Part shown: piece after piece, positions 1 to 64,000 of the stretch
Layout: each line of letters starts with the position of its first letter
Position numbering within the stretch: the stretch's first letter is position 1
Source: Betaproteobacteria bacterium
GTDB lineage: Bacteria > Pseudomonadota > Gammaproteobacteria > Burkholderiales > Burkholderiaceae_C
Length of the DNA stretch: 64,000 bases
Assembly: GCA_947453725.1 (NCBI GenBank)
Contig: CANGHH010000006.1
Span: forward strand, 124,001-188,000
Reading direction: 5' to 3'
Made by a program: the position numbers and the translations under genes
The notes under the pieces: generated by a model
The model's database searches: none
What the model saw: only the letters and a program-made list of their open reading frames with translations
Told to the model about the DNA's origin: nothing

Positions 1-298
1 CGTCGCCCATGTTCTCGGATTCGACCTCGAACTGGTTGTATTCGGCGTCCATGAAGGCGTACATCGGGTCGGCGAAGTAGGAGTAGGTGCACTCCTTCTT
101 GTCCAGGATGATCTGGTCCATCTTGTCGTCAGCCTTGAAGACGATCTCGGCCCCGCCGCCGTTCAGCAGGTTCTTCATCTTCAGGCGCACGGTGGCGGCA
201 TTGCGGCCACCGCGGCTGTACTCGGTCTTGAGCACGACCATCGGGTTGCTGGCGTGCATGATGACGTTGCCGGCGCGGATTTCCTGGGCGATTTTCAT
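1..298 (-). CDS. efp: Elongation factor P, N-terminal part (3' end outside window)
   Basis: The first 99 codons are present; the gene runs off the left edge. EF-P rescues ribosomes stalled at polyproline. The start is the ATG at 298 ([10 protein letters not shown]). The N-terminal KOW-like domain and the start of the OB domain are recognisable, with [16 protein letters not shown] and ESENMGD as family landmarks. The residue at the tip of the domain I loop is Arg32 (SRGGRNAA), the arginine type that is rhamnosylated rather than lysylated. The earP gene lies 53 bases upstream on the same strand, which fits. Confidence 0.97.
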
Positions 299-351
299 GG
301 CGTGTTCCGTAGATCGTTAAGGCTCGCGCATGCAGCGCAAAGCCGCTGATT

Positions 352-1416
352 CTAGCATTTGAGCGCCAGCCGCTCGTGCACGAAGGCACGCAACTGCGTG
401 CTCAGGTCGCTCCGGGCCAGCAAGCGCTGACGGAAAGCCTGCACGGCCCCGGCCCAGGGTGCCAGCGGCGGCAGCCCGGGCCAGGTGCTGCCGGACAGGC
501 CGTTCCAGGCCCACCACAGTGCGGTGACGGCCGGGCTGGCCTGCAGCGTTTCCAGCATCGCCTGCAGCTTGACGGCGTGCGCGCCGTCGTCTTGCGGGTA
601 GATCTGCCAGACGCAGGGTGCGCCGGCCCACAGCGCCCGCACCAGCGAGTCTTCGCCGCGGACGAAATTCAGGTCGCTGGCCCACAGCAGGCGGTCATAG
701 CCGGGTTGGTCCAGCCACGGCAAGGCGTGGCTGCGCAGGCCGCCGCGCTCGCTGCCGGGCGGCAGCAGTGCGTGGACTTGCGCCTGGGCGAAGCCGGGCG
801 TCAGCAGCAGCAGCGTCGGTTCGTCCGCCAGCGTCTCCAGCAGCGCCGGCAGCCGCGGGTTGCCGTAGCAGAACAGGCTGACCACGCGTTCGCCCGGCCG
901 CAGCAGCAGGCCCTGCCGCGCCAGCCAGGCGCTGCGGTCGAAGGCCGCGCGCCGCGCCAGCAGCAGCGGCTCGCGCAGCAGGCCGCCGGTGCGTTCGGTG
1001 AAGCCGGGGTAGAAAAACCACTTCGTCAGCCCGCTGGCCTGCGGTGACGGCAGGCCGTGCGAACGTTCGACGTAGCTTTCAGCGCTGAGGTATTCCAGGT
1101 TGATCCACACCGGCGGCTGCCGCTTCGCGGCCATCGCGGCAAGCCGTTCCGGCGGCGGGTCGCAGCCGAAAGCCTCGACGACCACATCGCCCGGCGCATC
1201 CTGCGGCCCGGGCCAGGGGAAGACGGTCACGCCCGGTGTGCCCTGCGGCGCCATGAAGGCCAGCGGCGCGACGTCGTCGATGACCAGGCGCACCCGGTCG
1301 CCGCGCGCGGCCAGGTCGGCGGCCAGGCGCCAGCAGACGCCGGCGTCGCCGAAGTTGTCGATGACGCGGCAGTAGAGGTCCCAGTTCAGCGCCGGGGATG
1401 GGGACAATGGCCGCAT
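352..1416 (-). CDS. earP: EF-P arginine rhamnosyltransferase EarP
   Basis: A 354-residue protein of the EarP (DUF2331) family, a GT-B inverting glycosyltransferase that moves rhamnose from dTDP-L-rhamnose to Arg32 of EF-P. Family blocks are visible: RVIDNFGDAGVCWRLA near the N-terminus, NLEYLSAESYVERSHGLPSP in the middle, and FVRGEDSLVRALWAG followed by VWQIYPQDDGAHAVKL in the donor-binding C-domain. The start is the ATG at 1416; the open frame extends further upstream but overlaps uvrC without family similarity. It is divergent from uvrC with only 34 bases between the starts, and reads toward efp. Confidence 0.95.
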   Translation of the reverse strand: MRPLSPSPALNWDLYCRVIDNFGDAGVCWRLAADLAARGDRVRLVIDDVAPLAFMAPQGTPGVTVFPWPGPQDAPGDVVVEAFGCDPPPERLAAMAAKRQPPVWINLEYLSAESYVERSHGLPSPQASGLTKWFFYPGFTERTGGLLREPLLLARRAAFDRSAWLARQGLLLRPGERVVSLFCYGNPRLPALLETLADEPTLLLLTPGFAQAQVHALLPPGSERGGLRSHALPWLDQPGYDRLLWASDLNFVRGEDSLVRALWAGAPCVWQIYPQDDGAHAVKLQAMLETLQASPAVTALWWAWNGLSGSTWPGLPPLAPWAGAVQAFRQRLLARSDLSTQLRAFVHERLALKC

Positions 1417-1450
1417 GGCGGGATTGTCGAAGCTTTGATAATCGGCGTCG

Positions 1451-3565
1451 ATGAGCGCTACCCAGCCCCCCCGCGACCTCTCACCTGAAAGCAGCCCGGC
1501 CGTCCTTGACCGCCTGCTGGCCGAGGTGGCCGCGCTGCCGCACATGCCAGGCGTCTACCGCTGGTTCGACGCCCAGGACGCGCTGCTCTACGTCGGCAAG
1601 GCGCGCGACCTGAAGAAGCGCGTGTCCAGCTACCTGCAGAAGGACCACGGCGGCACGCGCATCGGCCACATGGTGAGCAAGATCGCGCGGCTCGAGACGA
1701 CGGTGGTGCGCAGCGAGGCCGAGGCCCTGCTGCTGGAAAACAACCTCATCAAGACGCTGTCGCCGAAGTTCAACATCCTGTTCCGCGACGACAAGAGCTA
1801 CCCCTACCTGAAGATCACCGGCGTGAAGACGGGCAGTGCCGGTGCGGCCGCCGACGGGGCCGGGGCCCTGTCGGCGCCCAAGTACCCGCGGATGGCCTAT
1901 TTCCGCGGCGCCATCGACCGCAAGCACCGTTATTTCGGGCCCTACCCGAACGCCTGGGCGGTCAAGCAGACCATCCAGCTGATGCAGAAGGTCTTCCGCC
2001 TGCGGACCTGCGAAGACACGGTCTTCAACCACCGTTCGCGGCCTTGCCTGCTGTACCAGATCCAGCGCTGCTCGGGCCCCTGCGTGGGCCTGGTGTCGGC
2101 CGAGGACTACGGCCGCGACGTGCGCGACGCCGAACGATTCCTGCTCGGTGAACCGCAGGAGGTCATCAGCGACCTGCAGGCCCAGATGATGGTCCACGCC
2201 GAGGCGCTGGAATTCGAACGCGCCGCTGCGCTGCGTGACCGCATCGGTTCGCTGGCCAAGGTGCTGCACCAGCAGAGCGTCGAGGCCAGCAGCCTGTCGG
2301 CGATGGAGAAGGACGTCGACATCCTGGCCGTCAAGGTGGCCGGCGGCCGCGCATGCGTCAACCTGGCGATGGTCCGCGGCAGCCGTCACCTGGGCGACCG
2401 CGCCTATTTCCCGACGCATGTGGACGACGGCGCTGCGCTCAGCGAGCAGGAAGCCGAGGACCGCTTCGAGGAAGACCTGGCCGGGCCCGAGTCCAGCTAC
2501 TCGCCCGAGCAGGCGGTGCTGGAAGCCTTCATCGCGCAGCATTACATCGGGCAGTCGATTCCGCCGCAACTGGTCACCAGCCATGTCGTGGACCTGAACC
2601 TGCTCGACGCCTTGAGCGAGGCCGCCGGCGTGAAGGTGCGCGCCCAGCACCAGCCGCGCGAGCAGCGGCGCATCTGGCTGGAAATGGCGGCCAAGGGCGC
2701 CGAACTGTCGCTGGCGCGGCTGCTGGCCGAAGAGGGCTCGGCGCAGCAGCGCACGCGCTCGCTGGTCGAGGCGCTGGACCTGGACTGCGCCGACCCGGCG
2801 CAACTGCGCATCGAATGCTTCGACATCAGCCACACGGCCGGCGAAGCCACGCAGGCGTCCTGCGTGGTCTATGAAGGCCACGCGATGCAGAGCGGCCAGT
2901 ACCGCCGCTTCAACATCGACGGCATCACCGGCGGCGACGATTACGCGGCCATGCGCCAGGTGCTGACCCGGCGCTACGCCAAGTTGGCCGAGGCGATCGC
3001 GGCAGGCAAGGCGGACGAAGGCGAACCGGCGCCGGTCGCTGACCCCGACGCCGAGGAAGCGGCCGCCGTCGCGCCAGCTGCCGTTCCTGCAGCCAAAGCC
3101 CGCCGCGGCTTGGCGCGCCTGCCCGACCTGGTGCTGGTCGACGGTGGCCGTGGCCAGGTCAGCATGGCGCGCGGGGTCTTCGAGGAACTGGGCCTGGACC
3201 TGGGTCTGATCGTCGGGGTCGAGAAGGGCGAAGGCCGCAAGGTCGGTCTGGAGGAACTGGTCTTCGCCGACGGCCGTGACAAGGTTTACCTGGGCCACGA
3301 TTCGGCCGCGCTGATGCTGGTGGCGCAGATCCGCGACGAGGCGCACCGCTTCGCCATCACCGGCATGCGCGCCAAGCGGGCCAGCGTTCGCACGGGGGGC
3401 AGCAAGCTCGAAGACATCGCGGGTGTCGGGCCGCGCAAGCGCGCGCGCCTGCTGCAGCGCTTCGGCGGTCTGCGTGGCGTGGCCAGCGCCGGCGTCGAGG
3501 ACCTGGCCACCGTCGAAGGCATCTCGAAGGACCTGGCCGAAGAGATTTACCGTGCCCTGCATTGA
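1451..3565 (+). CDS. uvrC: Excinuclease ABC subunit C
   Basis: UvrC makes the dual incisions in nucleotide excision repair after loading by UvrB on damaged DNA. The 704 residues show the GIY-YIG nuclease at the N-terminus ([26 protein letters not shown]), the UVR motif near residue 240 ([15 protein letters not shown]), the RNase H-like C-terminal nuclease ([27 protein letters not shown]) and tandem helix-hairpin-helix motifs at the end ([16 protein letters not shown]). It is longer than the usual 600-620 residues because of an Ala/Glu/Pro-rich insertion inside the RNase H-like domain (about residues 510-550), common in GC-rich beta-proteobacteria. Confidence 0.97.
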
Positions 3566-3581
3566 CCGCTGGGGCTGCGCA

Positions 3582-4013
3582 ATGGCCGTGTTGCTGCTGG
3601 CCGGCTGCGCCCTGCCGGCAGCAGCCGCCGAGGATGCCGCCGCCGCGTCGCCGCGCTACCTGCAACTCGAGCCGCCGGCCGCGCCGCGCAACGCCGCCGA
3701 GCTGCGCCTGCAGCTGGCCCGGCGGCTGGTCGCCGCCCACCCCGACACCAGCTACCTCAGCCCCACGCCCGACCGGCTGTGGGCCATCCCGGTGCTGCAG
3801 GTCGAGCTGAACGCCGACGGCAGCGTGCGCAAGATCGTCGTCCTGCGCCACCCGACGACCGGCGATGAAGCCACGCGGCTGGCCATCGCGGCCGTCCGGC
3901 GCGCGGCGCCCTACGGCCGGGTCGCGAAACTGCCCAGACCCTGGACGGTGATCGAGACTTTCCTGTTCGACGATGCGCTGCGTTTCAAGCCGCGCACGCT
4001 GGATACCGATTGA
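3582..4013 (+). CDS. Small exported protein, possible TonB C-terminal-like fold
   Basis: About 143 residues. The N-terminus (MAVLLLAGCALPAAAAED) reads as a signal peptide with a possible lipobox (LAGC), so it may be a lipoprotein. The rest has the pattern VLQVELNADGSVRKIVVLRHPTTGDEA followed by AIAAVRRAAPYGRV, which resembles TonB C-terminal-like domains of small periplasmic proteins; this is a weak resemblance. An upstream GTG at 3552, overlapping the end of uvrC by 14 bases, is an alternative start giving a longer signal region. Its position between uvrC and pgsA suggests co-transcription. The function is unknown. Confidence 0.7.
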   Translation: MAVLLLAGCALPAAAAEDAAAASPRYLQLEPPAAPRNAAELRLQLARRLVAAHPDTSYLSPTPDRLWAIPVLQVELNADGSVRKIVVLRHPTTGDEATRLAIAAVRRAAPYGRVAKLPRPWTVIETFLFDDALRFKPRTLDTD

Positions 4014-4062
4014 TCGCCTGCAGCGCCCGCCGCAGGCCGGCCCGCTTGGGCACAATCGGGCG

Positions 4063-4629
4063 ATGTTCCTGACCATCCCCACGCTGCTGACCTGGGCGCG
4101 CATCGCGGCCATTCCCTTCATCGTGGGCGTCTACTACCTGCCCTGGGACATGGCCAGCAAGAACCTGGCGGCCACGCTGATGTTCATGCTGTTCGCGGCC
4201 ACCGACTGGCTCGACGGCTGGCTGGCCCGCAAGCTGAACCAGACATCGGCCTTCGGCGCCTTCCTCGACCCGGTGGCTGACAAGATCCTGATCTGCGCGT
4301 CGCTGCTGGTCCTGCTGCAGCAGGACCGCGTCGACACGCTGATCGCGCTGGTCATCATCGGCCGCGAGATCGCCATCTCGGCGCTGCGCGAATGGATGGC
4401 GCAGATCGGCGCTTCACGCAGCGTCGCCGTGCACATGCTGGGCAAGCTGAAGACGGTGGCGCAGATGGTCGCCATTCCCTTCCTGCTCTACGACGGACGC
4501 CTGTTCGGCCTGATCGGCACGCGGCAGTGGGGCGGCTGGCTGATGACGGTCGCCGCCGTGTTGACCATCTGGTCGATGGTCTATTACCTGCGCAAGGCGA
4601 TTCCCGAAATCCGCGCCAAGGCCCGCTGA
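4063..4629 (+). CDS. pgsA: CDP-diacylglycerol-glycerol-3-phosphate 3-phosphatidyltransferase
   Basis: PgsA makes phosphatidylglycerophosphate from CDP-diacylglycerol and sn-glycerol-3-phosphate, the committed step to phosphatidylglycerol and cardiolipin, in the inner membrane. The 188 residues contain the CDP-alcohol phosphatidyltransferase signature (DGWLAR, then eight residues, GAFLDPVAD), with the Mg-binding aspartates in place, and several hydrophobic membrane segments. The ATG at 4063 gives the usual family length and N-terminus (MFLTIPTLLTWARI). The pair uvrC-pgsA is a conserved neighbourhood in proteobacteria. Confidence 0.95.
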   Translation: MFLTIPTLLTWARIAAIPFIVGVYYLPWDMASKNLAATLMFMLFAATDWLDGWLARKLNQTSAFGAFLDPVADKILICASLLVLLQQDRVDTLIALVIIGREIAISALREWMAQIGASRSVAVHMLGKLKTVAQMVAIPFLLYDGRLFGLIGTRQWGGWLMTVAAVLTIWSMVYYLRKAIPEIRAKAR

Positions 4630-5556
4630 GTGGCTGCCATTTCGGACCGCGCGCTGGTGCGCGCCACGCCGGTGGCCTTCGTGCTGATCTGGAGCACGGG
4701 CTTCGTCGTCGCGCGGCTGGGCATGCCGCACGCGCAGCCGCTGAGCTTCCTGATGTGCCGCTATGGCCTGTCGGCGCTGCTGTTCGCGCTGTGGGTGCGT
4801 ACCGCCGGCGTGGCCTGGCCGCAGGGCCGCCGGCAGTGGCTGCACCTGGGCGTCGTCGGCACGCTGATCCAGGCCGGCTACCTGGGCGGCGTGTGGTGCG
4901 CGGTGAAGGCCGGGCTGGGCGCCGGGCTGGTGGCCCTGATCGTCGGCCTGCAGCCGGTGCTGACGGCGCTGTGGATGAATTCACGCGGCGCAGGGGGGGC
5001 CGCGGCGCAGCGCGTGCTGCCGCTGCAGTGGCTGGGGCTGGCGCTGGGTCTGGGCGGGCTCTTGCTGGTGGTCTGGCAGAAGCTGCATGTCGGCGAAGCC
5101 CGCGCCCAGACGGTCGCCCTGGCGGCCTTCGCCTTGCTGAGCATCACCGCCGGCACGCTGTACCAGAAACGCTGGGTGCAGGCCTGCGACGTGCGCAGCG
5201 CCAACACCGTGCAGTTGCTGGCCGCCTTCACCGTGACGCTGCCGCTGGCGCTGGTCGAGCCGTGGCAGTTCGACCCCAACCCCGACCTGTTCATCGCGCT
5301 GGCCTGGTCGGTGCTGGTGCTGACGCTGGGCGGCAGTTCGCTGCTGTCGCTGCTGATCCAGCGCGGCGCTGCCACCGCCGTCACCAGCCTGATGTACCTG
5401 GTGCCGCCGACCACCGCGCTGATGGCCTGGTGGCTGTTCAATGAAACACTCACCGCCACCGTTTTCTCGGGAATGGCCCTCACCGCGGCAGGCGTTGCCC
5501 TGGTGGTGCGGCCAGGCCGTCCCACAGTCCCCGTTCTGAAGGAGTCCACACCATGA
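4630..5556 (+). CDS. EamA/DMT-family transporter
   Basis: A 308-residue protein with about ten hydrophobic segments arranged as two EamA repeats (for example FVLIWSTGFVVARLG at the start and TSLMYLVPPTTALMAWWLF in the second half), typical of drug/metabolite transporter superfamily exporters in the inner membrane. The start is a GTG directly after the pgsA stop, and its end overlaps the next ATG by 4 bases, so it is probably cotranscribed with both neighbours. The substrate cannot be told from the sequence. Confidence 0.88.
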   Translation: MAAISDRALVRATPVAFVLIWSTGFVVARLGMPHAQPLSFLMCRYGLSALLFALWVRTAGVAWPQGRRQWLHLGVVGTLIQAGYLGGVWCAVKAGLGAGLVALIVGLQPVLTALWMNSRGAGGAAAQRVLPLQWLGLALGLGGLLLVVWQKLHVGEARAQTVALAAFALLSITAGTLYQKRWVQACDVRSANTVQLLAAFTVTLPLALVEPWQFDPNPDLFIALAWSVLVLTLGGSSLLSLLIQRGAATAVTSLMYLVPPTTALMAWWLFNETLTATVFSGMALTAAGVALVVRPGRPTVPVLKESTP

Positions 5557-6644
5557 GCAAGCACCGCATCGCCATCATTCCGGGCGACGGCATCGGCAAG
5601 GAAGTCATGCCCGTCGGCGTGGCCGCACTCGAGGCCGTCGCCGGACGCTTCGGCATCGGGCTGCAACTCGACCACTTCGATTTCGCCAGCTGCGATTACT
5701 ACGCCAAGCACGGCGACATGATGCCGGCCGACTGGAAGGACCAGATCGGCGGCCACGAGGCGATCCTGTTCGGCGCCGTCGGCTGGCCGGCCACCGTACC
5801 CGACCACATCTCGCTGTGGGGTTCGCTGATCAAGTTCCGCCGCGACTTCGACCAGTACGTCAACCTGCGCCCGGCGCGGCTGATGCCGGGCATCCGTTCG
5901 CCGCTGGTCAACCGCCAGGGCGAGCCGCTCAAGCCCGGCGAGATCGACATGTGGATCGTGCGCGAGAACACCGAAGGCGAGTACTCCAGCGTCGGTGGCC
6001 GCATGTTCGAAGGCAGCGACCGCGAGTTCGTCACCCAGCAGACGGTGATGTCCCGTGTCGGGGTCGACCGCGTGCTGAAGTTCGCCTTTGAGCTGGCCGC
6101 CTCGCGGCCGCGCCACAAGCTGACCTCGGCGACCAAGAGCAACGGCATCGCCATCACCATGCCCTACTGGGACGAGCGTGTCGAGGCGATGGCCAAGTCC
6201 TACCCGCAGGTGGCGGTGGACCGGTATCACATCGACATCCTGACGGCCTTCTTCGTGCAGCGCCCGCAGCTGTTCGACGTGGTGGTGGCCAGCAACCTGT
6301 TCGGTGACATCCTGTCCGACCTGGGCCCGGCCTGCACCGGCACCATCGGTATCGCGCCGTCGGCCAACCTGAACCCGACACGGCAGTGGCCCAGCCTGTT
6401 CGAGCCGGTGCACGGCTCGGCGCCCGACATCGCGGGCAAGGGCATCGCCAACCCGATCGGACAGGTCTGGTCGGTAGCCATGCTGCTCGACTTCCTCGGC
6501 CACCGCGCTGCCCACGATGCGGTGATGAGCGCCATCGAGGCCGTCCTGGCTGACCCCGAGGCCCCGCGCACGCCCGATCTGGGTGGCCGTGCCGGCACCG
6601 GCGACCTGGGGCGGGCCCTGGTCGCGACCCTGGCCCGCGGCTAG
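5553..6644 (+). CDS. Tartrate dehydrogenase / D-malate dehydrogenase family protein
   Basis: A 363-residue member of the isocitrate/isopropylmalate dehydrogenase family. The opening RIAIIPGDGIGKEV, the substrate-binding WIVRENTEGEYSS, NLFGDILSDLGP in the metal site and EPVHGSAPDIAGKGIANP in the NAD-binding loop are all present. The segment GWPATVPDHISLWG and the overall length match TtuC/DmlA-type enzymes, which oxidise tartrate or D-malate with NAD, rather than LeuB or Icd. RBS AAGGAG lies before the ATG, overlapping the upstream transporter. Assignment between tartrate, D-malate and related acids is not possible here. Confidence 0.88.
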   Translation: MSKHRIAIIPGDGIGKEVMPVGVAALEAVAGRFGIGLQLDHFDFASCDYYAKHGDMMPADWKDQIGGHEAILFGAVGWPATVPDHISLWGSLIKFRRDFDQYVNLRPARLMPGIRSPLVNRQGEPLKPGEIDMWIVRENTEGEYSSVGGRMFEGSDREFVTQQTVMSRVGVDRVLKFAFELAASRPRHKLTSATKSNGIAITMPYWDERVEAMAKSYPQVAVDRYHIDILTAFFVQRPQLFDVVVASNLFGDILSDLGPACTGTIGIAPSANLNPTRQWPSLFEPVHGSAPDIAGKGIANPIGQVWSVAMLLDFLGHRAAHDAVMSAIEAVLADPEAPRTPDLGGRAGTGDLGRALVATLARG

Positions 6645-6736
6645 CGCGGCGCGGCACCGCGGTCTGGCGGCGGTGCTGCCGCAGGCGGCCCGGCCCCCGT
6701 TTCGCGGGGTGTCAGGGCCTAGAATCGCGGCGCCGC

Positions 6737-6766
6737 TTGACACCGCCGAAAGCAGCGGGGCTTAAT
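6737..6766 (+). promoter_or_regulatory. Candidate sigma-70 promoter of the HU gene
   Basis: A perfect -35 box TTGACA (6737-6742) is followed after 18 bases by CTTAAT (6761-6766, four of six matches to the -10 consensus). It lies about 57 bases before the HU start in the 178-base gap after the dehydrogenase gene. Confidence 0.45.
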
Positions 6767-6822
6767 GTTTTCAGACGGCGGACAGACCGAATTCCAAGAC
6801 CAACAGCGTGGGGACCAGCGAC

Positions 6823-7092
6823 GTGAACAAGAGCGAACTCATCGAGCACATAGCGCAGCAGGCCGACATATCCAAGGCCGCTGCGTCGCGCTCGCTGGAA
6901 GCGGTGATCGACGCTGTCAAGACCACGCTGAAGAAAGGCAACAGCGTCACCATCACCGGCTTCGGTACCTTCACTGCACCCAAGCGGGCGGCCCGCATGG
7001 GTCGCAACCCCCGCACCGGTGCGGCGATCAAGATCAAGGCCGCCAAGGTGCCGAAGTTCCGGCCCGGCAAGGGCCTGCGCGACGCGCTGTAA
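6823..7092 (+). CDS. hup: HU-family DNA-binding protein
   Basis: An 89-residue histone-like protein that binds and bends DNA without strong sequence preference. The N-terminal dimerisation helices (NKSELIEHIAQQADISKAAASRSL), the core GFGTFTAPKRAARMGRNPRTG with the DNA-binding arm, and the end KAAKVPKFRPGKGLRDAL match HU closely. I chose the GTG at 6823 because it gives the standard N-terminus; an upstream in-frame start at 6808 would add five residues foreign to the family. A tRNA-Val gene follows. Confidence 0.93.
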   Translation: MNKSELIEHIAQQADISKAAASRSLEAVIDAVKTTLKKGNSVTITGFGTFTAPKRAARMGRNPRTGAAIKIKAAKVPKFRPGKGLRDAL

Positions 7093-7117
7093 AGCGCGCT
7101 TCGCGCATCCGCACTGC

Positions 7118-7193
7118 GGGTGCTTAGCTCAGTTGGCAGAGCGTCGCCTTTACACGGCGCAGGTCGGCGGTTCGAGCCCGTCAGCACCCACCA
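7118..7193 (+). tRNA. tRNA-Val (anticodon UAC)
   Basis: A cloverleaf can be drawn: acceptor GGGTGCT pairs with AGCACCC, the D-arm is GCTC-AGTTGGCA-GAGC, the anticodon loop TTTACAC carries TAC at 7151-7153, and the T-arm contains GGTTCGAGCCC. The CCA end is encoded (7191-7193). The outermost anticodon-stem pair is a mismatch. Confidence 0.95.
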
Positions 7194-7217
7194 TCACCTC
7201 CCTGAAGGTTTCCCCTG

Positions 7218-9128
7218 ATGTTTGACTTCGTTCGCGAACACACCCGCCTGGCACTGGGCTTCATGCTCTTGCTGATCATCCCGTCGTTCATCTTCTTCGG
7301 CGTGCAGGGCTACTCGCGCTTCACCGACGGCAGCAACACCACGGTGGCCAAGGTCGACGGGCAGGGCATCACCCGCAATGAATGGGACGACGCGCACAAG
7401 CGCTATGTCGATCAGGTCCGGGGCCAGTCGCCGGGCATCGACGCCGCGCTGATCGACACCCCCGCCCTGCGCCGCGACACGCTGGACGGCCTGATTCGCG
7501 ACCGCGTGCTGCTGGCTGCCGCCAACCACCTGCAGCTCTACCCGACCGTGAACCGGATGGCCCGACTGTTCGACAGCGACCCGCAGTTCGCCGGCCTTCG
7601 CGGCCCCGACGGCAAGCTCAACCGCGAGTTGCTGGCCATGCAGGGCATGAGCCCCGAGCTCTTCGACCAGCGCTTGCGCCAGGACCTGGCGACGCGCCAG
7701 GTGTTGGCTGGCGTGACGCAGACCGCACCGGTGCCCGCGCTGGCCGCCTCGGCCGCCCTGGATGCCTATTTCCAGCGCCGCGAGGTTCAGGTCCAGCGTT
7801 TCGAGCCGGCCGCCTACCGGGCCAAGGTCAGCCCTGGTGACGCCGAGGTCGAGGCCTACTACAAGGCCAACGAAGCGCAGTTCAAGGCGCCCGAGCAGGC
7901 CACCATCGACTACGTGGTGCTCGACCTGGAAACCCTGGCCAAGGGCATCGCCGTGAGCGACGTCGAACTGCGCAAGGCTTACGACGAAGGCATCGCCAAG
8001 TACACCGTGCCCGAAGAGCGGCGCGCCAGCCACATCCTGATCAAGGCCGAAAAGGATGCGCCGGCCGCCGAACGCGCAAAGGCCAAGGCCAAGGCGCTGG
8101 CCCTGCTGGCCGAGGTGCGCAAGAACCCGGCCGTGTTCGCCGAACTGGCGCGCAAGAATTCCGACGATCCGGGCTCGGCGGCCAAGGGCGGCGACCTCGA
8201 CTTCTTCGGGCGCGGTGCCATGGTCAAGCCCTTCGAGGACACCGTCTTCAAGTTGAAGACCGGCGAGATCAGCGACCTGGTGGAAACCGATTTCGGCTTC
8301 CACGTGATGACCTTGACGGCCGTTCGCGGCGGGCAGAGCAAGCCCTTCGATGCGGTCCGCAGCGAGATCGACGCCGAATTGCGCAAGGCGCAAGCCCAGC
8401 GCCGCTGGGCCGAGAACGCCGAGATGTTCACCAACACGGTCTACGAACAGAGCGACAGCCTGAAGCCGGTGATCGACAAGCTGAAGCTCGAACAGCAGAC
8501 CGCCACCGTGATGCGCAACGCACCGGCCGCCGCCAAGGGCCCGCTGGCATCGGCCAAGTTCCTGGACGCGGTCTTCGGCACTGACAGCCTGCGCAACAAG
8601 CGCAACACCGATGCGCTCGAAGTCGGTCCCAACCAATTGATCGCGGCCCATGTCACGCAGCATCAGCCGGCGCGCGTCCTGCCTTTCTCCGACGTCAAGG
8701 ACGCGGCACGCGAGCGCGTCATCGACATCCAGGCCGCCCAGCTGGCCCGCAAGGACGGCGAAGCGCGGGCGGCTGCGTTGCGCGGCAACCCGGCCGAGGG
8801 CCTGCCGAACACGCTGACCGTGTCACGCAGCAACGCACAGGGCCTGCCCAGGACCCTGCTCGATGCGCTGATGCGCGCCGACGCCGGCAAACTGCCGGCC
8901 GTGCTGGGCCTCGACCTGCCGGGGCAGGGCTACGTCGTGATGCGCCTGACGCAGGTGCTGCCGCGCGAGAACCCGCCCGGCGCTGACGAGTCGATGCGCG
9001 CGCAGTACACGCAGGCCTGGGCGGCCGCCGAAGCCGATGCCTACCTGGCAGCCTTGAAGCAGCGCTACAAGGTCGAGATCAAGTCCGCGGCCGAGGCCCC
9101 CGCCGACGCCGCTTCGGCCGCGCGCTGA
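7218..9128 (+). CDS. ppiD: Periplasmic folding chaperone / peptidyl-prolyl isomerase PpiD-like
   Basis: A 636-residue inner-membrane-anchored chaperone that helps newly exported proteins fold in the periplasm. Order: short cytoplasmic N-terminus, one membrane anchor ([19 protein letters not shown], about residues 10-28), a SurA-like chaperone region ([12 protein letters not shown]), a parvulin (PpiC) domain at about residues 270-365 ([44 protein letters not shown]) and a long C-terminal chaperone part. The length matches the family. It lies between tRNA-Val and tRNA-His and is the last complete chromosomal protein gene before the mobile element. Confidence 0.93.
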
Positions 9129-9176
9129 TCGCGCGATGGCCTGGGCTTGAAGCGCAGGTATACTTCGAAGTTCGGT

Positions 9177-9253
9177 GGTGGCTGTAGCTCAGTTGGTAGA
9201 GTCCAGGATTGTGATTCCTGTTGTCGTGGGTTCGAGCCCCATCAGCCACCCCA
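9177..9253 (+). tRNA. tRNA-His (anticodon GUG), integration target of the ICE
   Basis: It has the extra 5' G (9177) typical of tRNA-His, acceptor GTGGCTG paired with CAGCCAC (9243-9249), discriminator C, encoded CCA (9251-9253), and anticodon GTG in the loop TTGTGAT. The T-arm is GTGGGTTCGAGCCCCAT. The integrase gene starts 172 bases downstream in the same orientation, the usual arrangement for tRNA-targeting elements. Confidence 0.95.
9229..9253 (+). other. Inferred attachment site (attL) at the 3' end of tRNA-His
   Basis: P4-type integrases normally recombine at the T-arm to 3' end of a tRNA, so the core should lie inside this segment. A second copy (attR) is not in the window, so the exact core cannot be set. 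Confidence 0.55.
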
Positions 9254-9365
9254 TCCCAGCGTTTCACTCGGTCCCATGCCGGACCGAACTTCCCGCAAAA
9301 TCAACGACTTAGCCGGTCGCTTGAGTCAGGAAGTCTCCTGCCGTCTCACGGCAGCGCAGCGCAAG

Positions 9366-9426
9366 TAGGGGAACATGTAGGGGAACAAATGGCGTTCATC
9401 AGGCCATTTGGAGTTTTGTTCCCCTA
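9366..9426. repeat. Tandem and inverted TAGGGGAAC repeats overlapping the integrase start
   Basis: TAGGGGAAC occurs at 9366-9374 and 9378-9386 in direct orientation with 12-base periodicity, and inverted (GTTCCCCTA) at 9418-9426, ending in the integrase ATG. Between them AAATGGC (9387-9393) and GCCATTT (9403-9409) form a second inverted pair, so the leader can fold into a long hairpin. These could be integrase arm-binding sites, an autoregulatory operator, or both. Confidence 0.6.
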
Positions 9427-10826
9427 TGCTCACCGACAAACAGTGCAAGAACGCCTCCTGCCCAGAGGGCAAGGCCCGTATTCGCGTGACCGACTCGGGC
9501 GGTCTCTACCTTGAGGTTGCCGGGGCTGGTTCGAAGCGCTGGTTCTGGAAGTACTACTTCGGCGGCAAGGAGAAGCGCCTGTCGTTGGGCAGCTACCCGG
9601 AAGTCAGTCTGAAGGATGCCCGGGCTGCTCGCGACGATGCGCGCAAGCAACACCAGTCAGGCGCAGACCCGGTACTCGCACGTCAGGTGGACCGTCTGAG
9701 TTCCCGCTTCGACGCGAACGCGAGCTTCGAGGTGACCGCCCGCGAGTTCCACGCGACCAAGAGGGTCGGCTGGAGCGACCACTACGCCAAGCGCTGGCTC
9801 GAACGCCTGGGCAAGGACATCTTCCCGTGGCTTGGAAAGCTGCCGCTGTCGCAGATCGGCGCGCCGATGCTGTTGCAGACCTTGCGCAGGGTAGAAGCTC
9901 GTGGCGCCCGGGAGCTTCCGCACTCGCTGCTGGAGGCCTGCAGCCAGGTGTTTCGATACGGCGTGTCGACTGGGCGGTGCGAACGCAGCCCTGCGGCTGA
10001 CCTTCGTGGCGCTTTGAAGCCGGTACTGACGCGGCACGTGTCCGCCATCGTTGAACCGGACAAGGTCGGCGACCTGATGCGGGCCATCGACGGTTATCAC
10101 GGACAGCTTGTGACGCGGACCGCACTCTGGCTGTCCGCCATGCTGTTCCAGCGTCCTGGCAACATTCGTCAGATGGAGTGGGGCGAACTGGATCTGGACC
10201 GGGGCATGTGGACCATACCGTCGGAGAAGATGAAGCGCACGAAGCGCGAAAAGCTGAACGGCCGCCCACACTTGGTGCCTCTGGCGCCGCAAGCCGTGGC
10301 GGGCCTGAAGGACCTGCATCCGCTGACGGGTCGAGGACGGTACGTCTTCCCTGCGCTCGTAAGTAGCAAGCGACCGATGAGCGAGAACACTGTGCGGGTG
10401 GCGCTCCGGCGCCTCGGCTTCGACAACGAGACCATGACACCTCACGGTTTCCGCGCCATGGCACGCACGGTCATGGTGGAGCGTCTCAACGTGGCCCCGG
10501 ACGTGATCGAGGCACAGCTGGCTCATGGGAAGTCCGGGCCGCTTGGCGCCGCATACGACCGAGCCGAGTTCCTGGATCAGCGCAGAGCCATGATGAACAC
10601 GTGGGCGACCTACCTTGAAGAGCTTCGGGACCAGCCAGCAACTGCTACCCGGAAGGGTGAACAGCCGGACTTCGGACCTGAGACTCGCGCGCGCGAGCCC
10701 GGCTCGGCAACGGTGGCGCGCAGGGCTGTGCCGCGTGTGGTCGCGATCGACGCCAAAGGGATGGGCTCTGGAGTGAGGGAATCGAAGAGGAAACCCTCGG
10801 GGAAGACGACTGTTGCGCCGTCTTGA
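9426..10826 (+). CDS. int: P4-type tyrosine site-specific integrase
   Basis: A 466-residue phage integrase-family recombinase that should insert and excise the ICE at tRNA-His. The N-terminal arm-binding domain (DUF4102-type: MLTDKQCKNASCPEGKARIRVTDSGGLYL, FGGKEKRLSLGSYPEVSLKDAR) is followed by a core-binding domain and the catalytic domain with the first Arg in QRPGNIRQMEW, HGFR, and the later His/Tyr region LAHGKSGPLGAAYDRAEFLDQR. The ATG at 9426 gives the family N-terminus; an upstream in-frame TTG at 9408 lies inside the leader hairpin. The C-terminal tail of about 60 basic residues is longer than usual. Confidence 0.93.
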   Translation: MLTDKQCKNASCPEGKARIRVTDSGGLYLEVAGAGSKRWFWKYYFGGKEKRLSLGSYPEVSLKDARAARDDARKQHQSGADPVLARQVDRLSSRFDANASFEVTAREFHATKRVGWSDHYAKRWLERLGKDIFPWLGKLPLSQIGAPMLLQTLRRVEARGARELPHSLLEACSQVFRYGVSTGRCERSPAADLRGALKPVLTRHVSAIVEPDKVGDLMRAIDGYHGQLVTRTALWLSAMLFQRPGNIRQMEWGELDLDRGMWTIPSEKMKRTKREKLNGRPHLVPLAPQAVAGLKDLHPLTGRGRYVFPALVSSKRPMSENTVRVALRRLGFDNETMTPHGFRAMARTVMVERLNVAPDVIEAQLAHGKSGPLGAAYDRAEFLDQRRAMMNTWATYLEELRDQPATATRKGEQPDFGPETRAREPGSATVARRAVPRVVAIDAKGMGSGVRESKRKPSGKTTVAPS

Positions 10827-10951
10827 GGGGCCGTACATAGCGCGCGGACCTGGGCGAACCCGGGAACCACTTGTTGCCGTGCCGCAATTCAATTTGGACG
10901 AGACTGTTCAATCTCGTTTGCGGCAAGGTCTGCCTTGAAGAGGTGACGATC

Positions 10952-11275
10952 ATGCGAAAGCTCATCTTCATCGGCATCGTCGCTGTCGGCGCGCTGGTCG
11001 GGTTGCTGTCGGCAGCCCAGGACGACTGGGCGACGCGCATGGTCATGTCGGCGGTTGGCGCCCTCTTTGCGGCTCCGATAGGAGCCGTGTTGACGCGAAG
11101 GCCCAAGTCCAAAGTTGTAGCGCCGGCCTGGGACGAGTCGCTGGAGGCAGGCGCCATCACTTCGCCCAAGGCGTTAGCCGCCAACTACTGGCGCGATAAG
11201 GGGCATCCGCCATTCATGAAGCCACAAGAAGCGGAACCGGACAAGCACATGTTCGACCCAGACAAGCTGGGCTGA
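10952..11275 (+). CDS. Small membrane protein of unknown function
   Basis: A 107-residue protein with an N-terminal hydrophobic helix (LIFIGIVAVGALVGLLSAA) and a second hydrophobic stretch (MSAVGALFAAPIGAVL), then a polar C-terminal domain with YWRDKGHPPFM. I do not recognise a family. The start ATG at 10952 follows GAGGTG; longer forms starting at 10871 would put a poorly hydrophobic stretch ahead of the signal-like helix. It lies between int and the tail-to-tail traG gene. Confidence 0.6.
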   Translation: MRKLIFIGIVAVGALVGLLSAAQDDWATRMVMSAVGALFAAPIGAVLTRRPKSKVVAPAWDESLEAGAITSPKALAANYWRDKGHPPFMKPQEAEPDKHMFDPDKLG

Positions 11276-14053
11276 CTACTTCCGCTTCAGCAGATCCGTG
11301 ACGGCATCCTTGGCGTTGTCGAGGGAAGCACTGGCGTCTTTGCTCACCTGCTTGCCAGACTGCTTCAGCAGCGACCGCCTCGACACCAGCGTGCCATCCT
11401 CGGTCTTCACGATTTCGGCTTCGCGGTCGAAGCCCTCGCGGCGAGCTTCAACGTCCCGGCGGACCTCAGCACCTCGAGACTGAACTTCACCGCGGGCGCC
11501 TGACGGTGCGGTGCCGCCGGTTGGTTGCGATTGTCGATCCCGCAGGAACCTTCCCGCTTCGGCGTCGCCGGTTAGTCGCCGTGTGTCCACATCTATCGTG
11601 GGATCAATGGTGCCTTTCTCCCGAAGGTACTCATCTCGCAGCTGATCAAAGGCGGCCGGGACGCCCGTGCCATCCGAGAACGTGCGGTTCGGCTTCAGAG
11701 ACTGCCTGGCAAGTTCGGCTTCCATCAAGGCGCGTGCTGCGGCACTGTTTCCCCCGTACTGCTCGGCGTACCGCGTAAACATCGCTAAGTTGTGCGGATC
11801 CTGGGCGATGTCGATCGAGATGACCTCGCCGCGCTCGTATGCTGAGGACATGCGCTCTGCGTAGGCCGTTCGCTCCGACATACTGGCATCGGCGCGGGCA
11901 GTGCGTGCGGCTGTAGAACTCAGGCGGGAGGCCATCTCGCGCGCCTCACGGGAGTCGGACGCAACGACACTCGCGAAGCTCGTGTCGCGGGACACTCGAT
12001 CGCCGAACTGCTTGAACTCGCTGATCTGTTCGCTGGTCATGTTTCCGAGGACTTTCTGCTCCTGTGCCGAAAGCCCTGAAAGGTAGGTCTTGTCCGCCGA
12101 CGCGTTGAGACGCCCGCCAGCGACAGCGGTATTTAGGCCGATGTGGGCCGCGGCTCCGAATGCAATGTTGGCAACTTGCGACTGCGACATGCCTGTGGTC
12201 TCGGCAACACTCCTCGTGATCTGATCCAGCCGATTCAGCGTCTGCCCGAGTTGCTCGAAACTGCTCGACGTCGAGCCGGTGGCGTTGCGCGTAGATCTCA
12301 GCTTCGACAGTCCGCGGCTGAATGCCTCGGACAGGACAGCAGAGCGCTCCGTGCTTGCCGCCACGGCTTCGCCTCTCGCGGCGTCGACCTGCCGGCTGGC
12401 GTCCTGAACGTCCTGCTCAGACAACCGCATCGAGACCACCCGCGATGCATACCCCTGGTTGCGCAACAAGCTGACAGCCGTGCGGCCGGTCAGCGCATTC
12501 GCTGAGAACGTGTTGCCGCTCAGGTCGTTCTGCCAACTGCTCATGAACGCGGAGGTGCGGTTCGGCGCCAGTTGCATCTGGTCCATCGCCACGTTGCCCA
12601 TGTTCACGTTGCCGACGGCCGCAGAACTGGTCGTGCCTGAAAGCATGCCCTGCAGGCCCGACAGGCCACCCACCAGCGCGGTTCCGAAGTTCTCCATGCG
12701 CTTGAGCGCAGCCCAGGCGATGAACGGGATGCTGATGGCCAGATAACCGACAACGGCTTCCCCGGAGATCGCCCGCGAGTAGATCGTCGACGCGGTCTGC
12801 AGCGACAGTGCCTTGGCGCCGGTCCCCAGGTCGGCCGCGGCGGCCAGGTCGTAGGCGGCGTAGATCGACGCCATGTAGTTCAGCACCGCGTAGAGCGGTG
12901 GCCAGAGTTGGATCCAGATCAGGATCGCGGCGTAGCCCTTGAATGCGATCATGGTTTCGCGGCCGCTGGTCAGCAGGAGCAGCAGCACCAGCAGCGGGAA
13001 GAGGGCATAGGTGACTGCCTCGATGACGTTGCGGAACACCGGCAGTGCCTGTTCCGCGACCTTGCCGTAGTTCAGCCAGGTGGCGTTCTGCTGTGCGACA
13101 GCCTGGGCACGGCCGACTGCGAGCACCATCGATGCCGGATCGTTGACCTTCTGGCCGATGATGCTGCTGGTGTCGTTGATCGCGTTGAGCACCGCGTTCT
13201 GGCGGATCAGGTCCGCTGCTGTCGCCGCGGCGTTGGCGATGCTGTTCTTCACATAGGCCTGCTGGATCTGGCCGGCTATTGCCCCTGCCGCAGCCGCACT
13301 GGGCAACGTCGGGTTCAGCTGGAAGGCCAGCTTGCCCTGGATGCGGGTGATCTGCGCCGGCAGCCGTCCGTTGAGATTCGTGTAGGCGTTCGGGCAGGTG
13401 TCCACCGTGACGGCGCCGCCTGCACCGGTGAGGGTCGTGAAGCGCGCCGGGTTCGGTGTTCCCATGAGCGTCCAGACATCGTCCGAGCCGGAGAACGCCC
13501 CGGGATCGACGGTGCCGTCGATCAGGTCGTACATCGTGCAGTTGTGGATGTAGTTGATCAGATCGGTGCGGAAGTTCGGGTCCTGAAACACGACGCTGCC
13601 GGTGTCGCGGATCAGGCGGTTACCGAACATCAGCCCGTTCTTCTCGTAGGTGAGTTCGCTGGGTAGCCCGCCGACACCCGGGATGACCTGGAAGGCCGTC
13701 TCGAACAGGCCGGTCAGCGTGTGGCCGATGGTGCTGGTGATGCTGCCCAGCATGGCCACACCGAAGGGCACGTTGGCCACCACCTTCACCGCCGAGCCGC
13801 CGGTCTTGTCGACGATGCCCACGGTGACGCGCGGCACGATGAGCACCGAAAACACCAGCAGCACCGTGCCGAGCCACTTCCAGCCCTGCAACTTCTCGGG
13901 CGCAAACGCGTAGGCGATCAACGCGGCGGCGAAGCCGCAGAAGGCGACCGCCGCCGCGGCGGCCATGTAGTCGCTGGAGGCATGGATGGCCGCGGCCGCG
14001 TTGAAGATGCCGAACAGGCTGTCGGAGTTCTGGTAGGCGTAGATCTCCCACAT
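11276..14053 (-). CDS. traG: Conjugative mating-pair stabilisation / pilus assembly protein TraG
   Basis: A 925-residue inner-membrane protein of F-type systems. Its N-terminal membrane domain supports pilus assembly with TraN and its C-terminal periplasmic part acts in mating-pair stabilisation and entry exclusion. The N-terminus (MWEIYAYQNSDSLFGIFNAAAAI) is diagnostic. Hydrophobic segments lie at about residues 30-60, 65-85, 345-370 and 425-450, followed by a long Ser/Thr/Ala-rich helical C-terminal half. The length matches F TraG (about 940). It is the last gene of the tra operon, 34 bases after traH. Confidence 0.93.
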   Translation of the reverse strand: MWEIYAYQNSDSLFGIFNAAAAIHASSDYMAAAAAVAFCGFAAALIAYAFAPEKLQGWKWLGTVLLVFSVLIVPRVTVGIVDKTGGSAVKVVANVPFGVAMLGSITSTIGHTLTGLFETAFQVIPGVGGLPSELTYEKNGLMFGNRLIRDTGSVVFQDPNFRTDLINYIHNCTMYDLIDGTVDPGAFSGSDDVWTLMGTPNPARFTTLTGAGGAVTVDTCPNAYTNLNGRLPAQITRIQGKLAFQLNPTLPSAAAAGAIAGQIQQAYVKNSIANAAATAADLIRQNAVLNAINDTSSIIGQKVNDPASMVLAVGRAQAVAQQNATWLNYGKVAEQALPVFRNVIEAVTYALFPLLVLLLLLTSGRETMIAFKGYAAILIWIQLWPPLYAVLNYMASIYAAYDLAAAADLGTGAKALSLQTASTIYSRAISGEAVVGYLAISIPFIAWAALKRMENFGTALVGGLSGLQGMLSGTTSSAAVGNVNMGNVAMDQMQLAPNRTSAFMSSWQNDLSGNTFSANALTGRTAVSLLRNQGYASRVVSMRLSEQDVQDASRQVDAARGEAVAASTERSAVLSEAFSRGLSKLRSTRNATGSTSSSFEQLGQTLNRLDQITRSVAETTGMSQSQVANIAFGAAAHIGLNTAVAGGRLNASADKTYLSGLSAQEQKVLGNMTSEQISEFKQFGDRVSRDTSFASVVASDSREAREMASRLSSTAARTARADASMSERTAYAERMSSAYERGEVISIDIAQDPHNLAMFTRYAEQYGGNSAAARALMEAELARQSLKPNRTFSDGTGVPAAFDQLRDEYLREKGTIDPTIDVDTRRLTGDAEAGRFLRDRQSQPTGGTAPSGARGEVQSRGAEVRRDVEARREGFDREAEIVKTEDGTLVSRRSLLKQSGKQVSKDASASLDNAKDAVTDLLKRK

Positions 14054-14087
14054 GACGAGCCCCCGAATTCGCCGAGTGCGCTGCCGC

Positions 14088-15548
14088 CTATCGCGACAGG
14101 AAGGCAGCCTGCTGGCCCAGCATGTCCATCACGTGTTGCGGCATGCTGGATCGAAGCTGGCGCTCCAACTGCTCCAGATGGCTGGACACGGCCCGGAACG
14201 AGCCGACCTTCTGGTACAGCAGGTTCTTCTCCTGCGACAACTGAAGCAGCATGGCCTGCGCGCGCTGACGCACGTGGTTGGCGAGGTCGCGCTGCGTCTG
14301 CTGCAGCGTGTAGTCCTTGTCGAGCGCCGCCATGCCCACGCGAAGGTTGCGCTCCAGGAAGACGTACGCGTAGTCGGCGGCGATGACGTCGCGGTATTGG
14401 CCGATCAGACTGTCCGAAAGGCCCGACCCGGGGATGGTCGCGCCGATCGACAGCATCTTGTAGACGGGCTCGGTGGTCTGGTTGACGAAGCCGACTTCGG
14501 CCGAGTTGTTGGGGATGGCGGCGCGCGTGGCGATCTTGTCGGCGATCGAGCGCATCATGGTCTCCACCCGCGCCGTGAACGGCGTGTGCGTGTAGGCCGG
14601 GTTCAGCGTCACCACGTCGCAGTTGACATAGTCGTTGCAGCGCAGCATGTGCTGGGTCACGTTGGTGCCGGCGCCGGGGGCCTGGCCGTAGAGCAACTGA
14701 CTGATCGAGGTGATGGTCGGCGCGATTGGCTCGGGGTCGCGCGCGTCCTCCTCGGCGTGGAAGATCACGGTGCCGACGATGCTCATGATCAGCTCGCGCT
14801 CCGGATCGTCGAGCGAGGCGCCTGTGCGCTGCAGCGCCTTCCAGGTCAGGTTGCCGACGAAGGGCGCCTTGTTGCGCACATTGGAGTCGCCGGATGAGCG
14901 GGCGGTGGCCAGGATGCTGGTGCGGTCGGTGGCGCAGCGCCGGCGCGCCGCGTCGCGGTCGCTCTCCAGCCCCGTCTCGATCGCCAGATCGGCGCAGGCC
15001 TCCTGGGAGCTGTAGCCTGCCGCTTCGGCCGCCGTGCTGACGATGGCCTTGGCCGTCTCGCAGGAGTTGATGCGGGCGTTGTTGATCCAGGTCTCCAGCC
15101 CCTTCGCCCACTTGGTCAGGCCCCCCAGCAAGGGCGAGACCGATTCGAGCGCGAGCTGGAAGGCGATGCCCGGCAGCGCGGCGGTGATGTTGCGCAGCAT
15201 GTTCTTGAACTCGGCGGCCGAGATGTGGGAGAACGAACCGCCGAACACGTCGATGCCGCCGCAGCCAGCCTTGGCGCTGGGGAACTGGATCGCCGCGAGC
15301 TGGTAGACCTTGTTGGGCGCGCGCATGAACAAGCTGCCGCCGGTATAGGTGTTGAAGGTCTGGCCGCGGAACGCGCCGGGCGCCGTGTAGTTGCCGATTG
15401 CTCCGAGGCTGTTGAACATGTTGTTCACTTCGGTGTTCAGGTCCCCGGCACGTAGGGTGATCGGCGACAGGGCGAGTGCGGTGGCCGCGACCGTCGCGAT
15501 CGTCGCTCTGGCGCGTCCGGCCATGCGTTGCGCTTTCAGCGAGTTCAT
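14088..15548 (-). CDS. traH: Conjugal transfer pilus assembly protein TraH
   Basis: A 486-residue periplasmic protein needed for F-type pilus assembly and retraction, working with TraF, TraW, TraU and TrbC-type proteins. It has a signal peptide (ending near ALSPITLRAGD) and the TraH landmarks GGSLFMRAP, AGCGGIDVFGGSFSHI, EFKNMLRNI and QCN-type cysteines (ARINSCETAK, MLRCNDYVNCD). The C-terminal part is predicted helical. An RBS AGGAG precedes the ATG. It lies between traF (21 bases upstream) and traG. Confidence 0.93.
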   Translation of the reverse strand: MNSLKAQRMAGRARATIATVAATALALSPITLRAGDLNTEVNNMFNSLGAIGNYTAPGAFRGQTFNTYTGGSLFMRAPNKVYQLAAIQFPSAKAGCGGIDVFGGSFSHISAAEFKNMLRNITAALPGIAFQLALESVSPLLGGLTKWAKGLETWINNARINSCETAKAIVSTAAEAAGYSSQEACADLAIETGLESDRDAARRRCATDRTSILATARSSGDSNVRNKAPFVGNLTWKALQRTGASLDDPERELIMSIVGTVIFHAEEDARDPEPIAPTITSISQLLYGQAPGAGTNVTQHMLRCNDYVNCDVVTLNPAYTHTPFTARVETMMRSIADKIATRAAIPNNSAEVGFVNQTTEPVYKMLSIGATIPGSGLSDSLIGQYRDVIAADYAYVFLERNLRVGMAALDKDYTLQQTQRDLANHVRQRAQAMLLQLSQEKNLLYQKVGSFRAVSSHLEQLERQLRSSMPQHVMDMLGQQAAFLSR

Positions 15549-15569
15549 GAGGGTGCTCCTCTTGAGTCG

Positions 15570-16421
15570 TCAGGGCGGCCCGGATTGCCGCGCGAGTAGG
15601 GACGTGGCCGACTCCGCGGGTGACGCTGTGGAGGGTGCCGCGACGATGGCGATCCGTTCCACCAACTGCGCTTCCGACAGCACACCGAAGCCGATGGGCG
15701 TGATCTTTCCGGTGAAGGGCTGGGCGAGGTAGACGGCCGGGACCTGGGTGACCTTCAGCGTGGTCGCAATGCCGTTGTCGCGCCGTGCGTCCGGGAAGCC
15801 AGGCATCGGCCCACCATCGACGCTGATCGCCACCACGCGGATGCCGTGGCGTGCCTGGAACGCTTCCAGCGTCGGCGCGAAGGCATGGCAGTAGGGACAG
15901 TCGCTGCGGAAGAAGAAGAACAGCACATGGTCGCGTCCCAGCGCACCGATCGACTCGCCGCGCTGGGACATCTGCAGCTGGTCGAAGACCTCCAGTGCCT
16001 TGGCGTTGACAGGGCGGCCCTGCAGGGTCGGATCCAGCTCGGGCGTGGCCCAGGCGATGCGCTGTGCGACGTCGGCGAAGGTGGAAGCGCGCGCCACCAC
16101 CTTGGCCTCAAGCTCCATGTAGCGACGCACGTTCGCTTCGGTCGGCCGCATGATGGCGATGTTCCGGCTCTCCTCGAGCGACTTCTGCAGGCGCTCGAAC
16201 TCGACGATCTCGGGCGGCTTGCCGGAAGTGGGCCTCGAAGCGGAAGGGGTGACCTTGGGTGGCGGTGAGGGTCGGTCCTCGGGTTCCGGTTCGGGCTCTT
16301 CGTAGAAATGCCAGCCGCGCCACGCATCGGACCAGTAGCGCGACGCCGTGGCCTGCGCCTCGGCGGTCAACGGCAAGATGACAGTCGACAGCAACGACAG
16401 CGAAACGAGGATCCGCTTCAT
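15570..16421 (-). CDS. traF: Conjugal pilus assembly protein TraF (thioredoxin-like)
   Basis: A 283-residue periplasmic protein with a signal peptide (MKRILVSLSLLSTVILPLTAEAQA) and a thioredoxin-like fold in the C-terminal half. Unlike F-plasmid TraF it keeps a CPYC redox motif (RSDCPYCHAFAP) followed by the cis-proline segment KVTQVPAVYLAQP, so it may act as an oxidoreductase on the many cysteines of TraN, TraU and TraH. A Pro/Glu-rich linker follows the mature N-terminus. The ATG at 16421 is chosen because it gives a good signal peptide. Confidence 0.9.
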   Translation of the reverse strand: MKRILVSLSLLSTVILPLTAEAQATASRYWSDAWRGWHFYEEPEPEPEDRPSPPPKVTPSASRPTSGKPPEIVEFERLQKSLEESRNIAIMRPTEANVRRYMELEAKVVARASTFADVAQRIAWATPELDPTLQGRPVNAKALEVFDQLQMSQRGESIGALGRDHVLFFFFRSDCPYCHAFAPTLEAFQARHGIRVVAISVDGGPMPGFPDARRDNGIATTLKVTQVPAVYLAQPFTGKITPIGFGVLSEAQLVERIAIVAAPSTASPAESATSLLARQSGPP

Positions 16422-16431
16422 CACCGGCCCC

Positions 16432-16806
16432 TCACGACAACGACTTGGGCGGTTGCCCGTCGCGGCAGTAGTTGATGCCGAAGTCGATGGTCTGCCGACG
16501 CGGTGCCGGCACGCCGGGCAGCTGGACACCGTCCTGCCAGAAGCGCACTTTCAGGCGGCGGCAGCCTTTCTGGGCATAGCGCCGTTCGGTGGAAACGTCG
16601 ATGTAGATCGGTGTTGTGCCCTTGAAGCGCTGCGTGATCGCGTCGGCGATGTCGCCCACCAAAACGCCATGGGCCTGCCCGCTCGGCGCATCGATGGCGG
16701 CGATCAGCAGCAGCTTGGCGTCCTGCACCGGCGTGCGGTCCTGCGCCATGGCTCCCGAGCCGACGCCGATGACCATCGCCAGCGCGAGCATCGGATGCGG
16801 CTTCAT
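16432..16806 (-). CDS. Small exported protein in the tra operon
   Basis: A 124-residue protein with a signal peptide (MKPHPMLALAMVIGVGSGAMA) and two cysteines (QKGCRRLKV, INYCRDGQ). Its ATG overlaps the traN stop by 4 bases and it ends 10 bases before traF, so it is translationally coupled within the mating-pair gene set. I do not recognise a named family; a periplasmic accessory role is inference from position and signal only. Confidence 0.75.
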   Translation of the reverse strand: MKPHPMLALAMVIGVGSGAMAQDRTPVQDAKLLLIAAIDAPSGQAHGVLVGDIADAITQRFKGTTPIYIDVSTERRYAQKGCRRLKVRFWQDGVQLPGVPAPRRQTIDFGINYCRDGQPPKSLS

Positions 16807-19202
16807 TGGCACCTCCCCTGGCCGTAGTAGCAGGTCGGGATGCGGCTGGCGCCGTTGCCTTGCAGCGTGGCCACGTCGGGCAGCATCGGCACGAGCGACG
16901 CGTAGAACTCCGACAGGTCCATCGCCGCAAAGTTGAGCGTCTGGAGTTGCGCGACGGTGAAGCCAGAGCAGTCGGCGCTCTGCGCTCCACCCCAGCCCTT
17001 GCCGATCTGCGCGCGGCCCTGCTCGTTGACGATGCGGGCGAGCATCGAGTTGAAGCAGCACTTCGAGGTCGTGTGTTCGATGCACGACACGCAGGCGCCG
17101 AGGATCCGAATGCAGGACGAGCACCAGGTGCCGATCGTGTGGCACAGCTTGGCGCCTTCCTTCATCGCCAGCTTTCCTTCGTCCTCGTTGCAGGACATCA
17201 TCGACAGGATGATGTAGATGACCACGGCGATGACCAGCGACCAGGGGTCGAAGGCGACGACCAGGCTGTCGCCGGCATAGAGCACGGACGAGCCGGCCGG
17301 CAGTGCGGTGCCGTTGACCGCGACCGTTACGCCGTAGCTCGTGAAGCTGCCGCTGAAGCCGGCGCCGGACAGCAGGGCCGACATGCCCTGGTACAGGAAC
17401 TCCCGGTTCTCGGAGTTCATCAGCACGTCGTAGACCAGCCGTGAGCCGCTGCCGAACAGGCTTTGGTTGGTCATGCCCGCGCCCGCAGCGTCGGCGTAGC
17501 AGCAGTTCTTCAGCAGGCGGTCTCGGCAGCGGTTCTCCTCACCCTTGAACACCTGCATGCGGTCGGAGTCGAGATACACGCCCGCCTCCCGGCCCGCCTC
17601 CAGCATCGACATGCTGCGCGCGAAGTCGGCGTCGTTCGGTGCGCTGATGTCGAAGCAGTTGCCGTTCAGGCAGAAGACGTTGGACGGGCAGTTGCTGGCC
17701 GTGGTGACGCTCTGCGCCGGCACCGGGCAGCTGTAGCCGTCTTCAACGACCTCGCAGACGCCCGTGGTGGCGTTGGTCCGCTTGCACGCCGAGCTCTGCG
17801 GGGTGCAACCGGCGGCCACCAGCGGCGCGCACTGGTCGACCGGCGCTCCGCTGCTGCAGGTCATCGTGCTCGTGTACTCCCAGCAGTCGCGATACACCGA
17901 GACGCCGTCGATCACCTTGGTCGCCGGGCCGTCGGTGCAGACGGCGGCCGTGCTGACGGTGCAGCGGCCACCGGCCGCGAGCGCCGGGCATTGGTCGTCC
18001 CAGCGGTCGGTTGCGGTCACGGCCGTGGTCGGTCGCGTGTAGGTCAACCGCATCGTCGGGATTGGGCCGTAGGCCGGATTGGGTGCCCAACCGACCACGG
18101 CGCGATCGGCGTCGATGTTCCAGTAGTAGCCCGGCACCGTGCCCGTGATGTCGGTGCCGGCGTAGGGTGTCCAGCCGCCGGCCGGCGCATAACACTTGGC
18201 GCCATCCAGCACGGTCGTCGTGCAGCCGTTGTCGCCCTGACACAGGGTGTCCTGGATGTTGTCGCCGCTCTGTGTGCCGGCACGGCAGGCCGCGTAGATC
18301 TTCAGGAAGGGCTCGGCGCTGGTGCAACTGAAGCCCGAGTCGCCGTTGCCGGAGCAGATCTCCTGTACCTCGGCGGCGATCATCGCGGTCAGGCTGCAGG
18401 TGCTGCCGGCACAGGACTTGTCCGCCACCCAGACGCCGGTGCGGATCGGCAGACCGGTCATGCCGGAGTAGTTCGTCTCCAGCACCGCGACCATCTCGGG
18501 GAAGACCACCGGCGTCGTCATGTTCACGTCGAAGAAGGTCAGCGGGTTGCTGTCCTGCGTGACCCGGAAGTGCTGCGCCGTTTCCGGCCGGTCGGGAAGG
18601 CATTGGACGTCGATGCCGGCGCGGCCGGACCCGGCGTGGGCGAACCAGTCGCCCGGTGTGCAGCTCGTGGTGCGATCGGTGGCGACCGTCAGCGACCGGG
18701 CGCAGCTGTAGTTGCCGACACCCAGGTAGCGCAGGCAACTGCGCGTCTGGGTCGTGGCGGGCTGGTTGGTAACCGTGGTCGTGCAGCCGCTGTAGTACGC
18801 CGCCAGGCTGCCGAGCACATTGGACGGGCTGCGAGCGATATCGCGGGCGGCGGCCACGGCCGGATCGTCAGGAGAGACCGCGGGTCGGGGCGTGTTCGCG
18901 GAGCTGAGCGCGCCGCGCTGCGCCTGGCAGGTCGGGTCGTTCGGCAGCGTCGCGCACAGCGCCAGGCGTGCGTTGCCCTGGGACGCGAGGTTCGGCTGTC
19001 GGTAGTAGGACCGCTCCGGCGGCGTGGTCGTGTAGCCGGGCACGACGCCAGTGGCGCTGGGGGCGGTGACGCTGCCGCGCGCCACCGGGTTCGCGGCCTG
19101 GCCGGCGGCGACACCTTCCTCGTGCGGACCGGCCACGCTCGCGGTCTGGGTCGTCACGAAGCAGACGAGCGTGAACCAGACGACCACCTTGCGCAGGCTC
19201 AT
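16803..19202 (-). CDS. traN: Mating-pair stabilisation outer-membrane protein TraN
   Basis: A 799-residue cysteine-rich protein. TraN sits in the donor outer membrane and binds receptors on the recipient to stabilise mating pairs, so its central region usually fixes host specificity. Seen here: signal peptide (MSLRKVVVWFTLVCFVTTQTASVAG), a central extracellular part with many spaced cysteines (CAGSTCSLT, EICSGNGDSGFSC, CQGDNGCTT), and the conserved C-terminal block with ENRCRDRLLKNCCYADA, CSSCIRILGACVSC and GAQSADCSGFTVAQLQTLNF. An alternative start upstream lacks a signal. ATG overlaps the trbC stop. Confidence 0.93.
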   Translation of the reverse strand: MSLRKVVVWFTLVCFVTTQTASVAGPHEEGVAAGQAANPVARGSVTAPSATGVVPGYTTTPPERSYYRQPNLASQGNARLALCATLPNDPTCQAQRGALSSANTPRPAVSPDDPAVAAARDIARSPSNVLGSLAAYYSGCTTTVTNQPATTQTRSCLRYLGVGNYSCARSLTVATDRTTSCTPGDWFAHAGSGRAGIDVQCLPDRPETAQHFRVTQDSNPLTFFDVNMTTPVVFPEMVAVLETNYSGMTGLPIRTGVWVADKSCAGSTCSLTAMIAAEVQEICSGNGDSGFSCTSAEPFLKIYAACRAGTQSGDNIQDTLCQGDNGCTTTVLDGAKCYAPAGGWTPYAGTDITGTVPGYYWNIDADRAVVGWAPNPAYGPIPTMRLTYTRPTTAVTATDRWDDQCPALAAGGRCTVSTAAVCTDGPATKVIDGVSVYRDCWEYTSTMTCSSGAPVDQCAPLVAAGCTPQSSACKRTNATTGVCEVVEDGYSCPVPAQSVTTASNCPSNVFCLNGNCFDISAPNDADFARSMSMLEAGREAGVYLDSDRMQVFKGEENRCRDRLLKNCCYADAAGAGMTNQSLFGSGSRLVYDVLMNSENREFLYQGMSALLSGAGFSGSFTSYGVTVAVNGTALPAGSSVLYAGDSLVVAFDPWSLVIAVVIYIILSMMSCNEDEGKLAMKEGAKLCHTIGTWCSSCIRILGACVSCIEHTTSKCCFNSMLARIVNEQGRAQIGKGWGGAQSADCSGFTVAQLQTLNFAAMDLSEFYASLVPMLPDVATLQGNGASRIPTCYYGQGRCQ

Positions 19203-19942
19203 CGCACCGCCCCCTTCATGCGCTGCAGGTAGGACGATGCGTCGCGAGCCATGGCGGGCGCCGAACGCTCGAAGAACCTCAGCACGTAGTCCAGGCTGAC
19301 GTCGCCGGCCGCCAGCACGAACTGGTCGCTGGCGATGCACATGCCGGCGGCGCAGGGCTTCGATGCGGCGCCCTCGCGCACCAGCACGAACGAAGGCGTG
19401 CGGACGATCGAGAAGCGGTCGAAGGCCTGCGGGTCGATCTGCACGGCGACCTGGCGGTTGCCGATCAGGCGCTGCATCCGCTCGACCGTGTCGCGAAGCG
19501 AGCCGTTGACGAATCCGCGCAGCACCAGCGTGGCCCGCGCGCGAGACGCCTGGTCCAGCAGCCGGGTGATCGTGGCTTCGGGCATCGCGAAGCTGACGAA
19601 GACCAGCAGGCTGGGCCCGGAGGCTGTACCGAGAACCGGCTTGTCCGCCTGCGCATCGAATCCCTTGGCCAGCGCCTCCAGATCGACAGGCGTCCTGGTC
19701 GCAGGTAGGGGCAGCGCGTCGATACGTGGCGTCGAAGGTACGGGAACGCGGGCCAACTCGGCGTCGGTGGGCATCGGGTGCTGCTGGCGCGCGCGCTCGA
19801 TGTCGGCGTCCGTCACTTTGGGCAGGGTCTGGCCGAGAGCCGCGCTCTGAAGCACCAGCGCCGCAGCGGCACAGAGCACTGCGCGTGTGGTCCGGCGGCG
19901 GGCGAGGAGGCGGGCCAGAAGGCGGCGGTCAGTAGCCCACAC
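19199..19942 (-). CDS. trbC: Type-F conjugative pilin assembly protein TrbC
   Basis: A 247-residue periplasmic protein with an N-terminal export helix (TTRAVLCAAAALVLQSAALGQ) and a thioredoxin-like TrbC domain (LLVFVSFAMPEATITRLLDQA, VLRGFVNGSLRDTVERM, VQIDPQAFDRFSIVRTPSFVLV). TrbC interacts with TraW and TraU during pilus assembly in F-like systems. Gene overlaps by 14 bases with traU upstream and by 4 with traN downstream. Confidence 0.92.
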   Translation of the reverse strand: MWATDRRLLARLLARRRTTRAVLCAAAALVLQSAALGQTLPKVTDADIERARQQHPMPTDAELARVPVPSTPRIDALPLPATRTPVDLEALAKGFDAQADKPVLGTASGPSLLVFVSFAMPEATITRLLDQASRARATLVLRGFVNGSLRDTVERMQRLIGNRQVAVQIDPQAFDRFSIVRTPSFVLVREGAASKPCAAGMCIASDQFVLAAGDVSLDYVLRFFERSAPAMARDASSYLQRMKGAVR

Positions 19943-20963
19943 AGCAGTTCCGCTTCCTGAACAGCATGAAGGCGAAGTCCTCGCCGCGGACGGGGTACTC
20001 CTTGCCGGCGCCCCAGACGATGGTGCTGCGGCCGAAGGGCTGGCAGCAGCGGCCCCCGTCCTTCACGGTGTTGGCCACCGGGTAGGTGAGCTGGGTCTTG
20101 TAGGCGGTCTTGTCCATTGCCGGCAGGAAGTAGGGGCCGCACAGCCCCGGCTTGCCATGCCAGCCCCAGGCCAACAGCTCGCGGTGCATCTTGGCGGTGA
20201 GGCGCTGCGCGATCAGGGCCGCCGTGCGGACGCCGCCCATGTGGTACGGCACGTGGCCGTCGAGGGGGTAGATGCCGCCCTGGCACCCGGCGCACCAGAA
20301 CATCTCGGCAATGCCGAACCCTGCGGTGGCGGCCACGCAGTCGGCGGCGCACGCCGCTACGGCAATGGGGTTCGCGAAGAGCACCGCCTCGGGGTTGAGG
20401 ATCAGCGTCAGCTCGTCGTCGTTCCACAGCGGGTCGACCTCGGTCAGGTAGGCTAGGTCGAACGAGCCCCGTTCCAGGCAGGGGAAGTCGGTCACCACCT
20501 CCAGCCAGTAGAGGACCGGGTTCACGTAGAAGTGCGCCTGGTAGAAGCTGCCGCCGTCGCCGTCCCCCTCCGCCCGCGTGAAACGCGCGGCCGCCGGGGC
20601 CGAGATGCCCGGGTCGAGGTCGATGCCGCCCAGCGACGCCAGGCAGAACGGTTTGCGCACCGCCTCCACGTGGCGGGCAGGTTCCCAGAAGCCGATGGAC
20701 AGGCCGATCGTCGGGTTGACGCCGCAACTGCAGACCGGGCTCGACGGGTTGGCGATGTCCTCCTGCCCGTCGACGTTGGCGATCGTCGCACTGCCGATGC
20801 TGATCGGCAGGATGCAACTCCAGCAGATCTCGGTGATGGGATTAGGGAAGCGGCCGGTGCAGGTCAGGCTGTCGGCGGCGTGGGAGAGCGCGGGCAGCAG
20901 GCCAGCGGTCAGCGCCAGCATGATCGCGAGCACGAAGTGGCATCTTGGGCGGCAGAGCTTCAT
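19929..20963 (-). CDS. traU: Conjugal DNA transfer protein TraU
   Basis: A 344-residue periplasmic, cysteine-rich protein required for DNA transfer and pilus assembly. It has a signal peptide (LAIMLALTAGLLPALSHAAD) and typical TraU blocks: CTGRFPNPITEICWSCILPISIGS, PVCSCGVNPTIGLSIGFWEPAR, and a Cys-containing C-terminus (KDGGRCCQPFGRSTIVWGAGKEYP). The cysteines are consistent with a disulphide-rich fold served by the DsbC and TraF proteins in the operon. It overlaps traW by 4 bases. Confidence 0.94.
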   Translation of the reverse strand: MKLCRPRCHFVLAIMLALTAGLLPALSHAADSLTCTGRFPNPITEICWSCILPISIGSATIANVDGQEDIANPSSPVCSCGVNPTIGLSIGFWEPARHVEAVRKPFCLASLGGIDLDPGISAPAAARFTRAEGDGDGGSFYQAHFYVNPVLYWLEVVTDFPCLERGSFDLAYLTEVDPLWNDDELTLILNPEAVLFANPIAVAACAADCVAATAGFGIAEMFWCAGCQGGIYPLDGHVPYHMGGVRTAALIAQRLTAKMHRELLAWGWHGKPGLCGPYFLPAMDKTAYKTQLTYPVANTVKDGGRCCQPFGRSTIVWGAGKEYPVRGEDFAFMLFRKRNCCVGY

Positions 20964-21589
20964 GGCAGCCCCACCTCGTCGACGCGCAGCCGTTGGCCTT
21001 CCTGCGAGACCAGGGCCGGGACCTGCCGGATGCCGAAGCGCCGAGTCAGGGTGCCCTGCTGGTCGAAGTACACAGCCACCCGCCAGGCCCTCATCAGGTC
21101 CAGGTAGGAGCCACCGGTGAGGATGGGCTTGACCTTGCCGCCGTAGCTGGCGATCAGCTCGCGTGCCCGCGCGACCTGGCGTTGGTCCCGGGCGTCGAAG
21201 AACAGCAGGCGCTTCGACAGGGAAACCACCTCAAGCGGGTTCTTGCGCGTGCCCGCGGCGAACAGCAACCGCCCCTGGGCGTCGACGAGGTTGCGGTCCA
21301 GCGTGAAGGTCGGATCGATGTAGAAGGTGCGCGGGCCTTCAGTCGCACGCAGGCCTGCCACGGGTTGGGGTCGCTTCACGGCGTCGATGCCACGGGACTG
21401 CGCCTCCTGCATCAGGCGCTGCAGTTCGCCGCTGCGTTCCTTGTCGCGCAGGCGCTGCTCGATGAAGTTCAGCAGATGCGGCTCGGCGATGCCGTAGGTG
21501 GGCCCCAGCGTGCCGAGGTCGGCCGCGCCCGCAAGCGTCGGGAGCAGGGCCAAGCCGAGTGCGGCGCAGGAGGCGACGACCGGAATCAT
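20960..21589 (-). CDS. traW: Type-F conjugative transfer system protein TraW
   Basis: A 209-residue periplasmic protein with a signal peptide (VASCAALGLALLPTLAGAADLG). Family blocks include LGTLGPTYGIAEPHLLNFIEQRL, RTFYIDPTFTLDRNLVDAQGRLL and the C-terminal VAVYFDQQGTLTRRFGIRQVPALV. TraW acts with TrbC and TraU in pilus assembly. It overlaps the upstream small exported gene and the downstream traU by about 4 bases each. Confidence 0.93.
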   Translation of the reverse strand: MIPVVASCAALGLALLPTLAGAADLGTLGPTYGIAEPHLLNFIEQRLRDKERSGELQRLMQEAQSRGIDAVKRPQPVAGLRATEGPRTFYIDPTFTLDRNLVDAQGRLLFAAGTRKNPLEVVSLSKRLLFFDARDQRQVARARELIASYGGKVKPILTGGSYLDLMRAWRVAVYFDQQGTLTRRFGIRQVPALVSQEGQRLRVDEVGLP

Positions 21590-21966
21590 CGTGAGGCCCG
21601 CCGTTCACAGGCGATCCGCTGACCCAGCTGGGCCAGGGTGGCGCTGTCGCGCAGGTGGCTCGCCCGGATCATCGCCATCAGCATCGGATCACCGTCGCCG
21701 TCGGACATCGCCCGCCGAAGGTCGGCGGTGGCCAGCTGCCGGCCGCAGCGTTGCTGGTAGGCCTGCAGGTAGGCCCTGGCGCCTTGTTCGGCCGCCGGCG
21801 CAATCTGGGCCAGCAGGCCGAGGTAGTCGGCCATCGGTATGTCGTCGGCCACCGATGGCGCTGATGCGGCAGATTCGGCGGCGGGTGCGGCGCCGGCCGC
21901 CCCGCATGCCAGCGCGGCGCTGAATGCCGCGGCCTGGGCTGCACTGCGGACGATGGCGCTCTTCAT
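21586..21966 (-). CDS. Small exported protein between S26 peptidase and traW
   Basis: A 126-residue protein with a signal peptide (AAQAAAFSAALACGAAGAAPA), a low-complexity Ala/Ser linker, and a helical C-terminal domain with two cysteines (YQQRCGRQLA, RIACERRAS). It ends by a 4-base overlap with traW and starts 10 bases after the peptidase gene. No family recognised; probably a periplasmic accessory of the pilus assembly complex, by position. Confidence 0.72.
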   Translation of the reverse strand: MKSAIVRSAAQAAAFSAALACGAAGAAPAAESAASAPSVADDIPMADYLGLLAQIAPAAEQGARAYLQAYQQRCGRQLATADLRRAMSDGDGDPMLMAMIRASHLRDSATLAQLGQRIACERRASR

Positions 21967-21975
21967 CGCACGCCC

Positions 21976-22539
21976 TCAGAACAACGGCACCACGGTGCCC
22001 AGCACCTGCTCGGCGCGCACCAGACCGCTGGCGCGATAGCGCGAGTCGAAGGAGTCGGCGCTCGTGCCCTGCACGTAGTAGTGACCCGGCGGGATCACCG
22101 TAGGCGCAATCGGGTCGAGCGGCCGCCGGTCGAAGGCATGGGTCTTGGCGGTGCCGACGACCTGGCCGTTGATCGCCACCGTTCGCCCCGAGACCGTCAC
22201 GGTGTCGCCGGGCAGGCCGCGCACGATCTTGAAGAACGGTTGCCCGCTGAGCCCCGGATAGTCGGTGCGCGCCTCCCCGGCGAACGCAAAGACGATGTAG
22301 TCGCCACGCTGCAGGTCGTGCTGTCCGTAGTGCATCACCGCGACGCTGTAGGGCAGGCTCGGCGTCCAGTTGAACAGCACCGGCACCCGTGGCGTCGGGT
22401 CGACGAACAACCGGGTGTACGCAAAACCCCAGACGGCAAAGATCGGTACGTAGAGGAACCAGCGGCCGCGCATGTGCCGCAGGAACTCGGCGAACTGGCC
22501 CACGAACTTCCCCATCAGGCGGGATAGCGTGCTGGTCAT
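21976..22539 (-). CDS. S26-family signal peptidase of the conjugation system (TraF/TrhF type)
   Basis: A 187-residue protein with one N-terminal membrane helix (WFLYVPIFAVWGFAYTRLFV) and an S26/TraF-like peptidase fold. The serine side (FNWTPSLPYSVAVMHYG) and the general-base region (FFKIVRGLPGDTVTVSGRTVAINGQ) are both visible, with Lys in PFFKIVRGLPGD as likely base. Such peptidases process the pilin or other exported transfer proteins in R391/SXT and IncHI-type F-like systems; F itself uses host LepB. The serine motif departs from the common SM-P form. Overlaps trbI by 4 bases. Confidence 0.85.
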   Translation of the reverse strand: MTSTLSRLMGKFVGQFAEFLRHMRGRWFLYVPIFAVWGFAYTRLFVDPTPRVPVLFNWTPSLPYSVAVMHYGQHDLQRGDYIVFAFAGEARTDYPGLSGQPFFKIVRGLPGDTVTVSGRTVAINGQVVGTAKTHAFDRRPLDPIAPTVIPPGHYYVQGTSADSFDSRYRASGLVRAEQVLGTVVPLF

Positions 22540-22904
22540 GGCGCCTCCACCTTGCGGCGCAACTGGGCCGTCAAGTCCACCGTGCGCGGCGTCGGGCCGG
22601 CAACGGCGCTCTTGAGCACCACCAGGCAGCCGCATTCCCGGGGCAGCTCTTCCAAGGCGAGCGGGAGGCGCTGGGAGAAGGTGCGTGCCATCGCGAACGC
22701 CTTGTCGCGCTCGCCCTCGGACCCGGCCTTGGTGAGGATCTGCGTGAACTCGGCTTCCTTCTGGCGATAGACCTCCCCAACATCGACGACACCGACGCGT
22801 TGCGCGGGTCGCACCACCATCTGGTCGTAGGCGGCAAGCGTGCCGAACACGATCAGCAAGGCGAATGCGGCATTGAGCAGAAGCGCCTTCATACCGTCCT
22901 TCAT
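22536..22904 (-). CDS. trbI: Type-F conjugative transfer system protein TrbI
   Basis: A 122-residue inner-membrane protein with a single N-terminal anchor (MKALLLNAAFALLIVFGTLAAYDQMV) and a periplasmic domain containing VGVVDVGEVYRQKEAEFTQILTKAG, a TrbI hallmark that places it in a SurA/OmpH-like helical fold. TrbI affects pilus retraction in F. Its ATG overlaps the traC stop by 4 bases. A large open frame in another register across this area is a shadow. Confidence 0.88.
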   Translation of the reverse strand: MKDGMKALLLNAAFALLIVFGTLAAYDQMVVRPAQRVGVVDVGEVYRQKEAEFTQILTKAGSEGERDKAFAMARTFSQRLPLALEELPRECGCLVVLKSAVAGPTPRTVDLTAQLRRKVEAP

Positions 22905-25465
22905 ACCTGATGCCCCCGTCGCCGCAGCAACTCGGCGATGGCCTCGTCGATGCCCAGGCCCTGCGCGCGCAGTTCGTCGATGGGTGCGTTGTCCTCGAGC
23001 TTGTTGGAGAACAGCAGGTGCGTGGCAGGATCGAGGATGTTGCGCGCCACGCCTTCGCCCACTGGCGAAGAGATGTAGACCTCGGAGAACACACCGGGCT
23101 CGGTGCGCAGCGAATTCAGCAGCCGCTTCTTCGGCTCGTCCATCGACAGGCGCCCCTTGCGGTCGAGCATCTCGATCGACTCTGGTTTCTGCCGCAGCAG
23201 GAATACCCAGTCGGAGCAGTTGAAGGCGGCCTCCATCTGGGCCGAGCCGTAGTAGTCGTCGGCGCTCTGGGTGGCGGTGCCCAGCGATCCGCCGTACTTG
23301 CGCGCGCGCCGGGCCGCCTCTTCCACTACGGCCGCCTTGACCGGGTCGTCGGCGCCGATGTCGCCGAGCTGCTGCTTGAGCTCGTCGATGAAGAGCACCT
23401 TGCGCCGGTTGCGCGTCAGGTACATCTCGCCGGTGATCTGGTGCAGCAGCAGGATGTTGACCACCGCGTGCAGGTCGGGCCGGCGCTTCAGCTCCTCGTT
23501 CTCGATGACGACGAAGTCGTTCGCGAAGTCGATGTTGTTGCGGCCCTCGAAGAAGCGCTCGTACTGGCCGCCCCGCGCATACGGGTTCAGCATGATCGCG
23601 AGGTCCTTGATGCGCGGGTCGTTGATCGCGCCGAGTTCCTCGATGGTCCCGCCCTTGAAGGCGTCGCGCAGCGCGGTCACCGTCAGGTCGTTGCCGTGGG
23701 CCTTGAACAGCTTGAGCACCATCGCCGAGATGGCCTTGTACTGAACCTCGTCCAACGGCCGCGACATCGAGGCCATCTTGGAGATGGCCGGCACCAGCAT
23801 GTCGATGTCCTCGTTGATGTCGACGATGTGGGTGAACGGGTTCAGGCAGATGTCCACATCGGGCTTGAACTCGATGTAGGTGCCCTTGGCCTTGCGGCAC
23901 AGCTTCTCGAAGGAACGTCCGAGGTCCAGCATCCAGACCTTGGCATCGATGGCGCGGTAGGACCACGCCATCTCGTTCATCAGCACCGACTTGCCCGACC
24001 CGGGCGCGCCGATGATCGCGAAGTTGTAGTTGCCCAGGTCGTTGTCGAAGATGTCCAGCGTCATCAGCTGGCCGCGTCGGCCGCCGAACACCAGCGCCGG
24101 TGTGCGCGTGCCGCGCCACTCGGCGATCAGCGGCGCCAGGTGGATCGCGTTGGCCATCGTCTTGCGCGAGACCCGGCGCATCTTCGCCAGGTCCTTGTGG
24201 AACTTCTCCGACAACGTCATCGGCAGGCTGGCCAGAAGCGCCTGCCGGTGCATGTAGACGTCGGCATTGAGCTGGAAACCCCGGCCGCGCCAGATGGCGT
24301 TGGCGGTCTCCTGGGCGGCCACGGACTTGCCCGGCGTCGAGAAGATGGCGAGCTGGTGGTACAGGCTGACCAGGCTGCTGCCGATGTCGATGGCGTTGGC
24401 CGCCGCCGTCCAGTCCTGCAGCTTCTTGCCGACGTCCGGCATCACGTCGGCCATCTTGCTTTTGGCGTTCTGAGTCGCGCGCACGTGGTTGGCGGTGACG
24501 ACCGACTTCATGACGTTCGGGTCGAGCACGTGCACGCCCATGGTCAGCAGGAAGGGTGCGCTGTACTGGAGCGCCGGCTGCATCAGGTCGCCGATCAGCG
24601 AGCCCATCTGCCAGAGCGCGAAGCGCTCGGGGAAGGACTTGATCGAGTAGAAGCGCGCCTCGAGAACGTCCGCGCCGCCTTCTTTCCACAGCCGCAGACC
24701 GGCCGGGTGCGGGTCCTGGATGGTGTCGAAGTCGACGATCTGGTCGCGGATCTCGCGGCCGTCGTCGTAGTGGAGGTTGGGCGCGTCGGTCTGCGAGACG
24801 CGGTCGGGGTTGGTGAACAGCGCGCACCAGTTGATCAGGTCGGCTGCATCGCAGACGCGGTTGGGCAGCGAGGCCGAGCGCAGCGTGGACGACATCGACT
24901 CCCGCAGAGCCATCAACGCGTCGCGTCGGGTCAGGTCCTCGGCGTCGGCGGTGACTGCCACGCTCATCATCAGCCTGAAGTCGCGGATCGTGTAGTGAAA
25001 GCCGGCCGTCAGCGACTGCTGCGCACCCTGCAGCAGGTGGCCGACACGCTGGCGTGCCAGCCGGTGGAAGAGGTTGTCGTTGCGCGCCGGGCGGCCCCAA
25101 TGCTTGGCCTTGTCGGCCTGGTCGGTGTCCTCGACGCGCAGGTTGGCGTAGCGGCGCAGTTGCTCGCGCACGTGGGGTGACGCGAACAGGTGGAACTGGA
25201 TGCCGGTGCCGGGCGGGCAGGTCGAGTACAGCGAGATCAGCACCTCGGCCATGCGCTCGTCGGCGCCGGACTGCGGCATCACCTCCAGCATGAAGCCCAC
25301 GCTGTCGCGGTTGACGAACAGCTTCTCGGCGGCCAGGTAGGCGGAGTAGGGCAGCCAGGAGGCGAACTGCTCGGCCGGTGAGTCCATGGCCTGACCAAAG
25401 CCGATCCATGCGGACCGTGCCGCTTGCGGCGCCGGTGGGCGGGCAGATGTGTGCGGGAAGGGCAT
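22901..25465 (-). CDS. traC: Conjugative transfer ATPase TraC (VirB4 family)
   Basis: An 854-residue cytoplasmic, membrane-associated ATPase that energises pilin extraction and pilus assembly. The N-terminal TraC_F domain (FVNRDSVGFMLEVMPQSGADERM) is followed by the RecA-like motor with Walker A GAPGSGKSVLMNEM near residue 490, Walker B VLFIDELKQQ near 690, and TATQSADDYY and VFLLRQKPESIEML in the C-terminal half. I prefer the ATG at 25465, 8 bases after GAGGA and just past the traV stop, over the upstream ATG at 25501 which would overlap traV. Confidence 0.95.
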   Translation of the reverse strand: MPFPHTSARPPAPQAARSAWIGFGQAMDSPAEQFASWLPYSAYLAAEKLFVNRDSVGFMLEVMPQSGADERMAEVLISLYSTCPPGTGIQFHLFASPHVREQLRRYANLRVEDTDQADKAKHWGRPARNDNLFHRLARQRVGHLLQGAQQSLTAGFHYTIRDFRLMMSVAVTADAEDLTRRDALMALRESMSSTLRSASLPNRVCDAADLINWCALFTNPDRVSQTDAPNLHYDDGREIRDQIVDFDTIQDPHPAGLRLWKEGGADVLEARFYSIKSFPERFALWQMGSLIGDLMQPALQYSAPFLLTMGVHVLDPNVMKSVVTANHVRATQNAKSKMADVMPDVGKKLQDWTAAANAIDIGSSLVSLYHQLAIFSTPGKSVAAQETANAIWRGRGFQLNADVYMHRQALLASLPMTLSEKFHKDLAKMRRVSRKTMANAIHLAPLIAEWRGTRTPALVFGGRRGQLMTLDIFDNDLGNYNFAIIGAPGSGKSVLMNEMAWSYRAIDAKVWMLDLGRSFEKLCRKAKGTYIEFKPDVDICLNPFTHIVDINEDIDMLVPAISKMASMSRPLDEVQYKAISAMVLKLFKAHGNDLTVTALRDAFKGGTIEELGAINDPRIKDLAIMLNPYARGGQYERFFEGRNNIDFANDFVVIENEELKRRPDLHAVVNILLLHQITGEMYLTRNRRKVLFIDELKQQLGDIGADDPVKAAVVEEAARRARKYGGSLGTATQSADDYYGSAQMEAAFNCSDWVFLLRQKPESIEMLDRKGRLSMDEPKKRLLNSLRTEPGVFSEVYISSPVGEGVARNILDPATHLLFSNKLEDNAPIDELRAQGLGIDEAIAELLRRRGHQV

Positions 25466-25475
25466 CGCGCGGTCC

Positions 25476-26120
25476 TCACTCGTTGCCGTCGGTACGTCCA
25501 TCAGGGCGGCTTGCAGGTGGCACCAGACCCGGCAGAAGGCTCTCGGCGGACGGCAGGCGGGGCGCTCCCTTCAGGGGTGGTGGCGCGGTGGCGCCGTCCT
25601 TCGGGTCAATGGCCGGCCCTGTGCCGCGCGGCGGCGGGCGCAGCGGTGCATAGGCTTCCCGGATCTGGCGCTGGGCGTGCTCGATCAGCCACTGGCCGCT
25701 GTCGATCTGCACGTACACGTAGCCCTGGTCGTAGAGGTCGCGATCCGCGTCTTCCCAGGGCTTGAACCACAGCCGCAGAATGCGCGCTGAGGAGCGTAGA
25801 GGCGTCGACAGCGGACCCAGCGAGCCGAAGGCGGTGCTGGCGCTTGCCGGGCCCGGTGGCAAGGCCCGCGTGCCCGGCGCGGGTAGCGCGGCTGAGCCGT
25901 TCGTGGACTCTGGCGCCGCTGAACGGAGTCGCTGGCTCGGCAGGTTGTCTTGGATCGCGTTGGCGTAGGTGCCGGAGACCGAGTCGCATGTGACCCCCTC
26001 CGGGGCCTTGCATGCATAGTCGGAACTGCCGCTCAGCCCCGACATGTTCGCGCAGCCGCCGAGCGCGACAGCGGTGACGGCGAGGCAGTTCCGCCAGGGC
26101 GATGCACACATCGCGTTCAT
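25476..26120 (-). CDS. traV: Type-F conjugative transfer outer-membrane lipoprotein TraV
   Basis: A 214-residue lipoprotein of the F-type outer-membrane core complex, working with TraK and TraB like VirB7. The lipobox is [10 protein letters not shown] near residue 23, and the TraV signature [26 protein letters not shown] follows with two conserved cysteines. The C-terminal region is proline-rich and low complexity. It overlaps dsbC upstream by 4 bases and ends 10 bases before the preferred traC start. Confidence 0.92.
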
Positions 26121-26953
26121 GGCCGCACCTCCGCGACTTGCCTCAGCCGTGCTTCGAGCACGCTGCGATCGACATAGCCGTCAGTGCGAGACCCGTCGGC
26201 CCAGACCAAGGTCGGTGTGCCTTGCACGCCCAGTCGGTGCGCCAGCGCGAGGTTGCGGTCCACCGGGTGATCGCAGGCCGCTGCCACGCTCAGCATCGAG
26301 GCATCGCCCTGGAGCATGAAGCGATGCCAGGCCTGTTCACGGTCGGCCGCGCACCAGATGGCGACCGGCCGGGCCTGCCCCTGGAACGGCACCAGGAAGG
26401 TGTAGATCGTGACGTCGTCCAGGCCGGCCAGCTCCGGCTCCAGCCGGCGGCAGTACGAGCAGCCCGGGTCGCTGAAGACGGCGATCCGCCGCCGTCCGGT
26501 GCCGCGCACGGTCTTGATCGCGTCACTGAAGGGCAACTGGTCGAAGACGAGTGGCGCCACGGTGCTGACCGACTGCGTGGCAATGCCGTCTGGCCCGGCC
26601 CCTTGCACGGCGCCTTGCGCCGCGGCAGCCGCAGCCACGAGTTTGGGCCCCGTCAGGTCGCGCATCGTCTGCGTGTCGAACACGCGGCCGAAAAGGAAGT
26701 AGCGCGGGTTCTTCGCGGCCACGTAGGCCACGTTGCTGTTCATCCAGACCTCGTAGACGCCATCCACCGGTGAGCGCGTCACCTGACTGAACTGGGTTCC
26801 GGGGTGGGCCTTCTTCAGCGCCGCCAGCAGGCGGGCCTCATCCGGTGTTGCAGCGAACGCCGCGGCGCCGGACACGCCGGCCGCGATTGCGCAAAGGACA
26901 CGCAAGAGCTTCTGGCGCCGCAGGGGGCGGCGCGCCTGTTCAGTAGTTGCCAT
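26117..26953 (-). CDS. dsbC: Conjugation-associated disulphide isomerase DsbC
   Basis: A 278-residue periplasmic thiol-disulphide isomerase. It has a signal peptide ([20 protein letters not shown]), an N-terminal DsbC dimerisation domain, and a thioredoxin domain with the active site [16 protein letters not shown] and cis-Pro segment [13 protein letters not shown]. Its likely clients are the cysteine-rich TraN, TraU, TraH and TraV proteins of the same operon. The ATG at 26953 lies inside the end of traB (14-base overlap). Confidence 0.92.
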
Positions 26954-28355
26954 CGTCGGAAGCCTCCTGGGTGCGGTCGTAGGGCGGGGCGTCGGACCGA
27001 GAGCCGCGATCGGCGTTGCCCGCCATCGGCACATCGATGCGCACGCCCTTGGTGATGACGACATCGATCTCGCGGCCGGCATCGACCTCGATCACGGGGA
27101 AGGTGTTCTCGGCCAGCTTGATGTAGTACTGGGCCAGTCGGTCCAGCGCCCGGCCGACACCGGCGCCCAGGCCCGCGCGGTACGCGTCGGCGCCGGAGGT
27201 GCTGGCGATGGTCCCGAGCGCGGAGGTGCTGTAGCTGGTTGACGAGGTGGCCAGGCCCTGGCCGATGCCGCTGACCACGCCGGCCAGAAGCGCGTTGGCG
27301 AGCATCTGGCCCTGCTTGGTAACGAGGCGGCCGCGCATGCCGACCTTGCCGTCTTCGCCGTAGACGCTGCCCTGGATCTTCACTTCCAGTGCCGCGCCAT
27401 CGGAGCGCACGCACGACAGGTTCTCTGTGCGCAGGTAGGCACGCTCGGAACTGATGTCGCCGTAGCCGGCGGCGATCACGAAGCAGTCGCGGTACGCGCC
27501 GCGGAAACGGTTGGGCAGCACCGAGTTGTCGGACAGTCGGATCAACACCGGGTGCGGGTTCGACTGCGACTGCCCGCCGGTCGGCGCATCCAGACCACCG
27601 AGCAGCGTGCCGCGAGTGAAGCTGACGGGCAGGAAGGTGGAAACCGTGCGTGGTTCGGCCGACGAACTGGCAGCGGCCTGTGAGCCGTTGGGGGCGGGTG
27701 GTGGGACAGACCTGTCGACGAGGGTCACGCGACTCAGAACCGGCGCCACTGGCATGGGCATCGAAGGCGCCATCGGCATGTTGGGCTGTCCCGGCGGAAT
27801 CGCTGAGGGAGACAGCGGCCGACCGGCGGCAAGAGAGGACGTTGTGGGTGGCGGTGGCAACGGCAGGCTGGCCGCGGGCGGCAGAGTGACCGGAGGTTGC
27901 AGTGGCGGCGCGGGCAAGGCCGGTGCCTGCGCGGCCTGCGCCGCGGAGGTCAGACGCTGCTCCAGGTCCGAAAAGCGCTGCATCGTGCGCGCCTCGAACG
28001 CCTGCCGGTCCTTGTTGAGCCGACCCTGTTCCTCGCGCTCGCTCTCGTACTGGGCCAGCTTGCTGCCCGCGGTGCCGACCCACTGGTCGACCGGGTTGAC
28101 CTGCTGCCCCGGCGGCATCACACCGATGTTGGTCACCGTGCCGAGGGTGCCGGCGGGTGACTTGGCGATCTTGTCCTTCGCCCCGTTGTCCGTGAACGCG
28201 AAGATCAGCCACAGCATGCCGACGCCGCCCAGCAGGATGGCGCCCAGCATCGCGTACTGGCGCTGCTTGGGTGAAAGCCGCTCGAGCGCCGCCCTGAACG
28301 CGCCCTTCACCGTGCCTGTTGCCGAGGCCGCAGCGTTGACTAGCGGCGCGCTCAT
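26940..28355 (-). CDS. traB: Conjugal transfer protein TraB (VirB10-like)
   Basis: A 471-residue inner-membrane protein spanning the periplasm and joining the TraK/TraV outer-membrane core. It shows one N-terminal membrane helix ([21 protein letters not shown]), a coiled-coil and proline-rich periplasmic linker ([23 protein letters not shown] region), and the C-terminal beta-barrel domain with [18 protein letters not shown] and LTTKQGQML-type strands, then a helical antenna ([25 protein letters not shown]). The length equals F TraB (475). It overlaps traK by 4 bases. Confidence 0.94.
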
Positions 28356-29221
28356 CGCTCACCTCCGCGTCGGATCACGAACACGTTGGTGCTTTCGCCG
28401 GGGCGCAGGTTGTGGTTCTCCACCGCCACACCGACCACCTGGCCGCCCGCCTTGCTGTCGGGGCGGTCGAACTCCTGCTCGGCCACGACCATGACCGTCT
28501 GGCTCACGTTCTGCAGCAGGTACTTTTCGCCGAGCAGGCCGCGCCCTTCGTAGCGCCGCATCAGCGCGAACCGCGCTTCGGCCCAGAGTTGCATCGGACG
28601 GTTGACCTCGTCGACGCGGATGTCGGGTGGCACCCGGTCCGAGGCCATCGCCACCAGCATCGCTTTCATGGTGCGGATGTGGTTGGCGGAGGGGCCTGAC
28701 GGTCCTGAAGGTCCGGTCATGCCTTGTGGGTTCGACGGAGTTCCAGTGCCGGATGGTCCGAAGCGCAGCGACTTGTCGCGGATGACGATCGTGTCGGCCG
28801 GCGTGTCCGAGCGGCGCAGCACCAGGGTGTAGGTGGCCTGCGCCGACGAGATGAACAGGTTGACCGGCTTGGCAGAGTCCCCGACCGGCCGGATGTAAAT
28901 CTCGCCCTTGTCGCGGTCGCACTCCAGCACGATCTCGCCGCCCGGATTGGCCACGGGCGTGACGATGCCGGCAGGCGTTGCGGCGGCATTGCCTGCACCG
29001 CAGCTGCTCGAGTGGATGTTGCCGAACACGTCGGTGATCGGCGCACCGTCGATGCGGATGCGCGTGGGCTCCTTGATCGACAGGATGGCCTCGATGGCCA
29101 CGCCATCGCGGGCATCCAGCACCTGCAGCGCATGCGCGGGTTGCAGTGCGGCCGCACAGAGGATCAGCGTCGACGCGGCTGGCCGCCATGCGCGCTGGGC
29201 GATGTCGTTAGGGGGCCGCAT
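28352..29221 (-). CDS. traK: Type-F conjugative transfer system secretin TraK
   Basis: A 289-residue periplasmic/outer-membrane core protein (VirB9-like). A signal region (STLILCAAALQPAHALQVLDARDG) is followed by SIKEPTRIRIDGAPITDVFG, a TraK hallmark, GEIYIRPVGDSAKPVNLFISSAQATYTLVL in the N-domain, and a C-terminal barrel-type segment VVGVAVENHNLRPGESTNVFVIRRG. It overlaps traE by 14 bases upstream and traB by 4 downstream. Confidence 0.94.
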   Translation of the reverse strand: MRPPNDIAQRAWRPAASTLILCAAALQPAHALQVLDARDGVAIEAILSIKEPTRIRIDGAPITDVFGNIHSSSCGAGNAAATPAGIVTPVANPGGEIVLECDRDKGEIYIRPVGDSAKPVNLFISSAQATYTLVLRRSDTPADTIVIRDKSLRFGPSGTGTPSNPQGMTGPSGPSGPSANHIRTMKAMLVAMASDRVPPDIRVDEVNRPMQLWAEARFALMRRYEGRGLLGEKYLLQNVSQTVMVVAEQEFDRPDSKAGGQVVGVAVENHNLRPGESTNVFVIRRGGER

Positions 29222-29774
29222 TCGGCACCTCCTTGAACGTCTTCAGGTGCATGCGCCCGCCGCTGTAGCCGAAGTCGACCTGGTAGGCCTTGAGGTCGTT
29301 GGACGTTTCCAGGCCGTTCACCATCGTGCGCAGGCGCCCGCGGACCACCACCGACTGGGCGTCCTCGCTGGGCACCAGCTGCTGGGGCATGAAGAAGGTG
29401 CTGGCGTTGATGCGCTTCAGGCGCGCCGCTTCCAACTCCTGCCGCGTCTTCAGCTCGCCGTGCTGCTCAGGTTCGACGTAGCCCAGCAGGATGTCCTTCT
29501 TCCAGTCGATGGAAGCAGGCGTCACGTCGAGCACCAGCCAGGCGATGAAGCTGCCCATCTGCTCCAGGTACTCGCTGCTGGCCTTGTCGCGCGAGACCCA
29601 GAACGACTTGTTGATCGACGGCGGCACGACCACCGTGCGCACCGTGCCCAGCAGGTTGAGGATCACGACGAGCGCCAGCAGATGACCGCCGGCCAGCAGC
29701 CCGACGGTCAGGCCCAGGCCCCGGTTGCGGCGGCGCATCTCCTTGATGTCGCCGTTGAGACGTTCGAAGTCCAT
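29208..29774 (-). CDS. traE: Type-F conjugative transfer system protein TraE
   Basis: A 188-residue VirB8-like protein with one inner-membrane helix near the N-terminus (LGLTVGLLAGGHLLALVVILNLLG) and a periplasmic domain of VirB8 type (VVVPPSINKSFWVSRDKASSEYLEQM, FFMPQQLVPSEDAQSVVVRG). It links the inner-membrane complex to the core channel. The ATG at 29774 gives the family N-terminus; it follows traL by 20 bases. Confidence 0.93.
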   Translation of the reverse strand: MDFERLNGDIKEMRRRNRGLGLTVGLLAGGHLLALVVILNLLGTVRTVVVPPSINKSFWVSRDKASSEYLEQMGSFIAWLVLDVTPASIDWKKDILLGYVEPEQHGELKTRQELEAARLKRINASTFFMPQQLVPSEDAQSVVVRGRLRTMVNGLETSNDLKAYQVDFGYSGGRMHLKTFKEVPNAAP

Positions 29775-29794
29775 GGGCGTCTTTCGGGCGGGCC

Positions 29795-30094
29795 TCAGCC
29801 GACCATCCGGCGGATGTGGGAGGGCGGCGTGGCGCGCATCGCGGTGATCGGGCTGGTGGGCAGGTGCCAGTACAGCCAGTGCATCGCGAAGGCCGGGTGC
29901 TTGTCGGCCTTGATGCGCGCGATCCAGCGCGACGTCAGCAGGCCCGTCGCGATGCACAGCGCGAAGGAGACCTTCGAGCCGGACATGTAGCCGAGGAACA
30001 GGCCGAAGAGGATCGGCGCTGCGACGTCGACGTCCCAGAAGCCGATCTTCCACTGGTCATCCAGGCGACGCGGGATGTAGGTGTCGGCTTGCAT
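29795..30094 (-). CDS. traL: Type-F conjugative transfer system protein TraL
   Basis: A 99-residue membrane protein (VirB3-like). The opening YIPRRLDDQWKIGFWDVDVAAP is diagnostic for TraL, followed by two hydrophobic segments (ILFGLFLGYMSGSKVSF, ALCIATGLLTSRWI) and a conserved tail containing AFAMHWLYWHLP. It lies between traA (31 bases upstream) and traE, the standard F order. Confidence 0.94.
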   Translation of the reverse strand: MQADTYIPRRLDDQWKIGFWDVDVAAPILFGLFLGYMSGSKVSFALCIATGLLTSRWIARIKADKHPAFAMHWLYWHLPTSPITAMRATPPSHIRRMVG

Positions 30095-30125
30095 ACGGCC
30101 CCCTGGGATACGTCGCGCAGCAGCT

Positions 30126-30482
30126 TCAGATGACCGCGCCCATGATCGCGCCGGCGATCACCAGGCCCACGGCCGCGAAGATGGCCAGACCGACGTAGAA
30201 CAGAACCGGCCCGAAGTTGCGCAGCGCGGACAGAGAGATCAGCGCGACGACGAAGCCGACGAAGCCGACCAGAGCCTTGATGCTCGGCCCGAGCGCGGCG
30301 ATCTGCGCCAGCGCCGAAGTCATCGGACCGGCGATGCCGACAAAGCCGACGAGGTCGAGCGCATGGCCCGGGAAGGCGACGCACAGGCCCAGCACGAGCA
30401 GCCCGAACAGGGCCATCACGGTCAGCGGACGGCGCGGCGACAGGCGGAAGGTGGATGCGGAAGCGAAAGTGACGGTGCTCAT
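30126..30482 (-). CDS. traA: Conjugative pilin TraA
   Basis: A 118-residue prepilin. A long leader (about 42 residues, ending near AFPGHA) is followed by a mature subunit of two hydrophobic helices separated by a short basic loop (LISLSALRNFGPVLFYVGLAIFAAVGLVIAG). The gene position immediately before traL and the size match F-type pilins. An RBS GGAGG is placed 7 bases before the ATG. It is probably the first gene of the main tra transcript, as 188 bases separate it from the gene upstream. Confidence 0.88.
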   Translation of the reverse strand: MSTVTFASASTFRLSPRRPLTVMALFGLLVLGLCVAFPGHALDLVGFVGIAGPMTSALAQIAALGPSIKALVGFVGFVVALISLSALRNFGPVLFYVGLAIFAAVGLVIAGAIMGAVI

Positions 30483-30542
30483 GGAGTCCTCCAGATGCGG
30501 TTGAGCGAATGACGCGGGATGGGGGTGGGCACCGTCAGCCGA

Positions 30543-30557
30543 ACCGGTTGAACCGGT
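30543..30557. promoter_or_regulatory. Perfect 15-base palindrome upstream of traA
   Basis: ACCGGTT-G-AACCGGT lies 61 bases before the traA start in the 188-base non-coding gap that should hold the tra promoter. The perfect dyad suggests an operator for a dimeric regulator; no regulator gene is adjacent. Confidence 0.4.
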
Positions 30558-30670
30558 GGGTTGCGGGGCTCGGCGGGTCGACAGCGGGTCGGAGCGGGTG
30601 ATGACGGCAGGTGAGACGGGTGGCGTGGGTCCAGCCCGTGGCCAGTGGCCTGTGGTGGTACGTGGATTCA

Positions 30671-31402
30671 TCACAGGTCCTCCGCGTCACGCTCGAACAC
30701 GACTTCGACACGGCGGTTCAAGGCGCGGCCCGACGCGGTGTCGTTCGGCGCGGCGTAGCAGCAGGCACCTTCCGCCTGGACGGTCAAGGCGGGCGCCAGG
30801 CGGGGATGTCGAGCTCGCAGGTGCTCGCGTACCGCTTCGGCGCGCGCCAGGGCGAGGGCCTGGTTGACCTGAGGAGGTCCGACGCTGTCGGTACGGCCGC
30901 TGATGGCGACGCGGCGTGCCGCGGGGGCGGCTTCCGCGGCTTCGTCGATCAGGCCGCGGGCGGTCGGGCTGAGCATCGCGTTGCCGAAGGCGAAATGCAC
31001 CACGACTTGCCTTGATGCGCTGGCGGCGTCGGCGCGGGGCGTGACTCGGGTGGCAGGTACGGGCGGAACGTCTCGGCCCGTCACGGCGGGCAGCACCGTC
31101 TCGCCGCGACCGAGCGACTCCGCAAGCCCGATGGCAGGCGGCACCGGTGCTGCGGGTGGCGGCTCGCCAGGGAACGTCTTGGGCGTGACCGCAGGGCATG
31201 CCGGCGGCAAACACGTCGCGAAGCCGGCGTGCCGGCCGAAGTCGAGCTGCGCGACGTGGACGGCGGCGACGGGCGCGGGGCCGCGCGACGGCGCCACCAG
31301 GCTGCCGGTTGCGACCACAGGCGCGCTGCAGGATGCAGCCAAGGCTGCACTCGCGGCGGCAAGCACCAAGGCGCCGACGACACGCGCAAGAGTGGCCTTC
31401 AC
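30671..31402 (-). CDS. OmpA-family (peptidoglycan-associated) conjugation protein
   Basis: About 243 residues. A signal peptide ([20 protein letters not shown]), possibly with a lipobox-like cysteine, a proline-rich linker, and a C-terminal OmpA-like domain ([64 protein letters not shown]). Such domains bind peptidoglycan and could anchor the transfer channel. The start is a GTG at 31402 that overlaps the stop of the transglycosylase as GTGA, so the two are translationally coupled. Confidence 0.82.
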
Positions 31403-31944
31403 GGTGACACCCTCGCTATCAATGCCACCGGGACAACCGCATGCTGGGGCGCGGCGATCGAAGGCGGGTTCGCGGCATCCACAGCCAACGTCGCGCGCGA
31501 TGCTGGCAGCTTGCGGTAGACCTGCCACGCGTATCGGGCACGCGCCTGTGTGCAGGCCGATCCCTTCAGCTCTGAGCACGCGGCGTTGTAGGCGCCCACG
31601 GCGTCCCAGGTGACGCCATTGCGCGCGAAAGAGTGGGCCAGCAGCCAGGCACCAACCTGGATGTTGGTGCAGGGCTCGTACAGTTGCGCCTCGGTGATGC
31701 CGTGTCGGGCCAGCGTGCGCAGGTGCGAGCTGTTGATCTGCATGAGGCCGATGTCGTAGGACCCCGTGCGTTTCAGATGCGATCGGTTGACGGCGCGCGG
31801 GTTCAGGTCCGACTCGACGCGCGCAACGGCGTAGAGGAGTTCTGCGGCCAGCCCGTAGCGTTGCGCCGCCTGATCCCAGCACGCTACGGCGTGCAGCGGC
31901 GCGCACAGCAGCAAGATCGATCCGGCGAGGCAATTCGAACGCAT
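31399..31944 (-). CDS. Lytic transglycosylase of the conjugation system (VirB1/TraX-like)
   Basis: A 181-residue exported SLT-type muramidase that should open peptidoglycan for the transfer channel. Signal peptide [19 protein letters not shown]; catalytic Glu in [18 protein letters not shown]; the conserved [15 protein letters not shown] and [14 protein letters not shown] and AVGAYNAA blocks of family 1 transglycosylases are all present. It lies upstream of the OmpA-like gene with a 4-base overlap. Confidence 0.9.
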
Positions 31945-32113
31945 GGCTCAACCCGTCGTGAACTCCAGGACAGAACAACCGCCGGCCGGGGGGCTGGCGG
32001 GGGGAGGTCTGGGCCGTCGGTACGGCCTGGGTCGGGTTCAGGTAGGGCCGGCACGCTGGCCGGCAGGGTGAGATCAGGTGCCGCTGGGTGGCAGGAACAG
32101 GCCCGCAGTGCCG

Positions 32114-32611
32114 TCAGTCAGCGGGAGGCAGCCGCCAGCGCGCCGACCGATCGGCCATGTTCAGGCGTGCCTGCTGCAGGACGAGGGTGTCGGCGTGCTC
32201 CAGCTGGCGGCACAGCGCCACGCAGGCGGTGGTCAGTTGGTCGAGCTGGAACTTCGGATGCGGGTGGCGGTTGGCCGGCGAGCGCTGCACGGCCAGCAGC
32301 AGGTCGTACTGCTGGCGCCACATCGACTCGCGCCTCCTTGGTGTAGTCGGCGTTCGCAGCACCAGCTGACTGCCGAGAAAGTCAAAGATGCGGGCGGGGG
32401 CATCGTCCTGCGCGAACACCAGCGACACGCAGGCGCTGATCAGGTCCGGGAACCGGAACGTCGGCGAGACGTTGTCGCTGCTGCGCAGCAGGCCGTAGAG
32501 CCACTCGTGCTCCTCCAGCCAGAGGCGGGTCTCGATGGTGTCCGGGTGCTCGGCCTCAGGAGCGCTGTGCGGGGCGGGCTCCTGGCGGGCGGTGGGCAGT
32601 GCGGAGAACAT
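32114..32611 (-). CDS. Conserved-looking protein of unknown function near the tra region
   Basis: A 165-residue soluble protein without signal or membrane segments. It is rich in Trp, Leu and charged residues (TRLWLEEHEWLYGLLRSSDN, PDLISACVSLVFAQDDAPARIF, LTTACVALCRQLEHADTLVLQQARL), a helical pattern repeated twice: each half has a form of LxxACVxL, suggesting an internal duplication. No family recognised. It is upstream of the transglycosylase on the same strand, with 169 bases between, so it may belong to the same transcript. Confidence 0.65.
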   Translation of the reverse strand: MFSALPTARQEPAPHSAPEAEHPDTIETRLWLEEHEWLYGLLRSSDNVSPTFRFPDLISACVSLVFAQDDAPARIFDFLGSQLVLRTPTTPRRRESMWRQQYDLLLAVQRSPANRHPHPKFQLDQLTTACVALCRQLEHADTLVLQQARLNMADRSARWRLPPAD

Positions 32612-32827
32612 GGCGCTTCCCTCGGGTCGGTGGCTGCGGGCGATGCTCTGTTGAGCGCGTGACCGAAGGGTAGGGTGGGGTGCGCCATGGAGCAGCGCGG
32701 AATGCGGGGTTTGTGAGGGGGGTTTCGGGATCGGGCGCCCGAGCGCTGCGGCAGCGCAGCGGCGCCACCGAAAGTGGGCAAAGCAAACATGGATGGCTGC
32801 AAGGCAGCCCGATCCGCACCCTGGGTG

Positions 32828-33904
32828 TCAACCCTTGTGCATCTCCAGCGCCGCCTGGTACTCGGCGCCAAAGTCGGCGCCCGTCTCCATCGTCGGATCG
32901 ATCTGGCGGAACGCCGTGTACATGATGGCCAGCAGGTGCAGCCCCGAGAACTTGCCCGGGAGCGACTTCAGCGTGTACTTGTCGGCGGGGTCGTTGATCT
33001 CGAGGCCACTGCGCCCCAGCACCGCGATCTCCAGCGCGATCGCCTGGCGCTTCTGCGCCCCGAGTTTCTTGAAGGTCTGCAAAGCGCCCGCGATGTACAT
33101 CATCACGTCAGGACGAAAGCCGCCGACCGAGCTCGACTTGAGTCGTTTCTGGGCAAAGGCCGTTCGGGCCTTCTCTGCCTGCTCGACCATGGGTGAGTTC
33201 GGATGCTCATCGATGAAGCGAAGGTAGAGCCTGTCGGCTTCCTCTTCGGCAGCATCCGTGCCCGCCTGCTCCAACGCCGTGGCCAGTCCGAAGATGGCCT
33301 GCGGATCGTCCGGCATCAGCGCCAGCGCGCGGCGGAGATGGGTGACGGCCTCGTCGATGCGCTTGAAGCCAATGAGGATGCCGCCCAGGTTGCGGCGCGT
33401 GTAGCCGTCATTGGGGTCGGCTTCGACGGCCTTCTCGAACGCTTGAAGCGCCAGCTCGGGTTTGCGCATGCGGTGGTACGCATTGCCGATGCCTACCCAC
33501 GCGTGGGCGTGGCCCGGGTCCAGCTGCACCGCACGCTTGAGGCGGATGACTGCCTCGTCGAACTGGCCGAGCTCGCTGTAGGCGATGCCCAGGTTGTAGA
33601 GAACGGCTGCGTTGGCCGGTGCGGACTTGGTCAGGCTCTCCAGGAAGGGCACGGCTTCGTCGATCTTGCCGGCCTTGAGCATCGGCAGCACGAAGTCCAG
33701 CGCCGACGACTCGGCCGGGAACGCCATCACGGTGACTTCCTGGTCGTCCACCGTGACCATTGCCGTCTGTCCCTGTGCTGCGTACTCGGCCGCGAAGTGC
33801 AGCATCACGGCAGTCTTGAACGCTTCCGTGCCGACCTGGCGCGCCTCGGGAGGCAGCAGATTCGTGTCGAAGCGGTGCAGCGGAATCTTGAATTCGGTCG
33901 CCAT
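32828..33904 (-). CDS. Tetratricopeptide-repeat protein
   Basis: A 358-residue cytoplasmic protein. At least four TPR units lie at about residues 90-235, for example NAAVLYNLGIAYSELGQFDEAVIRLKRAVQLDPG, AWVGIGNAYHRMRKPELALQAFEKAVEADPN and GYTRRNLGGILIGFKRIDEAVTHLRRALALMPD. The C-terminal 110 residues form a separate domain (DVMMYIAGALQTFKKLGAQKRQAIALEIA, LHLLAIMYTAFRQIDP). TPRs bind protein partners; the partner is unknown. It sits 6 bases after the unknown gene at 33911-34669 in the same direction, so the two are probably co-transcribed. Confidence 0.8.
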   Translation of the reverse strand: MATEFKIPLHRFDTNLLPPEARQVGTEAFKTAVMLHFAAEYAAQGQTAMVTVDDQEVTVMAFPAESSALDFVLPMLKAGKIDEAVPFLESLTKSAPANAAVLYNLGIAYSELGQFDEAVIRLKRAVQLDPGHAHAWVGIGNAYHRMRKPELALQAFEKAVEADPNDGYTRRNLGGILIGFKRIDEAVTHLRRALALMPDDPQAIFGLATALEQAGTDAAEEEADRLYLRFIDEHPNSPMVEQAEKARTAFAQKRLKSSSVGGFRPDVMMYIAGALQTFKKLGAQKRQAIALEIAVLGRSGLEINDPADKYTLKSLPGKFSGLHLLAIMYTAFRQIDPTMETGADFGAEYQAALEMHKG

Positions 33905-33910
33905 GCGGTT

Positions 33911-34669
33911 TCAGGGCTTGTAGGGGATCCAGGTGTACCAGCCCGACATGCCGATGGCGCCGGCCCACGCATCGACGAGTTCGCGGTCGTGGGCTGCCTT
34001 GGACGACATCGAGTCGCTGATGGCGAGCAGCTCGGCGCCGAGCTCGAGCACACCGGCCGCCCGATACGGTATCGCATAGCCGGCCTGGCTGAGCAGGCGG
34101 TCGGCGAAGAGCGCATACGCCGCCACCGGCGCCAGGAGCGGCACCGGAATCGAGAGATTGCCGATGCGCTTGGACAGAAGCTGAAGGTTTTCCTGCTGCA
34201 TCGCATCCACGCCCGCGGCCTGTAGCTCTCGCAGCTCGGGGTGGTCGTTCGCCAGCCACTGGTCGATGCGCATGCCGATGGCATAGGAGCGCAGGTTCAT
34301 CAGGGCCCAGTGGGCCGTCATCTGGGCGAACTGAGGGATGCTGGCCTTGTCGCCGTCGTCCAGGGGCTGGCCCGTGGTCATCAGTTCCTGAACTGCGCCT
34401 GCAGCAGCGCCGGTCGCGGCGAAGTCGAAGCGTTCGTCGGGCGGCAGTTCCAGGAGGCGAAGCAGGTAGCCTGCCTGGTAGGCGACCCAGTAGTCCAGGG
34501 GTTCGTTTGCCGGGCGATAGCGCAGCACATGCGTCGGCGCACCGTTTCGCGCCAGTTGGAGGGTGGCGCGAAGGGTGAGGCTGCTGTCGGGCTTGAATTC
34601 GACAGATCGACCACTGAGGGTCTCGATGCGCTGCAGGATGCCCATGGTGTCTGGGCGGAGGTTTTTCAT
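33911..34669 (-). CDS. Protein of unknown function, co-transcribed with the TPR gene
   Basis: A 252-residue protein, mostly helical, without signal or clear membrane segments. The N-terminal 60 residues could be a small beta-rich domain (VEFKPDSSLTLRATLQLARNGAPTHVLRY), and the rest has YWVAYQAGYLLRLLELPPDERFDF and a central HWALMNLRSYAIGMRIDQWLANDHPELRELQ. No metal-binding HExxH motif is seen. No family recognised; neighbouring start ATG at 34669 gives a clean N-terminus. Confidence 0.68.
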   Translation of the reverse strand: MKNLRPDTMGILQRIETLSGRSVEFKPDSSLTLRATLQLARNGAPTHVLRYRPANEPLDYWVAYQAGYLLRLLELPPDERFDFAATGAAAGAVQELMTTGQPLDDGDKASIPQFAQMTAHWALMNLRSYAIGMRIDQWLANDHPELRELQAAGVDAMQQENLQLLSKRIGNLSIPVPLLAPVAAYALFADRLLSQAGYAIPYRAAGVLELGAELLAISDSMSSKAAHDRELVDAWAGAIGMSGWYTWIPYKP

Positions 34670-34768
34670 TCCTGGATTATCGGCGTCGCGTCGCGACGGC
34701 CTTGCATCGCTCGGGGGCGGTCGCAGAATGGCTGGACGAGCAAGCGGCCGTGCCGCCGGAGTGTGAAC

Positions 34769-35005
34769 ATGACCAAACCTCGCCCGATGAAGCTCCAGTT
34801 CGAGGAGGCCCATCCGGATGACTGGGATGCCTTCAACGCGTGGACTGCGGGTCCGGTTCCCGTGAGTCGAGTCGATGCAGCGCGCGGACTCAAACGGGCT
34901 CGTCGCGGCGGTGAGGTCACACTGGAGGGCGGGCACCGGTATCGCCTGGTGGGCATGAACACCGTTCTCCTGCGTCCTCGAGGTGGCCAGAGCGCAGGCA
35001 GTTGA
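34769..35005 (+). CDS. Small protein of unknown function
   Basis: 78 residues, basic (MTKPRPMKLQFEEAHPDDWDAFNAWTAGPVPVSRVDAARG, then KRARRGGEVTLEGGHRYRLVG). The frame is open upstream, but the ATG at 34769 is the first start with a plausible N-terminus, after a weak GGAGTG. It is divergent from the gene ending at 33911 and converges on 35036-35539. No family recognised. Confidence 0.45.
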   Translation: MTKPRPMKLQFEEAHPDDWDAFNAWTAGPVPVSRVDAARGLKRARRGGEVTLEGGHRYRLVGMNTVLLRPRGGQSAGS

Positions 35006-35035
35006 GGACCGGGGCGTGGTCCCGGACACAGGCCT

Positions 35036-35539
35036 TCAAGCCATGCCAGCCTGCTCGAGTACCTCTACGAGGCCCTTGCTCATCCTCTCCAGCTCGTCCT
35101 CGGGGAAACCGAACCGCTCGAACACCGCGTTCATCCCACCGAAACCACGCGCCAGGGCGCCCGCCACGAGGTCTGCGTCCATCTCGACCGCGCCCCGGCC
35201 CAGGAACCTGTGGCCAGCTACGCAGGACAACAGCAGCTTGATGCTGTCATCGACCTGGTTGAAAAAGTGAGCCCAGTAGGGCCACGCCGCCTCCAGGTCG
35301 CGCAGCAGGGCGCGGACCTCAGGGATGTCCACCAGTTCGCGCGGATCCTGGTTGTAGCCGTCCACCACCAGCGTCATCTGGCCACGGTAGCGCCATGCAT
35401 CTTCACGCGTGGCCAGGAACACCTTCAGGCGCGACACCACAGAGGCCAGGTCCTTCGCCTCGACCTCGCGGCGAGAGATCATCAGGACGACAGGCTCGGT
35501 GACGCCCGGGCGAAGGTCGATGCGAGGAGACTTGGCCAT
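35036..35539 (-). CDS. Protein of unknown function
   Basis: A 167-residue acidic protein (start ATG at 35539; a further 29-residue upstream extension is possible but looks like non-coding). Features include PVVLMISRREVEAKDLASVVSRLKVFLATREDAWRYRGQMTLVVDGYNQDPRELVDIPEVRALLRDLEAAWPYWAHFFNQVDDS, a mixed alpha/beta pattern with two aromatic-rich helices. No enzyme motif seen. Isolated on the minus strand just before the low-GC island. Confidence 0.62.
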   Translation of the reverse strand: MAKSPRIDLRPGVTEPVVLMISRREVEAKDLASVVSRLKVFLATREDAWRYRGQMTLVVDGYNQDPRELVDIPEVRALLRDLEAAWPYWAHFFNQVDDSIKLLLSCVAGHRFLGRGAVEMDADLVAGALARGFGGMNAVFERFGFPEDELERMSKGLVEVLEQAGMA

Positions 35540-36018
35540 CCGAGCATTCTCGCGCCGGATCGGACGCCGGCGCACCCTGCCCCAGGCAGCAACTGCCACC
35601 GTTTGCAGTGGCTGTGCTTTGGACATCTACAGCAATCATGACGTGCTGGCTTGCCAACAGCCGCAGACCGGGCCTGAGCGATCGAGGCGTGCAGACTGGA
35701 CCGACTGCCGCCTCCCACAAATATTGGCTGACCGAAACTGCACACAATGTCGGTCGAGGAGAGCATTCGCGTCCGACTGGGCCGCGCTGCGAGCGGGCCC
35801 TCCTACTGAATGCGGAGGACTGGTGCCGGTCGACGAGTCCTTGTGCATCTGCATGTCGCTGGTTCCCAGTTCGAAGTCCTGCGAATGGCCACCGATGAAA
35901 TCGGCAGAGGACACTATATGCACCAGTCGCCACGTGGCCTCGCCGCAGCCGCCGTGACTGGGGGTCATCGAATGCAAGGCACGCCCCGTCTCACCGGCTA
36001 CATGAACAACTGCCAACT
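35540..36018. other. 479-base gap before the sigma-54 activator
   Basis: I see no convincing gene here: open frames on both strands are short and lack normal codon use or RBS. It should contain the promoter of the regulator gene, but no clear -35/-10 pair stands out. Confidence 0.5.
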
Positions 36019-37668
36019 ATGCGCCGTCGAGTCCTGATCTCCTGGATAGCCGTCAACAACGATCCCTTCGAGAGAGACCGGGCAGGAAACACGTTCCGCC
36101 TCGTCGAGGGCTCACCGGTTCCCGGGCCGACCCTGACGTTGTTGTTCGATGCTGATTCGCCCTATGTCGGGAGCATCGCCGATCTCGTGCTGTTTCACAG
36201 TCAACCTCCTGATGGGCACGAGACCCGTCAGTCACGCGCCTTCCAGCAAACCGTAGAAGAACTGCGCCTTCGTGATCCCGGGCTGCGAATCCACTCGGAG
36301 CCTTGGGAGGGAGATGACCCTACCGATCACGTTCAGCTATTCGACTTCCTGAGGGAGAAGCTGCCGGCGATACGGAGAAAGTTTGCCGACAGGGAGCTGA
36401 TCCTGCATGTCAGCCCCGGCACGCCTTCCATGCAAACTGTGCTCGTGCTGATGGGCGAGACCGGTTTCATCGATCCACCCTTTGTGCTCGTCAAGTCGTA
36501 CCGGAAGGAGGAGCGCAACGGCCGTCCCGCAGTCGTGCCCGTCCAACTCGGTATCGACAGCTACTACAAGGCTTATCGCGCTGCCCGGCCCTCGGAGGTG
36601 TCGTCGGAAGACGCGGCGGTCGTCTGGGATCCCGCGCGGTTCAAGTCCAGTCGCATGCGTGAGATCTTCGATGAAGCTCGCCGATTTGCTCAGCTGAATG
36701 TGCCAGTGCTCCTTTTGGGCGAGCGCGGTACTGGCAAGACGACGCTGGCGGGCTGGATTCGTTCTCACAGTCCCTATCGAGTGCCGGATCGAGACGGGCA
36801 TTGGCCAGCGGTTGCGTGTGGTCAGTACAACCCCGAGACGATGCGTGCCGAGTTGTTCGGCTACAAGCGAGGATCCTTCACTGGTGCACTCAAGGACCAC
36901 GAAGGACTTCTCGCGGTGGCCCACAAGGACACGCTGTTCCTCGACGAGATTGGTGATGTCGGCAGAGACCTCCAGCGCCTGCTGATCAAGGCTGTCGAGG
37001 AAAAGCGCTACATGCGTCTTGGTGACGACCGACAGTTGACGAGCGACTTCAGGCTGATCTCGGCGACCAACCTTCCCGACGAAAAGCTCCGCGAGCGACT
37101 CGATCCGGACTTCTTCGACCGCATCAGCATGCTGACACTGCGGATGCCACCGTTGCGCGAGATTCCGGAAGAGATCTCATGGCTCTGGGAAATGGTGTTT
37201 GCGCAGGCGGCGCATCGGGCTGGCAGTGGCCGTGTGCGACTTCCAGCCAGCGCACACCGGGCGATCGTCGACCAACTGTCGAGACATCCGCTTCCCGGCA
37301 ACCTGCGGGACTTGTTCCGTGTGGCGTACCGAACCATCGCCGCCAGAGTCGATCAGCACTCACCGCTCTCAGCCGCGGACGCGTCGGAGTACGGACTTGC
37401 GGGTGTGGAAGGGTCTCCTTCCGAGATTGGCGCCGACGCGCTGCCCAAGGCCGTGGCACTTGCCTTCGCTGAATCGACAAGTCTGGAACCCCTCGTCGCA
37501 TCGGGCGAGTCGATCAATACGAAGGCGGTCGAGAGAGCTTTCAAGGCCTACCTGGCTGAAGAGATCCGCAGGATCGCCAAGAAGCGCGGGGTCTCCTCTG
37601 AATCCCTCTGCGATGTCACGGATCGTGCCTTGAGGGAGTGGGCAGCCACTCGGGATGGGAAAAAATGA
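36019..37668 (+). CDS. Sigma-54-dependent activator with RtcR/CARF-like N-terminal sensor
   Basis: A 549-residue enhancer-binding protein. The N-terminal ~190 residues are RtcR-like: a Rossmann-type start (RRVLISWIAVNN) and the CARF-type motif LHVSPGTPSMQTVLVLMGE (residues 129-147), the region which in CARF proteins binds nucleotide or RNA-end ligands. The AAA+ domain has Walker A GERGTGKT (234-241), the sigma-54-contacting GSFTGA (285-290), Walker B TLFLDE and an arginine region FFDRIS. The C-terminus (EEIRRIAKKRGVSSESLCDVT) is the expected place for a Fis-type HTH. It precedes a -24/-12 promoter and a large operon. No RNA ligase genes (rtcB, rtcA) are present, so the target differs from E. 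coli RtcR. Start ATG at 36019 has a weak RBS. Confidence 0.9.
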   Translation: MRRRVLISWIAVNNDPFERDRAGNTFRLVEGSPVPGPTLTLLFDADSPYVGSIADLVLFHSQPPDGHETRQSRAFQQTVEELRLRDPGLRIHSEPWEGDDPTDHVQLFDFLREKLPAIRRKFADRELILHVSPGTPSMQTVLVLMGETGFIDPPFVLVKSYRKEERNGRPAVVPVQLGIDSYYKAYRAARPSEVSSEDAAVVWDPARFKSSRMREIFDEARRFAQLNVPVLLLGERGTGKTTLAGWIRSHSPYRVPDRDGHWPAVACGQYNPETMRAELFGYKRGSFTGALKDHEGLLAVAHKDTLFLDEIGDVGRDLQRLLIKAVEEKRYMRLGDDRQLTSDFRLISATNLPDEKLRERLDPDFFDRISMLTLRMPPLREIPEEISWLWEMVFAQAAHRAGSGRVRLPASAHRAIVDQLSRHPLPGNLRDLFRVAYRTIAARVDQHSPLSAADASEYGLAGVEGSPSEIGADALPKAVALAFAESTSLEPLVASGESINTKAVERAFKAYLAEEIRRIAKKRGVSSESLCDVTDRALREWAATRDGKK

Positions 37669-37690
37669 TCCGACCGGCGGAAAGATTGTT

Positions 37691-37712
37691 CCTGAAATGG
37701 CCGTTGTTCAGG
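37691..37712 (+). promoter_or_regulatory. Candidate upstream activator (enhancer) site
   Basis: Inverted repeat CCTGAA (37691-37696) / TTCAGG (37707-37712) with 10 bases between, placed about 120-140 bases before the predicted transcription start, the usual distance for a sigma-54 enhancer. The adjacent direct repeat TTGTTC supports a dimer or hexamer landing site. Confidence 0.5.
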
Positions 37713-37750
37713 GGCGTCAGCAGGACTAAATCGTGTGTGGAGAGTGATGT

Positions 37751-37763
37751 TAAGTCATTGATT
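37751..37763 (-). promoter_or_regulatory. Predicted IHF binding site
   Basis: The sequence TAAGTCATTGATT fits the reverse complement of the IHF consensus (YAANNNNYTGATW) at every fixed position. It lies in an AT-rich patch midway between the enhancer candidate and the -24/-12 promoter, where IHF bends DNA to bring a sigma-54 activator to polymerase. Confidence 0.6.
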
Positions 37764-37805
37764 TACAAGGAGTTAGTCGCCTATTTGGGGCTGTCATGGC
37801 GAACG

Positions 37806-37822
37806 TTGGCACGCATATCGCA
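37806..37822 (+). promoter_or_regulatory. Sigma-54 (-24/-12) promoter of the TerY-like operon
   Basis: TTGGCACGCATATCGCA matches the RpoN consensus TTGGCACGNNNNTTGCA at all fixed bases but one, with GG and GC correctly spaced. Transcription should start near 37833, about 52 bases before the first gene of the operon. Confidence 0.8.
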
Positions 37823-37884
37823 CTACTGGTTGGTGTGGAGCACGGAATCCTTCCGAGCCCGATCAACCCAGGAGAACCAGCGAA

Positions 37885-38214
37885 ATGAACATGAATGTGA
37901 CCACGAACGGCTCCGTATTCGGCAGCGCACCGGCAGTTACCCAGCACGCCTGGGCCCGGATGTGCGGGCGCCGGTTGAACGGACAGACCATCGATGCGGT
38001 GCTGAGCTATGGGCGCGTGATCCACGTACGTGGGGCGGCGATCTACGTCATCGGTCGGAAGGAGGTGGAGAGGCTTGGGCGGTCAGGCGTGGATGTAGCG
38101 GAATACGAAGGTGTGCAAGTCGTCTGCACCCCGGACAGCTCTGCAATCTTGACCGTCTACAGGAACAGCGACTTTCGCGGGCTCAAGCCGCGCAGTGGAC
38201 GGCGTTGGCATTGA
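37885..38214 (+). CDS. Small DUF4258-like protein, first gene of the sigma-54 operon
   Basis: A 109-residue protein. The pattern TQHAWARMCGRRLNGQTIDAVLSYGRVIHVRG followed by YRNSDFRGLKPRSGRRWH resembles DUF4258-type small proteins, several of which belong to nuclease-toxin-like folds; this is a family-level impression, not proven here. A conserved-looking His near the N-terminus (QHAWARM) and the basic C-terminus are candidate functional residues. RBS GGAGAA precedes the ATG by 8 bases. It is the first gene after the sigma-54 promoter. Confidence 0.6.
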   Translation: MNMNVTTNGSVFGSAPAVTQHAWARMCGRRLNGQTIDAVLSYGRVIHVRGAAIYVIGRKEVERLGRSGVDVAEYEGVQVVCTPDSSAILTVYRNSDFRGLKPRSGRRWH

Positions 38215-38411
38215 TGGCCAGCACGTCACACACCTGGAACCTCAAGGGGTAGCGCATGGGATGGGCCAAGTATCTGGAAGACATCGCTAGTCGGCATAAC
38301 GGGACGTCTCTCGTGCAGAACCAGTTCCAGAAGGAGCTTGGGCGTGTGGCACGGCCCGGCAGCCCCAAGGCTCCGGGCAAGATCAAGTTGAAGAATCAAG
38401 GAGAACAACAC

Positions 38412-39074
38412 ATGTCAAAGCTCAAGGATTTCGTGGTCACGACGGCCCGTCCGTTGCCGGTCATCCTGCTGGCCGATGTCAGTGGAAGCATGGCCACGAA
38501 CGGCAAGATCGATGCACTCAACGACGCGATTCAATCGATGATCGAGAGCTTCGCGACTGAGGATCACAGCCGCGCCGAGATCCATGTTTCGGTGATCGCG
38601 TTTGGCAAAGGTGGCGCGCGGCTCCACCAACCCTTGTTGCCCGCTGCGCAGATCAAGTGGGAACGGGTCACCGCAGCGGGCAATACGCCAATGGGTGCTG
38701 CGTTCGACCTGGTCGTGAAGATGGTCGAGGACCACGACCAGATTCCGAGCCGAGCCTATCGGCCGACCGTCGTACTCGTATCCGATGGCCAGCCTACTGA
38801 CGAATGGCGGGAACCCCTGCAGCGCATGCTCGCATCGGACCGTGCCGCCAAGGCCTCCAGGTTCGTGCTGGGAATCGGAGATGACGCCGACCCAGCAATG
38901 CTGGCTGAGTTCTTGGCGGACCCATCGGCGCGCGTTTACTCGGCGCATGAGGCCCGCCAGATCAAGAACTTCTTCCGCTGGGTCACCATGAGCGTTACTC
39001 AGCGCACCCGCAGCGTGAACCCAAACAGCGTGGTGGTGGTCGATCCCATGGCTCTCGATGAATATGACTTCTAG
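38412..39074 (+). CDS. TerY-like von Willebrand factor A domain protein
   Basis: A 220-residue cytoplasmic vWA protein. The metal-ion-dependent adhesion site is complete: DVSGSM (22-27), the Thr in TAAGNTPMGAAF, and the Asp in VLVSDGQPTDEW. This layout and the size match TerY, the adaptor of the TerY-PP2C-kinase triad. The ATG at 38412 has a strong RBS (AAGGAG, 38397-38402). The frame is open upstream to an ATG at 38256 with its own AAGGGG, which would add 52 residues (MGWAKYLEDIASRHNG start); that longer form is possible. Overlaps the phosphatase by 17 bases. Confidence 0.88.
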   Translation: MSKLKDFVVTTARPLPVILLADVSGSMATNGKIDALNDAIQSMIESFATEDHSRAEIHVSVIAFGKGGARLHQPLLPAAQIKWERVTAAGNTPMGAAFDLVVKMVEDHDQIPSRAYRPTVVLVSDGQPTDEWREPLQRMLASDRAAKASRFVLGIGDDADPAMLAEFLADPSARVYSAHEARQIKNFFRWVTMSVTQRTRSVNPNSVVVVDPMALDEYDF

Positions 39075-39804
39075 AAATCGATTGGCACGCAGGAGCCGAG
39101 TCGATCACTTCGGAGCGAGTGTCGCCGGCCCGGCACACCGCGCATTGCGACGGCCAAACGAGGACCAGTGGTTCGGTGCTTCTGGCGCCTTCGGAAGTCT
39201 GGTCGTAGTGAGCGACGGACTGGGCTCGAAGAGCCAGGCCAGGCATGGCGCCAAGAAGGCCTGCATCGCCACGTTGCGGGCTGTCCGTGCCTGGCACAAG
39301 GCTGGGACGTGCTCAATCGATGACCTCGTCGGCAGGATCGAGCCGCTCTGGCTTGAAGAGATCGCGCCGTTCGACCGCGGTGACTGTGCCGCAACTTGTT
39401 TGCTTGCGCTGGCTCATGTCGGCGGGTGCGCCTATTTGGCTGCGCTTGGCGACGGCATGGTGGCGGTTCGAGTTCAGGGAGTCATCGAGCGGGTGGAGCA
39501 CCCTCGAGGATCCGGGTTCTCCAACGAGACTCAGTCCCTTGGCAGTGGTGGTGTCTGGGCAACGCGCTGCTTCGAATGCTCCGAGATTGACATCGCCGTT
39601 CTCGCATCTGACGGAGTCTCGGACGACCTGCGTTCCGATCGCCTTGCCGACTTCATCGCTTGGCTGAACGACGAATTCGCTCACCTTCAACCGGTCACAC
39701 GTTGGCGATCGCTGCGTCGTGAGTTGACCCATTGGCCGACACCTCGACACCTCGACGACAAGACGATTGCGGTGCTGGCTTGGCCGAGCAAGGAAGCTGC
39801 ATGA
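39058..39804 (+). CDS. PP2C-family Ser/Thr protein phosphatase
   Basis: A 248-residue PPM/PP2C phosphatase that should reverse phosphorylation by the kinase encoded next. Metal-binding motifs are present: RRPNEDQWF (32-39), VVSDGLGS (51-58), ALGDGMVAVRV, LASDGVSDDL, and DDKTIAVLAW at the end. Its ATG lies inside the vWA gene and its stop overlaps the kinase ATG (ATGA), so the three are translationally coupled. No membrane segment, so it is cytoplasmic. Confidence 0.9.
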   Translation: MNMTSRNRLARRSRVDHFGASVAGPAHRALRRPNEDQWFGASGAFGSLVVVSDGLGSKSQARHGAKKACIATLRAVRAWHKAGTCSIDDLVGRIEPLWLEEIAPFDRGDCAATCLLALAHVGGCAYLAALGDGMVAVRVQGVIERVEHPRGSGFSNETQSLGSGGVWATRCFECSEIDIAVLASDGVSDDLRSDRLADFIAWLNDEFAHLQPVTRWRSLRRELTHWPTPRHLDDKTIAVLAWPSKEAA

Positions 39805-41201
39805 AATCCGTCTCACGGCAAGTGACCGATCTGAATGGCGCGCGTCACGTCTTGACTCGGCAAATCGGGCGCGGCGGACAGGGCGCGGTCTTCGAGGTCA
39901 AGGGCGGCCGCCTGGCTGCCAAGATCGTCTTCGACTCCTCGGCTTCCCGCCGTGAAAAGCTCCGCAACCAGCTTACCCAGATCAAGAGGTTGCCTCTAGC
40001 CGACCTCGAGATTGCGCGTCCACTCGAGATGCTGCGTGAACCCGTTCTTGGCTACTTGATGGAACTGCTGACCGGCATGCAGCCGCTGAGCGCGCTTTGC
40101 CATCCACCCAAATCGGTCGCCTCAGTCAAGGCGTGGTATTTCGAAACCGGTGGTCTGCGCAGGCGTCTGGCGCTGTTGGCCCGCACGGCCGATGTGTTGT
40201 CCGCTCTTCATGGGAAGGGACTCGTCTACTCAGACCCCTCGCCGCACAACATCTTCGTGTCCGAGTCCAGCGATGCCATTGAAGTCAGGTTCATCGACAG
40301 CGACAACATCCACTACTCGTCGAGCGCGGGGGTTGCTACTGTTTTTACTCCTGGCTATGGAGCGCCCGAACTCATGCGATGCACATCGGGCGTGAACTCG
40401 CTCACCGATGCGCATGCCTTCGGTGTTCTGTGTTTCCAGACCTTGTCGCTCGTTCACCCGCTGATCGGCGACTCAGTTTCGAACGGCCCGCCAGAGAGAG
40501 AGGAACAAGCATTTGCGGGGGCTGTGCCGTGGGTCGATGATCCGACTGATCGTTCGAACAGTTGCTCGAGCGGCATACCCCGTAGCTTGACGCTGTCTTC
40601 GAGGTTGGCTGAGATCTCACAGAGAGCCTTCGGCATCGGCCTCAATCAGCCCTTGCAGCGCCCCGGAGTTTCGGAGTGGGCGGAGAGATTGCATGCGGCT
40701 GCAGACGCAACCGTACTGTGCCCAGAATGCCAGGGCACGTACTACATGAATGCCAAGCAATGTCCGTGGTGTGAAGCGCCTCGTTCCGGGTTCGCGATTG
40801 CAGAGTTCCACCTGTGGGATCCCTCGCTAGGCGAGGGTTCTGAGATCGTCTCGAAGCCTTCCGGGGATCGGCACAGGCCGGTCATTGCGGCCGCCTTGGC
40901 GATCACCGATGGGGAAACCAAGGTCATCACGCGGCGACACGTCAACGGGCACGCGGGACGGGAAGGGCAGCGGCCTGTCATTGCGCTGAAGCTCGAAGGA
41001 TCGCGGGTCACGGTTCAAGCCCTCGATGGAGCAACTTATCGACTTACATCGCCCACCGGTGCGCGGTCCGCTGAAGTCGGACCTAGACCCTCATCAATCC
41101 TGCTGAAGCAGGATGAAGCCTCTTGGCGTTTGCATCTCGGATCGATCGACACCCTCCACAGGGTCGTGTCCTTCACCGCGCGGAAAGCGGGTTCCAAATG
41201 A
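39801..41201 (+). CDS. Ser/Thr protein kinase with C-terminal zinc ribbon (TerY-P triad type)
   Basis: A 466-residue kinase. The Gly-rich loop IGRGGQGAVFEV (22-33), the Lys in AAKIV (Lys41), the catalytic loop VYSDPSPHN (142-150, with Asp145 and Asn150 in place of HRDLKPEN), the metal Asp in FIDSDN (166) and GYGAPELM (186-192) are visible. After the kinase domain comes a zinc ribbon (CPECQGTYYMNAKQCPWCE, near 310-330) and a beta-rich C-terminal domain reminiscent of an FHA/SHOCT-like recognition module. It is coupled by ATGA overlaps to both neighbours. Confidence 0.88.
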   Translation: MKSVSRQVTDLNGARHVLTRQIGRGGQGAVFEVKGGRLAAKIVFDSSASRREKLRNQLTQIKRLPLADLEIARPLEMLREPVLGYLMELLTGMQPLSALCHPPKSVASVKAWYFETGGLRRRLALLARTADVLSALHGKGLVYSDPSPHNIFVSESSDAIEVRFIDSDNIHYSSSAGVATVFTPGYGAPELMRCTSGVNSLTDAHAFGVLCFQTLSLVHPLIGDSVSNGPPEREEQAFAGAVPWVDDPTDRSNSCSSGIPRSLTLSSRLAEISQRAFGIGLNQPLQRPGVSEWAERLHAAADATVLCPECQGTYYMNAKQCPWCEAPRSGFAIAEFHLWDPSLGEGSEIVSKPSGDRHRPVIAAALAITDGETKVITRRHVNGHAGREGQRPVIALKLEGSRVTVQALDGATYRLTSPTGARSAEVGPRPSSILLKQDEASWRLHLGSIDTLHRVVSFTARKAGSK

Positions 41202-44200
41202 AGGCACATGAGGTTCCCTACGGAACGTGTTCGCTGGTTGAACTCGTCCCCTCCGATGCAGTGAGTTTCGACAGCTCTGTGGCCTTGAGACGGGAGATCG
41301 CGATTCTGTTCTCCGAGTCCACGGGTCAATCACTGCTGCGTGCCGGTCCGACGGCGGTCAGCGTCATCGGGCGAGACAAGCAAGCGCAAGCCATCCTCGC
41401 CCGACTGAGGGACCGCAATCTTCCACGACTCGGGTGGGTTACCGCAACGACGCCGAAAAGCGGTCCCATCGAGTGGATTCAAGTGCAAGTGCACGAGTTC
41501 CCCGTGCAGTACTCCTGGCCAGGTGACATCGACGTTGGGGTTGACGAAAAGGTTGTCGACGTCATCCGCCAGAAGCTCGGAAAGAGCATTTCCGCAACCG
41601 AAGTCATCGAATGGCTGACCGAGCGTTTCGTCCTGATCGACCAGGAGTCGGGGTCGAAGGTGTTCATCTCTGGAAGTCCAACGCCGGAGAGCGATCACCG
41701 GCGCCCGTTTCGCATGCATGGGAAGGGCTATGCGATAGACGTTCAGAAGACGCCAGAAGACAAGTTGCTTCTGACTCGGCTGGTCGAGGCAAGACGCGGT
41801 GCCTCTGCAGAGGAAAGACGCCCGATCGTCCCCGTCCAAGGGAACGTCCGCTTTTGCGACTCGACCATTGCAGGCGCGTTCAGGGGTGCAGCTAGGTCTC
41901 AGTTGGATCAACTGGTCGAGCAAGCAGGCAGCTATCTGAACGTCTGGCGGGAGTACAACAAGCTTGAACGAGACAGTGTCTTTCGCCGAGCAAGGACACT
42001 GGGTTGGCTCAGCTATTCGGAGGCCAAACGGCAGGCAGATGGCCGATGGCGGTTTCGGATTCAAGATTCGAAACAACTCGACACCGCGTTGAATCTGCTG
42101 CGAGGTGCAGAGGATGTGGAGTTGGAGGCCGCATCACAGCCTCCGCGAGAGTTGCAGGAGAGCTCGGACTCGTCGAGCAGTGGCCTGGCAACCGAGGGCG
42201 GCGCCACCAGGAGTCCGAGGGCATTTGTCGGGTCTTTCGTCGGGGGCGACTCTGGGCGATACCTCGACGTTCTACCCACGGGAGACCTGGACGATCGCGA
42301 GCCCCCGATCCCTGGCGTGCTGTTCATGAGCATGAGTGGGGACAGAAGGCGCTTGGAACGCAGGGAACGGGCCCAAGCCAGCATCGCTTTGGCCGAGTGC
42401 CCTATGCCTCAGCTGGGTCTACTGCTCGAGGGTAGCGCTGTGCCGGAGCGACGGAGGAAGACCGAGACCGCGCTGTCGGCCGTCGTCCGAGAAGTGTTCG
42501 GGGGCGATCCGACACCGAGGCAGATCGAGGCGATTCGGGTTGCTCTGAACACGCCGGATATCGCCCTGATTCAAGGGCCTCCGGGGACCGGGAAGACGAA
42601 GACCATCGCCGCGCTCCAGGCGCGATTGGCTGAACTGGGCGAAGACGGGGACCTTGCTGGCCAGACGCTCCTCACGAGCTATCAGCATGATGCAGTCGAG
42701 AACGCAGCGGCAAGAACGCTGGTCTTCGGTCTGCCTGCGATAAAGGTCGGCAGAAAGCACGGGCGCACCGACGACGGCGACGGGTTCGACCGTTGGCGGC
42801 GCGAGCGCGTCGACGGCATTCGGGCGGACCTGGCGCGATTGCCGGAAAGACCGGTCAGCGAGGTACTGCGGAAGGTCCGGTCCATGTCCGCGGCCTACCA
42901 CGCATCCCGATTCAGCCCAACCGAGACTACGAAGATGGTCCGCGATATCGAGGACATCGCGCGGCCATACCTGTCACCGTCATTGTTGGATCGTCTTCTG
43001 GCTATCCGGCAGGAACTCTCTGGAAAGCAAGATGGAGGTCCGACCTTTCAGTCCGACGATCGCGACTTGCTGCTCAAAGCCATTCGGGGATTGCGTGTCG
43101 ATGCGATCAGCTTTGGCGATGACGGTCCGAGGAACGCTACGAGAGTCCTGCATAGGCTCGAGTTGCTCGGCGCGTGCGATGGCGACGCGCTACGGCTACT
43201 CACCGTTGCCTCCGATTGGGATGCGGACGGTGAGCCTGCATTCCTGCCTGAACTCAAGGCACTGCAGGAAGCACTCTTGGATCGATTCTCTGAACAGGTC
43301 GCCGTTGGTGGGCCGAGTCGCCACGGCGACCTGGAGGAGATCCTGCCCGAGATCGTCAATGAACTCTTTTCGCGGGCACGGGAGTCGTCGGGCGGTGAGG
43401 ACGCCGTCCTCTATGAGTATCTATTCGACCTTGAAAACGACGTCGATGCGGTGCGGTCTGCGGTGCGTGACTACACCGTCGTGCTGGCGGCCACGTGCCA
43501 GCAGGCAGTCGGATTTCAGATGAGCGCGCTGAAGGGTGAGCGAAGCGTCTTCGCCAACGTCATCGTCGACGAGGCGGCGCGTGCCAATCCTCTCGATCTG
43601 TTCATTCCCATGGCACTGGCTGAACGTCGCATCATCTTGGTCGGCGACCATCGACAGCTGCCACACATCCTCGAACCAGATGTCGAAGGACAACTGGAAT
43701 TGTCGGTATCTGAAGAGACTCGCTTGGCATTGCGCCGAAGTCTCTTTCAGCGCCTGTTTGAGTCGATGCGCCAGCGAGAAGCGATCGACGGCATCAAGAG
43801 GACAGTCACGCTTGACGTGCAATACCGGATGCACCCGGTGCTTGGGGGTTTCGTCAGCGATACCTTCTATGCGCCCTATGGGGAGGCCTTCAGGTCCGAG
43901 ACGCCTGCCGATCAATTCGAGCATGCCCTGCCAGGCTACCAACCTCACGTAGCGGCTTGGGTCGACGTCCCTCTGTCGGCAGGGAAGGAGCAGGGCGGGC
44001 AGAGCAAGCGCAGGCCCGCGGAGGGACGCTGGATCGCCAAAGAGCTCAAGTCGCTGGCGACTGTGCGACCGGATCTCAGCTTCGGGGTCATCTCCTTCTA
44101 CGCGGGTCAAGTCGATGGAATCCTTGCGGAGTTGGAACCGCTCGGCATAGCCGAACAGTTGCCAGACGGATCGTTCCGCGTCGCCGATGCTTGGCGTGAG

Positions 44201-44527
44201 ACAAGAGGAATGGATGGCCACCTCAAGGAGCGCATTCGGGTCGGTACGGTGGATGCCTTCCAGGGCAAGGAGTTCGATGTCGTGTTTCTGTCCATGACGC
44301 GGTCGAATGACCTTCCGATCACGGACAACCGATCGTTGAGGCGAAAGTTTGGTCACCTCATGCTCGAGAACCGGCTGTGTGTCGCGATGAGTCGCCAACA
44401 GCGGCTGCTGATCGTGGTGGGAGATTCAGGGATGCTCCGCGGTGAAGTTGCGGAACAAAGCCTCGCTGGATTGGTGGCCTTCCGCAAACTCTGTGAGGGA
44501 CGGCATGGCTGCATTGTTTCAGCTTGA
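41198..44527 (+). CDS. Large superfamily-1 (Upf1/Dna2-like) helicase
   Basis: A 1109-residue helicase. The N-terminal ~430 residues are unassigned and begin after the kinase stop (ATGA overlap at 41198). Motor motifs: Walker A QGPPGTGKTKTIAAL (about 459-473), Walker B VIVDEAARANPLDL (about 789), motif III LVGDHRQLPHILEP, motif IV VQYRMHPVLGGFV, motif V TVDAFQGKEFDVVFLSMTRS, motif VI VAMSRQQRLLIVVG. This is the Upf1/Dna2 branch, which moves 5' to 3' on DNA or RNA. A ~300-residue insertion lies between motifs I and II. Confidence 0.92.
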   Translation: MKAHEVPYGTCSLVELVPSDAVSFDSSVALRREIAILFSESTGQSLLRAGPTAVSVIGRDKQAQAILARLRDRNLPRLGWVTATTPKSGPIEWIQVQVHEFPVQYSWPGDIDVGVDEKVVDVIRQKLGKSISATEVIEWLTERFVLIDQESGSKVFISGSPTPESDHRRPFRMHGKGYAIDVQKTPEDKLLLTRLVEARRGASAEERRPIVPVQGNVRFCDSTIAGAFRGAARSQLDQLVEQAGSYLNVWREYNKLERDSVFRRARTLGWLSYSEAKRQADGRWRFRIQDSKQLDTALNLLRGAEDVELEAASQPPRELQESSDSSSSGLATEGGATRSPRAFVGSFVGGDSGRYLDVLPTGDLDDREPPIPGVLFMSMSGDRRRLERRERAQASIALAECPMPQLGLLLEGSAVPERRRKTETALSAVVREVFGGDPTPRQIEAIRVALNTPDIALIQGPPGTGKTKTIAALQARLAELGEDGDLAGQTLLTSYQHDAVENAAARTLVFGLPAIKVGRKHGRTDDGDGFDRWRRERVDGIRADLARLPERPVSEVLRKVRSMSAAYHASRFSPTETTKMVRDIEDIARPYLSPSLLDRLLAIRQELSGKQDGGPTFQSDDRDLLLKAIRGLRVDAISFGDDGPRNATRVLHRLELLGACDGDALRLLTVASDWDADGEPAFLPELKALQEALLDRFSEQVAVGGPSRHGDLEEILPEIVNELFSRARESSGGEDAVLYEYLFDLENDVDAVRSAVRDYTVVLAATCQQAVGFQMSALKGERSVFANVIVDEAARANPLDLFIPMALAERRIILVGDHRQLPHILEPDVEGQLELSVSEETRLALRRSLFQRLFESMRQREAIDGIKRTVTLDVQYRMHPVLGGFVSDTFYAPYGEAFRSETPADQFEHALPGYQPHVAAWVDVPLSAGKEQGGQSKRRPAEGRWIAKELKSLATVRPDLSFGVISFYAGQVDGILAELEPLGIAEQLPDGSFRVADAWRETRGMDGHLKERIRVGTVDAFQGKEFDVVFLSMTRSNDLPITDNRSLRRKFGHLMLENRLCVAMSRQQRLLIVVGDSGMLRGEVAEQSLAGLVAFRKLCEGRHGCIVSA

Positions 44528-46085
44528 TTCGCCGGTCCTGCACTTCGGCCCCCGCATGCCAGCGGGAGTCAGGTACAGCCAACGCAAGTTCCTTTTGTGG
44601 CCTGCGTTGATGTACCGGGTCGTCGCGCCAGAGGTCAGGCCTCGCCAGATCAACATACTTCAGAAGGCTGTGCTCGGCATGTGCCGCGCCGGTGTGACTT
44701 CCCCTGTGCGTGTAGGCGAAAAGCTGAGGATCCACCCAGATTTGGCCGAGCTGATCATGAAGGAGCTGCTGCAGCGGGCGCTCATCAAGCCTGACGGACT
44801 GCCGACAGCCGCCGGTAACGAGGTTTTCGAGGACGAGGCTCTCGACATGAGGCCCCCGGTGACAGGCCACGTCTTCCAGGACCCGTGGTCCGGTGAACTA
44901 TGGCCACGATTCGTCCAGCGCTTGGACTATGTGGAACTGGACCGTCGAGACAACGGGTTCCCCGATTTGATCTTGGGGACCAAGGGCAAGCCGCGGCGGG
45001 AGCGCGCTTTCATGTGCCGCCCGGTCGACGATGCAGTGCCTCCATCTCCGGACGTGCGGCAGATCCTGCGCGCCACCCATCGACACAAGTCTGCCTTGCG
45101 CAACTCGGAGTCATTTGAGGTGCCGGAAGACGATGAGCAGATGTCGCTCGACGTTGGCACGGCCCTACAGAGAATCTCGCTGGTCGACGACGCACCAACT
45201 CCAGTCTTTCTCACCACGTTCATCTATCTGGCAGAGAACGAGAACACCGGCGAGTGGCACGCATGCGATCCCTTCGGATTGGGAGAGAGCCCGGTACTCA
45301 GACGTGCCATAGATCGTGAGGTCGCGTTCTTTCCGAGGCTCCGAGAGGCCGTCGAGGCTCTCATCGGCTCATCGCTTGATGCGCAGGTCGAGAAGCAGCG
45401 CGGGTGGATTGCCGAGTTGAGGGAACTTGCCACTTCGAATCTCGAGCGCAAGCTCACGGTCAATGCGCGAGACCTGCCGGCTTTCGACGAACTCCTTCAA
45501 CTCGAGATGGCCTATCTGGATGCCGAACTTCTGGGGGATGCCTGTCCTGAGCAGCGCCTACGCGATTTGCTGGGTGCGGCGAGACGGGCGCTGGAATCGA
45601 CCTTTAGGTCGATTGCATCGAAGTTTCCTCCGGGGGATGTCTGGCGTCACGTCTACTTCAAGGACAAGGCCGGGAAGGATCGCCCCGTTCAAGACCAAGT
45701 CTACGTATCGGACGTCTACAAGGTTTGCGCCACCAATCTCGGTTTCGCTACTCCCCTTCCGGAGGCCGTCCAACGTACGCGACCGAACCATTTGCGGGCT
45801 GCATGTTTCGAGTCTGGCTGGAGGCTTCGCGGCGCGATCGTCGCTTCGATGATGGCCGCAGTCAACAACCCATTGCACCCGCTGGTTCTTGCCGCAAAGC
45901 GACGTCCTGAACTGATCGAGGACTTGGATGCGGTGGCCTCGATGGCCGGTGAGGCTATCCATGCGGGAGACAGCATCGTAGAGCTTGGAGCCATCACTCC
46001 AGTGATCGATTCGGTCTACCGGTCCATTGCAATCCTTGGCGGCATCGAGGTTGGCGAGATAAATCAAGTTGAGAAGGGTCGATAG
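44505..46085 (+). CDS. Unknown component of the sigma-54 operon, possible winged-helix N-terminus
   Basis: A 526-residue protein overlapping the helicase end by 23 bases. Residues ~45-110 (RQINILQKAVLGMCRAGVTSPVRVGEKLRIHPDLAELIMKELLQRALI then AAGNEVFED) read as a winged-helix domain. The middle has VTGHVFQDPWSGELWPRF; the C-terminal half is helical and contains YLDAELLGDACPEQRLRDLLGAARRALESTF. No nuclease motif stands out. Its position between helicase and McrB-like genes suggests a bridging or DNA-recognition subunit. The ATG at 44505 is preferred; an in-frame ATG at 44442 lies inside the helicase. Confidence 0.75.
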   Translation: MAALFQLDSPVLHFGPRMPAGVRYSQRKFLLWPALMYRVVAPEVRPRQINILQKAVLGMCRAGVTSPVRVGEKLRIHPDLAELIMKELLQRALIKPDGLPTAAGNEVFEDEALDMRPPVTGHVFQDPWSGELWPRFVQRLDYVELDRRDNGFPDLILGTKGKPRRERAFMCRPVDDAVPPSPDVRQILRATHRHKSALRNSESFEVPEDDEQMSLDVGTALQRISLVDDAPTPVFLTTFIYLAENENTGEWHACDPFGLGESPVLRRAIDREVAFFPRLREAVEALIGSSLDAQVEKQRGWIAELRELATSNLERKLTVNARDLPAFDELLQLEMAYLDAELLGDACPEQRLRDLLGAARRALESTFRSIASKFPPGDVWRHVYFKDKAGKDRPVQDQVYVSDVYKVCATNLGFATPLPEAVQRTRPNHLRAACFESGWRLRGAIVASMMAAVNNPLHPLVLAAKRRPELIEDLDAVASMAGEAIHAGDSIVELGAITPVIDSVYRSIAILGGIEVGEINQVEKGR

Positions 46086-48545
46086 ATGTCAAAGAACAAG
46101 AACAAGCACAGGCAGCAGCCAGCGCCGGTCAAGAAGCCTGACCTGCCGCCTACCTCCGGAGTGACACCTCCGGCGCCGGTAGGCATTGCGCCGTCATTGA
46201 ATCCTGGCGAGTTAGTGACGCCTGTCCAAGCTGCCCAGGCCATCACCAGCATTCACTCACAAGTGCTCGAGGCAGCGACTGAGTCGGACATCGAGGTTGC
46301 GATGATCGCGACGCCGTCCAATGGCGACGCCATAGATCTCGAGAAGGCGGTGCGCGAGCTGAGCGAAGCGTTTGCGATGTGCAAAGCGCGATCAGAGCGC
46401 ATGGTGCGACTCGAAGCCGGGGAGGCCAGCCTTCAGGAGTCGCAGGCGACGCTCCTTCAGCAGCAGAGTCGACTTGCTGCGGATCAGAGAGATATCGATG
46501 AACGTGAGGCGGGCCTAAAGAAGCGCGAGGAAGAGTTCCGCTCTCTAGAGGACAGCCTTCGTGGTCGCGAATTGAATGCAGAGGCCGGGTTTGTCGCTGA
46601 GCGACGTGCCTCGCTGCAGCTGCTTGACCAGGAAGCCGCTGCTGTCCGCGAGGAACTCTCACGCGCACGTGGATTGATGGCGACCGAACGTGCTGAATGG
46701 GACTCGCGCTGGCACGAGCAGGACATCAAGGTCCGCGCAGATCTCGAAGCCCTCAGGGCCGAGCAGAACGCTGCGCACCTCAAGGTCACAGCGGAGCTGG
46801 ATGAGCAACGGCGGCAGTTCGAGATCGAAAGCTCGCGAGCCCGCACTGATGTCAAGAAGCAGCAGGCGAAGTTGGATGTACTGGCAGAAGTGATGGCCGA
46901 AGATCGCGCAGCCTTCGACCTGCGGGTGCAACAGCGAGCCGGCGCACTGTTGGAAGACGCTGGCGCCAAGTACCGTGACTTGGAAGCTCGGCTCGATGCC
47001 GCACGGACCGAGCGCGACGCACTCTACGAGAGGCTGCGCGAACGCGAGGAGGCAGAACGTGCACTGGGCAACAGACCTCTCAGCGAAGTCAAGCAGGAGT
47101 TGGACAACCTGATCAAGGAGAGGAAGTCTCTGGCCGATCGTCTGGCCAAGCGTCCGAGCGAGGACATGGTCGCGCGCCTGGAAACGCTGGAGCGTGCCCA
47201 GGAAGAGTGGGAAGCCGATCGTGCGCGTCTGTCCCAGGAGCTGATTTCCAGTCGTGCCGCGGTAGCCAGGTCCTCGATTGCCGTCACCGAGATGGAGTCG
47301 CTACGAGATCAGAAGGCTGCACTGGAGACTGGCAGGGACTTGCTTCAGGCCGCGCTGGAGGAACTGAGGAAGGATGTGGATGATCGAATCCGGCGCTCCG
47401 ATGGCGTGAGCCCCTTCCCATCGTGCAGCGAGATGGACAGGGACGAGGCGCTTCAGGTCAGCCCGCCGATGTACGACGAAATTCCCGACCTCAGTGCCTT
47501 CTGCGAGGACCTCCAGCAGCGGATCGCCATCGATCCAGCGTCCAGCAAGGTTCTGCACTACTCCCTTTCCGATATCCGCTGTTTCCTGGCCGGCATGGCG
47601 ATGAGCAGACTGCATCTGCTGCAGGGCATCAGCGGCACAGGGAAGACGAGCCTGCCGCTTGCCATGGCCCGTGCGCTTGGCGCCGGGTCGACGCTGGTCG
47701 AGGTGCAGGCAGGGTGGAGAGACCGTCAAGATCTAATTGGCCACTTCAACGCTTTCGAGCGTCGCTTCTACGAGTCGGAGTTCCTGCAGGCGCTCTACCG
47801 GGCACAGTGTCCCCGCTACGCGAACGGCGTGTACATCGTCGTCCTGGACGAGATGAACCTCTCCCATCCCGAGCAGTACTTCGCCGACCTGTTGTCGGCA
47901 CTCGAACAGGACCCCCAGCACCAGAAGCTGGATCTGATGACTGCATCCGTTGAGCCGGCTCCTGCCTTGCTTCAGAACGGTCGGACGCTTCCGCTGCCTG
48001 GCAATGTCTGGTTCGTAGGGACGGCGAATCATGACGAAACGACGAAGGACTTTGCGGACAAGACCTACGACCGTGCGCATGTGATGGAACTTCCCCGTCA
48101 TCGGGAGTTCTTCAAGCCCAAGCGGTCGAAGGCACGACCGCCCGTTTCTCTGGCTGCATTGCAGGGGGCATTCTCTGCAGCTCAGAACGTTTTTCAGAAG
48201 CAGGCCACGGATGCCTATCAGTTCGTGGACGGATCCTTCGCCGACATATTGGGACGCCGATTCCGGGTCGGCTGGGGCAATCGTCTGGAGCGACAGATGC
48301 TTGACTTCGTTCCGGTGGTATTGGCGGGCGGTGGCACATTGACCGAGGCGGTGGACCACGTCCTGGCGACCAAACTCCTACGCAAGATTCGGGATCGGCA
48401 TGACACCAGGCCGGAAGACCTGGAAGCGCTTCGGATTGCTGTTGAGGAGGCATGGCCCCGTCTCCGCTCTCAGGGCGAGCCTGTGAAGTCGAAGGAAATC
48501 ATCCGCAGCGAACTCCGGCGACTGGGTGCCGACGAGGCCGCATGA
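46086..48545 (+). CDS. Coiled-coil McrB-like AAA+ NTPase
   Basis: An 819-residue protein. Residues ~90-440 are a long coiled coil rich in Glu, Arg, Ala and Leu (for example LAADQRDIDEREAGLKKREEEFRSLE). The C-terminal McrB-type AAA+ motor has Walker A LLQGISGTGKTSLP (Walker A at about 514), a Walker B VYIVVLDEMNLSHPEQYFADLL, and the sensor-I region VGTANHDETTKDFADKTYDRAHVMEL. In McrBC the McrB motor hydrolyses GTP; whether this one uses GTP or ATP cannot be told. The coiled coil replaces the usual DNA-binding N-domain. It overlaps the next gene by 4 bases. Confidence 0.88.
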   Translation: MSKNKNKHRQQPAPVKKPDLPPTSGVTPPAPVGIAPSLNPGELVTPVQAAQAITSIHSQVLEAATESDIEVAMIATPSNGDAIDLEKAVRELSEAFAMCKARSERMVRLEAGEASLQESQATLLQQQSRLAADQRDIDEREAGLKKREEEFRSLEDSLRGRELNAEAGFVAERRASLQLLDQEAAAVREELSRARGLMATERAEWDSRWHEQDIKVRADLEALRAEQNAAHLKVTAELDEQRRQFEIESSRARTDVKKQQAKLDVLAEVMAEDRAAFDLRVQQRAGALLEDAGAKYRDLEARLDAARTERDALYERLREREEAERALGNRPLSEVKQELDNLIKERKSLADRLAKRPSEDMVARLETLERAQEEWEADRARLSQELISSRAAVARSSIAVTEMESLRDQKAALETGRDLLQAALEELRKDVDDRIRRSDGVSPFPSCSEMDRDEALQVSPPMYDEIPDLSAFCEDLQQRIAIDPASSKVLHYSLSDIRCFLAGMAMSRLHLLQGISGTGKTSLPLAMARALGAGSTLVEVQAGWRDRQDLIGHFNAFERRFYESEFLQALYRAQCPRYANGVYIVVLDEMNLSHPEQYFADLLSALEQDPQHQKLDLMTASVEPAPALLQNGRTLPLPGNVWFVGTANHDETTKDFADKTYDRAHVMELPRHREFFKPKRSKARPPVSLAALQGAFSAAQNVFQKQATDAYQFVDGSFADILGRRFRVGWGNRLERQMLDFVPVVLAGGGTLTEAVDHVLATKLLRKIRDRHDTRPEDLEALRIAVEEAWPRLRSQGEPVKSKEIIRSELRRLGADEAA

Positions 48546-50773
48546 CATATCGCTTCGTCGATCGATTGAGCGGTAAGGCCTGCGAAGTGCAGGCAGGGAG
48601 CACTCTGCTCGGCCGCTTCATGGTGGAGCACTCCGGCGATGATTCGACGTTCCTGAATTCCGTCGCGATCGCGGAATCAACCTACTGCGTTCCCGATTTG
48701 CGGGGGCAGTGGCAACTCCTGCAACCAGGGCAGGAGCGAATCGAAGGAACGATCTCGCGAACGCAGGTTCTGGATCGACTCGACATTTCGAGCATCTTGG
48801 ACGTTGGAAAGAGCGTCGAGGAAGTCATCTCATCGGGAGGCACCTGGCTGGATACGCTCAGTGTGTCTCCATTGGTCCCGGGCATGTCCGAGCGAGCGGA
48901 ACTGCAGGACTTCGAGAAGTTCCTTGCCGAGCATCTTGGGCATCTGATCGAGGTCTGTAAGCGGCCCCGGACCCATCTTAGGGTGGAAGTCGAGCGGACG
49001 GCGGTCTCTCGGGCGAGGCGAGTAGCGACGCAGGCATCCAGCTATCTGGCCGCCCATACCGAGGACTGGGATCGACCGACGCTGCGAGCGGTCATACCTA
49101 AGCGCATCCTCTCGCTTGTACGGGAGGACCAGTACGACATCTACGAGAACAGGGTAGCGGCGCGCTTGGTCGACCATGTGGATGCTTACCTTTCACGCCG
49201 TGTGACCGAAGTTTCCAGGCTGCTTCGCTTGTTCAGCGCGGCTGGGGATCACCGTTCCACCGCAGGGCAGGGTTCGCACTGGCGACAAAGGCGCGTCTAC
49301 CAGCTCTGGGGCTCATCGATCGATGCCGGTGACGCTCGGCGCAAAGCTGAGCGCACCCTTGAGCAAATTAAGTATTTGAAGTACTCGATATCGGGTCTGA
49401 TGGACTCGCTGCTGTATCGCGAGGTTCCGAGAAGGGCGTTCGTGAGCACGACCCTCACGATGACGAACATCCTTGCGAATGACGCGCACTATCGCCGGGT
49501 GGCGGACATCTGGCTCGCATGGGCGCGACTAGGGCTGGAGCAGTCGCCGAAGCCGGAGAAGCACTTCGAGGAGATGCAGTCGCTGTGCCGATGCTTTGGC
49601 TCGTTCGCATTGTTGCTCGTCATCAGGGGGCTGGAGCAACTGGGTATCGAACCTGTAGACCTGTCGCAGTCTCTCGCTGGGCAAGAAATTGAGCTGGCAG
49701 GGCAGGGCGCACGTGCGCGGCTGTCCTGGTCGGCCAGCGACGGTGTACTGCGTCTTGCAGTTGAGCATGGCAGGCCATTGCGAATCGTCCCGATTCCAGC
49801 GTCCGTCGCGATGCTCCCGGATGATGGTCTCGCCAGACTGATGCGCAATGCCGACGAGGCGGGAAGTTCGGGTGAGATCACCCTGGTGGTTTATCCAAGC
49901 CCATCGACTGAAGTTGCTTTTCAGCGCATGGAGCCAGCCCATGCTCATCGACTGCACGCCCTGTCGCATGAGATCGCAGAACAGGGTCAAACGAGGGCTG
50001 GGTTTTTGCCCGTTTCCCCTTGGGATTTGATCAGCGTTGAACGAGTTGCGCGTCAGCTCCGATGGGCGATCTCGGCGCCGGCGTTCCTTGCATATCCGCC
50101 GTCTTTCGCCAATCCCCTTGTGGCGGAACTCGCCGCCAACGCACTCTGGCTCAAGGTGTCTGGTTCGGACGTAGTAGTTGTTCGAGCCCCTGGGCCGCAT
50201 GAAACGCTGCCAGTTGCACAGCTGCTAGTAGCTGAGAAGAGCCGGCTTGTCGCGTTGGAGGCCGAGCATGTAGACGTGTCCCAGCAACTGCGCATGGCGG
50301 TGAGAGATGGACGAGCTAGCGGGCTCCTTAACGGGCGAAAGAAGGGACTCAATGCCCAGATCACCGATCTTCAATCGCGCATCGGCTTCTTGACCTCGCT
50401 TGAGGTTGACTTGGAGGCTGGAGTGGCGGTCGTCCAGTCTCTTCTCACTTGTCCAACTTGTGCGACGGTTGCCGACCCTAGGCGTGATTTCAAGGGCGGA
50501 CCCGACCATCGCTTTTCCTGTGAGTGTCCTGATTGTTCTACGCAGTGGGGAGCAGAGGCCTGTCCGAACTGCAGGGCATGGATCCCCACGCTGCTGCCGG
50601 AAGTGACGTCGTGGACGGTAGGCGAGGCTGCTGAGGTGGGTTGGCTGGATCAGTTCCTGGGGGCGGATGTGCTAGCCGTGCCGTACAAGTTGGAGCGCGG
50701 TGCGGTAGGCTATGTGTGCCCGTTCTGCGGACACGGGCGGGCGGTTGAAGGGCTCAACAGAGCTGTGTCCTAG
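48542..50773 (+). CDS. McrC/DUF2357-like protein with C-terminal zinc ribbons
   Basis: A 743-residue protein, partner of the McrB-like motor by position. The stretch LVREDQYDIYENRVAARLVDHVDAYLSRRV is the YENR region found in McrC/DUF2357 proteins. No DAKY-type PD-(D/E)XK nuclease motif is visible in the following 450 residues. The C-terminus instead holds two zinc-ribbon clusters: CPTCATV with CECPDC and CPNC, and CPFCGH near the end. A nuclease-dead or rearranged McrC that recognises nucleic acid is therefore possible. Start ATG overlaps the upstream stop (ATGA). It is the last gene of the operon. Confidence 0.78.
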   Translation: MTYRFVDRLSGKACEVQAGSTLLGRFMVEHSGDDSTFLNSVAIAESTYCVPDLRGQWQLLQPGQERIEGTISRTQVLDRLDISSILDVGKSVEEVISSGGTWLDTLSVSPLVPGMSERAELQDFEKFLAEHLGHLIEVCKRPRTHLRVEVERTAVSRARRVATQASSYLAAHTEDWDRPTLRAVIPKRILSLVREDQYDIYENRVAARLVDHVDAYLSRRVTEVSRLLRLFSAAGDHRSTAGQGSHWRQRRVYQLWGSSIDAGDARRKAERTLEQIKYLKYSISGLMDSLLYREVPRRAFVSTTLTMTNILANDAHYRRVADIWLAWARLGLEQSPKPEKHFEEMQSLCRCFGSFALLLVIRGLEQLGIEPVDLSQSLAGQEIELAGQGARARLSWSASDGVLRLAVEHGRPLRIVPIPASVAMLPDDGLARLMRNADEAGSSGEITLVVYPSPSTEVAFQRMEPAHAHRLHALSHEIAEQGQTRAGFLPVSPWDLISVERVARQLRWAISAPAFLAYPPSFANPLVAELAANALWLKVSGSDVVVVRAPGPHETLPVAQLLVAEKSRLVALEAEHVDVSQQLRMAVRDGRASGLLNGRKKGLNAQITDLQSRIGFLTSLEVDLEAGVAVVQSLLTCPTCATVADPRRDFKGGPDHRFSCECPDCSTQWGAEACPNCRAWIPTLLPEVTSWTVGEAAEVGWLDQFLGADVLAVPYKLERGAVGYVCPFCGHGRAVEGLNRAVS

Positions 50774-51087
50774 TGTGGACGAGTGAGAGCGACATGCCGC
50801 TAGGTCAATGGGTCGGTCTGCCGGGTGAGGCTGTGGAATACCTTGCTTCGAGTGCAGCTAACGCCGGAGCCTGTCTCTCGCCGATCCTCGATCTAGATTC
50901 CGCTGGAGCCGGCTTTGATGTAGTTCAGGCACTCGTTGATGGCGCCAGCCAAGTCCAAGTGAACGGCGAGTGCGCGTGACGCCGAGTTGACGAAGATTTT
51001 GGAGAACTGCGGGACCGGGCTTGAGCAACAGCGCGATCGGGTTCACGACGGGCAAGCTCGACTTCGCGCGGCAGGCTTTGGCTTTGG
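50774..51087. other. 314-base gap between convergent operons, with possible gene remnant
   Basis: The plus-strand sigma-54 operon and the minus-strand MetK operon converge here. No complete gene is seen. On the minus strand a short frame ending at 50893 encodes a protein-like tail (FVNSASRALAVHLDLAGAINECLNYIKAG) but is closed upstream by a stop near 51040, so it may be the remnant of a decayed gene. No clear hairpin terminator was found. Confidence 0.4.
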
Positions 51088-51609
51088 CTACAGGTCGGCT
51101 TCCTGCTGCTCTTCGGGTTCGCCGGCTGCATCACCCCACACCGCAGACGCGACTTCGGCGAGTTCGCCCGCGTCGAGGATGCCGCTTTCGTTCACCCAGT
51201 GGAACCGGTCCAGCCCGCCATCGCGCTCCTGTGCCCAGCAGCTGTGGAGCATCAGGCGCGCTGCCGCATCGGCGGGTAAGCCTGCGCGCGATGCGACGGC
51301 CATCGCGCTCGGATCCATCCACCGGCTCCAGTTGTCGTCGTAGCGCTTGGACCACAGAACCCAGTGGTGGTGGCGACTGCACATCGACAGGTAGTAGGCG
51401 TCGATGCGCATGTGCATTGGCGACCAGGCCCACTCCACCTGGCCGATGTAGCGGGCCAACCTTGGCATCGCGGACGGGGCGATGTCTTCGGCAAGCTTGC
51501 CAGTCGTCATCGACCAGTTCGCTGGGCGCTCCGGAAGCCCCTTCACGAGGTACAGACGCTGCTGCGGCAGTTCCGACGGCAGCATGGGAATGTGGGGTTT
51601 GCGGGTCAT
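51088..51609 (-). CDS. Unknown protein coupled to the metK-like gene
   Basis: A 173-residue soluble protein whose ATG overlaps the metK-like stop by 4 bases. It is rich in Trp, His and Met: IGQVEWAWSPMHMRIDAYYLSMCSRHHHWVLWSKRYDDNWSRWMDPSAMA, with HHH and CxxxHHH-type arrangements that could bind a metal. No family recognised. It is the last gene of the MoxR operon. Confidence 0.7.
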   Translation of the reverse strand: MTRKPHIPMLPSELPQQRLYLVKGLPERPANWSMTTGKLAEDIAPSAMPRLARYIGQVEWAWSPMHMRIDAYYLSMCSRHHHWVLWSKRYDDNWSRWMDPSAMAVASRAGLPADAAARLMLHSCWAQERDGGLDRFHWVNESGILDAGELAEVASAVWGDAAGEPEEQQEADL

Positions 51610-52778
51610 GCCAATGCCTCCGCGTTGGCCGTGGACACTGGGACCGAGAAGCCGGGGGCCGATGGTTCCCACCAGGACCCGATTGCACCGGGGTGCCCCC
51701 ATCGAGCGAGCCGCCCGTCGATCAGGGTTGCGAATCCATCCCCCGCGAGTTCCGAGATCATCGCCTTTGCTGCGTCGCGGGTCGGCACCGGTTGCACCCC
51801 CGGTGGCAGCGGCACCAGTCGCCCGTCGGCCCACACTTGAACCGACTCCGGCGCCGCCGAGTTGGGTCGGTATTCCAGTTGCACCCTCACGCGCCGTCCG
51901 ACCCCGGCGTGCACGCACTGCAGGGCCAGCCGACGCGCGAGCAGACCGCCCACCCTGTCTGGCTTGTGGAAGTCCTTGCCGCTCCAGGCGCCGCCGCCAA
52001 TGGGCACGCCCGGGCCGTAGGCGTCCATCACGAGCTTTTTGCCGGTGGTGCCGTTGTCGCCGGTGGGCCCGCCGCAAAGAAACATGCCCGCGGCGTTGAT
52101 GGTCAGATCGGGCATCGGTGCCGACAGTGGGCCATCGAGGGCAGCCCGAACGGCCTCTTCAGCGTGGCGGCGCAGTGCCAGCCAGTCGGCGTCCTCGGCA
52201 TGGTGCAGCGACACCGACACGGATCTCGTCACGAACCGGCCGTCTTCGTGCTCCTCGCCGCGCACGATCACCTTGCCGTCCGGACCTATCGCTCCTTGTG
52301 GATACGCCCGCTGCTGGGCGTGCAGCGCCTGCGCGATGCGCCGCGCCATCCACACCGCTCCGGGCAGGAACCCTGTCTGTGGCGTGGCCTGCGCGTACCC
52401 GATGCAGATGCACTGGTCGTCCGACAGATGGCGCAATTCCTGCCACTCGGCCCCGCGCTGCTCGATGCGAAGCGCCCTCAGGTCGACCTGCAGCTCTTCC
52501 GGCAGCGGATCCCAGCGCCCGCCGTAGCCGGCTGTTCGGTAGGTGTCCCGCACCCAGGAGACCAGGCGCTCCTCGATGTCGGGCAGGGTGCTGCGGTCGA
52601 AGCCGATCAGACCCGTCACGAAGACGTGATCGAAGGCGCATGCCGCCTCGATGCCGCATTGCCCGTAGGGGTCGGCGCGCAGTACCTCGCCGACGATGCG
52701 GTCGGCCAGCGCGTCGCAGAGCTTGTCGGGGTGACCCGGGAGGACCCATTCGGCCACGGTCACGGGATGGTTGTTCAT
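51606..52778 (-). CDS. Divergent S-adenosylmethionine synthetase
   Basis: A 390-residue methionine adenosyltransferase-like protein, which makes SAM from ATP and methionine. The ATP/Mg motifs persist: WVLPGHPDKLCDALADRI near the N-terminus (canonical EGHPDK), NGTTGKKLVMDAYG and GGGAWSGKDFHKPDR (canonical GGGAFSGKD). Other blocks differ strongly, such as DQCICIGYAQAT in place of DQGLMFGYA and a diverged N-domain, so it is not the housekeeping enzyme. RBS GAGGAGA precedes the ATG at 52778. It lies 35 bases after the vWA-peptidase gene in the MoxR operon. Confidence 0.85.
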   Translation of the reverse strand: MNNHPVTVAEWVLPGHPDKLCDALADRIVGEVLRADPYGQCGIEAACAFDHVFVTGLIGFDRSTLPDIEERLVSWVRDTYRTAGYGGRWDPLPEELQVDLRALRIEQRGAEWQELRHLSDDQCICIGYAQATPQTGFLPGAVWMARRIAQALHAQQRAYPQGAIGPDGKVIVRGEEHEDGRFVTRSVSVSLHHAEDADWLALRRHAEEAVRAALDGPLSAPMPDLTINAAGMFLCGGPTGDNGTTGKKLVMDAYGPGVPIGGGAWSGKDFHKPDRVGGLLARRLALQCVHAGVGRRVRVQLEYRPNSAAPESVQVWADGRLVPLPPGVQPVPTRDAAKAMISELAGDGFATLIDGRLARWGHPGAIGSWWEPSAPGFSVPVSTANAEALA

Positions 52779-52813
52779 CGCGATCTCCTCAACATTGGAT
52801 TGATTTCGTCGGG

Positions 52814-54220
52814 TCAGACATGGCCCTTGTCGAGCGACGGCAGGCTCGTGACCGCCCAGCCGAGCCGGGCACAGAAGCTGCCGTCGCAACCGTCGAGCAG
52901 CCCGACCCGCACGCGTGGCCTCGCGCGCCGCAGGCGATCGACGAGGGCTGTCGGCACCTTCTGCACGTCACCGTCCGTGATCACCACGGCCCGGGTGATG
53001 CGCGTGTCGAGCATGTGCTGCGCCACGCAGGCGATGTGCGTGCCGCCGGTCGACCGAAAGCGTCCCCCCGCCAGTTCGCTGCGGGTTACCGGATGCACCA
53101 CCGTCGAAAACCCGTGTAGTGGCCATTGCAGCAATGCCGCGGCCTCGGTCAGCGACTCCAGCAGCACGGGCAGCCAGGGCGCCATCGAACCGGAGACATC
53201 CAGGTAGACGGCCACCTGCCCTGCGGGCTGTCGTCCTGCCTGCTGGACAACTCCCTGCCACCAGAGCGGATCCGCACCCATCAGGCGCTGCAGGTGGGCT
53301 CGGCGATCGCTCGCCTGCGGCCAGGCAGTGAAGGACTCGGTCTCGACGTCAGTGCGGACCAGGGGGCCGCCGTATGTGCCGAACGCCGCCGCCTGGAGCA
53401 ACGCTCGAATGGCCGCTCGTGCAGCCCGGTGCCTTTGATGCTCGCTACGTTCCCACGTTGGAGCGCCGCCGTCGTCAGTGCCGCCACGGCGCTCGACCAT
53501 CGGCCAGCGCGCGACGATGCGCCGCGCCTCGGCCATGAGTTCGGGGTCGGCGTGCAGAGGATCGCCGCCCACCGACTCGTCGCCATGATTGCCGAGCAGG
53601 CGATCGGCATCCTCCGCGTTGACCGTCAGCACAACGCTGTCCAGCAGCCCGAACAGCTCGGCCGTGGTCGCCCCTGCGTCGTTGTACAGGCGGCGGTGTA
53701 CGTCGCCCAGTGCGCCTGCGGCATAGCGGGGCGCCGACGGCCAGCCCGGCGGTGGCCCGATCAGGCTCCAGGGCCCTTCGGGCGCCGCTCCGGCCGAGAA
53801 GAGCGAGGTGAACTCGACGCCAGGGTACAGCCGGCAAAGCTGCGCGTTGATGATGCAGTCGAAGGCCCAGTTGGCGGCCAGCGTCGGGCGTTGATACAGA
53901 CGCGTGTGACCGAGCAGCACGTGGTAGAGCTCGTGCATCACCAGCATCGACAGGTGCTCGTCGGTGCGGCATCGCGTGGCAACGAACGCGGGATTGATCA
54001 GCATGCGCGAGCGCGCGCCGACGGTTACCGCGGCGGTGGGCACGTCGTCGCTGATCTCGATCGACAGCAGGTGCAGCAGCTTGCCGAACGCTGGGTGCCG
54101 CAGGGGAACGCACTGCCGCACGCGGTCGGCCAGCACGCGGTGCTCAAAGTGGCTCAACGCAGCCTGGGCATCGCGATCGACGATCCGTTGCGCAGGTGAT
54201 TCGGTGGTGGCGTCTGTCAT
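52814..54220 (-). CDS. vWA-metallopeptidase (DUF2201-type)
   Basis: A 468-residue protein of the vWA-like metallopeptidase type. An N-terminal zincin-like domain has the HExxH-type motif LVMHELYHVLLGH (HELYH 96-100); a C-terminal vWA domain contains YLDVSGSMAPW, STGGTHIA and ITDGDVQ, a complete MIDAS. Such proteins pair with MoxR ATPases, as here two genes downstream of one. Targets are unknown. It overlaps the upstream unknown gene by 4 bases. Confidence 0.88.
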   Translation of the reverse strand: MTDATTESPAQRIVDRDAQAALSHFEHRVLADRVRQCVPLRHPAFGKLLHLLSIEISDDVPTAAVTVGARSRMLINPAFVATRCRTDEHLSMLVMHELYHVLLGHTRLYQRPTLAANWAFDCIINAQLCRLYPGVEFTSLFSAGAAPEGPWSLIGPPPGWPSAPRYAAGALGDVHRRLYNDAGATTAELFGLLDSVVLTVNAEDADRLLGNHGDESVGGDPLHADPELMAEARRIVARWPMVERRGGTDDGGAPTWERSEHQRHRAARAAIRALLQAAAFGTYGGPLVRTDVETESFTAWPQASDRRAHLQRLMGADPLWWQGVVQQAGRQPAGQVAVYLDVSGSMAPWLPVLLESLTEAAALLQWPLHGFSTVVHPVTRSELAGGRFRSTGGTHIACVAQHMLDTRITRAVVITDGDVQKVPTALVDRLRRARPRVRVGLLDGCDGSFCARLGWAVTSLPSLDKGHV

Positions 54221-54972
54221 GGTGCTTCCCGGTCCGTCGCGTGGCTGGCGATTGACGGCGCGGTCGCTGGTGACCTGACCGTCCCGGGCCGCACGGGCAG
54301 CCAGAGTTCCCAGGTCCCGGACGGCGTCGTGCTGCCGAAGAGATCCAGCAGGTGGGTCAGGGTGGGCGCCATGTCGCGCATGAAGACCGGCCCGCGAATC
54401 GCCGACACCACCCGCGCGGAAAGCAGCGGGCAAGTCACTCCCTTGGGTATCTTTGGCGGACGCTGCCGATCCATCCCGACCGCGATGTCCATTCCGAAGG
54501 GCGTGACCATGCCGATCCGTGGCACCCAGTGCGGCCACTCGACGGACTCGAGCCGCGAGGTCAACTCCTTCACCAGTTCGCCCTCCGGCAACTCGCCCAC
54601 CCGGTCGAGTTCCAGTCGTGCCGCGCGGCTTCGGCCGCGGGCTGCGCAGGCGTCGTCTGCGTGTCGGGCGATGGCGACGAGCGCGCGGGCAAGTCCCAGT
54701 GGTTTCGTGAGCAGCGGCGCACCGTAGCCCATGTGCAGATGGGCGCAGACGGCGGTCGGGAGTTCGACGCGTGCCAGGCACAGCGCTTGAGACAACAGCC
54801 TGCCGCCACCTGGGCCGACCGGAACATCCCGAGCGGGACAGGGGCTCCTGGCGGGACCTCCTGCGGCGTCACCTTCGATCGGCGCACCCGCCACCAGCCG
54901 CGGCAGTATCACGGTCGAGCGCGGCGGCGCGCTCATGTTCGCCAGCGTCGGTGCGCCGGGTTCAGAGCGCAT
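54217..54972 (-). CDS. Unknown protein between MoxR and vWA-peptidase genes
   Basis: About 251 residues from the ATG at 54972, which overlaps the MoxR stop by 11 bases (a start at 54936 is also possible). It has PHLHMGY-like ATP/metal-neutral segments, CAHLHMGYGAPLLTKPLGLARALVAIARH, and a helical C-terminal half. No family recognised. Its fixed place between MoxR and the vWA-metallopeptidase suggests a third subunit of the complex. Confidence 0.68.
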   Translation of the reverse strand: MRSEPGAPTLANMSAPPRSTVILPRLVAGAPIEGDAAGGPARSPCPARDVPVGPGGGRLLSQALCLARVELPTAVCAHLHMGYGAPLLTKPLGLARALVAIARHADDACAARGRSRAARLELDRVGELPEGELVKELTSRLESVEWPHWVPRIGMVTPFGMDIAVGMDRQRPPKIPKGVTCPLLSARVVSAIRGPVFMRDMAPTLTHLLDLFGSTTPSGTWELWLPVRPGTVRSPATAPSIASHATDREAP

Positions 54973-56473
54973 GGAGGCTCTTGACGTCGAGTTGGTCACG
55001 CAGGGCCGACCGCTGGTGCCTCAGTGCCGCCGGCTCGGCGGCGCCTTCGTTTTGGGCGTAGAGGGCCGCGCCCAGGTTACCCAGCGCCACCTGTTCGGGA
55101 TCGCTCGCGTCGAGCGACGCAATCGCCGTCACCAGCGCGTTGAACGGCGCCACCCGGCTGCGAGGGACCTCGTGGCGCAGGTTCGGCCGCTCCTCGAATG
55201 ACACCTGCGCTGTGAACGGCCCGGCCAGCAGTTCGAGCGTTGGGGCATCGACGCAGTCCAACTCGACGAGCGCCGGCAGCAACTCTTGCGTCAGAACCCA
55301 CCGCGCCTGCTTGTCCTGCGAGGCCAGTGCGTCCGCCACCAGGAGCGACATCGTGTGCCGGGGAACCCGGGCGGAGTCCTGCGTCAACGCCGCCAGCGCC
55401 AGGCCCACGCGCCTAACCGGATGGGCCTCGTCGAGGATGCGCGCCAGCGTGGCATCGCCTTGCGACTGCGTGGCCGCGTCGACGGCCTGGCGATGGATGC
55501 TGGTCACGATGCCGGCATCGACTGACTTGCCCTGCGCTCGCTGCGGCAGCGAGTGGCGCAAAGCCACCAAGGCTGAATCTGCGGCGGCACCGTCGTCGCC
55601 GAGAGCCTGCCGGGCGCCATGGATCGTGGCGATGTTGGCCGCCAGCATGGCTGCGCGTCTGCCGGAGATGGCAAGACCGGCCTGACGAAGCGGCACGACC
55701 AGCGCGGCCGTGTACGCGGTGATCCAGTCGCCGTGCAGCGACGTGGCGATCTCGGCGTGATGCCGGCATCCGGCCACCAGGGCGGGCACATCGAGCGTAT
55801 CGGTGTCGATGCGGACGGCGCCAAGGCCGCTGCGGATGACCAGCCGGCGCGCTTCAGGCGACAGGTCGTCCAGCGATGGCAGAGGCAGCACGAAGCCGAA
55901 GCGGTCCGCCAGCGCCGGGTCGAGCGGCAACGATCCGGCGTACACGTCCTGCTCGTCGGCCGAGTCGAGCACGCCAGGCGGGTTCATCGCCGCCCACCGA
56001 TACCGCAGCGAGTCCAGCGCAATGCCCTGCACACGCTTCTCGTGAACGATCGAGAACAGCTTGTTCTGCACCTCGGGCCTGCATCGGCTGATCTCGTCGA
56101 GGAACACGCTCTGCGCGCCCCATAGCGTGGCGGGCGTGCGCAGATAGCGCAGTCCATCCCCGTCCGGAACAGGGAAACCCACCAAGTCGTCGAAGGAGAT
56201 CAGGCTGGCGTTGTAGTGCCGGTGCTCCAGCCGCAACGCCGTCGCCAGCCGCTCGAGCAACGCGCTCTTGGCGCTGCCGTGCGGCCCGATCAGCAGCATC
56301 GGCGTTTCGGACGCCAGTGCAGCCAGGACCGGCGCGTCGAGGTGCGCCAGGCCGTGCAGGCCCAGACTGGCCAGCAACCCGGGCGAACGGCCGGCTGGCG
56401 AGACCGGATCGATGGCCTGTTGTGACGACTCGACCGTCGTCTCACCACGAGGCGTGCGCTTCTTCATCTTCAT
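54962..56473 (-). CDS. MoxR-family AAA+ ATPase
   Basis: A 503-residue MoxR AAA+ ATPase, a chaperone/unfoldase-like motor that partners vWA proteins. Walker A LIGPHGSAKSALLERLA, Walker B SVFLDEISRCRPEVQNKLFS and the sensor VQGIALDSLRYRWAAMNPPG are clear; RID/lid residues follow. The ATG at 56473 lies just after GGAAGGGAG; the next in-frame ATG at 56467 has better RBS spacing and would drop two residues. It is the first gene of the five-gene operon. Confidence 0.88.
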   Translation of the reverse strand: MKMKKRTPRGETTVESSQQAIDPVSPAGRSPGLLASLGLHGLAHLDAPVLAALASETPMLLIGPHGSAKSALLERLATALRLEHRHYNASLISFDDLVGFPVPDGDGLRYLRTPATLWGAQSVFLDEISRCRPEVQNKLFSIVHEKRVQGIALDSLRYRWAAMNPPGVLDSADEQDVYAGSLPLDPALADRFGFVLPLPSLDDLSPEARRLVIRSGLGAVRIDTDTLDVPALVAGCRHHAEIATSLHGDWITAYTAALVVPLRQAGLAISGRRAAMLAANIATIHGARQALGDDGAAADSALVALRHSLPQRAQGKSVDAGIVTSIHRQAVDAATQSQGDATLARILDEAHPVRRVGLALAALTQDSARVPRHTMSLLVADALASQDKQARWVLTQELLPALVELDCVDAPTLELLAGPFTAQVSFEERPNLRHEVPRSRVAPFNALVTAIASLDASDPEQVALGNLGAALYAQNEGAAEPAALRHQRSALRDQLDVKSLHAL

Positions 56474-56590
56474 GCTCCCTTCCGTCCGGAACCGCGGGCG
56501 CGGCTGCGCCGGACGAGGGAGGCGCAACCGACGCTTTAGCAGGATTTGTGAATCGCCCTGCAAGTAGTCGAATAAATCGGCGATGAAATG

Positions 56591-56616
56591 AAAACGGCCC
56601 TCAAGAGCGAGGGCCG
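56591..56616 (-). terminator. Rho-independent terminator of the HNH operon
   Basis: An 8-base stem CGGCCCTC (56595-56602) / GAGGGCCG (56609-56616) with a 6-base loop, followed on the minus strand by TTTTC. It lies 131 bases after the HNH gene stop, reading minus, and upstream of the MoxR operon, insulating the two. Confidence 0.8.
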
Positions 56617-56746
56617 CGTGCCTGCTGTTGTTGCGCTCGTCCTGGTGGACTGCGCCCCATCCCCGAACTTGTCGGGTACCACCTTGCCGCAGGACGGCAG
56701 GTTGGTGACAGGCAGGCGGCCTGTGCTCTTGATGCTGCTGGTAATT

Positions 56747-57733
56747 CTACGACTGAAGGGCTTCTGGCGCAATCCAATCTGGGTCACGCAGCCGCTCGAT
56801 GCGCCACTCCAGCACCTCACGTTTTGGGTACATCCGCGCCTCTGCCGGAAGCAGCAGTGCGCGCCCGTCCAAATCGCACAACGCACGGAAGTCAGGGATG
56901 CGGCCATCGAGAACCGTGGCGACATGCCACCGGAAGTCCGGGCCTGGTGCGATCAGGTTGCGGTCCATCGCCCAGTGCATGTCAGGCGACAGCGCGAGAC
57001 CGTTGCGCGGATCGTCGTCGCCCGCCTCGGCGAACGGGTGGATGTGCGCCGCCTCGACCATCGCCTCGCCGCTGGGCAGCAGGATGCGTAAGCCCGTGGC
57101 CGCGCATCGATAGTCGTAAACCTGCGTCACGACGCGCCGGAACGCGGGGTTGCGGACATAGGCTGGAGGGGATGGCTCCGCGGCCAAGTGCGGAAGCGCT
57201 CCGGTGCGCAGTTGGCGCTCGTAGCGGCTGACCTGTGAACTGCGTTCGACGACGGCAACGAGATCCTGTAACCCGCGACCGAACCAATGTTCACCCACGG
57301 CGGCGATCAGCGTGTCGACGGTCCGGGGGGCCTGCAGCAATTGGTGCAGTTCGTTGTCCAGGCTCGCACAGGCGACGTTGCCGGTGATATCCGCGTCGCT
57401 GCGCGCCGAAGTCATCGCTGATAGGACGGCTTCTCGACCGGGCAGCGCCTCGAGGCGCCAGAAGCTCGGGCTGCCGCCCCTGAGCTTGCCCGCCAGATGA
57501 AAGAACGGGAAGTACGGGTTGGGGTGGTCGCCGGGCGCGCGGACGGCGTCGAAGAAGCGCCGGTAGCGCTCAAGCAATTGGGGCCCGTACACGATGCGGT
57601 TTTCCGCTAGGCCGCCTGCTTTTGCGAGATCCAGCACGGCCAGCAGCATGCAAATCTTGTGCGGACTCGCACGGCCGTGGCTCACGTTCACGACGAGCCG
57701 CGAGAAGTTGTCGACGTAGGTCTGGAGCGTCAT
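56747..57733 (-). CDS. HNH endonuclease (HNH_2-type, putative restriction nuclease)
   Basis: A 328-residue protein. The HNH core sits at about 230-265: VEAAHIHPFAEAGDDDPRNGLALSPDMHWAMD, with the first His, the central Asn and the final His in place. The N-terminal part (VVNVSHGRASPHKICMLLAVLDLA) is that of putative type IV/McrA-like HNH restriction proteins. The ATG at 57733 overlaps the HIT gene stop by 4 bases. The gene is the last of the operon before a terminator. Confidence 0.85.
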   Translation of the reverse strand: MTLQTYVDNFSRLVVNVSHGRASPHKICMLLAVLDLAKAGGLAENRIVYGPQLLERYRRFFDAVRAPGDHPNPYFPFFHLAGKLRGGSPSFWRLEALPGREAVLSAMTSARSDADITGNVACASLDNELHQLLQAPRTVDTLIAAVGEHWFGRGLQDLVAVVERSSQVSRYERQLRTGALPHLAAEPSPPAYVRNPAFRRVVTQVYDYRCAATGLRILLPSGEAMVEAAHIHPFAEAGDDDPRNGLALSPDMHWAMDRNLIAPGPDFRWHVATVLDGRIPDFRALCDLDGRALLLPAEARMYPKREVLEWRIERLRDPDWIAPEALQS

Positions 57734-58158
57734 GGCCAGTACTTTGCATTGGCGGGCAGGACCCAGCGAATGCCTCCCCGGGGGTCGTCAACGTCCCCAA
57801 CTCGTCGCGGGATCAAGTGCAGGTGGACATGCGGCACGGTCTGGCCTGCCGCTACCCCGTCGTTGATCCCGATCGTGAAAGCATCTGGGGCAAGGCAGAG
57901 TTCGACGTCCGCTCGAGCCTGATCGAGCAATTCCATCATCGCGACCTTCTCGGACGGCAGGAGCTCGAAGAAGGATCCGACATGCCGCCGCGGGATCACG
58001 AGGGTGTGACCCGGCGCGACGGGGTAGGCGTCGCGAACAGCCACTGCCAGGCGATGCCCGTGCACGATCCGGGACTCGGGCAGGTTGCAGAACGGGCAAT
58101 CTGTAGTCGATTTGTCCACTTGGCACTCGGTCGGCAAGCTGGGCCGGCGGCAGGTCAT
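57730..58158 (-). CDS. HIT-family nucleotide hydrolase
   Basis: A 142-residue HIT protein. The opening CPFCNLPESRIVHGHRLAVAVRDAYPVAPGHTLVIPRRH and the histidine triad VPHVHLHLIPR are complete, as in dinucleoside polyphosphate (Ap4A/Ap3A) and nucleotide-amide hydrolases. The N-terminal CxxC could bind zinc. The ATG at 58158 overlaps a small upstream frame by ATGA; it overlaps the HNH gene by 4 bases downstream. Confidence 0.9.
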   Translation of the reverse strand: MTCRRPSLPTECQVDKSTTDCPFCNLPESRIVHGHRLAVAVRDAYPVAPGHTLVIPRRHVGSFFELLPSEKVAMMELLDQARADVELCLAPDAFTIGINDGVAAGQTVPHVHLHLIPRRVGDVDDPRGGIRWVLPANAKYWP

Positions 58159-58298
58159 TCAGGCGCTGGCACATGCCCAGCGCTGCCGCCAGACGATACG
58201 TCGGCGTTCACATCAGTTTGCCATCGCTCCCCGATGATCACGAGGCCGCTTGCCTGATGACGCTCGATCGCCGTTGATCGTAGGTCTTTCAGTGACAT
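58155..58298 (-). CDS. Very short coupled open reading frame
   Basis: A 47-residue peptide (MSLKDLRSTAIERHQASGLVIIGERWQTD) with a GGAAG RBS, ending by ATGA overlap with the HIT gene. It may be a real small protein or a translational coupling leader. A longer in-frame form reaches 58517 but looks non-coding. Confidence 0.35.
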   Translation of the reverse strand: MSLKDLRSTAIERHQASGLVIIGERWQTDVNADVSSGGSAGHVPAPE

Positions 58299-58513
58299 GC
58301 TGCTTCCGCCGAACCTGATCCGGGAGTTGAGCAACTGTCGGAGGATTCGCATACGTCGATTCCGTCCGGCCCTCTCCCAGTCGCACATCAACTTTCCGTC
58401 AAAAAATGTGTCTGCGCGACGCGTCGAGAGAGTACGTTCATGGCAGATGAGGAAGTATCGGTTGCGCCGGGGGCGATAGTCGGATGCCCAATGAGGCAGT
58501 TTGCTGGCGGGCC

Positions 58514-58816
58514 TCAAGGGCAGTCACTCGTGACTCTGCAAAGTACCAGGCACTGGTCACGGGCGTAATCCCAGGCACTGAAGTGCCCCGGTGCCACGTC
58601 CACGCCCTGGATGAACGGGTCCTCCCCGAAACTCTTGTAGCTATCCCAGAGTTCCTCCGCCGACATTCCGGGCTTGAGGGCCGATTCGAGGTACTCGTCG
58701 ACGATCTGCCGGCATTGCTCGATTGCCACGCCGCCATCGGAGAACTCGCCGTGCCTGTACCGCTCGTCCTCGTCCATGTAGTGGAAGTTGTCATCCACCA
58801 TCACCACGTAGGGCAT
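58514..58816 (-). CDS. Small acidic protein of unknown function
   Basis: A 100-residue acidic protein (MPYVVMVDDNFHYMDEDERYRHGEFSDGG, then ALKPGMSAEELWDSYKSFGEDPFI). RBS AAGGAG precedes the ATG by 7 bases, 29 bases after the phosphoesterase stop. It resembles short conserved hypothetical proteins found with phosphoesterases; no function is known. Confidence 0.7.
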   Translation of the reverse strand: MPYVVMVDDNFHYMDEDERYRHGEFSDGGVAIEQCRQIVDEYLESALKPGMSAEELWDSYKSFGEDPFIQGVDVAPGHFSAWDYARDQCLVLCRVTSDCP

Positions 58817-58844
58817 CGCGGACTCCTTGGTTTGAGTTTCGGGT

Positions 58845-59768
58845 TCAGCCGGCTTCAACGAACCGACTTGCGTCCAGTTCCTGCTCGCCGTCCCAACGGT
58901 AGGCCACCAGCGGGCCGTCCTTGGCTGCCGAGTAGTCGACGCACGCGACCTTGGGCGACTGCAGCTCCGGCTTTCCCGACATCCAGTAGTGGCCGATGAA
59001 GACAGGGGGGCCGTCCACAGGCGCACCGGCATAGTCGGCAGGCAGGGGATGGTCGGGCAAACGGTGGTGCTGTGCGGGACCAACGATCGCGACGTCGCGG
59101 TAGCTTCGAGGCTCGTCGTGCCACCACTTTGTCCGCACGTCGTGGCGTTCGATACCGCTGTGGTCCACGAACGAGTGACCGGACGGCAGGCGAACTTCGA
59201 GGCCCTTGGTCAGGCCTTCCATCGCTTGCCATTCCGCTGAGCCCTTCATATAGGCCGCGTGAAGGAAGTCCTCGCCCATCGGGCGCCCGGACGGTACCTG
59301 TCCGCTCACCAGTTCGACGTACGGCTCATGCCACCAGGCATGCACGACGCGGATCTCACCCAGGTCGAGCATCGGCGGCAGCGACTTGAACCATTCGATC
59401 AGTTCGCGATGCAGGGTGGAGCCCTCGACGACCTGGTCGAGAAACTCGACGTGATGCGACTTGTTCTTCTCGCTGTGCTTGCGCAAGAACTCGCCAGGCG
59501 CGCCTGGACGCTCCGTCATGTAGCCGATCGCGTTGAACTCGTGGTTGCCCATGACCGAGCTGGCGTGGCCGGTGTCGATCATCGAGCGCACGATGTTGAC
59601 GACCTTGATCTGCTCCGGTCCACGGTCGATCAGGTCCCCCAGAAAGATGGCCTGTCGGCCATACGGGGGTACCCAGCCACCGGACTTCCGGACGTAGCCG
59701 AGTTTCTGCAAGAGCGCCTCCAGCTTGTCCGCCTGGCCGTGGATGTCACCGATCACGTCGTAGCCCAT
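58845..59768 (-). CDS. PPP-family metallophosphoesterase (PrpE/ApaH-like)
   Basis: A 307-residue metallophosphoesterase. Motifs in order: YDVIGDIHG (3-11), AIFLGDLIDRGPEQ, SVMGNHEFNAIGYM, and later VVHAWWHEP and IGHYW, giving a complete dinuclear metal centre. The family includes ApaH, PrpE (Ap4A/bis-nucleosyl hydrolases) and protein phosphatases; the substrate is not known. The ATG at 59768 after GGAGATC is chosen because upstream sequence belongs to the divergent regulator. It starts the operon toward HIT and HNH. Confidence 0.88.
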   Translation of the reverse strand: MGYDVIGDIHGQADKLEALLQKLGYVRKSGGWVPPYGRQAIFLGDLIDRGPEQIKVVNIVRSMIDTGHASSVMGNHEFNAIGYMTERPGAPGEFLRKHSEKNKSHHVEFLDQVVEGSTLHRELIEWFKSLPPMLDLGEIRVVHAWWHEPYVELVSGQVPSGRPMGEDFLHAAYMKGSAEWQAMEGLTKGLEVRLPSGHSFVDHSGIERHDVRTKWWHDEPRSYRDVAIVGPAQHHRLPDHPLPADYAGAPVDGPPVFIGHYWMSGKPELQSPKVACVDYSAAKDGPLVAYRWDGEQELDASRFVEAG

Positions 59769-59799
59769 CGAGATCTCCTTCCTACTTCGTAGCAACATG

Positions 59800-59828
59800 C
59801 CACGAAGAGAGTATCCTACACTTCGTGG
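59800..59828. promoter_or_regulatory. Inverted-repeat operator between phosphoesterase and Nudix regulator genes
   Basis: CCACGAAG (59800-59807) and CTTCGTGG (59821-59828) form a perfect 8-base inverted repeat with 13 bases between, in the 78-base divergent gap. A third related half-site (CTTCGTAG) lies at about 59785-59792. The location suggests binding by the NrtR-like protein to control both directions. Confidence 0.65.
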
Positions 59829-59846
59829 ATAAGTGCAACTAACAGA

Positions 59847-60533
59847 ATGATCATGACGCCTGTGCGGTCGGAGTCTTCGTCGAAGCATCACCCGATGCCT
59901 TTCACGCGGCTGGAGATCGCCGTGATGAGTCTCGTCGACGGTGTACTGCAGGTGTTGCTCGCCCGACGCGCCGAGGCTCCGCATGCAGGCAAGTGGGCGT
60001 TGCCGGGGGGCGTGCTGCGGATCGACCTGGACCGATCGCTCGACACCGCTGCCCAGCGAGTGATGCACGAACGCCTGGGCCTGGAGCTTCCGTTTCTTCG
60101 GCAACTCTGTGCGGTCGGCGGTCCCACGCGCGATCCCCGTGCGCCATGGGCGCTCAGCGTCGTCTACCGGGCGCTGGTGCCGGCGGAGAAGCTCGATCCG
60201 TCAGCAGGCAAACGAATCGAGGCGCTGGCGTGGCGGCCGGTCGAAGAGGCGATGGAGGACCGGGGGCTGGCGTTCGATCATGCGGCCTTGATTGGGCAGG
60301 CCGTCAAGGCGACGCGGCACGAAGTGGATGGGCTTGAACTGCCCTTCGGGTTTCTTCCGGAAGAGTTCACGCTTGGCGAACTGCAGTCCACATGCGAAAA
60401 GTTGCTGGGGCGGCGACTCGACAAGTCGAGTTTTAGGAGAAGGCTCTCTGAACGGGACATCGTCGCACCCGTGGAGGGAGCGATGAGGGGTGGGGCGTTC
60501 AGGCCAGCGCAGTTGTATCGAGAAAGGCGTTGA
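59847..60533 (+). CDS. Nudix-domain transcriptional regulator, NrtR-like
   Basis: A 228-residue protein. A Nudix domain (LARRAEAPHAGKWALPGGVLRIDLD, then QRVMHERLGLELPFLRQL) is followed by a winged-helix C-terminus (LGELQSTCEKLLGRRLDKSSFRRRLSERDIV), the NrtR arrangement in which Nudix ligands such as ADP-ribose release DNA. The Nudix box is incomplete (REXXEE appears as QRVMHERLG), fitting a sensor rather than an enzyme. It diverges from the phosphoesterase operon across an inverted repeat. Start at 59847 or a later ATG at 59895. Confidence 0.85.
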   Translation: MIMTPVRSESSSKHHPMPFTRLEIAVMSLVDGVLQVLLARRAEAPHAGKWALPGGVLRIDLDRSLDTAAQRVMHERLGLELPFLRQLCAVGGPTRDPRAPWALSVVYRALVPAEKLDPSAGKRIEALAWRPVEEAMEDRGLAFDHAALIGQAVKATRHEVDGLELPFGFLPEEFTLGELQSTCEKLLGRRLDKSSFRRRLSERDIVAPVEGAMRGGAFRPAQLYRERR

Positions 60534-60688
60534 TGCTCTCTTCAGGTGTCCCACGCAAGCGTCTCTGCTGACCGCGAACGGTGACTGACGAAGTGCTTGG
60601 CCGCGGGAGCTCAGTCTGGAGTTGCTTCGCAACAGCAATGCCCACTTATCCTTGAGCGCACAACCACCGCCACTCCGAGGAGCCCAGC

Positions 60689-60913
60689 TTGGCGACACAT
60701 GACGTTTCCTTCGAAATTCCGCAGAAGTTCGTCCTTGCCAAGGATGTCGTCTTCGACATCAAGTCAGACGGTTCGAAGCTTGGCTCCCTGCTCATCAGCA
60801 AAGGGAACATCGAGTGGGTGCCGGCGAACAACAGCGTGAAGAAGCGTAGGCTCAGTTGGGAGAAATTTGCTCAATTGATGGAGAGCGAAGGCAAGGTCGC
60901 ACGCATGAAGTAA
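60689..60913 (+). CDS. Small conserved-type protein of unknown function
   Basis: A 74-residue protein (MATHDVSFEIPQKFVLAKDVVFDIKSDGSKLGSLLISKGNIEWVPANN, then RLSWEKFAQLMESEG). It starts at a TTG 6 bases after GAGGAG. The arrangement of a beta-hairpin-like N-part and a WEKFxxLM helix recalls a small family seen in proteobacterial mobile elements; function unknown. Confidence 0.6.
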   Translation: MATHDVSFEIPQKFVLAKDVVFDIKSDGSKLGSLLISKGNIEWVPANNSVKKRRLSWEKFAQLMESEGKVARMK

Positions 60914-61033
60914 GGGCTACCGACGAACCGATAGCTGTCCCGCTCGTGGCCCAAGCCTCTATGAAGGACGCGGTGAGTCTCAAGGCGCACGCTGCCTCGG
61001 CGATGGCCATCACTGGCACGCCCAGGCTGGATC

Positions 61034-62023
61034 GTGACGACATCTGAAATGCCGGCACTGCTACTCATCGACACCAACGTGTTGGGCATCGGTTCGATGC
61101 GCCAGTATCGGTTTCGGGACCTGAGCCACGGCGGCATGGCGACCGGAGCGATTTTGGGCATTGTCGAAAAGCTGGCTGAACTCGTTGTCAGCCATCCGGG
61201 CCACGTTCCCATCGCGCTTTGGGACGACCGCTGCAGGTGGCGGGAGGCGCTCCTTCCCCGATACAAGCGGCACCGTTGGGAAACCCCGGAGCAAGTGGCG
61301 TTTCTTGAAAGCTACCTGCGGCAAGTCGAAATCGCGCGCGCGCTTCTTCGACACCTCGGGTTCCCGCAGATCTTCTGCCCGGGTTTCGAGGCCGACGACA
61401 TCGTGGGTGTCATTTGCAGGCGCGCTGACCCCTCTTGGCTGATCAAGCTGGCGACGACCGACAGCGACTGGCTACAAGCCGTGCGAACAAATGTCGAGTG
61501 GTACTCAGTTGCCACGGGCAGGATCGTCACGCACACGGATCTCGGCGATCCGGACCTGGTTGCCGGCGGACCGTTCACATCAGTCGATCACTTCATCCAC
61601 GCGAAAGCGCTGGCCGGCGATACGAGCGACGGCATCCCGGGTGTCGTTGGTGTTGGTATCAAGACAGCGGCCAGGATCATTCGCGACCACGGCTCAGTGG
61701 AAGCGCTGTGGGCAAAGCATGATGCCGGCGACCCGATCAAGGGCGTCATTCTGCAGAGGGCCGCCGGTCATGAGTACAGGGCAGCCTACCGGCGCAATCT
61801 GCAGATGATCGACTGGCGGTTGGCACCCCCCGTTGGGACGGACGTCGAAGTAGACGCCGGGAGGACCGACGGGGCTGCGGCTTCGCGTGTCTGCGATCTC
61901 TGGGGGATCCCGGCCGCTGCGGTCCGCGGTCTGCAGTTGTCGCCGGAGGTGGGCCAGCCGCTGGTCGACAGCGTCCGAGAGATGTTGTCCGACTGCGGGT
62001 CGGGTTCGGACCCGAAACCATAG
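61034..62023 (+). CDS. 5'-3' exonuclease / FEN-like nuclease
   Basis: A 329-residue protein of the PIN/FEN (T5 FEN, Pol I 5'-nuclease domain) type. Visible: LLLIDTNVLGIGS with the first acid, IALWDDRCRWREALLPRYKRHR (helical-arch basic region), GFEADDIVGVIC, LATTDSDWLQAV, and the helix-hairpin-helix region DTSDGIPGVVGVGIKTAARII. Seven acidic residues can be placed. The start is a GTG at 61034 or ATG at 61049. Such nucleases process flaps and 5' ends in replication or repair. Confidence 0.9.
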   Translation: MTTSEMPALLLIDTNVLGIGSMRQYRFRDLSHGGMATGAILGIVEKLAELVVSHPGHVPIALWDDRCRWREALLPRYKRHRWETPEQVAFLESYLRQVEIARALLRHLGFPQIFCPGFEADDIVGVICRRADPSWLIKLATTDSDWLQAVRTNVEWYSVATGRIVTHTDLGDPDLVAGGPFTSVDHFIHAKALAGDTSDGIPGVVGVGIKTAARIIRDHGSVEALWAKHDAGDPIKGVILQRAAGHEYRAAYRRNLQMIDWRLAPPVGTDVEVDAGRTDGAAASRVCDLWGIPAAAVRGLQLSPEVGQPLVDSVREMLSDCGSGSDPKP

Positions 62024-62231
62024 ATTTCGGAGCTGCGGTCCGACGCCGACGTCCGTAGTGCAACAACACGGCCCGCCGCGGGTGTAGGCCCTTGGCCGCA
62101 ATCCAATACGTGTCGATGGCGCCCTCAGTAACGAAGCTCTCAAGTTCCTGCGTCGAAGGCAGCAATCCGCCTGTTTGCTCCGAGATTGGGGGGCGGATCC
62201 GTCAACTTGAGACGCATGTGCGAGTGCGTGT

Positions 62232-63488
62232 TCAGTCCTCCGGCAACGACATCTGCACCGCCTTTGCGGCAGTGAACTCCGAGAACGGCTTGTCCCAGTC
62301 CTCATAGGGGAAGGCGTCGCGCACCTTCTCCTGGAAGTCACCGCTGGCCAGCGTCTCGTAGGTCACACCCTTGCGGATGCAGTCGAGCTTCATCTCCCCA
62401 ACGAGCGTCTCGGCGCGCGGGAACACTTCCTCCAGGCGATGTGAAAGGTAGCGGGTCACGTGCTCCGTGGTCAGCTTACTGCTGACCTGGTCAAGCAGAT
62501 CCTGTGGCGGCTTCTTACGCAGGGCCGGAGTCAGTCCGGTGACCAGCTTCGCGCGCGACGCTTCGATCTCCCGGGTGAGTCGTTCCACGACGGTGTTGCG
62601 GAAGCGCTCGATGTCGACGCGGATCGCCTCGATCAAGGCGTCGACCTCCTTACGCTTGCTGCGCAAGGTGATCGTTCCAAGGTCGCCGATGGGACGAACA
62701 AACCGATCTCGCATGTTTCGGACCCGTGTTTCGATGGATTCGGCTTCGCGCCCCACCTTGCTGGCGCCATCCACCAGATTGAAGCTCGTGCGAAGGCGGC
62801 GGCTGGTGGCCTCGTCGCGCAGTGCGAGGATCAGATCTTGCGGTAGCTTGACCGTGTGCCGAGTGATCTGCATGCCGGTTAATCGCAATTCGATGAACTC
62901 GACGTACGCGTTGAAGACGTTCAATGTGCGGGCGAGGTCGAAGCGTTGAGGCGGGTTGTTCACGAGATCGGCTTCCACCTTCTTGACCTGCTCCGCGCTG
63001 AGGGAAGAACGCCCGATCTGGGGCAACTGCGAACCACCTGCGTCTTCGGTCTGCCCTGAGCTGAGGTCGGGAGCGACCGTTCTCAGGATGCCGTCCACCT
63101 GATCGGATGGAAGGATCAGCGCGTTCGGGCCGCGCGGCAAATTCGGATCCTCAACCAACATCGCCGGCAGCATGAAGACGGCTGCCTTGTCGTCGACTAC
63201 CAGCAGGCTGACGCGCAGTCCTGGTTCGACGCGAACGTCGACCCCGTGCTCCAAGAGCATCGACATGCTGTCCGCCTGTCCGTAGCCAAGCCGCAGCGCG
63301 TTGGCGCTGCCGTCCAGCACAACGCGCACCTTCGCCCTCCCGAGACGCCCGCAAGCTTCGATCAGCGCTGCAGCCACGGTGTCGGTTACCCCCGGCGTCG
63401 CGTAGACCGCGCGATTCCTTGCAGTCCGAATCGAGCGCGCAGCCGCGTCATCGCTTATGGTCTTCAGTTCCATGGCTGAGGCTGCCAT
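62232..63488 (-). CDS. Unknown protein with a phospholipase-D-like N-terminal part lacking HKD motifs
   Basis: A 418-residue protein. Residues ~25-105 have the alpha/beta pattern of the PLD fold (YATPGVTDTVAAALIEACGRLGRAKVRVVLDGSANALRLGYGQADS, LLVVDDKAAVFMLP) but the HxK(x)4D catalytic motif is not present, so this is a tentative fold call. The C-terminal half is helical and coiled-coil-like (EVDALIEAIRVDIERFRNTVVERLTREIEASR). It follows the partial FtsZ-tail gene by 7 bases. Confidence 0.6.
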   Translation of the reverse strand: MAASAMELKTISDDAAARSIRTARNRAVYATPGVTDTVAAALIEACGRLGRAKVRVVLDGSANALRLGYGQADSMSMLLEHGVDVRVEPGLRVSLLVVDDKAAVFMLPAMLVEDPNLPRGPNALILPSDQVDGILRTVAPDLSSGQTEDAGGSQLPQIGRSSLSAEQVKKVEADLVNNPPQRFDLARTLNVFNAYVEFIELRLTGMQITRHTVKLPQDLILALRDEATSRRLRTSFNLVDGASKVGREAESIETRVRNMRDRFVRPIGDLGTITLRSKRKEVDALIEAIRVDIERFRNTVVERLTREIEASRAKLVTGLTPALRKKPPQDLLDQVSSKLTTEHVTRYLSHRLEEVFPRAETLVGEMKLDCIRKGVTYETLASGDFQEKVRDAFPYEDWDKPFSEFTAAKAVQMSLPED

Positions 63489-63495
63489 TGATCCA

Positions 63496-64000
63496 TCACG
63501 GCAGGGTCCGGGTCAGCGCCCGCCGCAATCGCCGGGTGCGGGACAGCGTCCAGCTGTCGCTTTCGTACGCGCCGAGAGCTCGATCGAACAGCTTCATGCA
63601 CCGGTCGAAGAGGTCAGCGCCGATCCCGTCCAGATGCGGGCGCAATGCTTCCGTGATGGCCGAGTCTGCCAAGGCGCCAGGACGTCGGTTCGCCCAGTGC
63701 GCGAGCAGCAGCCAGGCATCTCCGATACAGAGCCCGAGGTCAACCGCCTGGTCGAGCACAAGCCGGACGTCGGCGTGCAGGTCCATTGCCTCGCAATGCG
63801 CGGCCAAGCCTTGGACTCTGCCGCCGTGCGACAGGTGTTCAGAGACCGCTTCCGCGATGGCCTTGAGCGATGCCGGCTGCATGTCTTCAGACTGCTTGCG
63901 CAGAAACGCGGGAATCTCGAAGTCGTCGGCGCTGGCCAGGCTGAAGCGAATGTCCGAATCGGCGGAGCTGCGAGCGCTGCGCCAGACCGACGGCGTGCTG
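63496..64000 (-). CDS. Partial gene with an FtsZ-type C-terminal peptide plus an extra domain
   Basis: The frame is open to the window edge. Reading from the edge, the protein has DSDIRFSLASADDFEIPAFLRKQ; DFEIPAFLRKQ is a very close match to the FtsZ C-terminal peptide (LDIPAFLRKQ) that binds FtsA, ZipA and other partners. It is followed by about 130 residues that no FtsZ carries (SLKAIAEAVSEHLSHGG, then CKLFDRALGAYE-type helices). The rest of the gene, which would show a GTPase domain or not, lies outside the window. Confidence 0.6.
   Translation of the reverse strand, partial: STPSVWRSARSSADSDIRFSLASADDFEIPAFLRKQSEDMQPASLKAIAEAVSEHLSHGGRVQGLAAHCEAMDLHADVRLVLDQAVDLGLCIGDAWLLLAHWANRRPGALADSAITEALRPHLDGIGADLFDRCMKLFDRALGAYESDSWTLSRTRRLRRALTRTLP

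What the first reader, a model, noticed from the sequence alone, without database searches (positions are those of the whole stretch)
36019..50773. Sigma-54-controlled TerY-PP2C-kinase / SF1 helicase / McrB-McrC-like island
Nine genes (one regulator and an eight-gene operon with overlapping starts and stops) combine a CARF/RtcR-like sensor, a vWA-phosphatase-kinase triad, a large Upf1/Dna2-type helicase, a coiled-coil McrB-like AAA+ motor and a zinc-ribbon McrC/DUF2357-like protein. The triad resembles the TerY-P triad described with the tellurite-resistance stress systems, and the McrB/C-like pair resembles modification-dependent restriction. The combination under a sigma-54 switch reads as a ligand-sensed, phosphorylation-gated nucleic-acid defence or repair system on a conjugative element. 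I do not know of a description of this exact set.
Basis: partly seen in the sequence, partly recalled or inferred. Interest (0 to 1): 0.93.

Follow-up and report, generated by a model that had tools for sequence, protein, structure and literature searches.

The report
CARF-switched Type II CoCoNuT defence operon
This is a complete copy of an already described bacterial anti-virus gene set (a Type II CoCoNuT), kept under its own stress-activated switch, and it belongs to a branch whose presumed RNA-cutting part has lost half of its cutting site.

Summary
Nine intact same-strand genes at 36019-50773 encode a CARF-AAA+-HTH sigma-54 activator, then an operon: DUF4258 protein, vWA, PP2C, kinase with zinc ribbon, UPF1-like helicase, winged-helix/HEPN-like protein, coiled-coil McrB-like ATPase and DUF2357/zinc-ribbon McrC-like protein. 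The set is not new: it matches the Type II CoCoNuT system of Bell et al. 2024 (PMC11090510), including TerY-P, an RtcR-like regulator and a small RelE/BrnT-like gene. A Type II CoCoNut was among systems that gave phage resistance in PAO1 (PMC12735699).

What I add: (1) a switch directly after the regulator: a sigma-54 box (22 of 27 RtcR-bearing loci) behind tandem CGGAA-N6-TTCCG dyads (10 to 12 of 26); (2) the window sits in a 16-row group in which every HEPN site lacks the arginine of RxxxxH but keeps the histidine, so no recognised nuclease motif is intact; (3) the host genome has RpoN but neither RtcA nor RtcB, which E. coli RtcR needs. Ordinary in kind, unusual in effector and signal. The carrier looks like a conjugative element, but its ends were not found.

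The parts
36019..37668 (+). RtcR-like CARF-AAA+-HTH enhancer-binding protein (549 aa)
   Evidence: PADLOC RtcR_PspF1 2.5e-152; Pfam Sigma54_activat 1.4e-38 and weak Csm6 CARF 2.2e-4, under its cut-off; NCBIfam RtcR equivalog 194 bits against a 650-bit cut-off, so RtcR-like, not RtcR
37657..37672 (+). putative upstream activating dyad 1, GGGAA-N6-ATCCG
   Evidence: tandem dyad pair 17/20, spacing 21, 0 of 500 simulated sequences as good
37678..37693 (+). putative upstream activating dyad 2, CGGAA-N6-TTCCT
   Evidence: 9/10 match, p 0.018; only exact match to CGGAANNNNNNTTCCKRA in the 4.4 Mb genome
37751..37763 (-). IHF-like site AATCAATGACTTA (recalled consensus WATCAANNNNTTR)
   Evidence: 0 mismatches; about 1% of simulated sequences have one; of the 21 other loci looked at, 2 have an exact site and 6 one with 1 mismatch
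37806..37822 (+). sigma-54 promoter box TTGGCACGCATATCGCA
   Evidence: only match with at most 1 mismatch in the window, though 1.4 are expected by chance in 64 kb; such a box follows the regulator in 22 of 27 loci
37885..38214 (+). DUF4258 protein (by position the BrnT-like gene of the CoCoNuT paper)
   Evidence: PF14076 in 24 of 24 homologues scanned, best 4.2e-9; window copy 0.0013, under Pfam's cut-off
38256..39074 (+). TerY-like vWA protein with a DxSxS motif
   Evidence: VWA 9.7e-12; PADLOC TerY 1.4e-4
39058..39804 (+). PP2C phosphatase
   Evidence: PP2C_2 1.2e-27
39801..41201 (+). Ser/Thr kinase with C-terminal zinc ribbon (CPEC...CPWC)
   Evidence: Pkinase 5.9e-10; sequence
41198..44527 (+). 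CnuH: UPF1-like SF1 helicase with N-terminal OB-fold-like domain
   Evidence: AAA_11/AAA_12; model of residues 1-488 matches UPF1 (1.3e-4), then HIRAN domains and, weaker, SmpB
44505..46085 (+). CnuE: winged helix, helical linker, C-terminal HEPN-like domain without the catalytic Arg
   Evidence: wHTH family in 32 of 51 and HEPN family in 3 of 51 homologues, neither in the window copy; model pLDDT 88.7, MarR-type winged-helix matches and a non-significant Csm6 match; motif
46086..48545 (+). CnuB: coiled-coil McrB-like AAA+ with NxD motif (GTANHDET)
   Evidence: AAA_5 1.4e-6; NxD in 86 of 86 readable loci; heptad periodicity at residues 95-430, 2 of 100 shuffles as high, ATPase part as control 12 of 100
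48542..50773 (+). CnuC: McrC-like protein, DUF2357, zinc ribbons, no recognisable nuclease motif
   Evidence: DUF2357 4.6e-4; conserved CxxC pairs and no conserved (D/E)xK pair

Best explanation
It is a complete Type II CoCoNuT anti-phage system with a dedicated CARF/sigma-54 switch. Shown by sequence: the gene set, its order, its recurrence and a recurrent sigma-54 promoter box behind the regulator. [quoted passage not shown] the activator oligomerises on tandem dyads near 37657-37693 and opens the promoter at 37806 with RpoN, perhaps helped by DNA bending. The operon then supplies TerY-P (signalling), CnuH (UPF1-like motor on RNA), CnuE (effector) and CnuB/CnuC (coiled-coil NTPase motor and its partner), which attack or silence RNA and stop phage growth, perhaps at the cost of the cell. 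In this branch the CnuE HEPN site lacks its arginine, so cutting is either done with a replacement residue (Arg461 is a candidate) or passed to another part (the DUF4258 protein or the RelE-like part of CnuH). Residue numbers of CnuE count from the GTG at 44442.
For: Gene set and order: 55 of 67 loci have all seven core genes, 66 of 67 in order. NxD motif 86 of 86 readable. Zinc-ribbon kinase, UPF1-like CnuH, winged-helix and some HEPN hits in CnuE homologues. RtcR-like gene upstream of vWA on the same strand in 26 of 67. Sigma-54 box in 22 of 27 RtcR-bearing loci; dyads; RpoN present. Published match: PMC11090510. A Type II CoCoNut was among the systems that gave resistance in PAO1: PMC12735699 section 3.4. 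[quoted passage not shown]
Against: No experiment on this locus. HEPN fold match to Csm6 is weak (E 0.25, probability 0.47), no HEPN family hit for the window copy, and its catalytic Arg is missing. The ligand is borrowed from RtcR, which in E. coli also needs RtcAB (PMC9650030); this genome has neither. Five of 27 RtcR-bearing loci show no promoter box. A dyad pair is significant in only 12 of 26 loci, and 2 of these 12 lie downstream of the promoter box. The heptad signal in the window's CnuB is modest (2 of 100 shuffles as high; ATPase control 12 of 100). I did not compare with the CoCoNuT authors' own reference sequences.
Confidence: 0.85

Rival explanations
1. Same system, but the HEPN domain is a dead RNA-binding module in this clade and the killing step is done by the co-induced DUF4258 (RelE/BrnT-like) protein at the head of the operon.
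For: Arg absent in all 16 rows of the window's group, while in the 15 distinct ones His507, His479 and Glu385 are invariant. Among RtcR-bearing loci with vWA, 17 of 17 Arg-less have DUF4258 against 11 of 19 with Arg. DUF4258 has invariant His19, Arg23, Arg27, Thr88 and Arg91 in the 24 homologues aligned.
Against: The association rests on at most 3 independent pairs, so it may be common descent. L010, L047 and L088 lack Arg and have no DUF4258. Three invariant residues in CnuE speak for a kept active site.
Confidence: 0.3
2. A stress or RNA-repair module rather than phage defence: broken tRNA induces helicase, kinase and phosphatase to tune translation.
For: RtcR-like regulator, TerY-P link to stress systems, UPF1-like helicase.
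Against: No RtcA/RtcB in the genome; conjugation genes nearby; DNA similarity to its two nearest relatives ends at the operon's 3' end; a related locus lies beside an annotated Zorya gene; a Type II CoCoNut was among systems giving phage resistance.
Confidence: 0.08
3. Canonical McrBC-type, modification-dependent DNA restriction with accessory genes.
For: AAA_5 and DUF2357 pairing.
Against: NxD instead of NxxD, coiled coil instead of a reader domain, no conserved (D/E)xK pair in CnuC.
Confidence: 0.04

Closest known systems
Type II CoCoNuT with RtcR-like regulator (Bell et al. 2024, PMC11090510)
   Same: TerY-P, CnuH, CnuE, CnuB (NxD, coiled coil), CnuC (DUF2357, zinc ribbon, no active nuclease), RtcR-like CARF gene at the 5' end, BrnT-like gene next to it
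   Different: CnuE HEPN lacks the Arg of RxxxxH (paper: conserved 'in most cases'); no RtcAB in this genome; the term search of that paper's main text found no promoter or activating-site analysis
TerY-P triad (Anantharaman 2012 and Gao 2020, as cited in PMC11090510)
   Same: vWA, PP2C and kinase in that order
   Different: kinase carries a zinc ribbon, as in other CoCoNuTs, not the OB-fold of the stand-alone defence version; part of a larger operon
RtcR of the RNA repair operon
   Same: CARF-AAA+-HTH, sigma-54 activator
   Different: under the RtcR equivalog cut-off; sits before another operon; no RtcAB in the genome
Mokosh (MkoA)
   Same: UPF1-like helicase similarity (PADLOC MkoA 3.1e-84) and a kinase in the system
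   Different: separate kinase, no PLD hit, McrBC-like pair present (Mokosh layout recalled)
E. coli McrBC
   Same: AAA_5 motor with DUF2357 partner
   Different: NxD motif, coiled coil, no nuclease motif seen

Membership tests
CoCoNuT (all types) | McrB-like GTPase with NxD in place of NxxD | tested here: met
   GTANHDET in window; NxD in 86 of 86 readable of 87 loci; GTP use not tested
[quoted passage not shown]
   heptad periodicity of residues 95-430 above 98 of 100 shuffles, ATPase control above 88 of 100; 0 of 30 shuffles as high in 4 of 5 relatives, 2 of 30 in the fifth; an earlier cruder score did not exceed its shuffles. Consistent, not proven
CoCoNuT Type II | UPF1-like CnuH with N-terminal OB-fold (SPB) and RTL domains | tested here: inconclusive
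   UPF1 core and an N-terminal OB-fold-like match found; HIRAN ranks above SmpB; RTL only a weak toxin-antitoxin match (6af4_C, E 0.27)
CoCoNuT Type II | CnuE with wHTH and one HEPN domain | tested here: inconclusive
   wHTH in 32 of 51 and HEPN in 3 of 51 homologues; fold match to Csm6 weak; His kept, Arg lost in the window
CoCoNuT Type II | CnuC with DUF2357 and zinc ribbon, inactive PD-(D/E)xK, no Hsp70 fusion | tested here: met
   DUF2357 weak, no Hsp70 hit, zinc-ribbon Cys, no conserved (D/E)xK pair; the inactivated fold itself was not modelled
CoCoNuT Type II | place in the GTPase phylogeny of Bell et al. | not tested
   the authors' reference sequences were not fetched; my tree holds only loci found by similarity to window proteins
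TerY-P triad | TerY-like vWA, PP2C, kinase with C-terminal zinc ribbon or OB-fold | tested here: met
   CPEC/CPWC in the kinase
RtcR equivalog (NF038308) | score over 650 bits, with rtcBA | tested here: not met
   194 bits; no RtcB or RtcA in the genome
McrBC, canonical | NxxD GTPase and active McrC nuclease | tested here: not met
   NxD; no conserved (D/E)xK pair
Mokosh | MkoA helicase with a PLD nuclease (layout recalled) | tested here: not met
   helicase hit only; no PLD hit among the nine ORFs scanned (one of the nine was the wrong frame, its right frame scanned)

The most novel reading that the evidence does not exclude
A sub-branch of Type II CoCoNuTs spread over several phyla (an Accumulibacter relative, Myxococcota, Deferrisomatales, gammaproteobacteria, Deinococcus) has turned its HEPN RNase into a histidine-only pseudo-nuclease, and here it is switched on by a CARF activator that works without RtcAB. 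Effector duty has moved either to a re-built site (Arg461 in place of Arg502) or to a small RelE-fold RNase placed first under the sigma-54 promoter.
Probability: 0.35. Interest if true: 0.62.

Novelty: new variant of a known kind. Interest (0 to 1): 0.42.

Why it matters
CoCoNuTs are predicted, hardly tested RNA-targeting immune systems. The recurrent promoter box, the activator dyads and a dyad pattern found once in the genome give a direct reporter test of what a CARF/RtcR-like sensor sees during infection. The Arg-less branch is a natural experiment on whether the HEPN domain is really the effector.

Tried and rejected
ORF 37638-38252 as the first operon gene: wrong frame, rejected on the sequence. 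The RTRPNH string in CnuE as the HEPN motif: its His is not conserved. Close homologues of CnuC in viral contigs: 2 stretches matched a pattern, none confirmed by tblastn. A whole-genome pattern for a strict sigma-54 box missed the window box, because its -12 element reads TCGC. IHF site: exact in the window, L015 and L016 only, 0 or 1 mismatch in 9 of 22 loci, so not claimed as general. Activating dyads: the pairs in L036 and L044 lie downstream of the promoter box and are probably chance; L043 has a pair but no box; L014, L022, L024, L029, L042, L066, L078, L079, L089 and L091 have a box but no pair at p under 0.05, and L015 is borderline at 0.036. A link between Arg loss and DUF4258: suggestive but not independent of descent. 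A second copy of the tRNA-His 3' end as the other end of the element: none in the genome with up to 2 mismatches. Sequence-only PDB search for DUF4258 (none) and CnuC (nothing convincing). Heptad test of the CnuE linker: not above shuffles; a first, cruder heptad score for CnuB did not exceed its shuffles. An active nuclease in CnuC of the Arg-less group: the only conserved acidic residues after position 350 are E532, E586, D735 and D741 and the only conserved Lys is K632, so no (D/E)xK pair (numbered from 48446, 15 loci, conservation of 85% or more).

Rows dropped before counts: CnuE hits of 80 bits or less were left out of the motif table (73 of 87 loci kept); L019 (same as L018) was left out; loci with under 9 kb upstream of CnuB were left out of the order count (67 of 87 kept); 51 of 64 selected CnuE and 45 of 65 selected CnuH homologues went into the structure alignments; 24 of 31 DUF4258 sequences went into; the 80 genome loci are the best by similarity to the window's CnuB out of 536 candidates, so counts are not a census.
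Full report
What is there. Nine same-strand genes fill 36019-50773. A 549-aa CARF-AAA+-HTH activator is followed, after 216 bp that hold the promoter, by eight tightly packed genes: DUF4258 (37885-38214), vWA, PP2C, kinase with zinc ribbon, UPF1-like helicase, a protein with no family hit of its own, a coiled-coil AAA+ ATPase and a DUF2357/zinc-ribbon protein. With my choice of starts, three junctions overlap by 4 bp (39801, 41198, 48542).

It recurs. A tblastn search of plasmids with the last gene found six records. Five of them (Deinococcus, Pseudanabaena, Nostoc, Rhodoferax, Polaromonas) show the core order, the Nostoc one without a phosphatase; the sixth (Annamia) keeps only a fragment of CnuB beside CnuC. 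A scan of genome contigs with the CnuB alignment gave 536 candidate relatives, of which the best 80 were kept. With profiles made from the window and plasmid proteins, 87 loci have CnuB (80 genome loci, 6 plasmids, the window); of the 67 with at least 9 kb upstream, 55 have vWA-PP2C-STK-CnuH-CnuE-CnuB-CnuC, 10 lack only a PP2C hit, 2 lack more, and 66 keep the order. An RtcR-like gene precedes vWA on the same strand in 26 of 67, and DUF4258 occurs in 28 of 67. A same-genus genome (L098) has all nine in order. DNA similarity to the nearest relatives L016 and L017 stops at 50730 and 50736, the end of the operon, although those loci run several kb further; their other side begins inside the regulator, so the 5' border could not be judged. 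In 148 related genomes 5 matched CnuC at E 0.001 or less, the window's own included and one weakly (2.1e-4).

What it is. The set is the Type II CoCoNuT of Bell et al. 2024 (PMC11090510; I read the abstract, sections 7, 8 and 9, part 1 of section 11, and passages). Here: NxD GTPase motif (86 of 86 readable loci); a heptad signal before the ATPase that is modest in the window and clearer in 4 of 5 relatives; UPF1-like CnuH (model of residues 1-488, pLDDT 82.5, UPF1 best match E 1.3e-4, then HIRAN, SmpB weaker); CnuE with winged helix and C-terminal helical domain (model pLDDT 88.7; wHTH family in 32 of 51 homologues, HEPN family in 3 of 51, neither in the window copy; Csm6 first by E-value but not significant); CnuC with DUF2357 and zinc ribbons and no Hsp70 hit; TerY-P with zinc-ribbon kinase; RtcR-like CARF gene; and a small upstream gene. 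[quoted passage not shown] here the small gene is DUF4258 (24 of 24 homologues scanned), a name the paper's main text does not use. Equating the two rests on position and on a RelE-like relationship that is recalled. A Type II CoCoNut cloned in PAO1 was among the systems that, JukAB excepted, gave resistance to at least one phage (PMC12735699, section 3.4 read).

The switch. In 27 loci with an RtcR-like gene before vWA (two of them, L018 and L019, the same) I looked from 30 bp before to 300 bp after the regulator's end for a sigma-54 box by a recalled consensus. In 22 of 27 the best site beat at least 98% of 300 simulated sequences; 11 of 27 fit YTGGCACG-N4-TCGCW exactly. The combined p of 1.9e-26 overstates the case, because the loci are related. 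L018, L019, L043, L080 and L081 show none. The window box is 37806-37822; alone it could be chance in 64 kb (1.4 matches expected at up to 1 mismatch). Upstream lie two dyads of the form CGGAA-N6-TTCCG 21 bp apart (37657 and 37678). Such pairs reach p 0.006 or less in 12 of 26 loci, 2 of them misplaced, and spacings of 21 and 22 score highest of all spacings from 12 to 40. An 18-base form of the second dyad occurs once in the 4.4 Mb genome. An exact IHF-like site lies between dyads and box in the window. The genome has RpoN.

The signal. [quoted passage not shown] E. coli RtcR also needs RtcA and RtcB, which bind its CARF domain (PMC9650030, abstract and discussion). This genome, 99.6% complete, has neither RtcB nor RtcA (the same searches rang in 9 and 5 of 14 control genomes, E. 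coli in both). So this activator either needs no partner or uses another one. The ligand is an inference.

The effector problem. CnuE residues are numbered from the GTG at 44442. In 73 loci with a scored CnuE, His507 is present in all; 44 have RxxxxH, 8 have the Arg one residue further off, and 21, the window included, have no Arg there. On a quick CnuB tree the window lies in a group of 16 rows (SH-aLRT 90), all Arg-less; the state needs 3 changes on the whole tree. In its 15 distinct members Asn503 has become Gly (93%), while His507, His479 and Glu385 are invariant; position 461 is Arg in 87% against Ser in 88% of the Arg-bearing group. The same-genus copy L098 is Arg-less too. The pattern is kept across several phyla, so it is not fresh decay. 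CnuC keeps no conserved (D/E)xK pair in this group; its fold was not modelled. No recognised nuclease motif is therefore intact in this branch. The paper says RxxxxH is conserved 'in most cases' and does not describe such a clade in the sections I read. Candidates for the missing activity are a re-sited arginine, DUF4258, or the RelE-like part of CnuH. All 17 Arg-less RtcR-bearing loci with vWA have DUF4258 against 11 of 19 with Arg, but at most 3 independent pairs exist.

Setting. An integrase gene (9408-10826) beside tRNA-His (9178-9253), and TraG, TraN, TraV, TrbI-like and DsbC-like genes, point to an F-type conjugative element upstream. No second copy of the tRNA end was found, so its limits are open.

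Literature: six full-text searches in an open-licence library only. None of the listings or passages I saw described promoter sites for RtcR-linked CoCoNuTs or an Arg-less HEPN clade; absence there is weak evidence. Passages of PMC12458937 extend the CoCoNuT name to Druantia I and II as Type IV and do not bear on this locus.

Verdict. A new, complete member of a described system, in a variant branch. The kind is known; the switch anatomy and the effector puzzle are the parts worth keeping.

Noticed in passing
window 51021-56563: Downstream block, mostly on the other strand: MoxR-like AAA (54962-56563, AAA_5 2.9e-10, bpMoxR 9.8e-6 under its cut-off), a DUF2201 putative metallopeptidase (52814-54781, 5.9e-5) and a large plus-strand ORF without hits; possibly a second MoxR-type module. 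No PADLOC hit for these three.
   Followed up: partly
window 56747-57733: HNH endonuclease with a PADLOC HNH match (2.2e-10), near a calcineurin-like phosphoesterase (58845-60104) and a 5'-3' exonuclease (61034-62023).
   Followed up: no
window 9178-28355: Integrase beside tRNA-His and F-type conjugation genes (TraG, TraN, TraV, TrbI-like, DsbC-like); other end of the element not located.
   Followed up: partly
L007 (unnamed same-genus genome G030, contig C53): CnuC relative with one in-frame TGA in the match, perhaps a decayed copy near a contig end.
   Followed up: no
L015 18095-28614: Polaromonas plasmid copy lies near an annotated Zorya gene (zorA) and an SNF2-related gene, so probably a defence island.
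   Followed up: no
L018/L019 119-2199: DUF4258 lies upstream of the RtcR-like gene rather than after it, and no sigma-54 box was found after the regulator: a different promoter layout.
   Followed up: no
window 46086-48545: CnuB matches the PADLOC candidate PDC-M26A (2.5e-35), so that candidate family may be CoCoNuT-related.
   Followed up: no
window 38256-38412: The vWA frame has an N-terminal extension (MGWAKYLEDI...) whose like occurs in L015 and in the L014 sequence before the annotated start.
   Followed up: no
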